Below, piece by piece: positions 1 through 64,000 of a stretch of DNA of 64,000 nt. The first letter of the stretch is position 1. Each line of letters opens with the position of its first letter. Under the pieces are notes generated by a model. It saw only the letters and a list, made by a program, of their open reading frames with translations. It did not search any database and was not told where the DNA came from. The translations under genes and the position numbers were made by a program. Origin of the DNA: Limonium bicolor (lineage: Eukaryota > Streptophyta > Magnoliopsida > Caryophyllales > Plumbaginaceae); contig CM041779.1 of NCBI GenBank assembly GCA_023374045.1, positions 148,243,485 to 148,307,484 on the forward strand, read 5' to 3'.

Positions 1-136
1 GGGGGCGATGGCAAAAAGCCGAAGGAATGCATCAGTTTTCCTTGACATGCAGGCCTTCAGCAACAGATAAGGCATTTTGGAGTTTCAGGTGAATTGTTGT
101 AGGTTTTAGATTAAAAAAATGAAATGGAACACTTTA
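1..136. other. Flank of element 4, no feature seen
   Basis: This short AT-rich stretch lies left of the first LTR terminus. No gene or repeat is recognised. The five bases directly before the LTR (CTTTA, 132-136) would be one copy of the target-site duplication of element 4, but the other copy is outside the resolved sequence. Confidence 0.4.
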
Positions 137-1645
137 TGAAATACCCCAAACCTTGATATGTTGTTTAAATGTTAAACTATGGTATTTAAAGGCTAAAAAG
201 TGCCTTAGAAACATCAGTGTACAATTTAAACCATAGTAAAACACAATAAAGCACTAAGACACAGTTTGAGCAAAAACATGCTCTAAGCTTGGAGTGAACT
301 TGGTTAGGACCCAAAGAGCCTACCAAGACTTTATAACATTCAATTATGATTTAGTACGGCTAATTAAGTCCTTAGGAGACTTTGGTAGACAATTAAACCA
401 AACAAAACACAAGAAAACACGTTAAAGTCAATCTAAGCAAAAACTTGCTCTAGACTTGGTGTAACCTTGTACAAGACCTAAAGGTCATACCTATACCTTA
501 TTTACATGTTAATGAACATATTAAATCAATTACTAAAGAAAACCAAGCTTGGAAACAAGCTAAAACACAAAATGTGCTTTAAGGAGCCTTAAAGCACATT
601 TTTGAACAATTATCTTGTAAATGAGTTTTGAGTGGCTAAATGACCATAATTACTCTTTAATTAACATGTGTACTACTTAGTATCACATTAGGAAGTCTAA
701 ATCAATGGGAAATCAAAAATTTCACAAATATGTGCCTTAGTTTGTGAATAGTAACGAAAATAAGCTAGTTTACAATATAAGTCAATATAAGTTGTCTTGT
801 TGGTCAACAAAGACCATGACTTAGCCTAAAACACCAAGGGGGCCGGTTTTCATGGGTGACTCACCACACCTACACAAATAAATAAGTTAAGTGAATGATA
901 AAGCAAAAGTTACTATTTGCTTTTAGCTTAAATATCTCCAAAAAAGCAAGTTCCTTCTCATTCTCTTCTTTCCCTCTTCATTTCCCACGGTCTCCAATCC
1001 TCTTCTTCCTTCTCCATCGGTTATGCTACAGCAACTTCACCATTTCTCAACTTCCATAGCTTATATCTCCTAGCTCTCTTTGCCAAATCAAAAACCATCC
1101 ATTCTCTTAGTCTTGCCAAGCACTTCAATTCTATCTTTTCAAAACTTCAAGAGCTCCATTTCGGTGCCATGAAGAATCACCATTGAAGGAGCTTGAGCTC
1201 ACATTTTCACACCTTGTTGTTCTCCTTTGCTTCAAGGTAAGGAAACTCAAAGAAAAACAACATTTCCTCCATGTTTTTGTGTTGACCGAGAATCACCATT
1301 AATGGTGTCTTTACCTTACCTTGTTCTAGCTTCATTACAATCATTCAAGGGCTTGGTGGAGTCCTCTCTTGCTACTTAGTCAAACTCTCTTCCAATTCCC
1401 AGGTAAAACATTCATTGTTGTGTTTTAAGACAATATATATAACCTAGGGTTTGTAAATGAGTTTAAGCATGAAGCTTGAATGCTCATTGGCTTTACTTGT
1501 GTATTGATTAGAACATTGACAAGTAACCAAGTCCTCTTGCCGATTTCCAAACAAGGAAGAACAAGAGTGTTCAAGTAAAAACCTTGAAGAAAAGAGGTAA
1601 ACAAATTATCTCAATGTAGTTTAAATGCCTAAGGAAAAGTGAGCT
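137..1645 (+). repeat. Element 4 5' LTR, left part
   Basis: The LTR opens with TGAAATACCCC at 137 and is the upstream part of a Ty3/gypsy LTR whose other part resumes at 17272. The insertion of element 1 split it and duplicated GAGCT (1641-1645 and 17267-17271). Joining the two parts and counting the duplication once gives an LTR of about 4.47 kb, similar in size and identical in terminal motif style to the LTRs of elements 2 and 3. No open reading frame of note is present. Confidence 0.85.
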
Positions 1646-4600
1646 TGTAACACCCCTCTCCACAATCACGTAATAATCTCTCACGTAGCAATAAATAAAA
1701 CGTCTTACAGCGGAAGAATAAATAATAAACCAATACTCACTCGGGTGTCACCGGCCATTACTCACCCATGCGAGCAACGAAGCCAAACTACATCCAACTT
1801 CCAACATAACAAACTGCTAACCGCCGTGATAACGAGAAAACTCCTATACATCATACTAAGTCCATAAACCATAACATCGATAAGTGAGCGTCTACCCAAT
1901 CCCAAATATACATAATCTTACCATAATACAATTCACCATCTTCATTGCCATATAGACAAACTCCATGCGCAATAATAATTAAAGTAAAACTCCAATTACC
2001 CTGTTCCCGCTCTTCGGCTTCGACAATAATCATCAACCTGTAATGGTGTAGTATCAGCGATAGACGCTTAGTATGCCGGGCCTGGACCCTAATGGTCACT
2101 TAGTCATTTTAACCATCTTATTATTAGATCGGTTTCATGCTTTACCATTTTACAGTTATAATCAATACTGTAATATAAATGTATAAAATATATAATCATC
2201 CATCCAAATATCCATAAACATTTAACCATCCATCCAATCCAAACATTCATATAATATCTCAAACAACATTTGTATATCGAACGTATCGAGTAATAACAAT
2301 ATAATGTACAATCACCGTAGCGTATACCATCCTTTATTAATTTAATTTAATTTGGCCTTCAAGGCCCCATCCATATGTACAATGTACAATCGCCGTAGCG
2401 GACAGTTTCCATAGTTAATAATGTACAATGTACATTCGCCGTGGCGTACGGTGTTCATATTTAATTTACCTTAGCCTTGTAGGCTCCATCCAACCATGTT
2501 TAATTATTACCAGTTGGGCGTCATGTTAGGACAATCCGATATCCTCACCATGGACAGTAGTCCTCCCGTACACACAAAGGTGCTCATTTCGCCAGAGGTC
2601 CGGAGGCCCCTGACTCTCTTATGTCTCGTAAGACGTCCATATAAAAGGCCGTAGCCACCTGACCCACGATCCAGTTTGGGCTCATTGGGTATAACATGGA
2701 GCGGAACCCAATCGGGTACCCCTCAGTGATCACAACTACGCAACCAAGTAGTTCGTAAACTACCGGGATTCCTCACCTCAACTCATACCATCTCTCTCTC
2801 ATAATGTTTAAGATCTGCTCTTAGTCTTATGGAGAATAATTATTAATTAGCTGCCCAATGGGTCTCACGCATACCTAGAAGTAATCTAGGTTATATTCAT
2901 GTTCGAGATCCATGCTCTAGAGACCGACAATGTCGTGACTCGTCCCTAAGTGTTTTACTTAGGTCACCATATACTTAATATTAATACTATGGTATTATAT
3001 CAAGTAACCGTCATATCACATTAACGTATATGTATGTTTATATAAGTCGATCTATAGTCGACGTAGTGTTAGTCCGTGGGACGCTCGTGCATAAATAATA
3101 ATGCAGTAACACTTAATCACATGTATCCACACACATAACACCAAGTTATATCAACCAAATCCGAGCCCAAGGAGCTTCCTTAGGACAACTCGGATCAAAC
3201 CCCTTTACATCCGTTCACCAAGACCTAGGATGCGCAGTGTAGTCCACTAGCTCGTCAAGCGTCCTCGTCTGAAGTATAATCTAAACGGTATTAAAACTAT
3301 AAGTCAGTCTCCATGACTAACTACATCCGGTATTTCCGAATAACAAGTAACCCCGACAGTTCATCCCTGTTTTCTACAGTTATTTGTTACGGGTTTCTAA
3401 ACCGGTCGGCTTTGTTACTAAAACTCGTATGTCAAAACATTTCGACTGTTAAGTTTAATTCGTTGTATTTCTTTTAATCTTATCCACCGTTAAATGTAGG
3501 TGTATAACCTATAGTTGCATGTATGCATGCATGACTATATTATATTGTATTATTTTTTTCATATTGTATCATTATCCCGCCATCCATTATAATACATTGT
3601 ATTATATCATCCATTATCTTTAGCAAATAATATTTGCATCCAAAACTCATAACTTATAGTTTATAAACTATTTCCATGTAATAACCACCACCATTATATT
3701 ATATGGTTTCCAACCATATTATATATTCATCCTTATGTACATTATTCTTGTGTATGTATATATTTACCACGTAGGTAAATTTCGTGAGTTTAATAAACTC
3801 TTACATTATATGTTACATTTTATCATCTTATATTAGATGATTATTCCCATTAGTTGTATTATATTATACAACTTATATTAAGATTATTATCCTAATATTA
3901 TGTAACATTTTATGTTGTATAATTACAACTCCTAAGGTTTATTCAATAAATACCTTAGTTTATAAATCCTATTTATTTATAGTTTGTCACATTATTTAAT
4001 GTGAATATCCTTACTTATATTAACCCCAACTAAACCATATAATTGTTATAACATTTATAACATTGTAGACCATAGTCTAAAATTCATTTTCCAACTCTTA
4101 TTAATTCGGTACAGCCCTTGAATTTATTTAAATTCTATTTTGACCACATAACATTATGTAATGTTATACCATATTCTAATATCATTTGATATGATATTTT
4201 TATTTCCTTTAATTTATAACCTATAGTTATTATACAAACTATTATATATTGCGGCATAGGCATATATATTAAACCTTATTCTTTTCCATAAACCATAGTT
4301 TCCTTTATTTACAAAATCACCCCATTATTAACACCATGTTATATATACCATTTAATATAACATTTAACCTTAATATAAATATAACCTATGGTTATATATC
4401 CATTAAATTTCCGAACAGACCCACCAAATTTCTATAATTGCCATTTGGCCCAATTTATAACATATAGTTTAATATTTCATTAAAACTATATATTAACATA
4501 TATCTTAATAAATACTCTTATATTATTCTAAAAATCACCAAATTTCACCAAAGGGTTATAATTACCTTATTAACCCATATACTTTTGGTATTTACCATTC

Positions 4601-6956
4601 CACCATCTATATTTCTCCAAAGTGTCATAATGACATAATAACTATATATTATTCATATATAGTTTATTTTAATTCCGAAAACAACCCAATAAATTCCTAA
4701 AAATTCCTAATAGCCCATGGGTGTTTATAATACCATTATACACCCTTTATTTTCGGAAATAACATATTCACCACATATGTTATAAAATTGTTACTCTTAA
4801 ATACTCATCTTATAATAAAACCTTAAATAAGTTATCTAACTTATTTAATTTGGTCAAAACCTACCATATGGTCAAGGTTGGCCTCCTTAATATTTCCTTG
4901 ACCATTAATTCATAATAATTACGGTTTGCACCCATACTTTTTAGAAATTACCATTTAACCCCAAAACTTTATATAATCTTATAAACTAAACCCTTTTTAA
5001 CTTCTAATTTTCGGCCTTATTATTATAAAGCCCCCAAATTTAATTTAATTACACCTAAGACCCCATTTCTTTTCAGTAATGCATTTTCACCACTTAAACT
5101 TAATTAAAAGCTTACAAATGCATAAATAAAATGGCCTAAAGTACATGGCCTTATTACAAACATTGGCTTATAAAATAAATTACACATAAATGTCCAAAAA
5201 TGCATTAAACTTTCGGCCCTCACCATATCTTTCCATTAATTACCAATTTTCCACATAATGTCTTAAATTTGACAATTATGCTTGTTTAATTAGTTATAAA
5301 ATTTACCAAACCATTCCTTAATCACCTAAGGTCAAAATAAGACCTTAAATACTTGTTCACTCACGGCATAATATATATAAATATGTATAAACACATATTA
5401 ATGTACCAAGTTAAGGTTTAAGTGATTTATACCTTGTTTTTGCTTAGATAAAGCCTTGTTTGGTTCGGCCAGCTGAGGAATAAAATTTCCACAGCTTCTT
5501 TTACATGTTTTCAAACAGAAACCAAGGCATAGTTAGTCTCCAAGCAAGATCTAACCATAAGAAGTGTTTTAATGTATATTTCAAGGTAAGATTTACCATA
5601 GAATACCAAGGTGAGTATGGATTGACTTCTACCTAAATTTACAGAAGCAAAAGAGCATCAAAAGGTCTACTAAACCAAGGCTTAAAACTGACATAACTTT
5701 GATTCGAAGATGGCTAATTTTTACCTTGTTTAAAATGCCAAAAATGGTGTTTTTGGCTTGGATCTGGCTATACCTTGAAGCTCTTGATAGATCCATGGAT
5801 GGAAGTGGTTGAAGCTTAGATCCACCGAAAGGAGAAAGATTTGTGAAGAAATTGAACATAAAATGACTAATTAAGCTAACCTATGTATCAAAATGTTCTT
5901 CTCTGTTCTTGGTGACTTACCCACGACTTGGAGAAGCCAAATAGAGGATAGAGAGGCCTTGAGTCGTAGGGAAGCAAGGCAAATGAGAAAGGTAGGTCAA
6001 ATTTGCCTTAATACGCACTTTTGACTTGTTTAATGTATTTTGGTGTTTGGTGACTCACTAAAGGGGGTGGCATCGATTATTGGAGGGGCTGGAGCCTCTC
6101 AAGTGGAGCCTCCCACGTTTTTTGAAGCCTTAGTCAATCAAATAAGGAGCCAAGGTTGAATATTCACATTATTGTATTGTAAAGGCAAAAGTGGTCCCTT
6201 AAAACATGGAAATGTGTTGGAGCTTGTCCCTTGTGTTGAAAGTGACGAATTTTAAGCTACTTTGCTTGTGGCTGTCGACCTCATGTGGTCCAAGGGGTCA
6301 AACTTTGACCTCTTGACCATTCTTAGTCAATGTTGACTCAAACGGACCCCTTTCTAGGGTTTTATTAATATTTTAATATTAAATTTGTAAAAATTTGTAA
6401 ATTTCTGGAATTAAATTCCTAATATGATAGAATATGATATATTATCATATTTAAAGTTAATTATAACCTTTAAGCCCATTAAAAACCAATTTAGAAGGCA
6501 ATTACACAAAAACGTGCTTTAAGGAGTTTTAGCGCACATTTTGTGTTGCAAGGTGTTTCTGAGCTTGGTTTTCTTTGAGAACGGTTTTGTTGTGTTACTT
6601 ACATGATATTTGATCATGGTATCCAATTTATATCATTTAGAGGTCATTAGACCTTTAAGGTTTCTTTAGAGCACATTCTTGCCCTACTTGACCTTGAAGC
6701 ATGAAAATGCTTGTTCTTTGTGTTGGAGTGTTGTCCAACGATTGTAATATGTTTAGTTATATGTTATAATGCTTAGGACAAAGTTTTAGGTCCTAAGAAG
6801 TTCATTTGGGTACTTATTTACCCTAAACAGTCAAAGGGTGCAACAACTTGCTTTGTGTTGACCACTGTTGTTCTCAGTTGACTTTTAAGGCATGTTTAGG
6901 CCTTAATCAATGTGATTAGATATTTAATCCATGTTTTATTAGTTTGGGGTATTTCA
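1646..6956 (-). repeat. Element 1 3' LTR (5.3 kb)
   Basis: The LTR is 5311 bp, bounded by TGTAACACCCC and GGGGTATTTCA as read on the plus strand. It is nearly collinear with 11744-17266 but lacks a 192-bp block that the other copy has between two AGATCCA repeats. It is very AT-rich and has no convincing gene. Between about 2300 and 2455 the motif ATGTACAATCGCCGTAGCGTAC recurs three times in imperfect form, a possible regulatory repeat. Confidence 0.9.
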
Positions 6957-6958
6957 AT

Positions 6959-6972
6959 CTACCCCCCTTAAA
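6959..6972 (-). other. Element 1 polypurine tract
   Basis: On the minus strand the sequence reads TTAAGGGGGGTAGAT directly before the 3' LTR start TGAAATACCCC. This is the position and composition expected for plus-strand priming in plant Ty3/gypsy elements, and it matches the tract of element 2. Confidence 0.8.
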
Positions 6973-7409
6973 AAGACTTCGTCCCGAAGTCGCTTAATCA
7001 AATAGGTAAGTATATAAATGTATAACTACCCATTATTCACATAATGTATATCTATGTGATATATCATTTACACACATCGTATTGCGCCTATACATCACAT
7101 AGCCATCACTTTGTGGCGTTAGTTCAATCATATGGATAAGGTGATCCATCAGCACCATCATTTCCTATCAGTTCTACAAACCCCTGACAACCTCCCCGAG
7201 GTGTCCATAACATACCATCGTTCCAAATTCCATATCTAATGATTCATTTTGTATCTAGGCGATACCATATGTAATCATTCTATAAAGCAATATGAATACA
7301 TATCACAAATAGCATAAGAAAAGTGTTACACACATGGGTATAAACACAACATTCAAACAAGTATCTCATAAATACACATACAAGTGCACATCATACATAA
7401 CAAAACAAC

Positions 7410-7570
7410 AACGTACGCCCCGCGTACCAAACATAACCAACAAAACCAATTCACTGTATGCCATGCATACTAAACAATTCACTATATGCCATGCATACTA
7501 AACAAACAACCTCGTATGCCCCGCACACCACCAATTCTTTGTATGCAATGCATACAGAACAAACAAAACT
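7410..7570. repeat. Short palindromic tandem repeats in element 1
   Basis: The stretch repeats a roughly 30-bp unit built around a palindromic core such as GTATGCCATGCATAC followed by TAAACAA. Four to five diverged copies are visible. Function is unknown. Confidence 0.6.
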
Positions 7571-9018
7571 TAGTGCACACACGTGCAAGCCAAGATGGCT
7601 CTACCCCCCTTAAAAAGGGTTACGCCCCCGTACCCCACAAGTATACACAGCCGCTCAACAAGGAGCGCTGGATACTTGGCTCTCATAGAGTTTACCACCT
7701 CGTGGATTATCCTCATATCATAGAGGCGGGTATGACTCTAGCCCTTCTGGGCTCCACAATATAAAGGGTGAGGCACTGAACTAGTTGTGCTCTCTCCCAG
7801 TTCTTTCTAATGGGCCCACTCGCTCTGTATGAGTTGCAGACCCATGAACATAGGCTCAGTTTGCCTCTTCCATTTGTGTATCCTCTCATTTGGATCACTA
7901 GCATACATGCGTGTGTCTTCACTCACTGATATTCAGCTTGAGGTATAATATGACATTGGCTACTGTTAGTACTTAGTGCTCTTTGCACTTGTCTTGTAAT
8001 ACTTAGACGTACCAGCCTATATGTCCACAAAGATGATGTTTGTCATCCATGTCTCCTGGTGGTTTTGTTCCGTAGTAACACACTGTTGTAGTTCTCTTTT
8101 TTTTTACACACTCGTGTTGATATCCATTGCATCTTTCCGTATTCCCACTAGATTAATAACTGCACAAGTGCAATACCAAAACACTCAGTCATATAGAGTG
8201 CAGAGGCGTAAACTCTCAGCAGCCAATATCTAATGAGTCAAACAGATAAGATGTGCGAATTATCCTGTGAGTGGTACATTCCAAATCCACTGTTCCTTGC
8301 TTAAGGTATCTGCTACTATATAGCTTTGTCTTTTATCCTTGCGTAATCACGCGTTTATGTCCAAATCATATAGTAGATTTCCTCTGGATTGCAAAAGTTT
8401 GCTCGATCCTTAAGAGGGTTCTACATATTTTCATCCATAATGGGTTTCCATGTTTCTATCCTTAGTGTTCACGTCCTTAAAAGGTTTCCTTGTCTTCACT
8501 GTATACTGTCTACTGCTCTCTGATGAAGGTTCATGATTTCTTTAGCCCGTTGGTTCAATGGCGGCTCTTCTCGTCCATCTTTGAGGTAATCTGCCTTACT
8601 GTCCGTAGTATGGAGTTGACTACTTCTCGTGTTCCTAACACTACTTGTCTACTTGCATGGGGTACCGTACTGATACATTACTACTTACCCGACTAACTCA
8701 TAAATAAGTCTGTCAGGCCCACATGCTCCTAACGGAGTGCGGTCGTCCCATGTCTCGTTTAGTAAACTGGTAATGTCTGTCACACATGTATTGTGAAGTA
8801 TTCTGTTGTCAATCTCCCTCTGATGGATATCCTATTTTCTTTTCTCTTCTTCTTCCTTTTTCTTTTGTTTAATAGTTCATGGTATCAGTTATCTAGTAAT
8901 AAGTGCTATTGCCCTGGTGGCATCAGTGGTAATTCGTGTCATTAACCGGCATTATTTAGCTCGGTGTAAGTAAAATCTGTGCTATATTTAGCAAACTTGG
9001 TTCTCCTAATTCGATCTC

Positions 9019-9476
9019 GTTGAGTGCACACATATTCCTTTTCTCCCTATTTCTCATGGTCATATCTCATCCATGGTTCATATTCATTCCCTCACCCGTT
9101 TAATTGGATGTATTGCAGATTGCATAATAGCTTGAGCAACTTGGCTCTCCACTTCCCAACCATCCTCACTGACGGTGGTGCATCTACAAAGGGTATGCTT
9201 GTCCATAAGGACTTAACATTCATCACTGGTAGTGATTAGCATTAAACGTTGAGTGCACACATATTCCTTTTCTCCCTGTTTCTCATGGTCATATCTCATC
9301 CATGGTTCATATTCATTCCCTCATCCGTTTAATTGGATGTATTGCAGATTGCATAATAGCTTGAGCAACTTGGCTCTCCACTTCCCAACCATCCTCACTG
9401 ACGGTGGTGCATCTACAAACGGTATGCTTGTCCATAAGGACTAAACTTCATCACTGGTAGTGATTAGCATTAAATG
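9019..9476. repeat. 229-bp tandem duplication in element 1
   Basis: Two nearly identical head-to-tail copies start with GTTGAGTGCACAC at 9019 and 9248. Only a few substitutions separate them, so the duplication is young relative to the surrounding decayed sequence. Open frames in each copy are translations of the same repeat and are not treated as genes. Confidence 0.85.
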
Positions 9477-9739
9477 CGGGTATACACTGATGGTATTTGG
9501 CTAATAAGCCCTGTCTGAAAATTCTCGAACAATCACTGGTGTGGTTTTACAATCACATGGATGTATAGTTTCTCCAGTTGCAGTGGTTGGACTAACGGTC
9601 CTTCCAAAGTTGCATAGGTTTCTAATCTCAGGTTTGTATGAAAACGTTTGAAAAACATTTTTTTTATACATATAATAAAAGACTAAAAAGTAGTAGTTGT
9701 TGCAGTTGCATTTGCAGTTGCTGTTGCTTTGCTGTTGCT

Positions 9740-9816
9740 GCACTTGCTCTCAAGTGCGCAGGCAGATGGAAATTTCAGTGGTGTGATTGTCATAGCGCTT
9801 GCAATAGCAAGTGCGC
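9740..9816 (-). other. Two GCACTTG-type hairpins in element 1
   Basis: Inverted repeats at 9740-9759 and 9795-9816 share the stem half GCGCACTTG. They correspond to the single hairpin GCACTTGCCACGGCAAGTGC in elements 2 (41898-41917) and 4 (26266-26285). They lie in the non-coding region just 3' of gag. A role as an RNA packaging or dimerisation signal is speculation. Confidence 0.5.
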
Positions 9817-10111
9817 CATGCAGATGGAAATTCTGGTTCATAATCACGGTCTCATTGACTCTGTGTCGTTGAGTATGGGCTACATGATAATGTAAGCTTT
9901 AACATCCTGTTCATATATATAATCTGTCAATGTTTCAAGGTTACTCGTATCGAGTTCACAAAACTAGTTCCCAAAAGTCATACACAAAAAGGCAAGTGGT
10001 CAGTGACACACTCCCACATATTTATAACATAGCTCCTTCTAACATCCAAGGTAAGTACATAACAAAGTAAGCAAAAGTCTTCCACCAGCGGTCTCACGGA
10101 GTTCAGGGTAC

Positions 10112-11512
10112 TCATGCCCTATCCACTCCCTTGCCTTTATAGGCTCCAGCATCAGTAGATGTCTGGCCATCCTGACCGCCTCGTGGTACTCTAGATCCTC
10201 CAACTGAGGTCTTCTGAGTATTCCTTGGTGGCCTGTAGTTACGGCTCTCAGGGTTCATCCAGCACTCGAACTCCCGGTGGCCCTCTTTCTTGCAACAGCG
10301 ACACTCAACTTTGCGGCCATTGCAGTCGACCCCAGGATGGTCTTTCCCACAACGCTTGCAATAGAAATGGCGCTGGGGCTGTCCGGTGCCTAATGGTAGT
10401 ATTTAGTTTAAGTTAGTATCTGATGATATAAAGGTTAAGGTCACAATTCAATTTAAGAGGTAGGTGTTCTCACCCTTAGGAGGTGCAGATCTCAGAGGCT
10501 GAGCATCTATAGCTGGGCCGGTCAACCGAAGGACGGGTTCTTTCCCCTTTGCTCCCTGGTGACCCTGCTGCCCTTTCTTCTGAAAGAATTTCCTGTTCAA
10601 GGTTTCGGGTCAGCATTCATAAGGTATTCAATATGATAAGTAGTTTAGAATGGGATAAATCCTTACTTTCCCTTCTTCTGGCCATCGCCTGGAGATGCTC
10701 CTCCACCCTCAGACTCTCCCTCAGGGTTCTTTCTCTTCTTTGTCCCGAGAGTCTCTTCCTGAGTCTGGAGCATTAGCTCCATCCTCGAGGCAGCGTCATA
10801 ACACTCCTGGAATCTCATTGGTAAGTTCTCACAAAGTTAATCGGTAATGTAATAGGTAAAGAATTTATGGCTTTCATGTTAATACCAGGATGGTAGTGTA
10901 GAGGGTAGCACCCATCGCCATCTGGATGCGAAACAATAGTCCTCCCTGGAACTTCTCGATCTTAACGGTCTCTGAGTATTCAACACCGGGGATGAAGTCC
11001 AGCAGACCAATGAATCGAGCGTAGTACTCATCCACGGTCAGACCTCCCTGAGACAGTGTCTCGAACTCATGGCGCTTCTTCTGCTTAAGGTGGGCTGGGT
11101 AGTACTTCCCTCTCAGTAACTCTACAAAGGCAGCCCACGAAAAGTCGGGCGTAGCCAGGTGATGGTCCTTGACCAACCTCCACCAAGTGCTGGCTGCATC
11201 CTTCAGATGGAAAGCAGCAATGACAACCTTCTGGTTGGCAGGTACTTGTAAAGCTTCATATGCCTTCTCATGTTCAACAATAAATCGCTCTAAGGCTACT
11301 GGGTCTGGTTCCCCAGAATATGTAGGTGGTCGGGTCTCGGTAACTGACTTAAGCCAGTTCGTTTCCCTGGGCTGTGGCGGGTGGGCTGGTGCTCCTCCAA
11401 TTTGAGTACCCAGTTGTGCAAGAACAGCAGCAATTGTCTCTGCAACTCCTGGATTCGTGGGGTCACCGCCTCCACCTCTACCAGTACCACGCCCTCTAGT
11501 TCCCCCAGACAT
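10112..11512 (-). CDS. gag: Gag polyprotein of element 1, four exons
   Basis: Spliced Gag of 387 residues. Exons: 11512-10886, 10806-10667, 10592-10474, 10389-10112; junction phases 0, 2 and 1 all agree, and the frame stays open to TGA at 10114-10112. Residues 1-20 are Gly/Arg-rich. Residues about 72-195 form a retrotransposon gag (PF03732-type) capsid domain with the hallmark ASTWW at 107-111 and a KYYPA segment. Exons 2 and 3 encode a charged Lys/Glu/Gly-rich linker. Exon 4 carries two zinc knuckles, C306-C309-H313-C318 (CX2CX3HX4C) and C325-C328-H333-C338 (CX2CX4HX4C). Gag packages genomic RNA into cytoplasmic virus-like particles. The ATG at 11512 follows a 231-nt leader after the LTR and is directly preceded by ACTACAG, itself a possible 3' splice site. 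Without splicing the frame would stop after exon 1 and lose both knuckles. The exon structure is read from the sequence; expression is inferred. Confidence 0.82.
10390..10473 (-). other. gag intron 3 (84 bp)
   Basis: The 5' site is GTGAGA and the 3' site is ACCATTAG. A perfect TACTAAC branch-site motif lies at 10412-10418, about 25 nt before the acceptor. The phase-1 junction rebuilds a Gly codon and leads directly into the zinc-knuckle exon. Confidence 0.8.
10593..10666 (-). other. gag intron 2 (74 bp)
   Basis: The 5' site is GTAAGG, close to consensus. The 3' site is TTGAACAG, with a CTGAC branch-like motif about 18 nt upstream (10609-10613). The phase-2 junction rebuilds a Lys codon in a Lys-rich run. 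Confidence 0.78.
10807..10885 (-). other. gag intron 1 (79 bp)
   Basis: The intron reads GTATTAAC at its 5' end and GATTCCAG at its 3' end, is AT-rich, and separates codon-complete exons (phase 0) between ...YTTIL and ECYDAA.... It contains an in-frame stop (TGA at 10876-10874), so read-through would truncate Gag at 212 residues. Confidence 0.75.
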
Positions 11513-11711
11513 CTGTAGTGCAGTATGTCACATAAATACTCGGTAATTTACCGTACACAACCAATAGATATTGAATTGCCTTAAGGCTAACCTATCACGC
11601 AATTTGCGTTACTAGACACAATATCTTTTAAGACGAGTCGTCTCGTACCTCACAAACGTTTCCCATAATTTCCCAAGTCCTATGCTCACTGTCTTAGCCT
11701 ATATCCTCGTC

Positions 11712-11735
11712 ATCAGAGCGGTACTCCGCTCTGAT
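11712..11735 (-). promoter_or_regulatory. Hairpin overlapping the primer-binding site of element 1
   Basis: Two perfect 10-bp arms, ATCAGAGCGG and CCGCTCTGAT, enclose a 4-nt loop (AGTA on the element strand). One arm contains most of the tRNA primer site, so folding would compete with primer annealing. The same fold exists in element 2 with the pair next to the loop changed from G-C to A-T. Confidence 0.65.
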
Positions 11736-11739
11736 ACCA
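11728..11739 (-). other. Primer-binding site (tRNA-iMet) of element 1
   Basis: On the minus strand TGGTATCAGAGC begins four bases after the LTR end. This 12-mer is the standard complement of the 3' end of plant initiator tRNA-Met and fixes the element's orientation. Confidence 0.92.
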
Positions 11740-11743
11740 CTTT

Positions 11744-14700
11744 TGTAACACCCCTCTCCACAATCACGTAATAATCTCTCACGTAGCAATAAATAAAACG
11801 TCTTACAGCGGAAGAATAAATAATAAACCAATACTCACTCGGGTGTCACCGGCCATTACTCGCCCATGCGAGCAACGAAGCCAAACTACATCCAACTTCC
11901 AACATAACAAACTGCTAACCGCCGTGATAACGAGAAAACTCCTATACATCATACTAAGTCCATAAACCATAACATCGACAAGTGAGCGTCTACCCAATCC
12001 CAAATATACATAATCTTACCATAATACAATTCACCATCTTCATTGCCATATAGACAAACTCCATGCGCAGTAATAATTAAAGTAAAACTCCAATTACCCT
12101 GTTCCCGCTCTTCGCTCTCGGCTTCGACAATAATCATCAACCTGTAATGGTGTAGTATCAGCGATAGACGCTGAGTATGCCGGGCCTGGACCCTAATGGT
12201 CACTTAGTCATTTTAACCATCTTATTATTAGATCGGTTTCATGCTTTACCATTTTACAGTTATAATCAATACTGTAATATAAATGTATAAAATACATAAT
12301 CATCCATCCAAATATCCATAAACATTTAACCATCCATCCAATCCAAACATTCATTTAATATCTCAAACAACATTTGTATATCGAACGTATCGAGTAATAA
12401 CAATATAATGTACAATGTACAATCACCGTAGCGTATACCATCCTTTATTAATTTAATTTAATTTGGCCTTCAAGGCCCCATCCATATGTACAATGTACAA
12501 TCGTCGTAGCGTACAGTTTCCATAGTTAATAATGTACAATGTACATTCGCCGTGGCGTACGGTGTTCATATTTAATTTACCTTAGCCTTGTAGGCTCCAT
12601 CCAACCATGTTTAATTGTTACCAGTTGGGCGTCATGTTAGGACAACCCGATATCCTCACCATGGACAGTAGTCCTCCCGTACACACAAAGGTGCTCATTT
12701 TGCCAGAGGTCCGGAGGCCCCTGACTCTCTTATGTCTCGTAAGACGTCCATATAAAAGGCCGTAGCCACCTGACCCACGATCCAGTTTGGGCTCGTTGGG
12801 TATAACCTGGAGCGGAACCCAATCGGGTACCCCTCAGTGATCACAACTGCGCAACCAAGTAGTTCGTAAACTACCGGGATTCCTCACCTCAACTCATACC
12901 ATCTCTCTCTCATAATGTTTAAGATCTGCTCTTAGTCTTATGGAGAATAATTATTAATTAGCTGCCCAATGGGTCTCACGCATACCTAGAAGTAATCTAG
13001 GTTATATTCATGTTCGAGATCCATGCTCTAGAGACCGACAATGTCGTGACTCGTCCCTAAGTGTTTTACTTAGGTCACCATATACTTAATATTAATACTA
13101 TGGTATTATATCAAGTAACCGTCATGTCATCACATTAACGTATATGTATGTTTATATAAGTCGATCTATAGTCGACGTAGTGTTAGTCCCGTGGGACGAT
13201 CGTGCATAAATAAATAATGCAGTAACACTTAATCACATACATGTATCCACACACATAACACACAAGTTATATCAACCAAATCCGAGCCAAGGAGCTTCCT
13301 TAGGACAACTCGGATCAAACCCCTTTACATACCGTTCACCAAGACCTAGGATGCGCAGTGTAGTCCACTAGCTCGTCAAGCGTCCTCGTCTGAAGTATAA
13401 TCTAAACGGTATTAAAACCATAAGTCAGTCTCCATGACTAACTACATCCGGTATTTCCGAATAACAAGTAACCCCGACAGTTCATCCCTGTTTTCTACAG
13501 TTATTTGTTACGGGTTTATCTAAACCGGTCGGCTTTGTTACTAAAACTCGTATGTCAAAAACATTTCGACTGTTAAGTTTAATTCGTTGTATTTCTTTTA
13601 ATCTTATCCACCATTAAATGTAGGTGTAACCTATAGTTGCATGTATGCATGCATGACTATATTATATTGTATTATTTTTTTCATATTGTATCATTATCCC
13701 GCCATCCATTATAATACATTGTATTATATCATCCATTATCTTTAGCAAATAATATTTGCATCCAAAAACTCATAACTTATAGTTTATAAACTATTTCCAT
13801 GTAATAACCACCACCATTATATTAAATGGTTTCCAACCATATTATATATTCATCCTTATGTACATTATTCTTGTGTATGTATATATTTACCACGTAGGTA
13901 AATTTCGTGAGTTTAATAAACTCTTACATTATATGTTACATTTTATCATCTTATATTAGATGATTATTCCCATTAGTTGTATTATATTATACAACTTATA
14001 TTAAGATTATTATCCTAATATTATGTAACATTTTATGTTGTATAATTACAACTCCTAAGGTTTATTCAATAAATACCTTAGTTTATAAATCCTATTTATT
14101 TATAGTTTGTCACATTATTTAATGTGAATATCCTTACTTATATTAACCCCAACTAAACCATATAATTGTTATAACATTTATAACATTGTAGACCATAGTC
14201 TAAAATTCATTTTCCAACTCTTATTAATTCGGTACAGCCCTTGAATTTATTTAAATTCTATTTTGACCACATAACATTATGTAATGTTATACCATATTCT
14301 AATATCATTTGATATGATATTTTTATTTCCTTTAATTTATAACCTATAGTTTTTATACAAAACTATTATATATTGCCGCATAGGCATATATATTAAACCT
14401 TATTCTTTTCCATAAACCATAGTTTCCTTTATTTACAAAATCACCCCATTATTAACACCATGTTATATATACCATTTAATATAACATTTTAACCTTAATA
14501 TAAATATAACCTATGGTTATATATCCATTAAATTTCCGAACAGACCCACCAAATTTCTATAATTGCCATTTGGCCCAATTTATAACATATAGTTTAATAT
14601 TTCATTAAAACTATATATTATACATATATCTTAATAAATACTCTTATATTATTCTAAAAATCACCAAATTTCACCAAAGGGTTATAATTACCTTATTAAC

Positions 14701-17266
14701 CCATATACTTTTGGTATTTACCATTCCACCATCTATATTTCTCCAAAGTGTCATAATGACATAATAACTATATATTATTCATATATAGTTTATTTTAATT
14801 CCGAAAACAACCCAATAAATTCCTAAAAATTCCTAATAGCCCATGGGTGTTTATAATACCATTATACACCCTTTATTTTCGGAAATAACATATTCACCAC
14901 ATATGTTATAAAATTGTTACTCTTAAATACTCATCTTATAATAAAACCTTAAATAAGTTATCTAACTTATTTAATTTGGTCAAAACCTACCATATGGTCA
15001 AGGTTGGCCTCCTTAATATTTCCTTGACCATTAATTCATAATAATTACGGTTTGCACCCATACTTTTTAGAAATTACCATTTAACCCCAAAACTTTATAT
15101 AATCTTATAAACTAAACCCTTTTTAACTTCTAATTTTCGGCCTTATTATTATAAAGCCCCCAAATTTAATTTAATTACACCTAAGACCCCATTTCTTTTC
15201 GGTAATGCATTTTCACCGCTTAAACTTAATTAAAAGCTTACAAATGCATAAATAAAATGGCCTAGAGTACATGGCCTTATTACAAACATTGGCTTATAAA
15301 ATAAATTACACATAAATGTCCAAAAATGCATTAAACTTTCGGCCCTCACCATATCTTTCCATTAATTACCAATTTTCCACATAATGTCTTAAATTTGACA
15401 ATTATGCTTGTTTAATTAGTTATAAAATTTACCAAACCATTCCTTAATCACCTAAGGTCAAAATAAGACCTTAAATACTTGTTCACTCATGGCACAATTT
15501 ATATAAATATGTATAAACACATATTAATGTACCAAGTGAAGGTTTAAGTGATTTATACCTTGTTTTTGCTTAGATAAAGCCTTGTTTGGTTTGGCCAGCT
15601 TAGGAATAAAATTTCCACAGCTTCTTTTACATATTTTCAAACAGAAACCAAGGCATAGTTAGTCTCCAAGCAAGATCTAACCATAAGAAGTGTTTTAATG
15701 TATATTTCAAGGTAAGATTTACCTTAGAATACCAAGGTGAGTTGGATTGACTTCGACCTAAATTTACAGAAGCAAAAGAGCATCAAAAGGTCTACAAAAC
15801 CAAGGCTTAAAACTGACATAACTTAGATTCGAAGATGGCTAATTTTTACCTTGTTTAAAATGCAAAAAATGGTGTTTTTTGCTTGGATCTGGCTATACCT
15901 TGAAGCTCTTGATAGATCCACTGAATAAGTATGTTAAGAAGAATATTATAAGGCTATTAGAACAGGTTTTACAACCGGATCTAAAGAGAATCAAAAGATA
16001 AGTGCTTAAAGCACATTTTTGTACCTTAAGAACAAGATTGGGTTTCTCCACCTTCTTCCCTTGTTATGGCCGAGATTCCTCCTTCATTTAACTCCAAAAC
16101 ACCCTAGATCCATGGATGGAAGTGGTTGAAGCTTAGATCCACCGAAAGGAGAAAGATTTGGAAGAAATTGAACATAAAATGACTAATTAAGCTTACCTAT
16201 GTATCAAAATGTTCTTCTTTGTTCTTGGAGACTTACCCACGACTTGTAGAATCCAAAGAGAGGATAGAGAGGCCTTGAGTCATTGGGAAGCAAGGCAAAT
16301 GAGAAAGGTAGGTCAAATTTGCCTTAATACTCACTTTTGACTTATTTAATGTATTTTGGTGTTTGGTGACTCACTAGAGGGGGTCGCATCGATTATTGGA
16401 GGGGCTGGAGCCTCTCAAGTGGAGCCTCCCACGTTTTTTGAAGCCTTAGTCAATCAAATAAGGAGCCAAGGTTGAATATTCACATTATTGTATTGTAAAG
16501 GCAAAAGTGGTCCCTTAAAACATGGAAATGTGTTGGAGCTTGTCCCTTGTGTTGAAAGTGACGAATTTTAAGCTCCTTTGCTTGTGGCTGTCGACCTCAT
16601 GTGGTCCAAGGGGTCAAACTTTGACCTCTTGACCATTCTTAGTCAATGTTGACTCAAACGGGCCCCCTTCTAGGGTTTTATTAATATTTTAATATTAAAT
16701 TTGTAAAATTTGTAAATTTCTGTAATTAAATTCCTAATATATATAATATTATTATCATATTTAAAGGTAATTATAACCTTTAAGCCCATTAAAAACCAAT
16801 TTAGAAGGCAATTACACAAAAATGTGCTTTAAGGAGTTTTAGCGCACATTTTGTGTTGCAAGGTGTTTCTGAGCTTGGTTTTCTTTGAGAACGGTTATTT
16901 TGTGTTCCTTACATGATATTTGATCATGTATCTAATTTTATATCATTTAGAGGTCATTAGACCATTAAGGTTTCCTTAGAGCACATTCTTGCCCTACTTG
17001 ACCTTGAAGCATGAAAATGCTTGTTCTTTGTGTTGGAGTGTTGTCCAACGATTGTAATATGTTTAGTTATATGTTATAATGCTTAGGACAAAGTTTTAGG
17101 TCCTAAGAAGTTCATTTTGGTACTTATTTACCCTAAACAGTCAAAGGGTGCAACAACTTGCTTTGTGTTGACCACTGTTGTTCTCAGTTCACTTTTAAGG
17201 CATGTTTAGGCCTTAATCAATGTGATTAGATATTTAATCCATGTTTTATTAGTTTGGGGTATTTCT
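11744..17266 (-). repeat. Element 1 5' LTR (5.5 kb)
   Basis: The LTR is 5523 bp, bounded by TGTAACACCCC and GGGGTATTTCT on the plus strand; the final base is T where the other LTR has A. It is near-identical to 1646-6956. It retains a block at 15914-16105 that the 3' LTR has lost. No separate gene is recognised inside it. Confidence 0.9.
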
Positions 17267-17271
17267 GAGCT

Positions 17272-20229
17272 TGATTTGCTTAATAAAATACCTAAGGAGC
17301 CAATGGTGAATGACCTAGTAAAATGCTCTCAAGGAAACTATTAAAGGGCATATGTGTTGTTGTATGTAATTACAGGTCAAAGGCATTATTTATGTGGGGA
17401 AATTCAGTGTTTATGGTTTATGCAATTTAAGGGCCTAAGAGCCATGTTATTTAAGGGCCTAAGTGCCAAGCAATTTAAATTATGCACTATATTGTGATGT
17501 AGTGTAAATTTGGTGAAGTTTTTTGTGTGAGAAGGTTCTTGAAGGATTTAGGTGTTCTGAATGTTTAATGGTGAAAACTATGTGTTTTGGAGTGTTGATG
17601 TGCTAGGAGAACCCATGGCAAAATTTGGATAATGTATAAGAAGTTTTATGTGTTTAAATGAGTTATGGTGGACTAGGAAATGTGAGGAATGAATGAATGT
17701 TTCACTAGGGAAGGAAACATGTGTTAAGGTGTTCTAGAGTGCTACAAGGATTTAGGCAATATCTTGGAAGTTCTAGAAAGCCAATGGGTGTTTTTGGGAT
17801 GTTCGAAAATCTTGGAGAAGTTTGTTTAAGGTTTAGGTAATGTTGATGTACAAGGAGGGAATGATGTTTACGTAAGGAATTGAGAAAGGAGTTTTAAGAA
17901 GTTGTGAAAAGAAGATTTGGTTAAGAGAAGATTCTTGGTGATGTTTGATGGTGAGGAAACATTTTGGTATAGTGGTCATTTTAGGTGAAACACCACATAG
18001 AAAACCAAATGGAAAATGTTACAAGTGTTAAGAGATTTTGTAAGGAAATTGGGTAACAAGTTGGATAATGTTTTTGAATCAAAGTGATATTTTGGTTAGA
18101 ATATGCCTAAGTACATGTATGAAGTTTGGGTAAACAATGGGTGAAGAGAACTAGTTGAACAAGGCTTGAAAATGCTAAATATGGAAATCTGTAGCTTTGG
18201 TCCGGGACTTGGTTCCAGGGTTAAGTCTTGGACCATACATAAAAAAAAAGGGCCGAGAGTGCATCAATGACTTGGTCCGGGACTTGGGGCCGGTACAAGG
18301 TCCCAGACCAGTACCATTTTTCACCCCGAGAGTTGCTTAAGTGTTGGTCAGGGACTTAAGGTAAGGACCAAGTTCCGGACCACTCTAAAAATGTTGTTTA
18401 AGGTATGAAAATGATGTGTAATGATGGGGATTGATAGATAATGATGTTATAAGGTTTTTTAGGACATGTTAGGTGAGTTATAATGACAATTAAGAGGGTG
18501 AAAAGTGGTAGTAAAATGTGAGAGTAAAACAAGTTAAAAATGTGAAGCTATTTAACTAGTTAACGGGGTTAACCATGGTCATTCGACGTTACACAAACAT
18601 GTTACCCCCAATGTTAATAAAGCGACTTTAATGTTACCAGTTGTTCGAGAATTGTTTGAGGAACATAAGTGGACATGGTAGAGTGGACTCCGGTGACAGG
18701 TATGGTTTTCTTGCAACCTGTGTCCTACCGGATTACACCAGCTTGTATGCCAATGTGTTTTTCTGTATGTTTGCCACGTTATATGATAAATCATGAAACG
18801 AGTTTACAGTCATTGTTGTTGTTGTGTGTTTGCGTACCGATACCGGTAACCTCGAATGCGTATGAAAGGCTAGTTAACCAATATTAGGTAAGCGTAAGAG
18901 AACGGTATCCGATAATAACGTTTCCAACCTAAGGAACGTTCTAACCACGGCTATGCGTGAGTTAGTTATGTGTTGCTTGTGCGTGTTAGTATGTTCACTA
19001 CTCTTGTGTGTGTCTAACTAGACCTAACCACCTATTTGTAAATTAATGTGCTAAGTCCAATAATGGAATTTCTAACAAGTGCTAATGGGGAAAGTGAGGA
19101 GTTCGGTCTGTTCCGGCCACGCGTGTGAGTATGGGGGTCATTGTCATTTCAGGTTCGATCCTCTCTGTATGTTATGGTTGTTTTCCCATTGGGATCCAAT
19201 CTCCCCTTTAGCTTAACCAAAGCTATTTTAATGACTCACGTCGGGCCACAGGCGCATACTATGTTTGTTCGGTGTGCTTGGATTACTATATCCGATGCAC
19301 CTTGGGGTTAAGTTATCCGTTCATTTAACGAGACGGTAACGAGTTATGTAACGAGCTTATCATGAGTTTGGCAACATTCTCTAGGCTCTACAAGTGAACT
19401 AATTATGTTTGGGTCGGTTCCTAAAGAGAACCGTTCCCGTTATGTTATGTGTTATTGATGTACGGCAATTCTTATTGCAATGTGATGTTATATGTTGTTA
19501 AAATGTGGAGTATGTGTATCATGGATATGAATCCCAGTTTATAATAAGAGGCGTTTAAGGATAACCCGATTATTGGGTAAGTGTCGTCTATTAAGGAAAT
19601 AGCTCCATTATAGGAGAAACACTCTAGGGTTAAGGAACTCAGCGAGTGAGTTATTAAGTATTGATGTGTTGTCTGTTTTGTTGAGCCCATTTTTGTGGAA
19701 TGTAATGTGTTGTGTGTTATAGTTTACATGCATGATTTAAATATAATCAACCGCATGCTAAGACGACAATTAGTTGTGCGTGGCCCGGTAGCATGCGGGC
19801 TGCGGGATTACCATACCAGCAAAGGTGTTGAGCCCCTTGGGGGCCACCCTTTCTTTCCTATTTTTCAGGTACAAGGAGCTGGAAGCCGTTCGAGAGTAGG
19901 GTGGGGTAGTTGTCTACACATGGGTAGCCGTTTAAATTGTGTATGTATAGTAGGTGTAGTAAGACCGAGGTTGTTATCGGCATTAGTTTGTGAATACTCG
20001 GTACAGTTGGAATGTATATGTATGTTGTTGTTGTTGTTAATGGAAAGAGATAGTAATGTGTAGTCGCTCGGGAATCTAGTCCATCAGACCGATACAATGT
20101 AAATGTATTAGCCTTGTTAGCCACGTGGGTGGTTAACGGCGTGTAACACCATTGGGTTAAGTAATGTGATGAGTTAAGTTTTCTGCTGCAATGTGTTGTT
20201 AAGTGTATGGTTGTAGTTGGGGTGTTACA
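17272..20229 (+). repeat. Element 4 5' LTR, right part
   Basis: This continues the LTR begun at 137 after the 1646-17271 interruption. It ends with GGGGTGTTACA at 20229, directly before an iMet primer site. At 18199-18385 it has three ~73-bp units with GGTCCGGGAC...GGACC palindromes, matching the position of the hairpin arrays in the LTRs of elements 2 and 3. Short open frames inside are not conserved between relatives and are not treated as genes. Confidence 0.85.
18199..18385 (+). repeat. Hairpin array in element 4 LTR
   Basis: Three imperfect units of about 73 bp each begin with GGTCCGGGACTTGG or a close variant and close with GGACC. Each can fold back on itself. The architecture parallels the arrays of elements 2 and 3 although the primary sequence differs. 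Confidence 0.6.
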
Positions 20230-20692
20230 AAAAGTGGTATCAGAGCCAAGTATCTCTCTGATGACTGAAATACCGAGTTTAGGAAGTACCGAGTTAGGAT
20301 TTTAGTACTTTGGGTTTAGGGTTGAGTGATAGCGTGAGAGATACGCTAGTTAGGAATTGCCAGCATGTACTGGAAACCTACTACATCCATCCCGCCCTCC
20401 ACAATCCCTGTTTTATAACTCGGGGAAAGAACGCCAGAGAGATGAAAGTCCTCTCTTACTTGGGAATACCCGACCTGGCTGTTACTAAGTACCTCGGTAA
20501 GTACGGAGAACCTGTCATACGGTAGATCCCGAAAACTGGGAATCCCGGAGACGGTTTCAATCTGAACAATGTTAACCGCATTTCATAGCGAAGAATGAAG
20601 AATCTTGTGCATCGAAAAATGGAATTTCCGGTAACCTGGGTCAACATGCCGAGCAGTCGGGAACAACCAGCTTGCAATGCACCAACCGTGCA
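20230..20692 (+). other. Element 4 leader and internal region, part 1 (non-coding)
   Basis: The stretch starts with the iMet primer site TGGTATCAGAGC (20235-20246) and a weakened version of the hairpin over it (20239-20262). It is visibly homologous to the start of element 2's internal region (about 40930-41300), including a shared GACGCCAGAGAGA segment. No gag or pol frame is seen. It is interrupted at 20693 by a CACTA transposon and resumes at 25893. Confidence 0.75.
20235..20246 (+). other. Primer-binding site (tRNA-iMet) of element 4
   Basis: TGGTATCAGAGC lies five bases after the LTR end GGGGTGTTACA, identical to the primer sites of elements 1 and 2. Confidence 0.9.
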
Positions 20693-20960
20693 CACTAGTA
20701 GAAAAAATACCTATAGTGTCGGTTCCAAACCCCCCTGTGGCGTCGGTTTTAGAACCGTGGCCTAGCAGGCTGACACTACAGGTTAACATCTGGGGCGTCG
20801 GTTTGTGGAAGCGAGGCTTCAGATGTGTATTATGGTGTCGGTTTTCAGAACCGACGCTTAAGGGTGTTCAAAACCGACACTTTAGAGTCAGACTATGAGT
20901 CAGTTTTACAATCCTAAGGTGTCGGTTTTTTTAAAAAACCGACACCTAAGGGGATGTTTT
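20693..20960. repeat. CACTA left terminal and subterminal repeats
   Basis: Contains the terminal inverted repeat and about six GTGTCGGTTT or GCGTCGGTTT motifs in both orientations, some as short hairpins such as GGTGTCGGTTTT pairing with AAAACCGACACC around 20920-20950. Confidence 0.85.
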
Positions 20961-21628
20961 TTTTAATATGCATCCATTTCGTATGAGTTCAACCTGTTAA
21001 TAGCAATTGTATACACAACCTGGTAATGACATTTAGTCACAATACAACCTGCACATGACATTCATTTACAAAACATACAATCTTAATACTCGCTTTTATA
21101 TAAGTTGTGTGTTAATGCCAACTTCATTACAACACCTCTTTGCGGAGGCAAGCCAAAACAAAAGAATTCACAACTGGTCATCCTAAGTAAAAAAAAACAT
21201 TACAATACCTTGGAAGAATGATGTTCACCCAGAACAAAAGAATTCACAACTGGTCATCCTAAGTAGTAGTAAAAGTAATTAAAAGATGTTCACCCAGAAT
21301 CTGCCAAATTAGCTTGCTCCGACATTAGAGATTAGTCTGTTGAGCAAAACATGCTGATGTCGGCACTTCTGCTGGAATTGGCTTCATTCAGTTTCTCATC
21401 ATGGCAGACGGCAGAGTATCATGCCACAAAGATGATAGACAAAGTATTTGTAATTAGTACAGAGTAACGTGAACAAAAAAGGAAGCAAAGAAATAAAATG
21501 AAACGAGAAGCAGAACTGCTACAAGAGAACTCAACCAAAAATCCTCAGAGACAGCATACTTGAACATAAAAGGTTCTTTGGATATGAAAAAAAAAAGTGA
21601 AATGGGTGCAACTAGACGAATGCAATAC

Positions 21629-21725
21629 CTTCCCAATAAGATGCAGTGACGCAGGCCAGCCCGCAGAAACAGCACTTCGCAAACAGTTAGGCTGCTCTTT
21701 GTCATCAAGCAGTGCAGATATATAC
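21629..21725 (-). pseudogene. Captured exon-like block A in CACTA
   Basis: Read on the minus strand, a 97-bp block is bounded by a TTGCCAG acceptor and a GTATTG donor. It codes in one frame for 32 residues beginning YISALLDDKEQPNC. The composition and the splice sites look like an exon taken from a host gene. The source gene is not recognised. It could belong to the same captured gene as blocks B and C or to a different one. Confidence 0.5.
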
Positions 21726-22637
21726 CTGGCAACAGGAAAGAACAAATAAAATAGTTCCTTTCAGTTATGCTCTTTCCCAACTATCTTGTTGCTGTCTCCC
21801 CAAGGAATCTGGCATTTTATATGATTGCATTGAACATTTTTTCTGCCACAGAAGGATTCAAAGTAAAACATTTGTTGACCGAGCCCATGCATAATGAACT
21901 AAAAAAAATAGATTTTACAGAACGGCCAGACTTACTCCTAATATGATCAAGTGTAACCTAACATCAATCAGATGAAAAATAACCATGGAACACGAGTAAA
22001 AAAGCAAAAATCTGAACCAGCAGAACCATTATTATAATACATTGGCAGAGATAAGTCATTATATATGTTAATCAAGCTGTAAATTCACCATTTTAAACAG
22101 TCCACACAATGCTCAGTTTGTCACCATTTTAGATAGTGTAACAAAAGCAAAGTAGCAGCCATAAACAATGTATAACCGTGCAATTCATCTTCACAGGGAA
22201 AAGTCAAAGAAAAGATGGATCACCTTTATGGATCACAGACCTCAGACACATCTTCTAATTCAGATATAAACAGGACACATGTTGTGGAAATATGATCAGG
22301 TTTGTCATCTTTACAGCTTAAGAAAGTTAATTGTTCTAACTACATCCAGCAAGAAAATCAAGAAATAGTATCTGAAGTTCAAATACAAGACAACTTACTT
22401 GACCAAAGACTTAGAAATCATTATTCTTTACCTAAGGCATCCCCATTAAAATACATATAAGCGTAGTACCACCAACCAGACAGCCAAGGAAGCAATCCAA
22501 AGTACTTACTAATACAGGATACAAGTACTGCAACGAGATTAAGACAATACATGGAGTAATGTCTGAAAAGCATATAGAAACATAAAGCATCATTAAAATG
22601 CAAACGTTTTGTGTGCCCAGCATTGGGTAAAAATTAC

Positions 22638-22770
22638 CTTTCAAATGCTGCAGATCAGTTCTATTTTTCACATAATGGTTCTGATGATAATGCATTTCTC
22701 TGGCCAGAAGTTTGTGCTTCAGATGAAGATCTCCCAAAGCTGATCTCAAGCTCTTAACAACAAATGAAAC
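22638..22770 (-). pseudogene. Captured exon-like block C in CACTA (coiled-coil, BRE1/HUB-like?)
   Basis: This 133-bp block on the minus strand follows an ATGGTAG acceptor and ends at GTAATT. It codes for 44 residues, VSFVVKSLRSALGDLHLKHK followed by LLAREMHYHQ..., rich in Lys, His and Leu and probably helical. The pattern LHLKHK-LARE-----KN---L--LKG recalls the coiled coil of plant HUB1/HUB2 (BRE1-type histone H2B ubiquitin ligases), but this is a weak resemblance by eye. It joins in phase with block B upstream. Confidence 0.5.
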
Positions 22771-22967
22771 CTACCATTTAAATAAAGAGTGTTATCACAA
22801 CAATATTGGCACCCAAACAGAAAAAACAATGGTACTGCATAATTAATATTTCTTCACCCATTTTCAGTTTCTACTGGATCCTGTAAAAGAATGCAACTTC
22901 CCTTTAATTAATCCATGAAATAAACTTAAAAATTGACAAATGGTACTTGACTCGTAAATGTACCCAC

Positions 22968-23024
22968 CTTAACAGAACCAGAAGAGAATGGATCCAAGAG
23001 GTTAACTACATCAATATCATAGTC
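22968..23024 (-). pseudogene. Captured exon-like block B in CACTA
   Basis: A 57-bp block on the minus strand between a TTTGCAG acceptor and a GTGGGT donor codes for 19 residues, DYDIDVVNLLDPFSSGSVK. Its length is a multiple of three and it splices in phase to block C (22770-22638). The source is unrecognised. The joint evidence of splice sites and open frame supports captured genic sequence. Confidence 0.5.
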
Positions 23025-23940
23025 CTGCAAACATGATTATTATTGAGCCTTTTTGAGACATACATGTAAAATCAATGTATGGTAGTGTAAGAAAATTGAT
23101 AAATGCAGCGTTATCCTTTGATAAATGGTGCTATAATGATCACCAAGTGTACATCATTTCCTTGGTTATCTGTACCTAGGTGTAATATGAAGACAACGTT
23201 TCCCTTTTCAAATTGTTAATAATCAAATCAACAAAAATGTGTATGATCAGTACGCAACGCAAGAAACTCACTCGAGTAAGATGTATCCCAAGAACTACTA
23301 ACTAATAGGATATACAAATACAAACATACCCCTAAATAACTAAAACTTGTGATATAAAAGTTGGAAAGTACAAACAAGAGATAACTGAAGTAAAACAGAA
23401 AACAAAAACTAAAATGGAAAGCTGAAAGTAAAAGCAAAAAGTAGTGTTAGTAATAGATTTGTATATTCAAGTTGTATTGTCATTTAAAATTCTAGTGAAT
23501 GTGGTATATCCTGTGTAACATGTATATCAATAGTATGGGGCGTCAAACCAGTTAATAATCAAACATTAATCAAAGCCAAGTTGAACACATTATAATCAGA
23601 ATACAAGTAGAAGAGCTGTTGTCTTCAAAAATTTCTAGGAAACTGTCAAGCAGCAGCTGAATAAAGTAGTTGTTGCAGATTGTAATAGGTGCAGGAACAT
23701 TAGTCAGAAACTAGCATTTCTAACAGAACTTAGCAGTGCAAAATGAAGCTCTAGGTGCCTTTAATCTCTTGGGAGAAAAGTGTATACAGTTTTTGTCAGA
23801 AAGAAGATCACATATCTAAGGTTTATTCAATATAGTAACATGAAAGGATCACACAGTAAGAATCTTCTGTTAGATGTAGATATAAGACTATAGCCACTGT
23901 ACCTGTCACCAGACGTCAACTTAGCACAACTGAGTTGTTT

Positions 23941-24040
23941 GGGACTATTAAGCTCAGAGTAAGTTTGTCCTCGTCATCGCTATTTAGATATATTCGGGAC
24001 TATTCAGCTCAGAGTATATTTGCCCTCATCATCGCTGAGC
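23941..24040. repeat. ~55-bp duplication inside CACTA
   Basis: GGGACTATT-AGCTCAGAGTA-TTTG-CCTC-TCATCGCT occurs twice, at about 23941 and 23996. It is a simple local duplication with no gene. Confidence 0.6.
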
Positions 24041-24430
24041 GGGCAAGTGTAGACTCTCATATTTCACTTGCGAAGTTATGGTACAACTTAACCTATAACT
24101 ACCACGACTACCACAATAGGCCTACCCTTTATGCGTTATCTGTTCTTATCATCATTTTTGTAATCGGGCCAAGATCGTTCGGGTAGATCCTAAGGTGGGG
24201 TGGCCGTTATAGGTTAGTCCGCTCCTCACTAACACAAATGATGGGTCCATACACTTATCCACCATTGTATGGGCAATTTACTAATCTCAACATGTAATTC
24301 AGTTCCTGAAAATAGCACCGACAAATTAGAGCAAATCGAATCAAACAGGGATGACAACCAACTCAAGATCCAATTCAACTGATTGAAGTTCCAAACAGGG
24401 ACGGTAATCCATCTATCCAATTCAAGTCTC

Positions 24431-24830
24431 AACCAGCCAAAATAAACCAGATGATTCAAGTTTGAACCAGGGTCAAGGGGGCCAAATCATGTCACAACCA
24501 GCCAAAATCAACCAGGCAGATCATGTACTAAACAAGTAAGTCAAGGGAGTCAAATCAAGTTACAACCAGCCAAAATAAACCAGAGAATTCAAGTTCGAAC
24601 CAAGTAAGTCACGGGAGCCAGTAACTTGTTACAACCAACAAAATCAACCAGGCAGCTTAAGTTCGAACCAGGTATGTCAATGGAGACAAATCAAGTTCCA
24701 ACCAGCCAAATGAACCAAAAAGTTCAAGCTCAAACCGACAAGGCATGCAAATAAACCAGAAAGTTCAAGCTTCAACCGACATGGCATGCAAATCAATCAG
24801 AAAGATCAAGCTCCAACCGACAGGCCAATA
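24431..24830. repeat. ~60-65 bp minisatellite in CACTA
   Basis: Five to six diverged units contain TTCAAGTTCGAACCA..., a GTCA-GGGAGCCA segment and ACAACCAGCCAAAAT-AACCAG. Reading frames through the array, including one of 108 codons at 24745-25071, are repeat translations rather than genes. Confidence 0.75.
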
Positions 24831-25155
24831 CCGCAATAACAAGCAAGAACACATACGGATTCATCAGAACCACAATGCAAAAACCCAAATCGTACAACAA
24901 TTTGTAGCAATAGAGCAGCGCGGGTACCTTATCAAAGATCAAGGTGCGCCTGAATCGGGAGAAGGAGTAACAGGCAAGTCACGGGAGCCAAAGCAAATGT
25001 TCCAACCAGCCAAAACAACATTCGAATTCAAGTTTGAAGGTGCCAATATGGTAATTCAACCAGCAAAATGAAGTTCTAAATCCAAAACCATAAAGGCGTG
25101 GGTATAAACCCTAGAAATTTCCTCAAGTCATTAAACACCGTCATAATCGACTTAC

Positions 25156-25500
25156 CAATCACGAGGCTGCTCGAACAAAATTAGCGACACAGATCTCGAA
25201 GGTCGACAGAGGAGAACGAAGAAGGTCGACAGAGGAGAACGAAGAAGAACGAAGAAGGTCGACAGAGGAGAACGAAGAAGAACGAAGAAGGCCGACAGAG
25301 AACGAAAACGAAGAAGGTGGAACGAGATTTGGGGAAAAATGGCGACGCGGACATCGAAGGTAGGCAGAGGAGAACGAAAACGAAGAAGGTGGACATCGAA
25401 GGTGGGTGTTTTGGCCGAATTCAATCTGGTCTACGATATGCAGCAAGAAGATGATGAAGAGAGCGCAGAGAATGGCCGTCCCGCTCAATATCTGTAGAAT
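25156..25500 (-). pseudogene. CACTA 5' transcribed region / first exon-like block
   Basis: On the minus strand a purine-poor stretch ends in GATTG followed by a GTAAGT donor at 25155, which suggests the first exon of the transcription unit that contains blocks A-C. Tandem copies of GAAGGTCGACAGAGGAGAACGA (plus strand) make up most of it, so its open frames are repetitive (Ser/Phe/Leu-rich) and unlikely to be a conserved protein. A small exon may follow, ending at 24928 (GATAAG before GTACCC). Confidence 0.35.
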
Positions 25501-25549
25501 GAAGCTCGGCGAACACTCAAATAGATCGGGAAAGGTTTAGCAAATATAA

Positions 25550-25889
25550 TCAGGGTTTGGTGTCGGTTTTTTTTAAAACCGAAGCACCAGGTAAATTTTT
25601 TTTTTTTTTTAAACTAAAAAAAAAACTGAGGCGTCGGTGTTTTATAAAACCGACATCCCATATTAAGCTATTGTGTTACTTCATAATAAAACCGACACCC
25701 TAGCTAAAATGTTCTACCCCGCGCAAGCTCCCGTGCAAGCTCCCGCCACAAAATTTCACTAACAATTAAAAAAAATTAGTCTACTGCTTCGCTTCAATAT
25801 AAAACCGACACCTTAGATTATCTATTGTTACGGTTTCTTAAAAACCGATGCTATAGGCTCCGACACTAAAGATCTTTTTTCTACTAGTG
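25550..25889. repeat. CACTA right subterminal and terminal repeats
   Basis: Contains repeated GGTGTCGGTTTT or AAAACCGACACC motifs and the terminal repeat ending CTACTAGTG at 25889, mirror image of the left end. Confidence 0.85.
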
Positions 25890-25892
25890 GCA

Positions 25893-26761
25893 ACAGGCAT
25901 AGTGAAGTAATGGTACCCGAGACGCGTGTCTACGGGACCACGATTATTAAATAATGTCACCAATGGTATACCAACCGACTAAGGAACTACAACGTAGTAC
26001 CCAAACAAGGGATAAGTCTCAGTAACCACGACAAATGCGTGGAATGGGCTACGAAGAAGATACAATATCAAGTGAAAAGGGGTCTCCCAGAACGGGAAGC
26101 ACCCTAGTTAATGATTACCATGTGAAGACCAATGAGCAGTTGTGCAGAAGATTGATTATCAATTAGGGTGTCAAGGTAAGAGCCCACAAGGCCACTGATG
26201 ACGGTGCGGGTAAGAACAATACCGCAACCGGTGTGCGTGTTTAACCGATAGCCAGTTAGCATGGCGCACTTGCCACGGCAAGTGCTGCTAAGAACAGGGC
26301 TGTTCGGGGAAATTTTTAACAGCTACAAAGTACTTAGTAAAGTACCACGGGGTTAAGTAAGATCGTCATAACTGTGGAAGGGCTTAATAGCCTAACCTCT
26401 GTAATTGGAAATACACCAGTCAGCAGGAAGCTAGACTGGGTTAAGGCAAGAAGACGTTGTAAAACCGTGAGAATTTTTCTTTCAAACTCGGATTTATTTC
26501 AAACTCTTTCTTTCAAAACCAAATTTTCTTTTAAACCAATACTTCTTTCTAACCTTCTTTCAAAACCAAACCAGAAGACCTACACCGGCCACAGTGCCAC
26601 ACGGTAGGTAAGTTATACCCAGTTTACTTATGAATAACCGGTGGAACCCAGTAAACCCAAGGGTAGCAACCCGAGGGAATGGATGAAGTTTATAATGATA
26701 TAACGGTGGAAAGACTTTCCTTGACTAAGTTCAGGAAGCACGGAATGCATTGTCACGACAA
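25893..26761 (+). other. Element 4 internal region, part 2 (non-coding)
   Basis: The internal region resumes after the CACTA. It is homologous to element 2 around 41420-42240: shared segments include GAGAC-C--GTCT-CGGGAC, a hairpin GCACTTGCCACGGCAAGTGC (26266-26285) and a pyrimidine-rich TTTCAAAACC tract near 26480-26570. No Gag or Pol frame is seen. The sequence ends at the N gap, so the rest of the internal region and the 3' LTR are missing. Confidence 0.7.
26266..26285 (+). other. Conserved internal hairpin, element 4
   Basis: GCACTTGCCACGGCAAGTGC is a perfect inverted repeat identical to the one at 41898-41917 in element 2, in an otherwise diverged background. Confidence 0.6.
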
Positions 26762-27261
26762 NNNNNNNNNNNNNNNNNNNNNNNNNNNNNNNNNNNNNNN
26801 NNNNNNNNNNNNNNNNNNNNNNNNNNNNNNNNNNNNNNNNNNNNNNNNNNNNNNNNNNNNNNNNNNNNNNNNNNNNNNNNNNNNNNNNNNNNNNNNNNNN
26901 NNNNNNNNNNNNNNNNNNNNNNNNNNNNNNNNNNNNNNNNNNNNNNNNNNNNNNNNNNNNNNNNNNNNNNNNNNNNNNNNNNNNNNNNNNNNNNNNNNNN
27001 NNNNNNNNNNNNNNNNNNNNNNNNNNNNNNNNNNNNNNNNNNNNNNNNNNNNNNNNNNNNNNNNNNNNNNNNNNNNNNNNNNNNNNNNNNNNNNNNNNNN
27101 NNNNNNNNNNNNNNNNNNNNNNNNNNNNNNNNNNNNNNNNNNNNNNNNNNNNNNNNNNNNNNNNNNNNNNNNNNNNNNNNNNNNNNNNNNNNNNNNNNNN
27201 NNNNNNNNNNNNNNNNNNNNNNNNNNNNNNNNNNNNNNNNNNNNNNNNNNNNNNNNNNNNN
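26762..27261. other. Assembly gap (500 N)
   Basis: Exactly 500 unknown bases, the usual placeholder for a gap of unknown size. A retroelement enters from the left and a gene without its 5' exons leaves on the right, so real content is missing. Long open frames spanning the N run are artefacts. Confidence 0.98.
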
Positions 27262-28725
27262 AACTGGTGGTGACGATCCTCTTCAAGAGGAAGAGCCCTG
27301 TACACCAAGATCAGGCATTGCTTCTGAACAACAGGTGTCGACATCACAACTGAATATAGATACCCCTCCCAGGTACCCCATTTTTGTTGATAGAACAACA
27401 GATTTAATACTACGAATTCATTTTCTAGCTTTCTTTCTTCTTTCTGCTCTAGCTTAGGTGACAGTTATCAGTGGACTAGAAGACAATTGAGAACAAAGCC
27501 CTCATTCATGATGAAGTTCTTAAGTCTACGTGGTTACCTTTTATTGGGCTAGATGGGGAGGAAAAGGTTCGTGAAAGGACACTTGTCTCTTTTTCTCGTG
27601 GTTCCATTAAAATTCAAGGTAGTTTGTTACTGTCTATTTAAATTGATCTCACAGTTGAGATAAGTTCTGTGGAGTTAGAGTCTCTTCGGTCCGAACTTGC
27701 TGATCTGGAAGAGAGAGAGGCTCATTTGAAAGCTCAGTAAGGAAACTTTACACTGTTTTTTTCCTCCCTTTCTATATATATTTACTTCTTTCAGTTTATC
27801 TAAAATCCTGATATTGCTGTACATTGCAGGTTCGAACATCTTGATGAGATTCTAAGAGGAGCTCGTCTGTCGGGCTACTTGTATATTCGCACTGTACGGG
27901 CATGCTTACTACTTTCTGATCTCATAATTTTAAGAACTTTTCGTGACTAAGATTTGCTTGTTGTCAAATCACTCTTTCATTTTTTCCTGGATTAATCTTC
28001 CTCAGAGATGGACTGCATTGCCTGGAGAACCACCTCCTATTGATGATGGTGAAGTTGATGATTGGCTTCCTCGTTTTGTTGTGCTACAAGGACCATGCCT
28101 GTTCTTCTATCTGTCATCTAAAGGTAGGATGTATTCTATTTACAGACAGGATTAATCTTCACCGATTCGGAACTCTGGTGCTTCTTGTTTGTACAAATTT
28201 GTTTGAGAAAATGATCATATGGTGGGTAAAGTATTTATATTTCAGATAGAAGTTGAAACAATTGCCAGTTTGTGACTGCTGCTCCAACTAGTAAAACATG
28301 TGAGCTTGATAGATTACGGATGCTGAAATATTATGACTGCATGTTTACACAGATTTGAGTCCCCAAGACTCGGCTCTCCTATCTGATATCACTGAAATGG
28401 GCCCTCTTCCCAACATTAAGCGAGAAGATGGAGAGGTGCGGTATTGCTTCTACATCTTGACGAAATGTGGTCTGCGGTTTGAGTGCTCCAGTGCTTCCAA
28501 GATAAGGGTACATTATTCTCCAAGCTTGGGATTCTGATGAAGCTACTAACTGTTATCATCTATCTACATGTGCTTTATGCTCACAAGCATATGTTTATCT
28601 CTAATTTTGCTGTCGTTTTGTCTTTGCAGCTGGATTCTTGGTTGACTGTGCTAAGGGAGGACTCCAATATGGAAGATGATGATGGTAGTATATGTACTAG
28701 TAGCAAGACTGAAATTTGTACATAA
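27262..28725 (+). CDS. PH-domain protein, C-terminal exons (partial)
   Basis: Seven exon blocks are visible: 27262-27372, about 27480-27618, 27655-27736, 27830-27893, 28006-28123, 28353-28507 and 28630-28725 (TAA). From the third block on, all junctions have GT-AG sites and match in phase. The protein has a coiled coil (block 3, ESLRSELADLEEREAHLKAQ) leading into a pleckstrin homology domain: a first strand with GYLYIRT, a long loop with acidic residues, DDWLPRFVVLQGPCLFFYL, a strand with YCFYIL, and the C-terminal helix with the invariant Trp (LDSWLTVL). PH domains bind phosphoinositides or proteins at membranes. The 5' exons lie in the gap. The join between blocks 1 and 2 is not in phase under any splice choice I tried, so block 2 may start elsewhere or carry an indel. 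The exact family member is not identified. Confidence 0.75.
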
Positions 28726-29432
28726 GGTTTGAAGTAAAAACGGTGGAGTTTTTATTTTAATTGTTATGGCGGATATTGTATGACTGACTTATCGTGTAGG
28801 GTTTCCCGGTTGATTCATTCATATATAGTACTAGATATCTCTGTACATAAATAATTGAACAGCATTGCGATTTATTGAAGCTGTGGCTGTTCATCTGTAT
28901 CTATTGATTTGGTGTTGCCTTGCTGGGTGGTAGTGCTCCACTCGCATATAACTTTTTTTGAACCTTTCTTGCCGATGTTAGTTTTGTCTTGACGTGAAGA
29001 TCAGCAACTGACTGACCTTGAAGAGCCTATGTGACCCAATCAGCTGAGTCTTCGAAATTAAGCGAAAGATGAGGGTATCAGTATCACAGTTTGGTGGAGG
29101 AGATTGTTGACTGTTGATCGATATTTTGAGAGGGGATGCGGTTTTCCGTGAGAGGGGGATGCGATTGCCACATTCCAGTTAAAAAAGTGCCACAGCTTTC
29201 GATCCATATCCTTATCCCACTTTTGGATCGATATCTTTTTTTAGTAAAGGGTAGACAGATTAAAGTTACTGATATCAATAACGCTTTAGGGAAATTTCCA
29301 ACCATGTCATACAAATGAAATCTTCATACTCAGAAGGCCTGCCGCGGTTCCGTCTATGAATGAACGACTACACCAAAATTCATGCCCGGAACACTTTTGT
29401 ATTCTAACTCCCCCTGGCCGGAGCCTGTCATG
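28726..29432. other. 3' flank of PH gene, no feature seen
   Basis: The first ~130 bases probably hold the 3' UTR of the PH-domain gene (AT-rich, with an ATAAATAA stretch near 28847). Beyond that no gene or repeat is recognised up to the hAT-type element. Confidence 0.5.
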
Positions 29433-29440
29433 CTCTCTTC

Positions 29441-30441
29441 TAGGATGACAATGGGTGTGTGGGTACCCGTTTCATCCGATCACCCGACCCTTAAATTAGG
29501 TGAAAATAGGGTGAAAAACGGTGAAAACAGGTGTGGGTACGGGTCGGGTGGTGGGTAGAATGTCTACCTGTCACCTTATCCGTATCCGATCCGCTCACCT
29601 GCATAAATATAATATATATTAGTATATGTTAAGTTGTTAACTATTCTTCATTCTCCTTCACTCACGGTAAATTTGCAACCCTAACTAGTGAACCAAGGAA
29701 TATTCATGCTCTGCACGACTGCACATTCTTCATTCTCATCGCTCTCGGTAATTTTTTGCAAACCTTAACATACATGTTCTGCTTAGTTTTTAATTCTCTT
29801 CACTAAAAGTAATTGCAACCCTAACTGGTGAACATGGAACCTAGATGCTTTGCACCTCTATTGTCACTCTTCACTGAAGGTAATTTTGCAACCCTAACCG
29901 GCGAAGATGGAACATACATGCTCTGCGCCTCTATTTCTCTCTTCACTCTCGGTAATTTTGCAACCCTAATTCGAGAACAAGGAACTTACACGCCTGCGCA
30001 ATTTTTCATTCTTTCACTGAAGGTAATTTCGTAATCATAACCGGCGAAACATGGAACATATATGCTCTGCACCTCTATTTTCTCTCTTCTCTCACTCATG
30101 TAATTTTACAACCGGGAACTTGCGATAATGGAACGATCATGCTCTACGCAGTTTTTCATTCTCTTCTCTGAAGTAAATTTTGCAACCCTATCCAACGAAC
30201 ATGGAACATACATGCTTCGCGCCTTTATTTTCTCCACTCACAGTAATTTGCAAACCTAACTGATGAATAAGGAAAAGGAAAAACAAACGGGTAAACTAGT
30301 TCACCCTTTTAACCCGCAGGTGACGGGTAAATGGGTGACGGTGATACATAAATGGGTAACGGGTCGAGTACGGGTAGGAGCGGTGACAGTCAGGTGAACA
30401 GGTGCGGGTGATGGTCCACCCGAACCCATTGGCCATCCCTA
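29441..30441. mobile_element. Non-autonomous hAT-type element
   Basis: A 1001-bp element with short inverted ends (TAGGATGACAATGGGT on the left, ACCCATTGGCCATCCCTA on the right) is flanked by perfect 8-bp target duplications CTCTCTTC at 29433-29440 and 30442-30449. Eight-base duplications and TAGGGATGGCAATGGG-type ends are typical of plant hAT elements. No transposase is present. The subterminal parts are rich in GGGT/ACCC, and the middle (about 29640-30270) is an imperfect tandem repeat of ~75-85 bp with the recurring phrase GTAATTTTGCAACCCTAAC. Small open frames there are repeat translations. Confidence 0.9.
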
Positions 30442-30721
30442 CTCTCTTCGCTGCTTCCTGCTTAGCCATCTTTGTCTTGCTGTTTGCCTTCATCTCCCAT
30501 TTTCCTTTAGTAGCTCATCTTGAATTCATGCTTTAGGAGTTTGGGCTAGTCATGATGACTCTTTGCATGTCTCTATACAAACCGTTTTTTTCACCTGGAA
30601 TCCTCCACCCGCATCCTAAGTGTCCTCAAATTCTTCATTTTTCACCTCATGCTCTTCGCCTCGGTTTTTGTCCCTATTCTCCCACCCTTTCTGCTATATT
30701 TCCTCAATCCCAAGCTTCGTC

Positions 30722-31400
30722 ATGACCACCCCGACTGCTGGTGACTTGGTTGAAGAAATCACAACTCGTTTTGCTGTTCTTACCCTCACAAAGGAAGAGG
30801 GCGAAGCCACAGACATGCATGGTCATGATGATCAAGCTCTTGCCCTCCGTTTCGAACGATGTCTTCTTTGTAAATCGTGTGCTTCCAAGCCAGTTGATCT
30901 CAAAGCTCTAAAAAACCTCTCTGGCCAGAGCTTAACACTTGGAAGGTGGTTTCAAGGCCATACTGTAGAGTATTTATTTCTTTGAATTTGAGAAGCAAGA
31001 GTCCTTGCATGACGTTCTTTATAGAGGACCATGGTGCTTTGATGGCTTGCTCTTGATTTTCCAGCGCATAGACAAACAAAAAGCACCTCGTGATCATGAA
31101 TTTAATTGGTTCCCTATGTGGGCTAGAGTTTACGACGTTCCTTTTTCTTACCACCATAAGGAGTTTGTGAGGAAATTGAGAGACCAAATTGGTAGTTTTT
31201 TAGAGTATGCAGAGGAGGAAGACCAGATTAGTGGGGAATATATGAGGATAAAAGCTTTGTTTGATGTCCAGAGACCCATTATGAGATGCATTTCAATGAA
31301 CAACCACAGCGAGGTCAAAATGCTTAGGCTTGCATATGAAGGATGCCATCATTGTGTTTCGATATGGCCTCTTCACCCATCTCACAAAGGATTGCTCTGA
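30722..31400 (+). pseudogene. DUF4283 / zinc-knuckle LINE ORF1-like pseudogene
   Basis: From the ATG at 30722 the frame reads MTTPTAGDLVEEITTRFAVL, then a core typical of DUF4283: FEFEKQESLHDVLYRGPWCF, followed by LLIFQRI and FPMWARVYDVPF. A +1 frameshift near 30970 separates the N-terminal part from the core. Further downstream a degenerate zf-CCHC_4 knuckle can be read only by shifting frame again (LCFDM, then FTHLTKDC at about 31340-31397), and one cysteine is replaced. Families with this arrangement are mostly the first ORF of plant L1-type LINEs, with some stand-alone host copies. No endonuclease or reverse transcriptase frame follows, so this is a broken fragment. Confidence 0.72.
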
Positions 31401-32237
31401 TTAAACGATTACGATGACTGGTGTTCTTCCTTACAGATCTTGGTTGAGAGCAGTGTCAATCTGAGGAAGTCAACAATCCCAATACATTCAAAATGAAGAA
31501 GCATGGAAGATAGCATGTGGATTGGTTAAACTCCCTTGTAGGTCGTCGCAAGATAATAAACACCCCCCCCCGACTATGGAAGCCGAGACATCCAATGATA
31601 ATAAAGTCCACATCCAGTTATTCACCCTCCTTTGTTTTGTGGAATCATCAAGAGAGAGCCTCGACAAGATCACACAAAGAGTAAAAGCTCAGAGGAATCT
31701 AGGACTACAACCAGTCTGGGAAAATGATCTTTCCACGGGCCTGGAGGGTTCGACTGACAAAGCTAGTAACCTGTGTAATGCGGGACCGGAGGTCAAGAAT
31801 GTGAAGGTCATAATGACCAATCCTTGCTAAAAGCCTTCACTCATTGTCGATCTAGTGGCATACTGAGAAGCCTGTTATGCCTACTCTCCTCTCATGCGCA
31901 TGCCAATCCGTTTGCTAGGAGTGGTCAAGCAAATTAGCTGCTATGTTTTTTCCTTCTCTTTTGGCTATGGTAGTATATTAGGTTGTAATCATTCCTATAT
32001 ATTTCTTGGTTCCCTATGTTTTTCTAGTTTGTTGTTACCTTGTCTAGGTCTAAGGTGATCAATGGCGGGCCGGCCGGATTCGAGCCGGCCTAGAAAAACT
32101 TTTCCCGGGCTGTCCGGCTTGATTTTTTCATTCTTTTATAAACAATTAATAAAAATGTAAATATGATAACATTATAAATAAAAGTTTAATAAATAATAAA
32201 ATTCTACATAAAATGTTAAATAAGTAATAAAATTATA
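31401..32237. other. Decayed sequence, no clear gene
   Basis: Probably continues the eroded LINE-like fragment (a 102-codon frame at 31522-31830 resembles nothing I recognise). Near 32060-32115 a GC-rich palindromic patch with GGCCGG is followed by AT-rich sequence. Confidence 0.4.
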
Positions 32238-32740
32238 GAGTAAATTACTCAGTACCCCCTTGAGGATTTATGATATTACAGTTAACTCCCTTGTTTTTAT
32301 CATAATTACTGGTAACCACCTTGAGGTTAAGGTATCTTTGAGTACAAGCCCCCGAACTATAACTCTGTTATCAGGAAGTTAACTACGTGTTAATTTATCA
32401 GCTTAATCATATTAATACGGTCATGCTGGACAAAAAACACTACTTAATCTGCATTGTTATTTTCCTAAAAATGTCAACCCTTCCTTGAAAATGCATCTAA
32501 AGTGGGATGAGAGAGAGTTAGACGATGTTGATTAAGTAGTTTTGTTGTCCAGCCTGGCATTATTAATGTGATTAAGCTGATAGGTCAACACATAGTTAAC
32601 TTTTTTATCACAGAGTTATAGTTCGGGGGCTCATAGTCAAAGATACCTTAACCTTGAGGTGGTTATCAATAATTATGATAAACACGAGGGGGTTAACTGT
32701 AATGTCTCAAATCTTCAAGGGGGTTCTGAGTAATTTACTC
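32238..32740. mobile_element. MULE-type MITE, copy 1
   Basis: A 503-bp element with ends GAGTAAATTACTCAG and CTGAGTAATTTACTC and a perfect 9-bp target duplication AAAATTATA (32229-32237 and 32741-32749), the duplication length of Mutator-like transposons. The terminal inverted repeats extend over 150 bp per side, so the element can form a long hairpin. The second copy at 57036-57542 is inverted relative to this one. Confidence 0.9.
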
Positions 32741-32826
32741 AAAATTATAAATAAAATTTTATATAATATATTATAAATATATATTTATATATATTTATAT
32801 ATATTAATACATTTAAAAAAATAGTA

Positions 32827-33064
32827 CTCCCTTCAACCTGAATTGACCATCCTATTTACTTTATGACAAGTTTTTTCCACTTCAATCTTAAGCATATAAG
32901 ATAAAATATTTTATAAAACTAAATTGTGTAATATATAGTTAATCATGTAACAAATCATTTGCAAAACTTAAAATTTTAAAATTATTTTATCGTATATTTT
33001 AAATGTTGAAGTCAAACGACATGTCCAAATAGTGAACAAGACGGTCAATTCAGGATGAAGGGAG
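32827..33064. mobile_element. Stowaway (Tc1/mariner) MITE, copy 1
   Basis: 238 bp with ends CTCCCTTCAACCTGAATTGACC and its inverse GGTCAATTCAGGATGAAGGGAG, flanked by TA on both sides. CTCCCT ends plus TA duplication define Stowaway. It pairs with the equal-sized copy at 57927-58164. Confidence 0.9.
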
Positions 33065-33066
33065 TA

Positions 33067-33629
33067 TATATTTAAATTCGGGTCAGGCTGAGCTTTTTTC
33101 GGGCCCAAAATTTTGTCGGAGTCTGGTTTGATTTTAAATTCGGGCCCCATTTTTTGTCCAAGCCCGCTCGATTTTTTTTCAAACCCGATTTTCCAGGCTT
33201 TTTTTCATGTCGGTTAGGTTCGATAAGCTCTATCTTGGGCTCTCTTAGGTCTGGTTTTGATTGCCCCTTGTAAGTATTTGCCTTTGGCAAGCTTTCTACT
33301 TTCACATCGTCCAAGTGGGATCCGGCTGTACATTTTAGTTGTGTTGTTGATGCTTGCTGACTGTTTCATGGCTGATTTTGCTTTGATCAGTCTGTGACAA
33401 GCTGACTTTGGTGCTTGTTTTCATGACATGTGTTGAATGAGTATGGATGGCCGATGTTTAAAAAAACGACTACACCAGCTTTGATCGACTACCCTGCTTA
33501 CATTCAATTTGCAATCAGTCTGAGCTACATCCGCATGTAGCCACCCTGACTATATATGCTGACCTAACAAGTAACAAAAATATATATTTTTAAAAAAGGG
33601 GAAAATTGATGTTGCTGGTTATAATGCAC
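33067..33629. other. Spacer, no gene
   Basis: A pyrimidine-rich stretch with repeated CGGGCC or AACCCG motifs to about 33230, then unremarkable sequence. The start resembles the patch near 32060, but I could not define element ends. Confidence 0.35.
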
Positions 33630-33990
33630 AGAACGTAAAATAAAACTTGTACAGATGGTCATACAAATATGTACAAATGTTCATTAAAACAAGTACATCC
33701 TCACGTAAAAACATGTACATCTCCGCATTAAAAACATATAGATAGTCACATAAACTTGTACGAATAATTAAATAGCACATCCTTAGATTAAAACCTGTAC
33801 ATATAAGGAAGAAAACTTGTACAAATGGTCATACAAACATGTACAGATGTTCATTAAAACATATATATCTCATAATTTTTTTGAAAACATATATACATTC
33901 TCATAATGAACATGTACATTTGAACATGTACATCGTCACATTAAACATGTACATTCTCAAATTAAAATATGTACATTCTCACATTAAAGT
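33630..33990. repeat. AT-rich minisatellite with ACATGTACAT core
   Basis: About 14 imperfect units of 22-26 bp of the form AAAACATGTACATNNTCACATT. Reading frames across it are repeat translations. Confidence 0.8.
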
Positions 33991-34468
33991 ATATAACGAC
34001 TTCCAAATAGATTATTGTAGCAGAAATATATTACTATCTCTACCTAGGAAGTGTACCTATCAAAGTGCGGGTATAGTAAATTAAATGAAGTGGGATTGTC
34101 AATCTCAGGGACCTTGTTCAATTAAATGACAATTTATTAACTAACTGAGAAACTAAACTAAGAAACAAGAAACGTCACTTTTTCAGGTTTGCTTAATTTA
34201 ATGAAAAGACTGGCTTAATAAACAAATGTAAAATAAAACAAACAAAGGAAACTAAAAATAAATAAAGATTAAAACTCTAAATATAAGGAAGCACCCCGGA
34301 TTTTTCTGCAAACCTTCACTTTATAATCTATTAATAAACTCTTCCCTAATTCTACAATAAACCCAGGAATCTTAATTAATCCGTTGACCGGTCCCTTTAC
34401 AACGAATCCTAACTGGCAGAAATAACAAGCCGTAAACCATGCCCAAGTCAATTCTAACCAATCGCTTT
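33991..34468. other. Unclassified sequence, left of solo LTR
   Basis: No gene. It contains AGTGTACCTATCAAAGTG followed by GGGATTGTCAATCTCAGGGA, phrasing common to repetitive DNA but not assigned to a family. The sequence continues at 52806 after the solo LTR. Confidence 0.35.
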
Positions 34469-34473
34469 ATAAC

Positions 34474-36780
34474 TGTAACACCCCTACTATTAATTCAATC
34501 ATTACCGTCCAATCTCCTCGTGCTTCCCGAGTCACGCAGCGGACATACTACTTACATACATCGGGTGATACAATGTCGTTACCCCCCCACGTGACTAACA
34601 AGGCTACTACTGCTACATACAGCATCGGTCTGATGGACCGGAATATCCGAGTACTACTTAATACAATACATACCCTCATTACACACTGAATACTACAATA
34701 CTCATACGATACATACTCCATTCAATACCATACTCCATTCAATACAATACTCCACAACTCCGTACAAGATAATACACTATGCATACCGAGTTTACTAGGT
34801 TCCAAATCAATACAATACTTCTCCCAAATTCATACATACTCACTAGAGTCAATCTACTACCCATTCCTCACAAACTAGATTCTTTTAAATACCAGTCGTG
34901 CTACCGGTCCCTTACGTGACCGTATCTGCTCCGGGTACCTGCACACTAAAAATGTTCCCCCGAGGGGGCCAGCTTACGCTGAATATGATAACCGCATACC
35001 CCGCGTACTAGCGAGGGTACGCCGACCATTTGGTCGAATACATGCAATTCATTTTGCAATACATACACACATACATTCATACTTACATGCTTTCATTCAC
35101 GATACTACAATACTACCCAAGGTTTACATACATACGCACAGTACAATACATGCATGGAAGACAATACGAGTCAACCAATACTTACTTACCGTCTTCCAGA
35201 TTACACATACACAATACATACTCATACGCAATATGGAGATACAATTCTCCAATACATACAAAGGTCCAGTTAGCTTCATTACACGCCCGGGTTAATCGGG
35301 TGTTCAATACTTCTTACTCCAGGTCAATGACTTACAATAGTCAAGACCAATACACATACAATACTTACTTCTTACATACTTTACTTCCAGTTAAGTCGGT
35401 ATGACCTCCGGGCAGGGATTACTACATCCCACCACCGGGCTTTGGGGTGCCCCACTAATCCAGGATGCTACCCATTCGAGGAAATTGGTCCTTGGAAAAG
35501 ATTACAGCCAGGATTTGGATCCAACCTCTTGTGTTTTCCTTATCCTCACGCGTGGCCGAAACTATATCGGACTTCTACTCATTCCATTTTACTCATTACT
35601 CAAGTTAGGAGTTAGAATGTTAGGAATTGGTAGAAGTCAGTACCATTTCCATACACACACATACACTAACAATACTACATACAATACACAAGTACACAAT
35701 ACTTACACACTTCTCATTCATTCATTCATTTCATGAATTATACAAACTAATTGTTCAAGGAGATACAACAAGAACAAATAGTTCAAACACAATTAAGTGC
35801 AATATAAACCCGATTCGTGCATTTATCTTATTGGTGATCACATAAGCACACAAATCGGGGTAACCAGGTTAGGATACAGAGCATGAAGAAATCATACCGT
35901 TCACCGTTGTATCCGCACTACCGGCTCCTTCGAGGATCAACTATTGGATTCCATACATACATGAAGTAGTATGATCAATGATCTATTATTGATCTACTTA
36001 CTCCTTCATTGATACTTTTAATGTATACTTACTACTTCATTACTTTCTTACTTGGTTATAAAACCATTCTTTTCCTTATTACTTCTTAAGCTTGCTTCCT
36101 TACCCATTTACTTACTTTTCTTTCTTACCATTACTACTTCATTAATGGTGTGTTTACTACATATATATGCATATGTGTATATAATGATTACTATATCATC
36201 ATATAATTAAAACATTTTTTTTTACTCGACCGGACTTGCGACCGACCTTGCAAGTCCGGTCCATTCCAGTAGTCTACATCGTGTAAAAATTCCAGGGCCG
36301 ACCAACCTTGCAAGTCCGGTCCCAAGGTCGGTCCATTCCAGTAAGTTTCGTATTTGAAAATTTTAGCCCGACCGACCTTGCAAGTCCGGTCGCAAGGTCG
36401 GTCCATTCCAGTAGCTTGCATTACGGGAATTTTTCTGGCCGACCGAACTCGCAAGTCCGGTCGCAAGTTCGGTCCATTCCAGAAGGTTTCTGACGGGAGA
36501 AATTTCTGGTCCGACCGAACTTGCAAGTCCGGTCGCAAGGTCGGTCGACTCCAGAAGGTTTCCCGTCTTGTAAATCTGGGCTCGGCCGACCTTGCAAGTT
36601 CGGTCCTAAGGTCGGTCCGGCCCAGTACTTCGTTTTAAAATCTGTTTTTGGGTGTTTTCTTTACCCATTGTTTCCCCAATCTTTACCAATACTTTCCTAC
36701 ATGTTTACCACTCATTTAGATGTTCTAAATCACCTTAGTTCATACACCAAACTTGCTACTCAATCCTTACATTCACTTAC
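34474..36780 (-). repeat. Element 3 solo LTR, first part
   Basis: The LTR begins TGTAACACCCCTACTATTAA at 34474 and is the reverse complement of the end of element 2's LTR (GTAGGGGTGTTACA). It is interrupted by element 2 and resumes at 50729, ending GGGGTATTTCA at 52800. Target duplications ATAAC at 34469-34473 and 52801-52805 flank the whole, so this is a single LTR left after recombination, about 4.38 kb. It contains a hairpin array (36228-36625). Confidence 0.9.
36228..36625. repeat. Hairpin array in element 3 LTR
   Basis: Six units of about 60 bp, each with GACCGACCTTGCAAGTCCGG then TCGCAAGGTCGGTCCATTCCAG. Within each unit GACCGACCTTGC pairs with GCAAGGTCGGTC. Frames through the array (Arg/Pro/Ser-rich) are not genes. 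Confidence 0.85.
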
Positions 36781-37245
36781 TGAAATACCCCGACCTTAAA
36801 TATGGCGATTAAATTATCCAAATAGGTATTTAAGAGCCTAATAATGGTTAAAAGTATTTGTAAGGGAAAATAAATCCAAAAGAAATAAAGAAACACTTTA
36901 AAAGTGAAAAAACGCTAAATAAGCGTTAAATAACCATAGGAGGTATGAGACCTCGGTTAGCGTGTTGTAAGGATTCTAAAGGCTTAATTAAGTCTAAATA
37001 AATATGAGGGAACAAATCCCGAAGAAAACGGACCCTTAAAACGGATTAAAAATCACTAATGAACATTAAAGCGCTTTTTTTTCGAGTAACCGGGAAAACG
37101 TGTCTTTAAGCGGGTCAAATAGACTCGTATGATTTTGGTCAACTAATAACCACTAATAAATATTAGTGAAGCTTTAGAACCAATAAAATCAATAAAACAA
37201 GAAATTAGTAAAAACTGTAAAAAACGGGAAGTTGTGGGGTAGAAG

Positions 37246-37253
37246 TATAAATA
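37246..37253 (+). promoter_or_regulatory. Possible LTR TATA box (element 2, 5' LTR)
   Basis: TATAAATA in a GC-richer context (AGAAG before, ACCAAGAG after), repeated at 47025-47032 in the 3' LTR. It is a candidate core promoter for the element transcript; position within the long LTR is early, so this is tentative. Confidence 0.35.
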
Positions 37254-39003
37254 ACCAAGAGTTATGTGTCCACTTTTAAAATAAAAAAATTGAAGTTGTG
37301 TGTGTGTGTGTATGCCAGCCGATGGGCTCCCCCTCTCACTCTCACACACTCTATTAACTCCTCCTTATTTACAAACCTACAAAACTAATAAAGTAAAAAC
37401 ACTCACTACTTTATTCTACTCTCACATACTCTCTCTCCTACCTATTCTCTCATTTCCCTCACGTGAAGCAGCAGCCCTCACCCTCTCTTTTCTTTTTCTA
37501 TTTTCTACCTCCTCTCACGATTTCAATGGAGAAAAGAGCAAACACCCACAAACTCTATCTTCTCTCCTTTTGTAACTCCCTCCACACTCTTCCAAAAATT
37601 ACAAAACTTGCACCATTGTAATCCTCTCCTCAAGAGCTACACTTTCATCTTTCCAAAATTCGAAAACACCCTTTCGATTTTATGGGTATGCACCATTTGG
37701 AGTTTCAACACCACCATTAGAAGGCCCTCCTTCTCCTTGTTCTTTTAAGGTAAAAACATTCTCAAAAACTCCATCTTTTTCTAGCCTAAGGGCAAAACGA
37801 AAATGTGAACTAAACCCTTGCTTGCTCCTCTTGTGCCCAGCCGGTTTTGGCATTTTGAAAGGGTTGGAAACCTTGTTCTTGAACCACTCCAAGCTCCATT
37901 TGAACCCTTGTAAGGTAATATAAATTCTAAACCTAGAATGTGCATTAGAACTCAAATAATGTTTAAGGTTAGTTTAGTAGTATTGAAACTATGTATGTTG
38001 ATGTGGCTGTGAGAGGTTGGATGGGGAGTTTGGTTGGAGAAAAAACGAGAGAGAGAGAGAGAAGGAAGGAGAAAGAAGAAGAAAGAAAGAAGAAAAACAA
38101 GGTAGGAATGCTCACCTTTGTGTAGTCTTGTATTGTGTATGTAACAGATTTCTTAGAAATGAAAATTGGTATTGAAAAATGGTAATGCATTAGTAGTACA
38201 ATGTGTAAGAGAATACAAGTATTTTGAAGCTTTAAAAGACATTTTGAAACTTGTCAAAACAGATTGGGAATGAGTTATTAAGTGCAGGAATTTTAAGTGT
38301 TGTTTTAGTATTGGTAATGTACATGGGAGCTTGTATATTTTGGTTGTTGAAAACAGGTGAGATAATATAGGTATGGATGAAAAACAATGTGTGAGTGTTA
38401 GAAATACAAGGGAGACTATGGCAAAATTGCCTAGGAATAGAACACTTAGAGAATTAAAACTAGGTGACTAATGTGAGTGTGTAAGATTTTGATTAATGGA
38501 AACAGAGGGTAAGTTGAGAGAGATGAATAATGTATTCTAATACATTAGGAGTGTTAGAAATCCCATAGAAGAGGGAGAGGTAGAAGGGGAGTGTAAGTGT
38601 GAAAATCTGTAGCAAAAGGGTGTAAGGATGTATGGAGAAGTTAGGAAAAATTAGTGTGTAAGAATTGGTAAAAGAGTGTCGGACTTGGGTATAGATATTG
38701 TAGTTGTTGGAGATGTATATGGAATGCTAGGAGTGACATTGGTAGAGGAAGTATGGATAGTAGAATGGAGTGCGAAAATCTGAAGCATAAGAGGAAAGAA
38801 AACTATTATGAGTGTTGAAAGAAAGTGAGGAAATTGTGTAAATTGGTTGATGGATTTAGAAATGAATTCGATGAATGAACTAAGGTGAATTAGAGGATTT
38901 AATTATTGTTTAAACATGTAGGAACATGTGGAAATGAGTAGGAAAATTGGGTGTGAATTGAGTAGAGTTTGAAGTTCAAAATGAGTAATTAAAATAAGTA
39001 CTT

Positions 39004-39263
39004 GGCTGGACCGACCCTAGGACCGACCCTAGCAGGGGTCGGTCGACCCGAAAAATTGCAATCTCGGAAGCTCCTGCATCCGACCGACCCAGGGGACGGA
39101 CCCTGACTGGGTCGGTCGAGTAGGAATTTTGACGGGAATTTCTTCTGTAACGGACCGACCCAAGGACCGACCCTGGCTGGGTCGGTCGGGTCGGAATTTT
39201 CTGTAATTGGAGTCTCTGCAGCCGATCGCCCATGGGTCCGACCCAGGGTGGGTCGTCGGGTCA
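39004..39263. repeat. Hairpin array in element 2 5' LTR
   Basis: Four units of ~60 bp built from GACCGACCC...GGGTCGGTC inverted repeats. The 3' LTR has the same array at 48789-49046 with cleaner palindromes; the 5' copy is short of single bases at several places, for example GGGTCGTCGGGTC against GGGTCGGTCGGGTC. Confidence 0.85.
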
Positions 39264-40934
39264 AAACTTACAAAAAAAAAACTATAAGACTATGATTAGT
39301 ATATATATATTATGTATATGTATACCCACTTATACATATGAGCATATATATGTAAGTATACCATTGTTAAACAATGAAAAGTAAGTAAATAAAATGTAAG
39401 TATAAGGATGTAAAGACTTAGTAAGTATGAGTTAGGAAACGTAAGGAAATCGAATTAAATTAATGATAGTTAGATTAATTATTCGATTGTATGTAAATCA
39501 TAGGATTTGATTTGTGAACACCGGAGGAACGTTGGATACAAGTACAACGGTGAAGGTATGATTTCTTCATGCCCTGTATCCTAATCTGGTTACCCCGATT
39601 TGTGTGCTTATCTGATCACCTAATAAGATAAATGCATGAATCGGACTATATTGCACCTACTTGTGCTTGTTTACATTGTTCTTGATATTTGTCGAACAAT
39701 AGTTTGTATAACTCCGAATTGAATGAATGATGATGAAGTGTATAGTATTCTGTAGTGTACTTGTATATTGTAGTGTATCTCGTATGTATGTGTATATGGG
39801 TATTGTAATATTGTGGCTTGGATGTTGACTTGTGCTAATTCCTAACTAACTAACTCCTAACTTAAGTGAGTAAATTGGAATGAGTACAAGTCCGATATAG
39901 CTTCGGCCACGCGTGAGGATGAGGAGACACAAGAGGTTTGGATCTGATTCCTGGTTCGTAAGCTGGTCCACGGCCCAAATCCCTTAAGTGGGTAGCATCT
40001 GGATTAGTGAACCAAGTAAATCCCGGTGGTGGGACGAGTAGTCCCCGGGCCGGAGGTCCCGACGACTTAACATGAGTAAGAGTAAGAGTAATAGTATGTA
40101 TGAGTATGAGACGAGTATGTATGTGTATGTATGGAGTAAATGAGTAAAAGAGTAATCTCCACCCGATTAACCCGGTGGACCAATGAGCTAACAAGTTATG
40201 GATTGTGTATGAATTGTGTATGTATTGTATATTGTATTGGGTATCACGGATTCAGAAAGGTAAGTATGTATTGTTGGGCTATGTGGATTACCATGTATGA
40301 ACTGAAGTGTAGCATTGAAGTGTATGTATGTATCCTTGCGTAGAGTATCGTAGTATATGTATGAAAGCATGTATGCATGTATGTATGAATAAATGAACCG
40401 CATGTATTCGACCAAGTGGTCGGCGTACCCTCACTAGTACGCGGGGTATGCGGTTATCATGCTCGGCGAAAGCTGACCCCTTCGGGGGACATTTTTTTAG
40501 TGTGCAGGTACCGGAAGCGAATATGGTCAAGGAAGAGACCGGAGGCACGCCCTTGTAATTAGAAAGTAAGGTATGTGAGGAATGGGTAGTAAGTAGTCTC
40601 TTAGTGAGTATGTATGAACTTGGAAGAGGTATTATACTTGTATAAGGACCTAGTAAACTCGGTACGTAGATATATTGTATGGTATTTGGAGTATTGTATC
40701 GAATGCAGTTTGTAGTGTATTTGGTAAATGGAGAATGTATGGTAGATTTGTAGTACTCGGGATTCCGTCCATCAGACCGATGCTGTATGTAGAATCAGTA
40801 GCCTTGTTAGTCACGTGGGTGACTAACGGCGTTGTATCACACCATTGTATGTAAATTATATCCGCTGCGTGTATCTGATGAGTAAGGAGATTGGACGCTA
40901 ATGGTTGTATTAGTAGTAGGGGTGTTACAAAAAG

Positions 40935-40946
40935 TGGTATCAGAGC
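40935..40946 (+). other. Primer-binding site (tRNA-iMet) of element 2
   Basis: TGGTATCAGAGC starts five bases after the LTR end, complementary to the 3' end of initiator tRNA-Met. Confidence 0.93.
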
Positions 40947-40962
40947 GAAGTATCGCTCTGAT
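40939..40962 (+). promoter_or_regulatory. Hairpin overlapping the primer-binding site of element 2
   Basis: Perfect 10-bp arms ATCAGAGCGA and TCGCTCTGAT around loop AGTA. Compared with element 1, the loop-closing pair is A-T instead of G-C, a compensatory difference that supports the stem. Confidence 0.65.
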
Positions 40963-41897
40963 GACTGGAAATACCGAGCTTAGGAATACCGAGTTAGGAA
41001 TTAGAAGCTTAGGGCTAAGGGCTGAGTGTTAGCATTAGAGATATGCTAGATAGGAACTACCGGTGAGTACCGGATACCTACAATACCAGACCCGCCCTCA
41101 CTAACCCTATTGTATAACTTGGGAAAGGACGCCAGAGAGAAGAAAAGTCTTCTCATACACGGGGAAACCCGATCTGGCAGTTGTGAAGCAATCACACGTT
41201 AAACAAGAACCGACACATGGTAGATTCCAGGAACTGGAAGTCCCGGAGATGGACCCCGGCTGAACCACAACACCGCACGTAATAGCGGTAGAATGAGCAC
41301 TCCAAACCACGAGGAGGCTATAACTTGCAACAGCATGGGGCGACCTGCTTAGCAGTCGCGAAACCTAGCTACCAACCAGCAGCAGAAAGGAGCACTAACC
41401 GTGCAACGAAATGGAAGAGGAGCAGTAATGGAACCCGAGACACAAGTCTGCGGGACAACAGTAAAGCCAAGCAACACCACCAACGGTATGCTAGCTGGCT
41501 AAGGACATGGTCGGGGTGGTTGACTCCAAAACTACAACGCCAAATAGGTTACAAACCTGGCTAACATAGCTCGGACAGCTACAAGAACATTTACAAGCTA
41601 TAAGCTAATGCAACTACAACCGTAGTGCCTAAAACAACCCAGGCTCAGTAACCACAACAAACCGTGTTGGAACGGGCAAAAGGGAACCCATAACCAAATC
41701 AAAAGGGAACCTCCAGGATTGGAGAAATACCCTGATCAATGACAGCCATGTCAAACTTACTAAGAAGTTACTCAGAAGAGTAATTAACCCAAGTAAATGA
41801 TCAACAAGACCAAAGGAAGAGTCAACAAGACTAACGAGAACCAGTGAAAACCCTACCGTGACTTGGTATCGGCTTACCCAAAAACCACCAGTACCAC

Positions 41898-41917
41898 GCA
41901 CTTGCCACGGCAAGTGC
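41898..41917 (+). other. Conserved internal hairpin, element 2
   Basis: GCACTTGCCACGGCAAGTGC, a perfect inverted repeat, identical to 26266-26285 of element 4 and related to the pair in element 1. Confidence 0.6.
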
Positions 41918-44900
41918 AGTAATAACGGGAGCATTCAGGAGACTTTTAACATACCACAGGTACATAGTGATGTACTGTGACAGCAGCGAAACAACTATAG
42001 GATCACAAATCCTGGAAGCTAGAGGAATCAAACCTTGGAAAGGCCTGACGGCCTGACCATTGTGTTAAAAATATACCAGACAAGCGGGAAGCTGGACTTG
42101 GTCAAGACCACAACATGGCTATGCCATGTAGAACTCCTTTTAACACCAAACCATTGTTTCAAAACCCAAATTCTTCTTTCAAAACCACAACTTTTCTTTT
42201 AAACCTTGGATTTTAAACAAACCAATAGAATTACGGTGAGTATCATAGATTGATACAAGAGGAGTTGACAATAGAATACTTCACCTAGGCGTGTGACGAA
42301 CACTACGGGTGTACCCAATTACGGGATGTGGGACACCGCACTCCGAAGGAGCTTGTGGGCCCGACATATAGTTGGGTAAGTGGTAACGTATCAACATGGT
42401 ACCCCACGTATGTATACATGTAGTGTACGACACACGGGAAGTAGTCAGCTCCGTTCTACGGACCATCAGTAAGTTCAACCCAGGACAGCTGGACACCTCA
42501 GAGGATCAAGCATAGGAACTCAGAGAATCCATCTGAAGATGAGGAATAAGAACTAGGCAAGTGCCAGGAAGCACATGATAGTAAAGTGTAAACCATGGGA
42601 TATGTCTCAGGATATCAAAAATACATGACAGATGGGAAGTATACCCAGCCTAAACACAGCAAGGCAATCGCCTATAACGTGAACACCACAATGCTCAACA
42701 AACGGGACAGAATTCCCGAGAACAACCCCGAGATTACCACAAGTATACTCCATCATTGAAGGGAATACAAACCTAGTCTTAAACACTAGGAACAAGCATA
42801 AACAGTCTACCCAAGGACGGGAGACGTCATGACCCAAAAGGGGAAAACTCAAACACAACACCACAAGAAGACACAGTGGACAACATGTCATCAACATTAG
42901 CCGGATGTAACGGCACAACTAACAGCACTCAGGAGCAATCCTTGAAGGGTGTCTGAGATAACAGCAGTTGAACAAGCGTCATGATAAGAGCACATGAGCT
43001 GGAAGGAACATTCGGTTAGGATACCGAAGGGATTTCACATAACAGGAAATACCCTAGACTACAAAAGGCACTGATTAACACCAGATTGCCTGAGAGTCTC
43101 CTATGAACGGAAGCGTGATGCCACGACTTACCATGGAACCCAGTAATACCTCCAACCTATGGGGTATACAAGGAGTGGAAACATGTATGAGCAGCCTACA
43201 AAGAACATAGCTTGCAGCAATAAGGCTTAAAAGCCATCAATCAACTATGTTATATAAACCTTAACGGTTGCATAACCCACACCGTTCGGTAACAAGACTT
43301 TCAAAAGATATTGTCTCATACGACAAGAAATCAACAACTGGACCATCAATTCAAACCCAAGATCCTAAATGGCTTGGAGTAATGGTCAACTCAGCGACAC
43401 TGTCACTGTCACTAGAGCATCAGTCTAGTATACAGTTGTCAAGCTTTAACTACCTTCATGCCTTCTATAACAATGAGAACACAGAGGCATAGAAATCACA
43501 ATAGTGCCAACATTGGCCTAGTCCACACCTGGACCCTACGGAAACTTGAGGAAAGCTTCCTCTCAATAACCGGAGACCACCAATGTGGTGAAGATGTGAA
43601 CCCTTTGAGAGGTCTCATCTATTTTAACAGTAAAGCCTACGTTTATGGATATTGCCAAGAGGCGAGGAAACAAGGAAAAGACATTCCAAACCATCACAAC
43701 TTAAAGGAGTAAGTATACTCCATATGCAGTACATAAGCAGGTACTAACATAGTAACCTTGTCATGAGACTTATGAGTGGAGACAAACCCCTCAACAAGAA
43801 CTTTCACCTATCAGTGATAAAATACCCTTCAATTGAAGAACGGACCGGAAAACCCTTGAAGTTTCTGGGGATGTTCCGGTGATGTACATACAAGTAGAAC
43901 TACACAGCTAGAGCCTATAACCAATGCTCAGCACGAAAGACAATCATTGTCAAAACAATCAACGGGAATACACATTGAACACCACGAATGACCAGCGCTC
44001 AAGAGAGCTTATAACCCGATAAATTACTTTATCCTTGGTCAACCAAGATAATTGGTAAATGGTATCATAAATGATGAAAATAATGTGAGGTAAACCAACC
44101 TACACATGAAACCTAAACTGAAATAAAACATCCCCACAATGGGAAGATAGTAGTAGTGCGGTATGCTACAACAACCGTCATACACACGAACATTGGAAAC
44201 CCCAGGGTATTCATACCATAAGGGAATGGCGCCAATGACAATGGCAATGAGTAAAGAGAAATTATCATAGTAACAGAAACAGTAAAAACGATGTTGTATA
44301 ATGAGTAAGAATACGGTGCGCAACAAGCGACCGATATGAGGAAGTAGCAGACAATGACACGGAGTATAAGTACGAGATGACACACAGAAATATTCTTTCC
44401 TATCACATAAGTGACTTACTGTCAAGCGTTTACGCCTCTGCACTCTGTATGACTGAGTGTTTTGGCATTGCACTTGTGCAGCTAATGATCTAATGGGATG
44501 GCTAAGGATATGGAGAATGTAAACCGTAGTAGATCCTTCCTTTCACCAACAGACATGACAAGCCAATTAGGCAAGCTTAGCAACAACCGTGCGGCCTAAG
44601 GCCAAAGAAGCACGAAGAGTGCGAAACACACTAACAATCACAGATGTGAATTCCATTGGAATGTAAGGTGAAAGGAGATATAGGAAAGTCACTAAGACCG
44701 ACGCATAGAAATGCAAGGTCATACAAGTAAAGAACACTTGTACTGAACCAGAAGAACTGGTATGATTTAAAAGCTAGTGACAACAGAGGAAGCACTACAA
44801 CTAAATAGTGACTTAACCTCGCCCGACAATAAGTCGGAGGAGCTTAACGAATAATCGTAGAAGCACGAATAGCATGTGTAGAAAATTGCCAGAGAGCTGG

Positions 44901-46545
44901 TTATAAACCTACAACTCATTGAGTTCAAACACGGTAAAAGAATACCGCATTTGGTTAGTAAACCTTATCCCCATAATAGACGGATAAAAGCTTATGTATA
45001 GCACATCAAGGATAACACGAAGGGTAAGTAACCCGAGTTATCAGGGTCGCGTAGCAGAAGCTAGTGGGCCCTAGCTAGGAGATAATATACCTAGTAAGTA
45101 TAGTAGAATGGCTACTAATGCCGTGAAGCCTAATAGGCTGGAACCAAATTAATTATGAGTTAGATAAACTCATATAAGAATTCTTGGTGCAAAGACTAAA
45201 CCATTGGTATGGTTAAGACCCTTTGACCAGAGCATATTCTATAGTACACCGTAGTGAAGCTAAACGCCTCAGTCTGCCCAAACTAATTAAACCAATGTTT
45301 AATAATAATAATAATATATGGTAGATTACGTGGGCGTAATCCCTTTTAAGGGGGGTAGAGCGAAAACCGCTTAATATAAGTTTTGTGAATAAAACACATA
45401 AACCGTAATGTGCATAGCACAAATGAGAATCAAATTGATGATTGGTACTATGTTAAACAAACATAAGTACTCATTCATATTGTAATTATGGTAACTAGGC
45501 ATTAAACATGCAAATACCATATGAGGATGTACTATCTTGTAACACCAGCGTAAGAGTATCAGTAAAAGAAAAGTAATGAGTAGTGGACGGAGCTCCACAA
45601 GTATTGTAACCTTTGAAGAAGTAGTATGAAATGAATGAAGTTTATGAGTAGTGGAATCGTAAGTAAAATATTTGAAACAATTGTAGTCAATTAAATCTTA
45701 TAAAAGTAGTACTCCTTAGTTAGAATATAGGATATGATGGTGAGTAATGGATGGGAGTAGTGAAGGGTGAGGAAATGAGCATTAGGATTGAACCATGGAG
45801 TAAAGCATTTGGGAAATAGAGTGAGGATGATTGATGGACTGACTCCATCCTTTGGAGATGCATGAATGACTAGGAAGAGTAAAAAGATAGAAAATGAAAA
45901 CAACTAAATTATTTGCTTGTTTGAAACTGATGTGGGAAGTCGAACTTGATCCTGATCAGATCAAGGGAAACCGAACACGAATTGGGGTGGAAAGATAGTT
46001 CAACACTGATGCTGATCACATTAGGGTCGAATGATTCTGGAAGCTCCCCTTAAGTGGTCACAAGAATCACACTTAGGATAGAAGTAATGAATATAAATTG
46101 GAATTTGGGGTAGTATGCTTTAGGAAGATTTCTAATTAGTAGTTGTGAAAGAATTTTCTTAGATTGGAGAGTAAGTAATTGTTGGAAGTTGTACCGAAGA
46201 AGATAGTAAGGTAGTACGTTGTATTATGCCAAGGGCAGCGGGACATAGAGGAGTTCTGTGTCGAGATGACCTGAGTGTCTGCGGGATTGTAATGTGTATT
46301 GCATTGCTTTGGGGATAGCTTTGCACTGTATGTACGTATAAATGTGGTAATGAGGAACCGGATGGTAAGTAGCAATATGGATTGGAATAGGTATTGTACA
46401 TTGGTATGGTATGGGAAGGAGAAACCTTGAGTAACGAGTCTGGGAATTGTAAAGAGGAGGAATGTATGGCTTTGGTATTAGGCAAGTATAAATGAGTAAG
46501 TACAGTAATCCCATAACCTCGAACAACTTTGAGGACAAAGTTCTT

Positions 46546-46557
46546 AAGGGGGGTAGA
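46546..46557 (+). other. Element 2 polypurine tract
   Basis: AAGGGGGGTAGA directly upstream of the 3' LTR, preceded by GAGGACAAAGTTCTT as in other plant chromovirus-type elements. Confidence 0.85.
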
Positions 46558-46558
46558 T

Positions 46559-49500
46559 TGAAATACCCCGACCTTAAATATGGCGATTAAATTATCCAAA
46601 TAGGTATTTAAGAGCCTAATAATGGTTAAGAAGTATTTGTAAGGGAAATAAATCCAAAAGAAATAAAGAAACACTTTAAAAGTGAAAAAACGCTAAATAA
46701 GCGTTAAATAACCATAGGAGGTATGAGACCTCGGTTAGCGTGTTGTAAGGATTCTAAAGGCTTAATTAAGTCTAAATAAATATGAGGGAACAAATCCCGA
46801 AGAAAACGGACCCTTAAAACGGATTAAAAATCACTAATGAACATTAAAGCGCGTTTTTCGAGGTAACCGGGAAAACGTGTCTTTAAGCGGGTCAAATAGA
46901 CTCGTAATGATTTTGGTCAACTAAATAACCACTAATAAATATTAGTGAAGCTTTAGAACCAATAAAATCAATAAAACAAGAAATTAGTAAAAACTGTAAA
47001 AAACGGGAAGTTGTGGGGTAGAAGTATAAATAACCAAGAGTTATGTGTCCACTTTTAAAATAAAAAAATTGAAGTTGTGTGTGTGTGTGTATGCCAGCCG
47101 ATGGGCTCCCCCTCTCACTCTCACACACTCTATTAACTCCTCCTTATTTACAAACCTACAAAACTAATAAAGTAAAAACACTCACTACTTTATTCTACTC
47201 TCACATACTCTCTCTCCTACCTATTCTCTCATTTCCCTCACGTGAAGCAGCAGCCCTCACCCTCTCTTTTTCTTCATCTTCTACCTCCCTCACGATTTCA
47301 ATGGAGAAAAGAGCAAACACCCACAAACTCTATCTCTCTCTCTTCTCTGTAACTCCCTCCACACTCTTCCAAAAATTACAAAACTTGCACCATTGTAATC
47401 CTCTCCTCAAGAGCTACACTTTCATCTTTCCAAAATTCGAAAACACCCACTTTCGATTTTATGGGTATGCACCATTTGGAGTTTTCAACACCACCATTAG
47501 AAGGCCCTCCTTCTCCTTGTTCTTTTAAGGTAAAAACATTCTCAAAAACTCCATCTTTTTCTAGCCTAAAGGGCAAAACGAAAATGTGAACTAAACCCTT
47601 GCTTGCTCCTCTTGTGCCCAGCCGGTTTTGGCATTTTGAAAGGGTTGGAAACCTTGTTCTTGAACCACTCCAATCTCCATTTGAACCCTTGTAAGGTAAT
47701 ATAAATTCTAAACCCTAGAATGTGCATTAGAACTCAAATAATGTTTAAGGTTAGTTTTAGTATTGAAACTATGTATGTTGATGGGCTGTAGCATTGGAGG
47801 TTTGGTTGGAAAACCGGTAGAGAGAGAGAGAGAAGGAAGGAGAAAGAAGAAGAAAAGAAACTAGAAGAAAAACAAGGTAAGGAATGCTCACCTTTGTGTA
47901 GTCTTGTAATTGTGTATGTAACAGATTTCTTAGAAATGAAAATTGGTATTGAAAAATGGTAATGCATTAGTAGTACAATGTGTAAGAGAATACAAGTATT
48001 TTGAAGCTTTAAAAGACATTTTGAAACTTGTCAAAACAGATTGGGAATGAGTTATTAAGTGCAGGAATTTTAAGTGTTGTTTTAGTATTGGTAATGTACA
48101 TGGGAGCTTGTATATTTTGGTTGTTGAAAACAGGTGAGATAATATAGGTATGGATGAAAAACAATGTGGTGAGTGTATAGAAATACAAGGGAGACTATGG
48201 CAAAAATTGCCTAGGAATAGAACACTTAGAGAATTAAAACTAGGTGACTAATGTGAGTGTGTAACAGATTTTGATTAATGGAAACAGAGGGTAAGTTGAG
48301 AGAGATGAATAATGTATTCTAATACATTAGGAGTGTTAGAAATCCCAATAGAAGAGGGAGAGGTAGAAGGGGAGTGTAAGTGTGAAAATCTGTAGCAAAA
48401 GGGTGTAAGGATGTATGGAGAAGTTAGGAAAAATTAGTGTGTAAGAATTGGTAAAAAGAGTGTCGGACTTGGGTATAGATATTGTAGTTGTTGGAGATGT
48501 ATATGGAATGCTAGGAGTGACATTGGTAGAGGAAGTATGGATAGTAGAATGGAGTGCGAAAATCTGAAGCATAAGAGGAAAGAAAACTATTATGAGTGTT
48601 GAAAGAAAGTGAGGAAATTGTGTAAATTGGTTGATGGATTTAGAATGAATTCGATGAATGAACTAAGGTGAATTAGAGGATTTAATTAGTGTTTAAACAT
48701 GTGGAAATGTGGAATGAGTAGGAAAAGATTGGGTGTGAATTGAGTAGAGTTTGAAGTTCAAAATGAGTAATTAAAATAAGTACTGGGCTGGACCGACCCT
48801 AGGACCGACCCTAGCAGGGTCGGTCGACCCGAAAAATTGCAATCTCGGAAGCTCCTGCATCCGACCGACCCAGGGGACCGACCCTGACTGGGTCGGTCGA
48901 GTAGGAATTTTGACGGGAATTTCTTCTGTAACGGACCGACCCAAGGACCGACCCTGGCTGGGTCGGTCGGGTCGGAATTTTCTGTAATTGGAGTCTCTGC
49001 AGCCGATCGACCCATGGGTCCGACCCAGGGTGGGTCGGTCGGGTCAAAACTTACAAAAAAAAAACTATAAGACTATGATTAGTATATATATATATATGTA
49101 TATGTATACCCACTTATACATATGAGCATATATATGTAAGTATACCATTGTTAAACAATGAAAAGTAAGTAAATAAAATGTAAGTATAAGGATGTAAAGA
49201 CTTAGTAAGTATGAGTTAGGAAACGTAAGGATAATCGAATTAAATTAATGATTTAGATTAATTATTCGATTGTATGTAAATCATAGGATTTGATTTGTGA
49301 ACACCGGAGGAACGTTGGGATACAAGTACAACGGTGAAAGGTATGATTTCTTCATGCCCTGTATCCTAATCTGGTTACCCCGATTTGTGTGCTTATCTGA
49401 TCACCTAATAAGATAAATGCATGAATCGGACTATATTGCACCTACTTGTGCTTGTTTACATTGTTCTTGATATTTGGCTCGAACAATAGTTTGTATAACT

Positions 49501-50723
49501 CACGAATTGAATGAATGATGATGAAGTGTATAGTATTCTGTAGTGTACTTGTATATTGTAGTGTATCTCGTATGTATGTGTATATGGGTATTGTAATATT
49601 GTGGCTTGGATGTTGACTTGTGCTAATTCCTAACTAACTAACTCCTAACTTAAGTGAGTAAATTGGAATGAGTACAAGTCCGATATAGCTTCGGCCACGC
49701 GTGAGGATGAGGAGACACAAGAGGTTGGATCTGATTCCTGGTTCGTAAGCTGGTCCACGGCCCAAATCCCTTAAGTGGGTAGCATCCTGGATTAGTGAAC
49801 CAAGTAAATCCCGGTGGTGGGACGGAGTAGTCCCCAGGCCGGAGGTCCCGACGACTTAACATGAGTAAGAGTAAGAGTAAGTAAGTATGTATGAGTATGA
49901 GAACGAGTATGTAGTGTATGTATGGTAAATGAGTAAAAGAGTAATCTCCACCCGATTAACCCGGGTGGACCAATATGAGCTAACAAGTTATTGGATTGTG
50001 TATGAATTGTGTATGTATTGTATTTGTATTGGGTATCACGGAATTCAGAAAGGTAAGTATGTATTGTTGGGCTATGTGGATTACCATGTATGAACTGAAG
50101 TGTATGCATTGAAGTGTATGTATGTATCCTTGCGTAGAGTATCGTAGTATATGTGTGAAAGCATGTATGCATGTATGTATGAATAAAATGAACCGCATGT
50201 ATTCGACCAAGTGGTCGGCGTACCCTCACTAGTACGCGGGGTATGCGGTTATCATGCTCGGCGAAAGCTGACCCCTTCGGGGACATTTTTTTAGTGTGCA
50301 GGTACCGGAAGCGAATATGGTCAGGAAGAGACCGGAGGCACGCCCTTGTAATTAGAAAGTAAGGTAGTAGTGAGGAATGGGTAGTAAGTAGTCTCTTAGT
50401 GAGTATGTATGAACTTGGAAGAGGTATTATACTGTATAAGGAACCTAGTAAACTCGGTACGTAGATTATATGTATGGTACTTGGAGTATTTATCGAATGC
50501 AGTTTGTAGGTATTTGGTAAATGGAGAATGTATGGTAGATTTGTAGTACTCGGGATTCCGGTCCATCAGACCGATGCTGTATGTAGAATCAGTAGCCTTG
50601 TTAGTCACGTGGGTGACTAACGGCGTTGTATCACCCATTGTATGTAAATATATATCCGCTGTGTGTATCTGATGAGTAAGGAGATTGGACGCTAATGGTT
50701 GTATTAGTAGTAGGGGTGTTACA
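46559..50723 (+). repeat. Element 2 3' LTR (4.17 kb)
   Basis: Begins TGAAATACCCCGACC and ends GGGGTGTTACA, followed by the target duplication CTTAC. Collinear with 36781-40929 over the full length. Confidence 0.93.
48789..49046. repeat. Hairpin array in element 2 3' LTR
   Basis: Second copy of the GACCGACCC/GGGTCGGTC array, with intact palindromes in all four units. Confidence 0.85.
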
Positions 50724-50728
50724 CTTAC

Positions 50729-52800
50729 ACATTTTCCCTCACTTCTTCTCAACACTCATACTAGTTCCCTTTTCACCAATGCTACAGATTTTGCTCTTTC
50801 CTCAAATGCTGCAGATTTTCAACCTAACCTTTATCATTCAATACCCTTACTACTAATACCACTACTAATATCCTCATTACCTTACCTTCCACTCAATCCT
50901 TCCCATTATCTAGCTCCTTTCAAAATCTGTTACAAAGTGGTTTACTTCACACTTTAGGCTCTCCAAGCACACCTAGTTTCTCCTAGTTCCTCCAATGCAT
51001 TATACTACTTCTTGCTACAGATTTTACACTTCCACATACTCATACTACAAGTACCAATCCATAGTTACTAAATATCTCCACTAACTTCCATACACACCTT
51101 GGTTCTCCCATTCACCAAGTCATCCATAATTGTACATATTCCTACCAAAATTTTGCCATAGCTCAGCTACTTTCTTACTTAGCCACACATACACCTTCTC
51201 ACCAAATTCATGCCTATTCTAGCTAGCCATACATACATACGGGTTCTACCAGCACACATACAAAATCCCAATACACCAATATTTCCTCAATCCACAATAC
51301 AATACTCATATACAATTATTTGGCTCTAAGGCCTACAATCCACATACTTGCTCTTAAATACTCAAAACTTCACAATTCTCAATACTAGTACAAGGTTTTG
51401 GGTTCTTTAAATATTTTACCCATTCCCCTTACTCTAATGCAATAGAATTTAACATTAGGAAAGGGCTCTTACCTTGAGCTTATACTCCCTTCTTTCTTTC
51501 ACATTTTTCCTCCTTCTTCCTTTCTTGCCTCAAAATCGGCTACATGGGGAATGGGGTTGCCAAACTCCATTCCCATCACCCAATGAACACAAACACTACA
51601 ATTAATATACTAACCCTTAAATTAATGTCAATTCCTTGAAGTGTTTGAAATGAAATTTCTAGGGTTTACCTTTGGAGAGTTTTAGAAGGGGTTTTAGCCC
51701 TTGGTTCAAGAAGGTGAGTCCACCACCATTGCTAGGTTGATATTTTGCTCAAAAGAGAGAGAGAAAACAAGGCATTACACAAGGGTAAAATCGGTTATGA
51801 AGGAAGATGAAGAAAACATGAGTTTTTCATGTAGATTTTTTACCTTGTTGGAAGGAGGAGACTCCAAGCTACACATTGATGCTATTTTCTTCACCAATGG
51901 GGTATACCCACGAAAATGAACTTCATCATTTTGGAATTTTAAAAAGAGGAAAGTGTAGAGGATGATGAGGGGAGCAAGAATATGTATTTATTTTTGCATT
52001 TGGGGCTCACATGGAGATGGAGCATGGAGTCAAAGTGGAGAAGCCATTGGAGTTTCTTGGAGCTTCAAAAATCGCCCAGCATAGGAGGGAGAAGAGAGAG
52101 AAATCGATGGGGATAAGGAAGAAGAGAGAGATGAGGAAAATGAGAGAGTGAGGTGAGAGAGTGTTTTATTTGTTTTTACTTTATTGTTGTCCTTTAGCAT
52201 ATTAGAGAAGTAAAGAGAGTGTGAGGAGAGGGGGGGCTACCGATCACACACACACACACTCACCCAATTTTGCTCTTTATTACAAAAGTGGACACACAAG
52301 TTTTCTTTTATTACAATGTCACCCCACTATTTCCCGGTTGTTACAGTTTTTACTAACTGGAACCCGTTTTCCGGAATTCTCTCGCCTAATTATTTTTATT
52401 GACTATTAAGCTTTCATACATGCTTAATAATTGTTATTTAATGGTTCATAATTTTTACGGGTCTGTTTGACCACTTAAAGTCACGTTTTCGGGTTTCCTC
52501 GAAAAACGTGCGCTAAAGCTCTTTTAGCGTTTTAATACATTTCTTGGGTCCGTTTTCTTCGGGAATCGTTCCCATGTATTATTTAGGTCTTATTAAACCT
52601 TTAGAATCCATATAATACGCTAACCGAGGTCTCATACCTCCTATAATTATTTAACGCTTATTTAGCGTTTTCCATTTTTTAAGCGTTTATTTATTTCTTT
52701 TGGATTTATTTTTCCTTACCAATATTACTCTAGCGTTATTAGGCTCTTAAATACGGATTAGAATTATCTTAATCACTATACTTAAGTTTGGGGTATTTCA
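50729..52800 (-). repeat. Element 3 solo LTR, second part
   Basis: Continues the LTR interrupted at 36780 and ends with GGGGTATTTCA, followed by ATAAC. On the minus strand its start (TGAAATACCCC, then alternating AT-rich and GCGCTTTT-like segments) matches the start of element 2's LTR. A reading frame at 51701-51919 has no counterpart I recognise. Confidence 0.9.
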
Positions 52801-52805
52801 ATAAC

Positions 52806-53880
52806 CAATTCCTATTGGAGACAGATTAACCTATAGAAAAGACATGCTTCTAGTCGTTATTCCGGTTTAACTTTCTATGTCTTGTTAACTAATCTCAGTG
52901 TCGCATTTTGATTAGAAAACTACAAATATTGCTTTAACAATTGATCAGAGAATTAAAGCACATGAAGAACATGAATTAAACTATTGTATTAATAATCAGA
53001 GAAAAGATTACAAAATAAACATAAAGATCCGATTTGCTACCCCAATCTGGGGAGCTAGTCTAACTATTCAAACATAAATATAAAACTAATAAAAGTAACA
53101 AAGAATGACATTAACGAAATAAGAAGAAGGGTAGAGAAAACTCCAGTTAGCAAGTTTGACTCCGGCTCCCCGCTGCGACTTCGTCTTCTCGTCAGTGTAA
53201 CAATGGTGAATTATGGTATGTGGTAAAGTGGTGGTGGATGTGAACAGATGAATGTGGTGGTGTTGGTATTCGGATTGACGTGGTGGAAGTGGTGATGGTG
53301 GTTGATGGTGGATGATGAGGATGATGGTGGTGGTGATGTAATCTGAGGCAGAAGGCCCCTCTCGTGGGAGAATATGTCATATGCAACCTAAATTTGAGTA
53401 TATATAACAGTAGAGATCGAATTCTATCGTTTAATAAAAAATCTTTATCTTTTCTTTTAGTGAAACACTACGTTGGGACTGGAATTTCCGTCGCTTCCGG
53501 ACTTGTGTCCGGATATGTAGGTCCGGACACCTTTTTTCTGCGTGATTCTTTATTTTTTTTTCAACTTTTGACTTGTGTCCGGACATGCAAGTCCGGAAAC
53601 AAGTCGGGACATCACCTTTGGACGGTCAAACACAACTTCAACAGGGCCTAGATTCTTCATTTTAACCTTGTTTTGCTCCCCGTTTGTTGCGTTGGAATCC
53701 TCATGAGAAAATCTATGCATTTCCTAGAATTTTTCTTGTATTAGACACATAAAATACATCAGTTCATATCAAAACACAAATCTAAGGAAAAACATATGAT
53801 AAGTGAGAAATATGGCAAGAATTATTGTGAATATAGGAAGAATTATAACTCTAAAAGTAGATATATTTCGTACTTATCAA
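52806..53880. other. Unclassified repeat-like sequence, right of solo LTR
   Basis: Continuation of 33991-34468. It includes a GGTGGTGATG-type low-complexity run (53210-53340) and two copies of a GTCCGGAC palindrome with TGTAGGTCCGGACAC and TGCAAGTCCGG (53499-53606) that resemble the LTR hairpin units. An 82-bp segment at 53798-53879 has 17-bp inverted ends (TGATAAGTGAGAAATAT and ATATTTCGTACTTATCA). No gene is supported. Confidence 0.4.
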
Positions 53881-55159
53881 TTACCCTAACCTCACACACC
53901 CTAAAACCCACCCTAGGAAAGCTAAAAAAAACTTTACACCCTCGGTCCCTCCCATATCCTTCCCTCTATGTAGCTATGATGGCTACACTAGTCAAGAAAT
54001 TACCATTTGCAAGATGCATGAGCAGGGGTCATTTTTTTCCGAGAAGACCATTTTGGATCAAAATCAATTATCCATGTCATGTCAACTTGCTGGGTGAAAG
54101 TCAATAGCCATCCAATCAGAAGAAAAATTTCCTCTCACAATCATTTAATAGTGTTGAATCCAGTATTTACATTTTACCTCAGATTTGAAGGCATTAGACT
54201 AATTTAATGAGCATCATATTTCCTTTATCTAGTCATTAAATATCCATAGAACTTGCTTAGAAGAAAACCATTCTTATGCACACATTAACTATAGGGGATG
54301 CCTTAATTATAACAAAGAAGCAGGAATCTAATTCGTTACCTAATAGAGACACCATAAAGCAAACAGAATATGACGCAATACGCACTCAACGGTTAACTCT
54401 TTAGCATTTTTATATTTATTGTATACAGACGATAGATGGTGCGGCCAAGCCGCGTCCACCATGGTGCATCCCTGTCCACTTGGCAGTCTAGTCAGCTCAA
54501 TCTATAAAAGAAGTAGCCCTTTTCGTACCTACGTTGCGATGACTTGGTCTCTCTGTTATACGCCCTTTATGCTAACTTGCAGGTATGCAGGTAGCAGAGG
54601 AGCCCCATATGGGGATAGAGCTTTGAAACTAGGGTGCTAGCTCCTATTACCCAGATGCCGAGAGATGGCAGCATCAATTGATAATGGGTTGGATTAGAGT
54701 GGAGATAAGTGTGTTGGTATTCGCCCGATATCCTCACCCTCCGATTGTCGGTGCTTGCATAGACTGCGTGGGTTAACCTAGTTGTTACCCGAACACTGGC
54801 CTTACTTGTACTTGAGCTGCGCACTTGGGAAGGAGTTGCAAGTGGTGCGCAGATCCCCTTAAACCTTGACGCTTGAAGTTAAGGGAATTGGGATGACCGA
54901 AGAACTTATCTAATAAGGGTGGTACAAGTCGACTCTCATCCTTGTGGTTATGAGTGGCGCATTCTGGCATGCTGGCACAATGCCGCATCACCGGTGCCTT
55001 GGGTTAAATTACCCTAAGGCATGTCAAGCTATGTGCTTAGTGTTGTTAGTATGTGAATGCTTGTTTGCTTTAATGCATGTGTTCAATGTTTCTAAGTGCA
55101 TGTGCGGACTGGATTATTTTACTGACTGGGCTGTTTTTTTACTATATTAACTTCAATTG
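53881..55159. other. Spacer, no gene recognised
   Basis: AT-rich to about 54410, then about 600 bp of more balanced composition (54420-55020) that could be an old retroelement fragment, with a hairpin GCCTTGGG...CCCTAAGGC at 54996-55020. No domain or element ends could be assigned. Confidence 0.4.
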
Positions 55160-55270
55160 GTTGTAACTTTTAAAATATAAGTCCAAAATGAAAAAAATTA
55201 TATCATTGTTCATCTAAATTCAAGCTCTTCAAAACAAGATCAGTCACGGATATGTTTTGACAACTTTAAA

Positions 55271-55309
<39 letters not shown>

Positions 55310-55483
55310 CAACCATACTTGATTCACCATATACAGTTTAAAATACACCATACAACAATAATAATACACTACAAAACAATAATTATTCATTACTTGTTTT
55401 GAAATCGGTATGTTAAAAAACATATGATTCACTATATAAGACTTCAAATACATCATATAAATAATAATAACACACCACAAAAC

Positions 55484-55523
<40 letters not shown>

Positions 55524-56334
55524 CATTACAATAATGATCAATTATTAGTTTCGAAGTTTGTTATCTAATTCACCACTTGTTAGTTAATGAATCATAATAT
55601 CAGTTTTAATGAATCATAATATCAAAATTAATTAATCATATCTTCATTTTAGTGTATCATCGCAAACATATAAAAAAAATTAAACAATAATGCAATACAA
55701 AACAATATTTGGTATGTATGAAAAATACATGATTCACCATAGAAGATTTAAATTGCATCATACAATAATAATAATACACTACAAAACAATAATGATTTTT
55801 TATCGGTTCTGAAGTTTGTTATCTAACTCACCACTTATTAGTTAATGAATCATAATATAAATTTTAATGAATCATAATGTCAAAGTTAATGAATCATATC
55901 ACCATTTTAGTGTATCAACGTAAACATATAAAAATAAAAAAGTTAAAACAATAATACAACACAAAACAAATTTGGTATGTACGAAAAATAAATGATTCAC
56001 TATATAAGTTTTAAAATACACCATACAAAAATAATACAGTACAAAATAATAATAATTTTTTATGGATTCCAAAATTTGTTATCTAATTCTCCACTTATTA
56101 GTTAGTAAATCATAATATCAATTTTAATGAATCATAATATAAATTTTAATGAATCATAATCTCAAAATTAATGAATCATATTATCATTTTAGTGTATCAT
56201 CATTACATGTAAAAATATTTTTTTTCAAAGTTATCAAAACATATTCATGACCGGTCTTGTTTTGAAGAGCTCGAATTTAGGTGAACAATGATATAATTTT
56301 TTTCATTTTGGACTTATATATTAAAAGTTACAAC
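55160..56334. mobile_element. Element with ~105-bp terminal inverted repeats and internal tandem repeats
   Basis: GTTGTAACTTTTAAAATATA at 55160 is mirrored by TTAAAAGTTACAAC at 56334, and the inverted similarity extends about 105 bp. The interior is 3-4 tandem copies of a ~265-bp AT-rich unit (starts about 55310, 55408, 55711, 55974) containing ATGATTCAC, ATACACCATAC and TTAATGAATCATAATATC; the first full unit has a (TAA)n expansion. No coding frame. A target duplication was not found. A related terminal fragment lies at 62935-63062. Superfamily unknown. Confidence 0.7.
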
Positions 56335-56340
56335 TATTTA

Positions 56341-57914
56341 GGTAGCGTTCGACATGATTAAAATGAGCATAAATGGACAGCATAAATGTAATAGCATATG
56401 CTGTTTTGAACTCCCTTATTTGTTTTTGCTATTCGGCTAAAAGAGCATAAATGTCAGCATAAACGTCAGCATAAACGTCAGCATAAATGACAGCATAAAT
56501 GTCTGCAGCAAATGCTACTTTTTCGTTTCCGTGCTTTCACTTCCGCTTCTTTACTCACTTCACAATGCAATTACTATGACTATTAATTAAAAAAGGACAT
56601 TTTTTACAAGTTACTTTATTTGTTACAAATTACATATTGCTTCAAATAATTTATAAAAAATAGTACTACTTATTTAGCCAAATTTAAAAAAAACCACATT
56701 AATAATACAAATCTACAATATATTATTTGTAATACAACATAGATTAATAAAATTAAAAAACCAATAAATATACATACTTGTTGATATATAAATTAATATA
56801 TTAAAAAGTATATAGAAATATGAATGTATATAAATTTATTAACATACAAAGTTACAAAAATATTATATATTATTAAAAGTTACAATTTCACTAAATAAAT
56901 TCACATAACATTATCAGAAAATTTGAAACGCTTGTTCTCTTTTTTTATGCTTTTATATTTGTAAAAATTATTAATTTTAGATGATAACAATATATTGTTT
57001 AGAAGTTACAAGTTTTGCTTAAATAATAAAAATTTGAGTAAATTACTCAGAACCCACTTGAGGATTTAGGATATTACAGTTAACCCCTTGTGTTTATCAT
57101 AATTATTGGTAACCACCTTAAGGTTAAGGAATCTTTGATTACGAGCCCCTGAACTATAACTCTGTGATCAGAAAGTTAACTATGTGATGATCTATGAGCT
57201 TAATCACATTGATAATGCCAGGCTGGACAACAAAACTGTTTAATCAACATCGTCTAACTCTCTCTCTTTCTCATCCCACTTTAGATGCATTTTCAAGGAA
57301 GGGTTGACATTTTTAGGAAAATAACAATGTAGATTAAGTTTTGTTTTTTGTCCAGCATTACATTATTAATATGATTAAGCTTATTGATCAACACATAGTT
57401 AACTTCCTGATAACAGAGTTATAGTTCGGGGGCTCGTAGTCAATGATACCTTAACCTCGAGGTGGTTACCAGTAATTATGATAAACACAAGGGGGTTAAC
57501 TGTAATATCCTAAATCCTCAAGGAGTTCTGAGTAATTTACTCTAAAAATTAAAATAGTATTGGTTATATAAATATTTTTATTTTCTTTGGTTTCTCAAGT
57601 TTTATATTGTAAATTAAATACTCATGGTAATATATTGTTTGTGAATTTTTCTATTTATTTTTACTAACAAAATAAAGTTACTTAGTATAATATAATAAAT
57701 TGTAATTGTAATACGAAAACGGTAAACACACTACATATAACTAACTTAACTTAACATGCTGCATATATGCCGCACTATCAAACAATAGTTTTTAAAACAG
57801 CTAAATTTATGTCAGCACAAATCTTCCAGCAAATATGCTGCATTTATACCAGCGCAAACCTGCTATCAAATGTGCTACATTTATACCGCCAAAACAACCA
57901 TACCAAACAGAACC
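56341..57914. mobile_element. PIF/Harbinger-type element with nested MITE
   Basis: Ends GGTAGCGTTCGACATG and (inverse) GGTTCTGTTTGGTATG, both continuing into ATAAATG-containing sequence, with the target duplication TTA at 56338-56340 and 57915-57917. GG starts and TTA duplications are typical of PIF/Harbinger (Tourist) elements. A run of GCATAAATGTCA repeats sits near the left end (about 56450-56510). It contains the MULE-type MITE at 57036-57542. No transposase. Confidence 0.72.
57036..57542. mobile_element. MULE-type MITE, copy 2
   Basis: 507 bp, same family as 32238-32740 but in reverse orientation. The 9-bp flanks TAAAAATTT and TAAAAATTA match at eight of nine positions. Ends GAGTAAATTACTCAG and CTGAGTAATTTACTC are conserved. 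Confidence 0.88.
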
Positions 57915-57926
57915 TTAAAATTAATA

Positions 57927-58164
57927 CTCCCTTCGTTCTGAATTGACCGTCCTGTTTACTATTTGGACATGTCGTTTGACTTCAATTTTTAACATATAAG
58001 ATAAATTAATTTTGAAAATTTAAGTTTTACATATGATTCCTTACATGATAAACTATATAGTACAAAATTGAGTTTTATAAAATTATTTTATCTTATATGT
58101 TTAATATTGATGTGGAAAAACGTGTCATAAAACAAACAGGACGGTCAAAGTGGGACGAAGGTAG
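57927..58164. mobile_element. Stowaway MITE, copy 2
   Basis: 238 bp, reverse orientation relative to 32827-33064, flanked by TA. Ends CTCCCTTCGTTCTGAATTGACC and GACGAAGGTAG. It lies about 350 bp upstream of the NDPK start codon and could contribute to promoter sequence. Confidence 0.88.
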
Positions 58165-58303
58165 TATTATTAACTGGACTGCGACGGACCGCACAAAACA
58201 TTTACGGTTCTCAGTTTCGTATAAGCTTTACTTGAATACTAGTCCAAGGTAAGCAGCAGAAGACTAGCCCCAAAATCTGTAACAAACAAAAAAATCCCGT
58301 GAA

Positions 58304-58310
58304 TATAAAC
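58304..58310 (+). promoter_or_regulatory. Possible TATA box of NDPK gene
   Basis: TATAAAC about 30 bp upstream of a plausible transcription start near 58335 and 209 bp upstream of the NDPK start codon. Based only on sequence and spacing. Confidence 0.35.
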
Positions 58311-58333
58311 GGAAAAACGAGAGGCAGAGGCAC

Positions 58334-58516
58334 ATGTCCCCAAGCAGATCTACTACGATTGCCCTTTTCTTTTGTCTACTTCTCCTGTCAGTGAGTCGTT
58401 ACCCCTCACTACTCATTGCCCTCTCATTTTATATCTTCCGATCCATCTACCTCCTCTTGTTTCCCTGCCTACGCTTTTGGACGAAGTCGACGACCATCGG
58501 TGATTGGGAACAATGA
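58334..58516 (+). other. Upstream ORF overlapping the NDPK start
   Basis: A 60-codon frame opens with ATG at 58334, encodes a Leu/Phe-rich hydrophobic peptide and stops at TGA 58514-58516, overlapping the NDPK ATG (58513-58515) as ATGA. If the transcript includes its ATG, ribosomes finishing here would end exactly on the main start codon. If transcription starts just downstream of 58334 the frame is irrelevant. Confidence 0.3.
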
Positions 58517-60783
58517 GCTCTAACGCTTTCAGGTCTGCCGCCGCTAGAGCCGCGAGGTCCGTCCTCTCCGCTTCCAAGAGGAGCTCTCAGCTCATCCCTG
58601 GTAATAATCCTTTCTCATCCGTGTCACTCGATTTGGTTTGCAGTTCATTGTTCTTCTTATCTTCTGACCTTCGAGCCTGTTCGTGAATGTGATTCTAGAT
58701 TTGTTTAATAGGATGATATTCCTCTACTACTGCTGAAACTAGGTAATGTTCGCACGCCAGATTTAGGTATACGCGATGGATTTTTTGTTAGATCGTTTCA
58801 ACTTTGATATATCGTTAAACTGGGAACTTACACCAGCTCTATCTTAATCGAAGTACCGGTACATTTTGCTGGGATTGAGTACTAATGCTGGGTGCATCGA
58901 TCATTATGTTTGACGTTGATATTGAATGCAGTTGATTTGGATGAGTGATTAATACTTATTTATGTCTTTCTGTGCTATTGATATTGAGTTGGTCCGCAAG
59001 GCTCTCTTCCCTTCATCGAAGAGATCTTAAATCTGATCTTCTTAATTTAACTAATCGCGAATTATTCAATGTTCGGTTTGGCAGAGGGACGTACCGTGGC
59101 AGCTAGTGGTGTGGTTTCCCTGAGAGGAAAAGGTTCATCCTATTTAGCTTCTCTTGGAAAGTTCGATTCATCTGGCAGCTCTAGAGAATGGCTGTCTACT
59201 CTGCTGGCCCTTCCTGTTGCAGGTTGACTTAATTTTAACTACTCTTCCTGCAGTCTGAAACCTTTATGTTTGCTTGCCTTTTGTTTCTCTCCTGCATCGG
59301 GTTACAGGAGTTGAGGCTTGAAAGTAGTTAACTTATAATTACATACAAATCATACGCACTGTGGTCTGAAGATTATGACATTATCTTTGTCTGTGTACTT
59401 TGGAAAACAAATGTTCATTTAACTTGAATGAATATGAAGAGGAGCGTTGTTCCTATCTCTACCCCCCTTTGCGTTGGACATGATCTGCAATCTCTTACTA
59501 TCAAAATTATTCTGAATCTCTTCTATAGAAATCATGAAAAACGGGGCTCCTTTTTTTTTTCATCAATCTGTTGCTTTAGATCGTGTCCCTGAGAATGTCT
59601 TCTACAAGTTAATGTCCGTTTCTAGAGTGCTTTCCCTCCATTTCATTTAAGGGTCTTGAGAAAGAAACGAGAAAGATTACTAGTGGGAGATGGTCAATAC
59701 TCTGGGTTGTTTAGGATTTCTTAGCTTAGTAGTCAAATCAGTTTCAAATCTATGATTATCAGTTCTAGTTTATTTACAAATCTTACTACTTCTCTCTATA
59801 GCTTACATGTTTCAGGACCAGGAAGCTCATGCAGCTGAGGTATACTAATCACTCACCATCATTTTATGTCTTTTTTTCTTTTCTCAAAATATTGACCATT
59901 TCTAGAGAAGTTCATTTTCTTTTTTTTTCTCCTTCCTTCTAGATGGAGCGCACTTTCATTGCTATCAAGCCTGATGGTGTTCAGAGAGGACTGGTAATTG
60001 CAACTGTCAAGCTCTTGCTTAAAATTAATCTTTTTGCTCCGTAATATACTCTTAAAAGTCTTAATACATACCTGTTTCTTAAAACCACAGATATCAGAGA
60101 TCATAGCACGCTTTGAACGGAAAGGGTTCAAGCTTGTTGGCATCAAAGTGATGGTTCCATCTAAGCAATTTGCACAGAAGCACTACCATGATCTCAAAGA
60201 GAGACCCTTCTTCAACGGTCTCTGTGATTTTCTCAGCTCTGGTCCAGTTATAGCAATGGTAGGTACAGGATGATGATCTTTATGATGATGCTATTTTTAC
60301 TTGAGATTCTAATTTAAATTTTGTCTGATGTTTTCTTTGATCAGGTCTGGGAGGGTGAGGGTGTAATTAAGTATGGACGAAAACTCATTGGAGCTACAGA
60401 CCCACAGAAGTCAGAGCCTGGAACTATCAGGGGAGATCTTGCTGTTGTTGTTGGAAGGTGACTTCTTTGTACATCTATGTTCTTTTGTCTTTTTCCTGTG
60501 GAAATCTTATTTTGAGAAGCCTATTTCCAATAACACCACTTGACAAGGAGCATTAGTGATGGCTGAGGTTTTGGCCAATGCATTTCACATCTCTGTTGCT
60601 TTATCCCCACTTCCTCTTCCTGACGTAATTTTGGACTGACTTTTTTTGTTCTCTTGAAGAAATATTATTCATGGAAGTGATGGTCCCGAAACCGCTAAGG
60701 ATGAGATTGGCCTATGGTTTAAGCCGGAGGAGCTGGTCAGTTACACTAGCAATGCCGAGAAGTGGCTCTATGGTCAGAACTGA
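58513..60783 (+). CDS. NDPK3: Nucleoside diphosphate kinase, organellar (NDPK3/4 type)
   Basis: Seven exons: 58513-58600, 59085-59222, 59802-59839, 59943-59993, 60091-60258, 60345-60457 and 60660-60783, all GT-AG and in phase, giving 239 residues. It transfers the terminal phosphate of ATP to nucleoside diphosphates through a phosphohistidine. Residues 1-88 are a leader: [18 protein letters not shown] is Ser/Ala/Arg-rich, lacks acidic residues and fits a mitochondrial (or dual) targeting peptide. The kinase domain starts at M89 ([17 protein letters not shown]); the active-site histidine is H203 in NIIHGSD; the C-terminus is EKWLYGQN. Length and leader match plant NDPK III/IV, located in the mitochondrial intermembrane space in known species. 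The uORF and TATA-like motif lie upstream. No defect is visible; this is the only intact host gene in the window. Assignment to NDPK3 versus NDPK4 is uncertain. Confidence 0.96.
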
Positions 60784-61351
60784 TGATACCATTCTCACTG
60801 TTCCACAACCATGCTGATCTTCAGTTTTCTTTGGACATCATCAAATTGGATTCAGAAAGAAAGATACATTAGGCTGCTGCAGTAATAAAGGGGCCCTCTG
60901 TTGGGAGGAGAGGTTTTTTGTTAAAAACACGAGTTCATTGCAATAATTTGGGTAGTCTATGTCACTAACTTGCATTTATCTTTCCTGTTACACTGAGATA
61001 GGAAATGAACTGAGACATCTAGGGATTTATGTTTGCCCTTTGAATGTCGAGTCCCAGAGTATTTCCACGAGTTTAACCAGTTCTGCTTCTTTGTACTGGG
61101 TGTTGGTGCCATCTTTCCAAGTGCACTAAGGGAATTTAGCATTGTGGCCGAAAGACGGTGACCTTATGGGCCTCTTAGTTAAGCCACGTTCTGGTGGAGG
61201 AAACATTTGATGTTGACCAACATGGATCAATATATGACATAAAATAAGGTTATGAAAGAAAAACACAAAGGAGTGGAAAATAGGAAATGTGACAGGTTAA
61301 GGGAAGGTGTCGCGAGGAAATTGAGGTTATTAAAATCGGCACGCCATAGTG
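60784..61351. other. 3' UTR of NDPK and spacer
   Basis: The 3' UTR runs at least past AATAAA at 60884-60889. After that nothing is recognised up to the foldback element. Confidence 0.55.
60884..60889 (+). terminator. Polyadenylation signal of NDPK
   Basis: AATAAA, 101 bp after the stop codon, followed by a T-rich stretch about 25 bp downstream. Canonical signal and plausible distance. Confidence 0.6.
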
Positions 61352-62572
61352 ATTCACAAGATACCATTAAAAAGTTTGTTAATTCATAAAAGACTACTGT
61401 TTTTTTTTAAAAAAAAATTTAGATACCATAAAAAATAAATTTAATTCACATTACGAACTCAAAACATTTTAAGATCAAAATATCCCTACTTGTTAATAAA
61501 CATAGTTCACAAGATACCACACAAATATTATTAATTCACGAAATACCATAAAAGTTGATAAAATAAATATTAAGAATAGTAAAAAATAAGAAAAATTTAA
61601 GTTTATCATTTTATTTGATAAAATTTTATAAAATAACAAAAAAAATATGTATATATCTTTTAAAAGCTAAAAAACTAAATTAAAAATAAAAAACAAATTA
61701 AGGGAATGATAACTCAAATTTTTTATAATACTTTTACTCAAAGTATTTTTAGAAATGTAAAATAGTATATAAAAAATTATATATATATATAATAAATTAC
61801 AAAAAATTAAACAACCATTATACTACTGTTTTTGTCTATTTTAAATCAAGTTTGTGGCTTCTCTAATATATTATACTTTTTATAATTCTGTATAGATTCT
61901 TTTCTTATATATGGTATTTATATTTTTTCAGTTTCAACCCATTTATAAGAGAAAGTTAATTTTGCTACTTACTTTTAATGGCTTGAAATTGAAAAATATA
62001 GATACCATATATATAACAAAAGAATCTCTAAATAATTATAAAAAGTATAATATATTTGAGAAGCCACAAACTTAATTAAAAATAGACAAAAGCAGTAGTG
62101 TAATGGTTGTTTATTTTTTTATGATTTATTATATATATGGATATATAATTTTTCATAATACTATTTTACATTACTAAAAATACTTTTGAGTAAAAGTATT
62201 ATAAAAAATTTGAGTAATCATTCCCTTAATTTGTTATTTTTTTTATATTTTTCAAAAGTTTAATTAATTGTGTGATTTTTTTATTTTATAAAATTTTATC
62301 AAATAAAATGATAAACATACATTTTTATTTTTTTACTGTTCTTAATATATATTAAATTAACTGTTATGGTATTTTGTGAATTAATAATATTTATTGGTAT
62401 CCTGTGAACTATGTTTATTAACAAGTAGGGGTATTTTGGTCTTAAAATTTTTTGGGTTCGTAATTTGTGGTATCTAGTGAATTAAATTTATTTTTTTGTG
62501 GTATCTAGAAAACTTTTTTAAAAACGGTGGTCTTTTGTGAATTAGCAAACTTTTTAGTGGTATCTTGTGAAT
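61352..62572. repeat. 1.2-kb foldback (large inverted repeat)
   Basis: The arms, about 61352-61945 and 61980-62572, are near-complete inverse copies: ATTCACAAGATACCATTAAA at the left end mirrors TTTTAGTGGTATCTTGTGAAT at the right. The symmetry axis is near 61962 with a short loop. The motif ATACCA...TTCAC recurs several times in each arm. No coding frame. It is probably a foldback-type MITE; no target duplication was found. A transcript through it would form a hairpin of about 590 bp and could feed 24-nt or 21-nt siRNA production. Confidence 0.88.
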
Positions 62573-63537
62573 TTTCCCAAAGAAAAAATATATGTTGGTA
62601 AAGATATGTTTTAATAAACTTAAAATTTTATGTTTTTAGAATGAGTATATATTACGTATTTTTTAAGATTACCCTACCCCAACACCCAAAAAACCACCCT
62701 ATGAAAGGGTTTATAGTGGAGGACCCTAAACTACAAATACTAAAAACCTGTTGAGTCAGTAACAACAATAAACACCCTAAAAACCACCCCAGGAAAGCTA
62801 AAATCGCCGAAGACATTTTTGGGGATTGTAGTACAGGGTGTAGAGTCTAACAACCTATGATTAACTTTTTAACAACCTTTGATTCACTTTTCTTAAACTT
62901 AGGATTCACAATGAACATATGTACATACAAAAAATATGAAATTTTAAATTTATCAAAACATATTCATGTTGGGTCTTATTTTGAAGAGCTCGAATTATGA
63001 TGAACAATGATATAAAATTTATATTATTTAGACTTATATCTAATAAACTGCAACAATTTAAAAATTCACAAAAAGACAAAAGTAAAAAATGACACAAATG
63101 GTGCCAACTTAAAAAGTGGCATCAGCTCGAGGTTCAAAATTGCCTATTAAAATAGGGTAAACAAAAGAATCTTAAGTTGAGTAATGAAAGTACTAAGAAT
63201 ATAAAAGTAGTTGAAAAAGAATTTTGAAAGTCTCGAATCATCTATCCTAAGTAATCATATGACCGATGTAGTCCATTTTTTTTCTCGGTCTTTCACTCTT
63301 TTTTATTCTTCCCTCTTGTCCCACACATGTTAATACTAATGAGAGTGAAAAAAAAAACTCCCTCCTGATGTTTTTTTAGATCCTTTCACTAATTTCAAAA
63401 TATAAGATGTTATAATATTTTTGTTATTTACTTTCCAATTATACTCCCCAACTATCATCTCATCAACTCTACTTTAAAAATAACGATAAAATAGTCCAAC
63501 TTTTATTGAAGAGGGCAAAAAGATGGAGCAAAACAAG
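62573..63537. other. AT-rich spacer with a repeat fragment
   Basis: No gene. The segment 62935-63062 matches the right terminus of the element at 55160-56334 (TTATCAAAACATATTCATG and TTTTGAAGAGCTCGAATT are shared), so it is a fragment of the same family. Confidence 0.5.
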
Positions 63538-63870
63538 AGTGGTCGGACAACCAGCCATGGGCGTATTACTATAAAGCTTGAGCTTAAGAGACCGGGTAGT
63601 TAGGCCTAGGCGCGTTGTAACTACCATAGCCTATAATAAATCAAAGTGATCGGCCATTTAGGCTTGGCCCAGTGTACTCAAAGTAACTTGTAGAGTGTAA
63701 AGTGATCGGTTGTTCAGGCCCGGGCACACCATAGCCAAGATTATCTATAGGACATAAGGTGACCAGATGCCAAGGCCCGGACATACTAAAAATAGGACAT
63801 TTCATGAGATAGAGTCGACCAAGCGTTTGGGCCCAGGCGTGATTATAAATTTGGCTAGTTTGAAAAGTAT
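63538..63870. repeat. 56-bp minisatellite
   Basis: Six diverged units with starts at about 63538, 63589, 63645, 63701, 63757 and 63813. Each has AGTGATCGGNNNTTNAGGCCCGGGCA at its head and an AT-rich tail. The frame on the minus strand at 63641-63973 is a repeat translation. Confidence 0.85.
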
Positions 63871-64000
63871 AAAACGACAAATAGGATGCATCAATAGGCA
63901 AGATATGATGACCATGCATGTGAAAGAGCCATTGTAACAATCTATAATAGGGGATTCCCCCCCCCCCCCCCAAAAAAAAAATAAAAAAATAAAAGTATAT
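63871..64000. other. Low-complexity end of window
   Basis: Ends in a poly-C run followed by poly-A (63958-63980). No gene. Confidence 0.6.

Follow-up and report, generated by a model that had tools for sequence, protein, structure and literature searches.

A gag-only LTR retroelement of Limonium bicolor with three introns inside gag and intron-minus copies in the host genome

Introns are expected to vanish from retroelements because each cycle passes through RNA, and plant LTR retroelements are described in a 2025 review as generally intronless, with Ogre and EVADE as notable exceptions (PMC12786077). In Ogre, which belongs to the Tat lineage of Ty3 elements, an intron is reported to be spliced from a subset of transcripts (PMC6317226). 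The Ty1/copia elements BARE1 and EVADE are described as producing spliced short-GAG RNAs that serve as a Gag messenger separate from the genomic RNA (PMC3735527, PMC12786077), and the BARE report states that amplifying DNA copies of the spliced RNA from genomic DNA was not possible (PMC3735527). Two introns are described as being spliced from the element RNA of sunflower Tyran and Varan (PMC7730604). For the TR-GAG elements, transposition of one member is reported to have been shown in Arabidopsis, and the same account describes members with GAG as a single ORF (PMC8704663). The TR-GAG elements of triticale are given as Ty1/copia with mostly one intron; a single intron is reported for 13 of 15 GAG-RNAs, a two-intron category exists, and the lone Ty3 GAG-RNA is listed with none (PMC7765848). 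In the titles and abstract openings that our searches of open-licence literature listed, we recognized no Ty3 gag described with several introns. The family described here, represented by element 1 of the window (the whole 64,000-nucleotide stretch of DNA that was analyzed), has retained three introns inside its sole recognizable gene while becoming abundant.

The split gag gene and its element

The Ty3-type gag of element 1 is read on the minus strand from 11512 to 10112, and its four exons together comprise 1164 nt, namely, 387 codons and a stop codon (Table 1). A sequence-only reading of the window had proposed three GT-AG introns splitting a 387-residue gag with phases that match across the junctions; we found this layout as proposed, with blocks of 79, 74, and 84 bp, GT-AG ends, and phases 0, 2, and 1. 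The branch motifs that it had pointed out are also present; elsewhere in the family, the first two letters of TACTAAC vary and CTAAC is kept. The blocks thus carry the marks of spliceosomal (U2-type) introns, that is, GT-AG ends, an A+T-rich interior, and a branch-type motif. Their G+C content is 0.310 to 0.351 versus 0.526 to 0.554 in the exons, and no exon window of equal length was as A+T-rich as the respective intron (0 of 852, 0 of 872, and 0 of 832).

Table 1 Features of element 1 and its gag gene, in positions of the window
Feature	Position	Strand	Remarks
Element 1, complete gag-only LTR retrotransposon	1646..17266	minus	LTR pair and 5-bp target duplication; 15.6 kb
5′ LTR	11744..17266	minus	about 5.5 kb
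Primer binding site (PBS)	11728..11739	minus	TGGTATCAGAGC; common to element 2 and L083
Hairpin overlapping the PBS	11712..11735	minus	10 bp, perfect; recurs across family copies
gag exon 1 (E1)	10886..11512	minus	627 nt, 209 codons, capsid part; dN/dS 0.116 in the spliced frame (66 gap-free copies)
Intron 1	10807..10885	minus	79 nt, phase 0; exactly missing from L039, L040, L041, L042, and L044
gag exon 2 (E2)	10667..10806	minus	140 nt; dN/dS 0.349 in the spliced frame (60 gap-free copies)
Intron 2	10593..10666	minus	74 nt, phase 2; exactly missing from L018, L019, L039, L040, and L042
gag exon 3 (E3)	10474..10592	minus	119 nt; dN/dS 0.226 in the spliced frame (62 gap-free copies)
Intron 3	10390..10473	minus	84 nt, phase 1, CTAAC branch-type motif; exactly missing from L039
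gag exon 4 (E4)	10112..10389	minus	278 nt including the stop codon; two CCHC knuckles (by eye); dN/dS 0.273 in the spliced frame (54 gap-free copies)
Internal region without recognizable protein domain	6957..10111	minus	3.2 kb; six-frame Pfam scan
Polypurine tract (PPT)	6957..6972	minus	adjoins the 3′ LTR; block common to element 2
3′ LTR	1646..6956	minus	about 5.3 kb

E1 matched the Pfam families Retrotrans_gag (PF03732, 3.4e-17) and Ty3_capsid (PF19259, 4.3e-11). E2 to E4 matched no Pfam family at E ≤ 1; therefore, the knuckles of E4, CX2CX3HX4C and CX2CX4HX4C, were identified by eye. Searches of protein databases with E1 gave 0 of 457 candidates at E ≤ 1e-5 and 0 of 1376 at E ≤ 1, PDB sequences gave none at E ≤ 1, and seven pattern matches in IMG/VR included no relative. 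Rfam gave nothing at the gathering threshold, ARAGORN found no tRNA, and an AlphaFold model of E1 alone was uninformative (mean pLDDT 42.4).

Scored with approximate weight matrices, the donors of introns 1 to 3 ranked 3, 1, and 4 among 61 GTs, and the acceptors ranked 3, 7, and 17 among 130 AGs. When frame-keeping GT-AG pairs of about 60 to 132 nt were enumerated piece by piece, each proposed intron was the best-scoring pair (first of 5, of 2, and of 1, respectively). In the chance controls, some frame-keeping GT-AG pair was found in 62 to 95% of shuffled or random inserts (1236–1900 of 2000 trials per intron), and a pair that scored equally well or better was found in 90, 60, and 131 of 2000 trials with shuffled introns 1 to 3 and in 45, 163, and 134 of 2000 trials with random non-coding DNA, corresponding to 2.3 to 8.2% per intron over both controls. 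Because chance pairs are common in such inserts, GT-AG ends and phase are weak evidence alone: the features from which the sequence-only reading had argued are there, but as proof they are suggestive and not conclusive, and the single-copy evidence for the introns is only moderately convincing. The ease with which such pairs arise favors a different account, in which the blocks are recent insertions or decay within an ordinary continuous gag and have their GT-AG ends by chance.

Element 1 is flanked by the target duplication GAGCT at 1641–1645 and 17267–17271 (by eye), and the outermost base of its 5′ LTR, 17266, is changed. Over 5300 sites, its LTRs differ by a K2P distance of 1.31%, and an indel of 192 bp separates them further. 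The PBS is presumably of the initiator-Met tRNA type, and the hairpin overlapping it keeps at least 9 of its 10 pairs (G-T allowed) in 61 of 63 occurrences among family copies. A six-frame Pfam scan of the internal region, with X at stops, gave one match (E 0.016), which was under its cut-off. Gag is thus the only recognizable gene of element 1, which has no recognizable pol and is non-autonomous.

The window also contains element 2 (36781–50723), which is complete, with the target duplication CTTAC and LTRs of about 4.15 kb at a K2P distance of 1.35%. None of the gag pieces matched it, and the three plus-strand frames of its interior gave no Pfam domain; what it has in common with element 1 is the PBS region, the PPT, and three non-coding blocks in collinear order. 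Its PBS hairpin (40939–40962, plus strand) is kept, both sides carrying a change from G-C to A-T. A non-coding motif of 54 nt, located at 8160–8213 (minus strand) and 44428–44481 (plus strand), has two differences between the gag-bearing and the gag-less element, a similarity that far exceeds the general similarity of elements 1 and 2. Its fold was no better than those of shuffles (z 0.43 and −0.78), and for this reason we do not claim it as an RNA structure. At 20050–20483, a third related element has left an LTR end, a PBS whose hairpin is decayed, and a leader; no Pfam domain was found in the three plus-strand frames of 20240–29000. The segment 26628–27464, in which several frames are open on either strand and which the low-complexity filter removed from the self-comparison, is probably a simple tandem repeat.

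Family copies: exact intron losses and selection

A search of the host genome (2.92-Gb assembly, 2686 contigs) with the E1 protein yielded 62,094 first-look candidates, of which the best 150 were scored; these had 93 to 100% identity and matched from residue 1–4 to residue 206–209. In a separate PF03732 search of the host genome, for which 150 loci were scored, eight loci (L001–L008) had no exon match at E ≤ 0.01. We read 74 copies, including the window's own, namely, rows 1 to 71 of the best 150 and three copies chosen for long open frames (L040–L042). All three introns are present in 66 of them, intron 3 is part-deleted in one, and at least one intron is missing in seven. The ranking by E1 similarity depresses dN/dS for E1 and could skew the frequency of losses in this sample. 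The expectation that intron positions would be conserved among relatives held in the copies read.

The seven copies differ in what they lack: all three introns are missing from L039, introns 1 and 2 from L040 and L042, intron 1 from L041 and L044, and intron 2 from L018 and L019. These amount to 11 losses (five at the first junction, five at the second, and one at the third), and in all 11 the exons abut exactly as predicted; seven control patterns, off by 3 letters, were found 0 times in the 74 copies. Of the rank-ordered rows 1 to 71, four (L018, L019, L039, and L044) have lost one intron or more. L039 carries one 392-codon frame, as the only one of the 150 scored copies. Throughout the genome, a 24-mer of the spliced E1/E2 junction occurred at 71 places with up to two mismatches (24 of them exact), and the reversed 24-mer occurred at none. 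The places that we read among these 71 comprise five family copies and six that belong to a pol-bearing relative, which leaves 60 others.

Purifying selection acts on the exons in the spliced frame. The sequence-only reading had suggested a test for exon Ka/Ks below 1, and in the family copies dN/dS was indeed 0.116 to 0.349 in this frame, as calculated pairwise and pooled over related pairs without confidence limits, with E2 to E4 not directly selected in the ranking. The wrong-frame values were 0.53 to 1.87 over all exons (1.07 and 0.91 for E2, 0.62 and 1.24 for E3, and 1.11 and 0.53 for E4). Since the genomic frame of E2 differs from that of E1, selection on E2 speaks for the spliced product. 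Stops were carried by 19 of 66 gap-free copies in E1, 10 of 60 in E2, 9 of 62 in E3, and 6 of 54 in E4. Frameshifting indels were found at 2.9 to 3.5 per kb in the introns versus 0.15 to 1.75 per kb in the exons. Conservation in introns 1 to 3 was 1.000, 0.969, and 0.978 for the GT and 0.977, 0.969, and 0.971 for the AG, compared with 0.924, 0.888, and 0.921 for all other intron letters. In intron 3, conservation falls to 0.849 over the final four letters (versus 0.921 for the remainder), with the AG itself preserved.

Recent insertion into, or decay of, a continuous gag is difficult to reconcile with three blocks shared by 66 of 74 copies, with exact losses in varied combinations, with selection in the spliced frame, and with a distant relative that has two similar gaps in matching places. 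The counter-case named by the sequence-only reading, random insertions into an otherwise unbroken frame, was not seen: copies lacking introns miss exactly the predicted ones. We regard this account as already refuted by the exact losses, which together with the spliced-frame selection rule it out, and we leave it next to no probability.

Judging from these genomic copies, it is very likely that the element RNA is spliced and is occasionally copied back into DNA in spliced form. In L039 to L042, a block running across the LTR end, PBS, and gag is 89.4 to 91.3% identical to element 1, a continuity that LTR-type reverse transcription of spliced RNA would explain better than retrocopying by LINEs. 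The intron-minus copies might instead reflect gene conversion by spliced cDNA and not new insertions of spliced genomes, and the single-intron losses (L018, L019, L041, and L044) could be conversion tracts; we consider this improbable, and because it still requires spliced cDNA, it leaves the splicing of element RNA untouched. On an E1 tree of the 74 rows, the losses need five changes, at least three of which are forced by well-supported branches, and they show some clustering, with a count this low in 8 of 500 shuffles. L018, L019, and L044 form one supported clade inside which different introns were lost, in a tree whose backbone is weak. A copy on another chromosome (L009), possibly an independent insertion, is 99.4% identical over 3.6 kb and keeps all three introns.

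A pol-bearing relative and the possible roles of two RNAs

The six places with the spliced-junction variant CACTACCATTCAAGAGTGTTATGA constitute a separate family (L083 and L085–L089) whose members are mutually 85 to 98% identical. The E1 part of L083 shows 69% amino acid identity over 169 residues, and the matched pieces in the other copies show 26 to 70%. Downstream of gag, L083 and the adjoining L084 contain an AlkB-type domain, protease, reverse transcriptase, RNase H, integrase, and, under the cut-off, a chromodomain (PF00385 in L084, 7.1e-5, 23.1 bits versus a cut-off of 25.1). The 2OG-Fe(II) oxygenase (AlkB-type) domain of L083 (PF13532, 1.2e-39) lies in a 189-codon frame between gag and protease (minus strand, nt 3058–3624). 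Both loci are decayed, with stops and frameshifts breaking the coding in places, and L083 has its LTR end, PBS, and PBS hairpin in common with element 1.

The relative has a gap of about 76 to 78 nt with a GTAAGA donor at the same place as intron 2, including a CTAAC motif in L083, L085, L086, and L088 but not in L089. A second gap, with a GTAAGG donor, is at the same place as intron 3; its AG lies at 72 nt in L085 and L086 and is changed in L083 and L088 (two of the six copies). Neither donor pattern matched in L087, and only that of intron 2 matched in L089. Intron 1 is absent from all six copies, an absence that is not informative for the whole relative family because all of them were found by the spliced-junction pattern. 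Their shared places suggest that introns 2 and 3 are old enough to occur in the pol-bearing relative as well. These gaps also bear on the possibility that the gag descends from a host gene, itself a domesticated retroelement sequence that had acquired introns before an element recaptured it. Transcribed LTR-less gag-coding loci are reported from sunflower (PMC9784723), which shows that plants have loci of this sort; however, the relative has its similar gaps 2 and 3 in a gag that stands beside AlkB-type, protease, reverse transcriptase, and integrase domains, which assigns the gaps to the retroelement lineage, and we consider recapture very unlikely.

We consider it highly probable that, in this gag-only element, the split gag yields full Gag from spliced RNA and that the element spreads mainly as unspliced RNA. 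The host spliceosome would remove the three gag introns in living cells, and a minority of RNAs that are fully or partially spliced may be reverse transcribed, which would give the intron-minus copies. Unspliced RNA would be packaged as the usual template because most copies read keep all three introns. The coexistence of spliced Gag mRNA and unspliced genomic RNA, as the sequence-only reading had envisaged, is indirectly supported by the 66 of 74 copies that keep the introns and the seven that resemble products of spliced RNA. Protease, reverse transcriptase, and integrase would be supplied in trans, most plausibly by L083/L084-like elements, since these carry the hairpin seen at the PBS of element 1 and two gaps that look like its introns.

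The simplest idea for a benefit of the introns is a separation of roles, in which the genome RNA would not simultaneously be the full Gag messenger. All 69 copies that bear intron 1 have an in-frame stop within it, at its fourth codon in 54. The unspliced RNA meets this stop just inside intron 1 and therefore could encode only a capsid piece without knuckles. In yeast Ty1, truncated Gag limits copy number. The introns of the present family might likewise be both a switch and a record: the knuckle-less capsid piece from the unspliced genome RNA would limit copy number, the spliced RNA would make full Gag, and each slip of spliced RNA into particles would leave a datable intron-minus copy, recording failures of template choice. 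We offer this as a speculation and consider it unlikely.

Alternatively, the introns may be passive passengers that are efficiently spliced, confer no benefit, and persist only because the packaged RNA is produced or exported along a path that bypasses splicing, as in barley BARE, for which separate translated and packaged RNA pools are described (PMC3735527). The pairwise intron distance of 0.089 to 0.112 is no slower than expected of free sequence; it is lower than the synonymous distance of 0.16 to 0.20 used for comparison, which is possibly raised by the G+C-rich exons, but the lower intron distance might instead mean constraint. Introns 2 and 3 are seemingly old, and intron-minus copies arose at least about three times, yet they have not replaced the intron-bearing ones among the copies read, both of which weigh against mere passengers. 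We give this account a substantial chance, somewhat short of even.

Significance and comparison with known systems

The finding is stronger than first claimed: the three-intron gag belongs to an abundant retroelement in which it is the sole recognizable gene, and naturally occurring DNA copies that lack introns bear witness to it. The exact intron-minus copies make it testable from DNA alone how strictly messenger and genome RNA are separated and how often this separation fails. Annotation that expects an unbroken gag would likely label such elements dead or non-coding.

Element 1 resembles the TR-GAG elements in that two LTRs flank gag alone and Pol is needed in trans, but its gag lies in four exons with stops between them instead of in a single ORF. 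The elements of the first TR-GAG description were reportedly short, under 4 kb, whereas element 1 measures 15.6 kb. It differs from the triticale TR-GAG elements by its Ty3-type gag, its three introns, and its 5.5-kb LTRs. LARD elements have large LTRs and a non-coding interior. Element 2 fits this description, and element 1 shares with it LTRs of over 4 kb and a long non-coding interior part; however, element 1 encodes Gag, and the gag of its family is under purifying selection. Chromoviruses (Tekay and kin) have a pol with a chromodomain, whereas element 1 has no recognizable pol. Orchid Ty3/gypsy elements with an AlkB-type domain are described as resembling Ogre/Tat, using a tRNA-Arg PBS and encoding gag-pol in one ORF (PMC9289625). 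L083 also has a 2OG-Fe(II) oxygenase domain, but its PBS is TGGTATCAGAGC, and L084 has a weak chromodomain match.

The introns themselves are also placed differently. In BARE1 and EVADE, the intron is found where gag ends or beyond that point and cuts off pol, whereas those of element 1 lie inside gag. The Ogre intron parts GAG-PROT from RT-RH-INT; element 1 has three introns inside gag, and no reverse transcriptase was found in it. The short isoforms of Tyran and Varan encode Gag without capsid, whereas splicing in element 1 would complete Gag. The plant retroelement introns described in the reports cited here occur singly or in pairs, or else are located between genes or downstream of them; measured against these, three introns within a Ty3 gag are a new arrangement.
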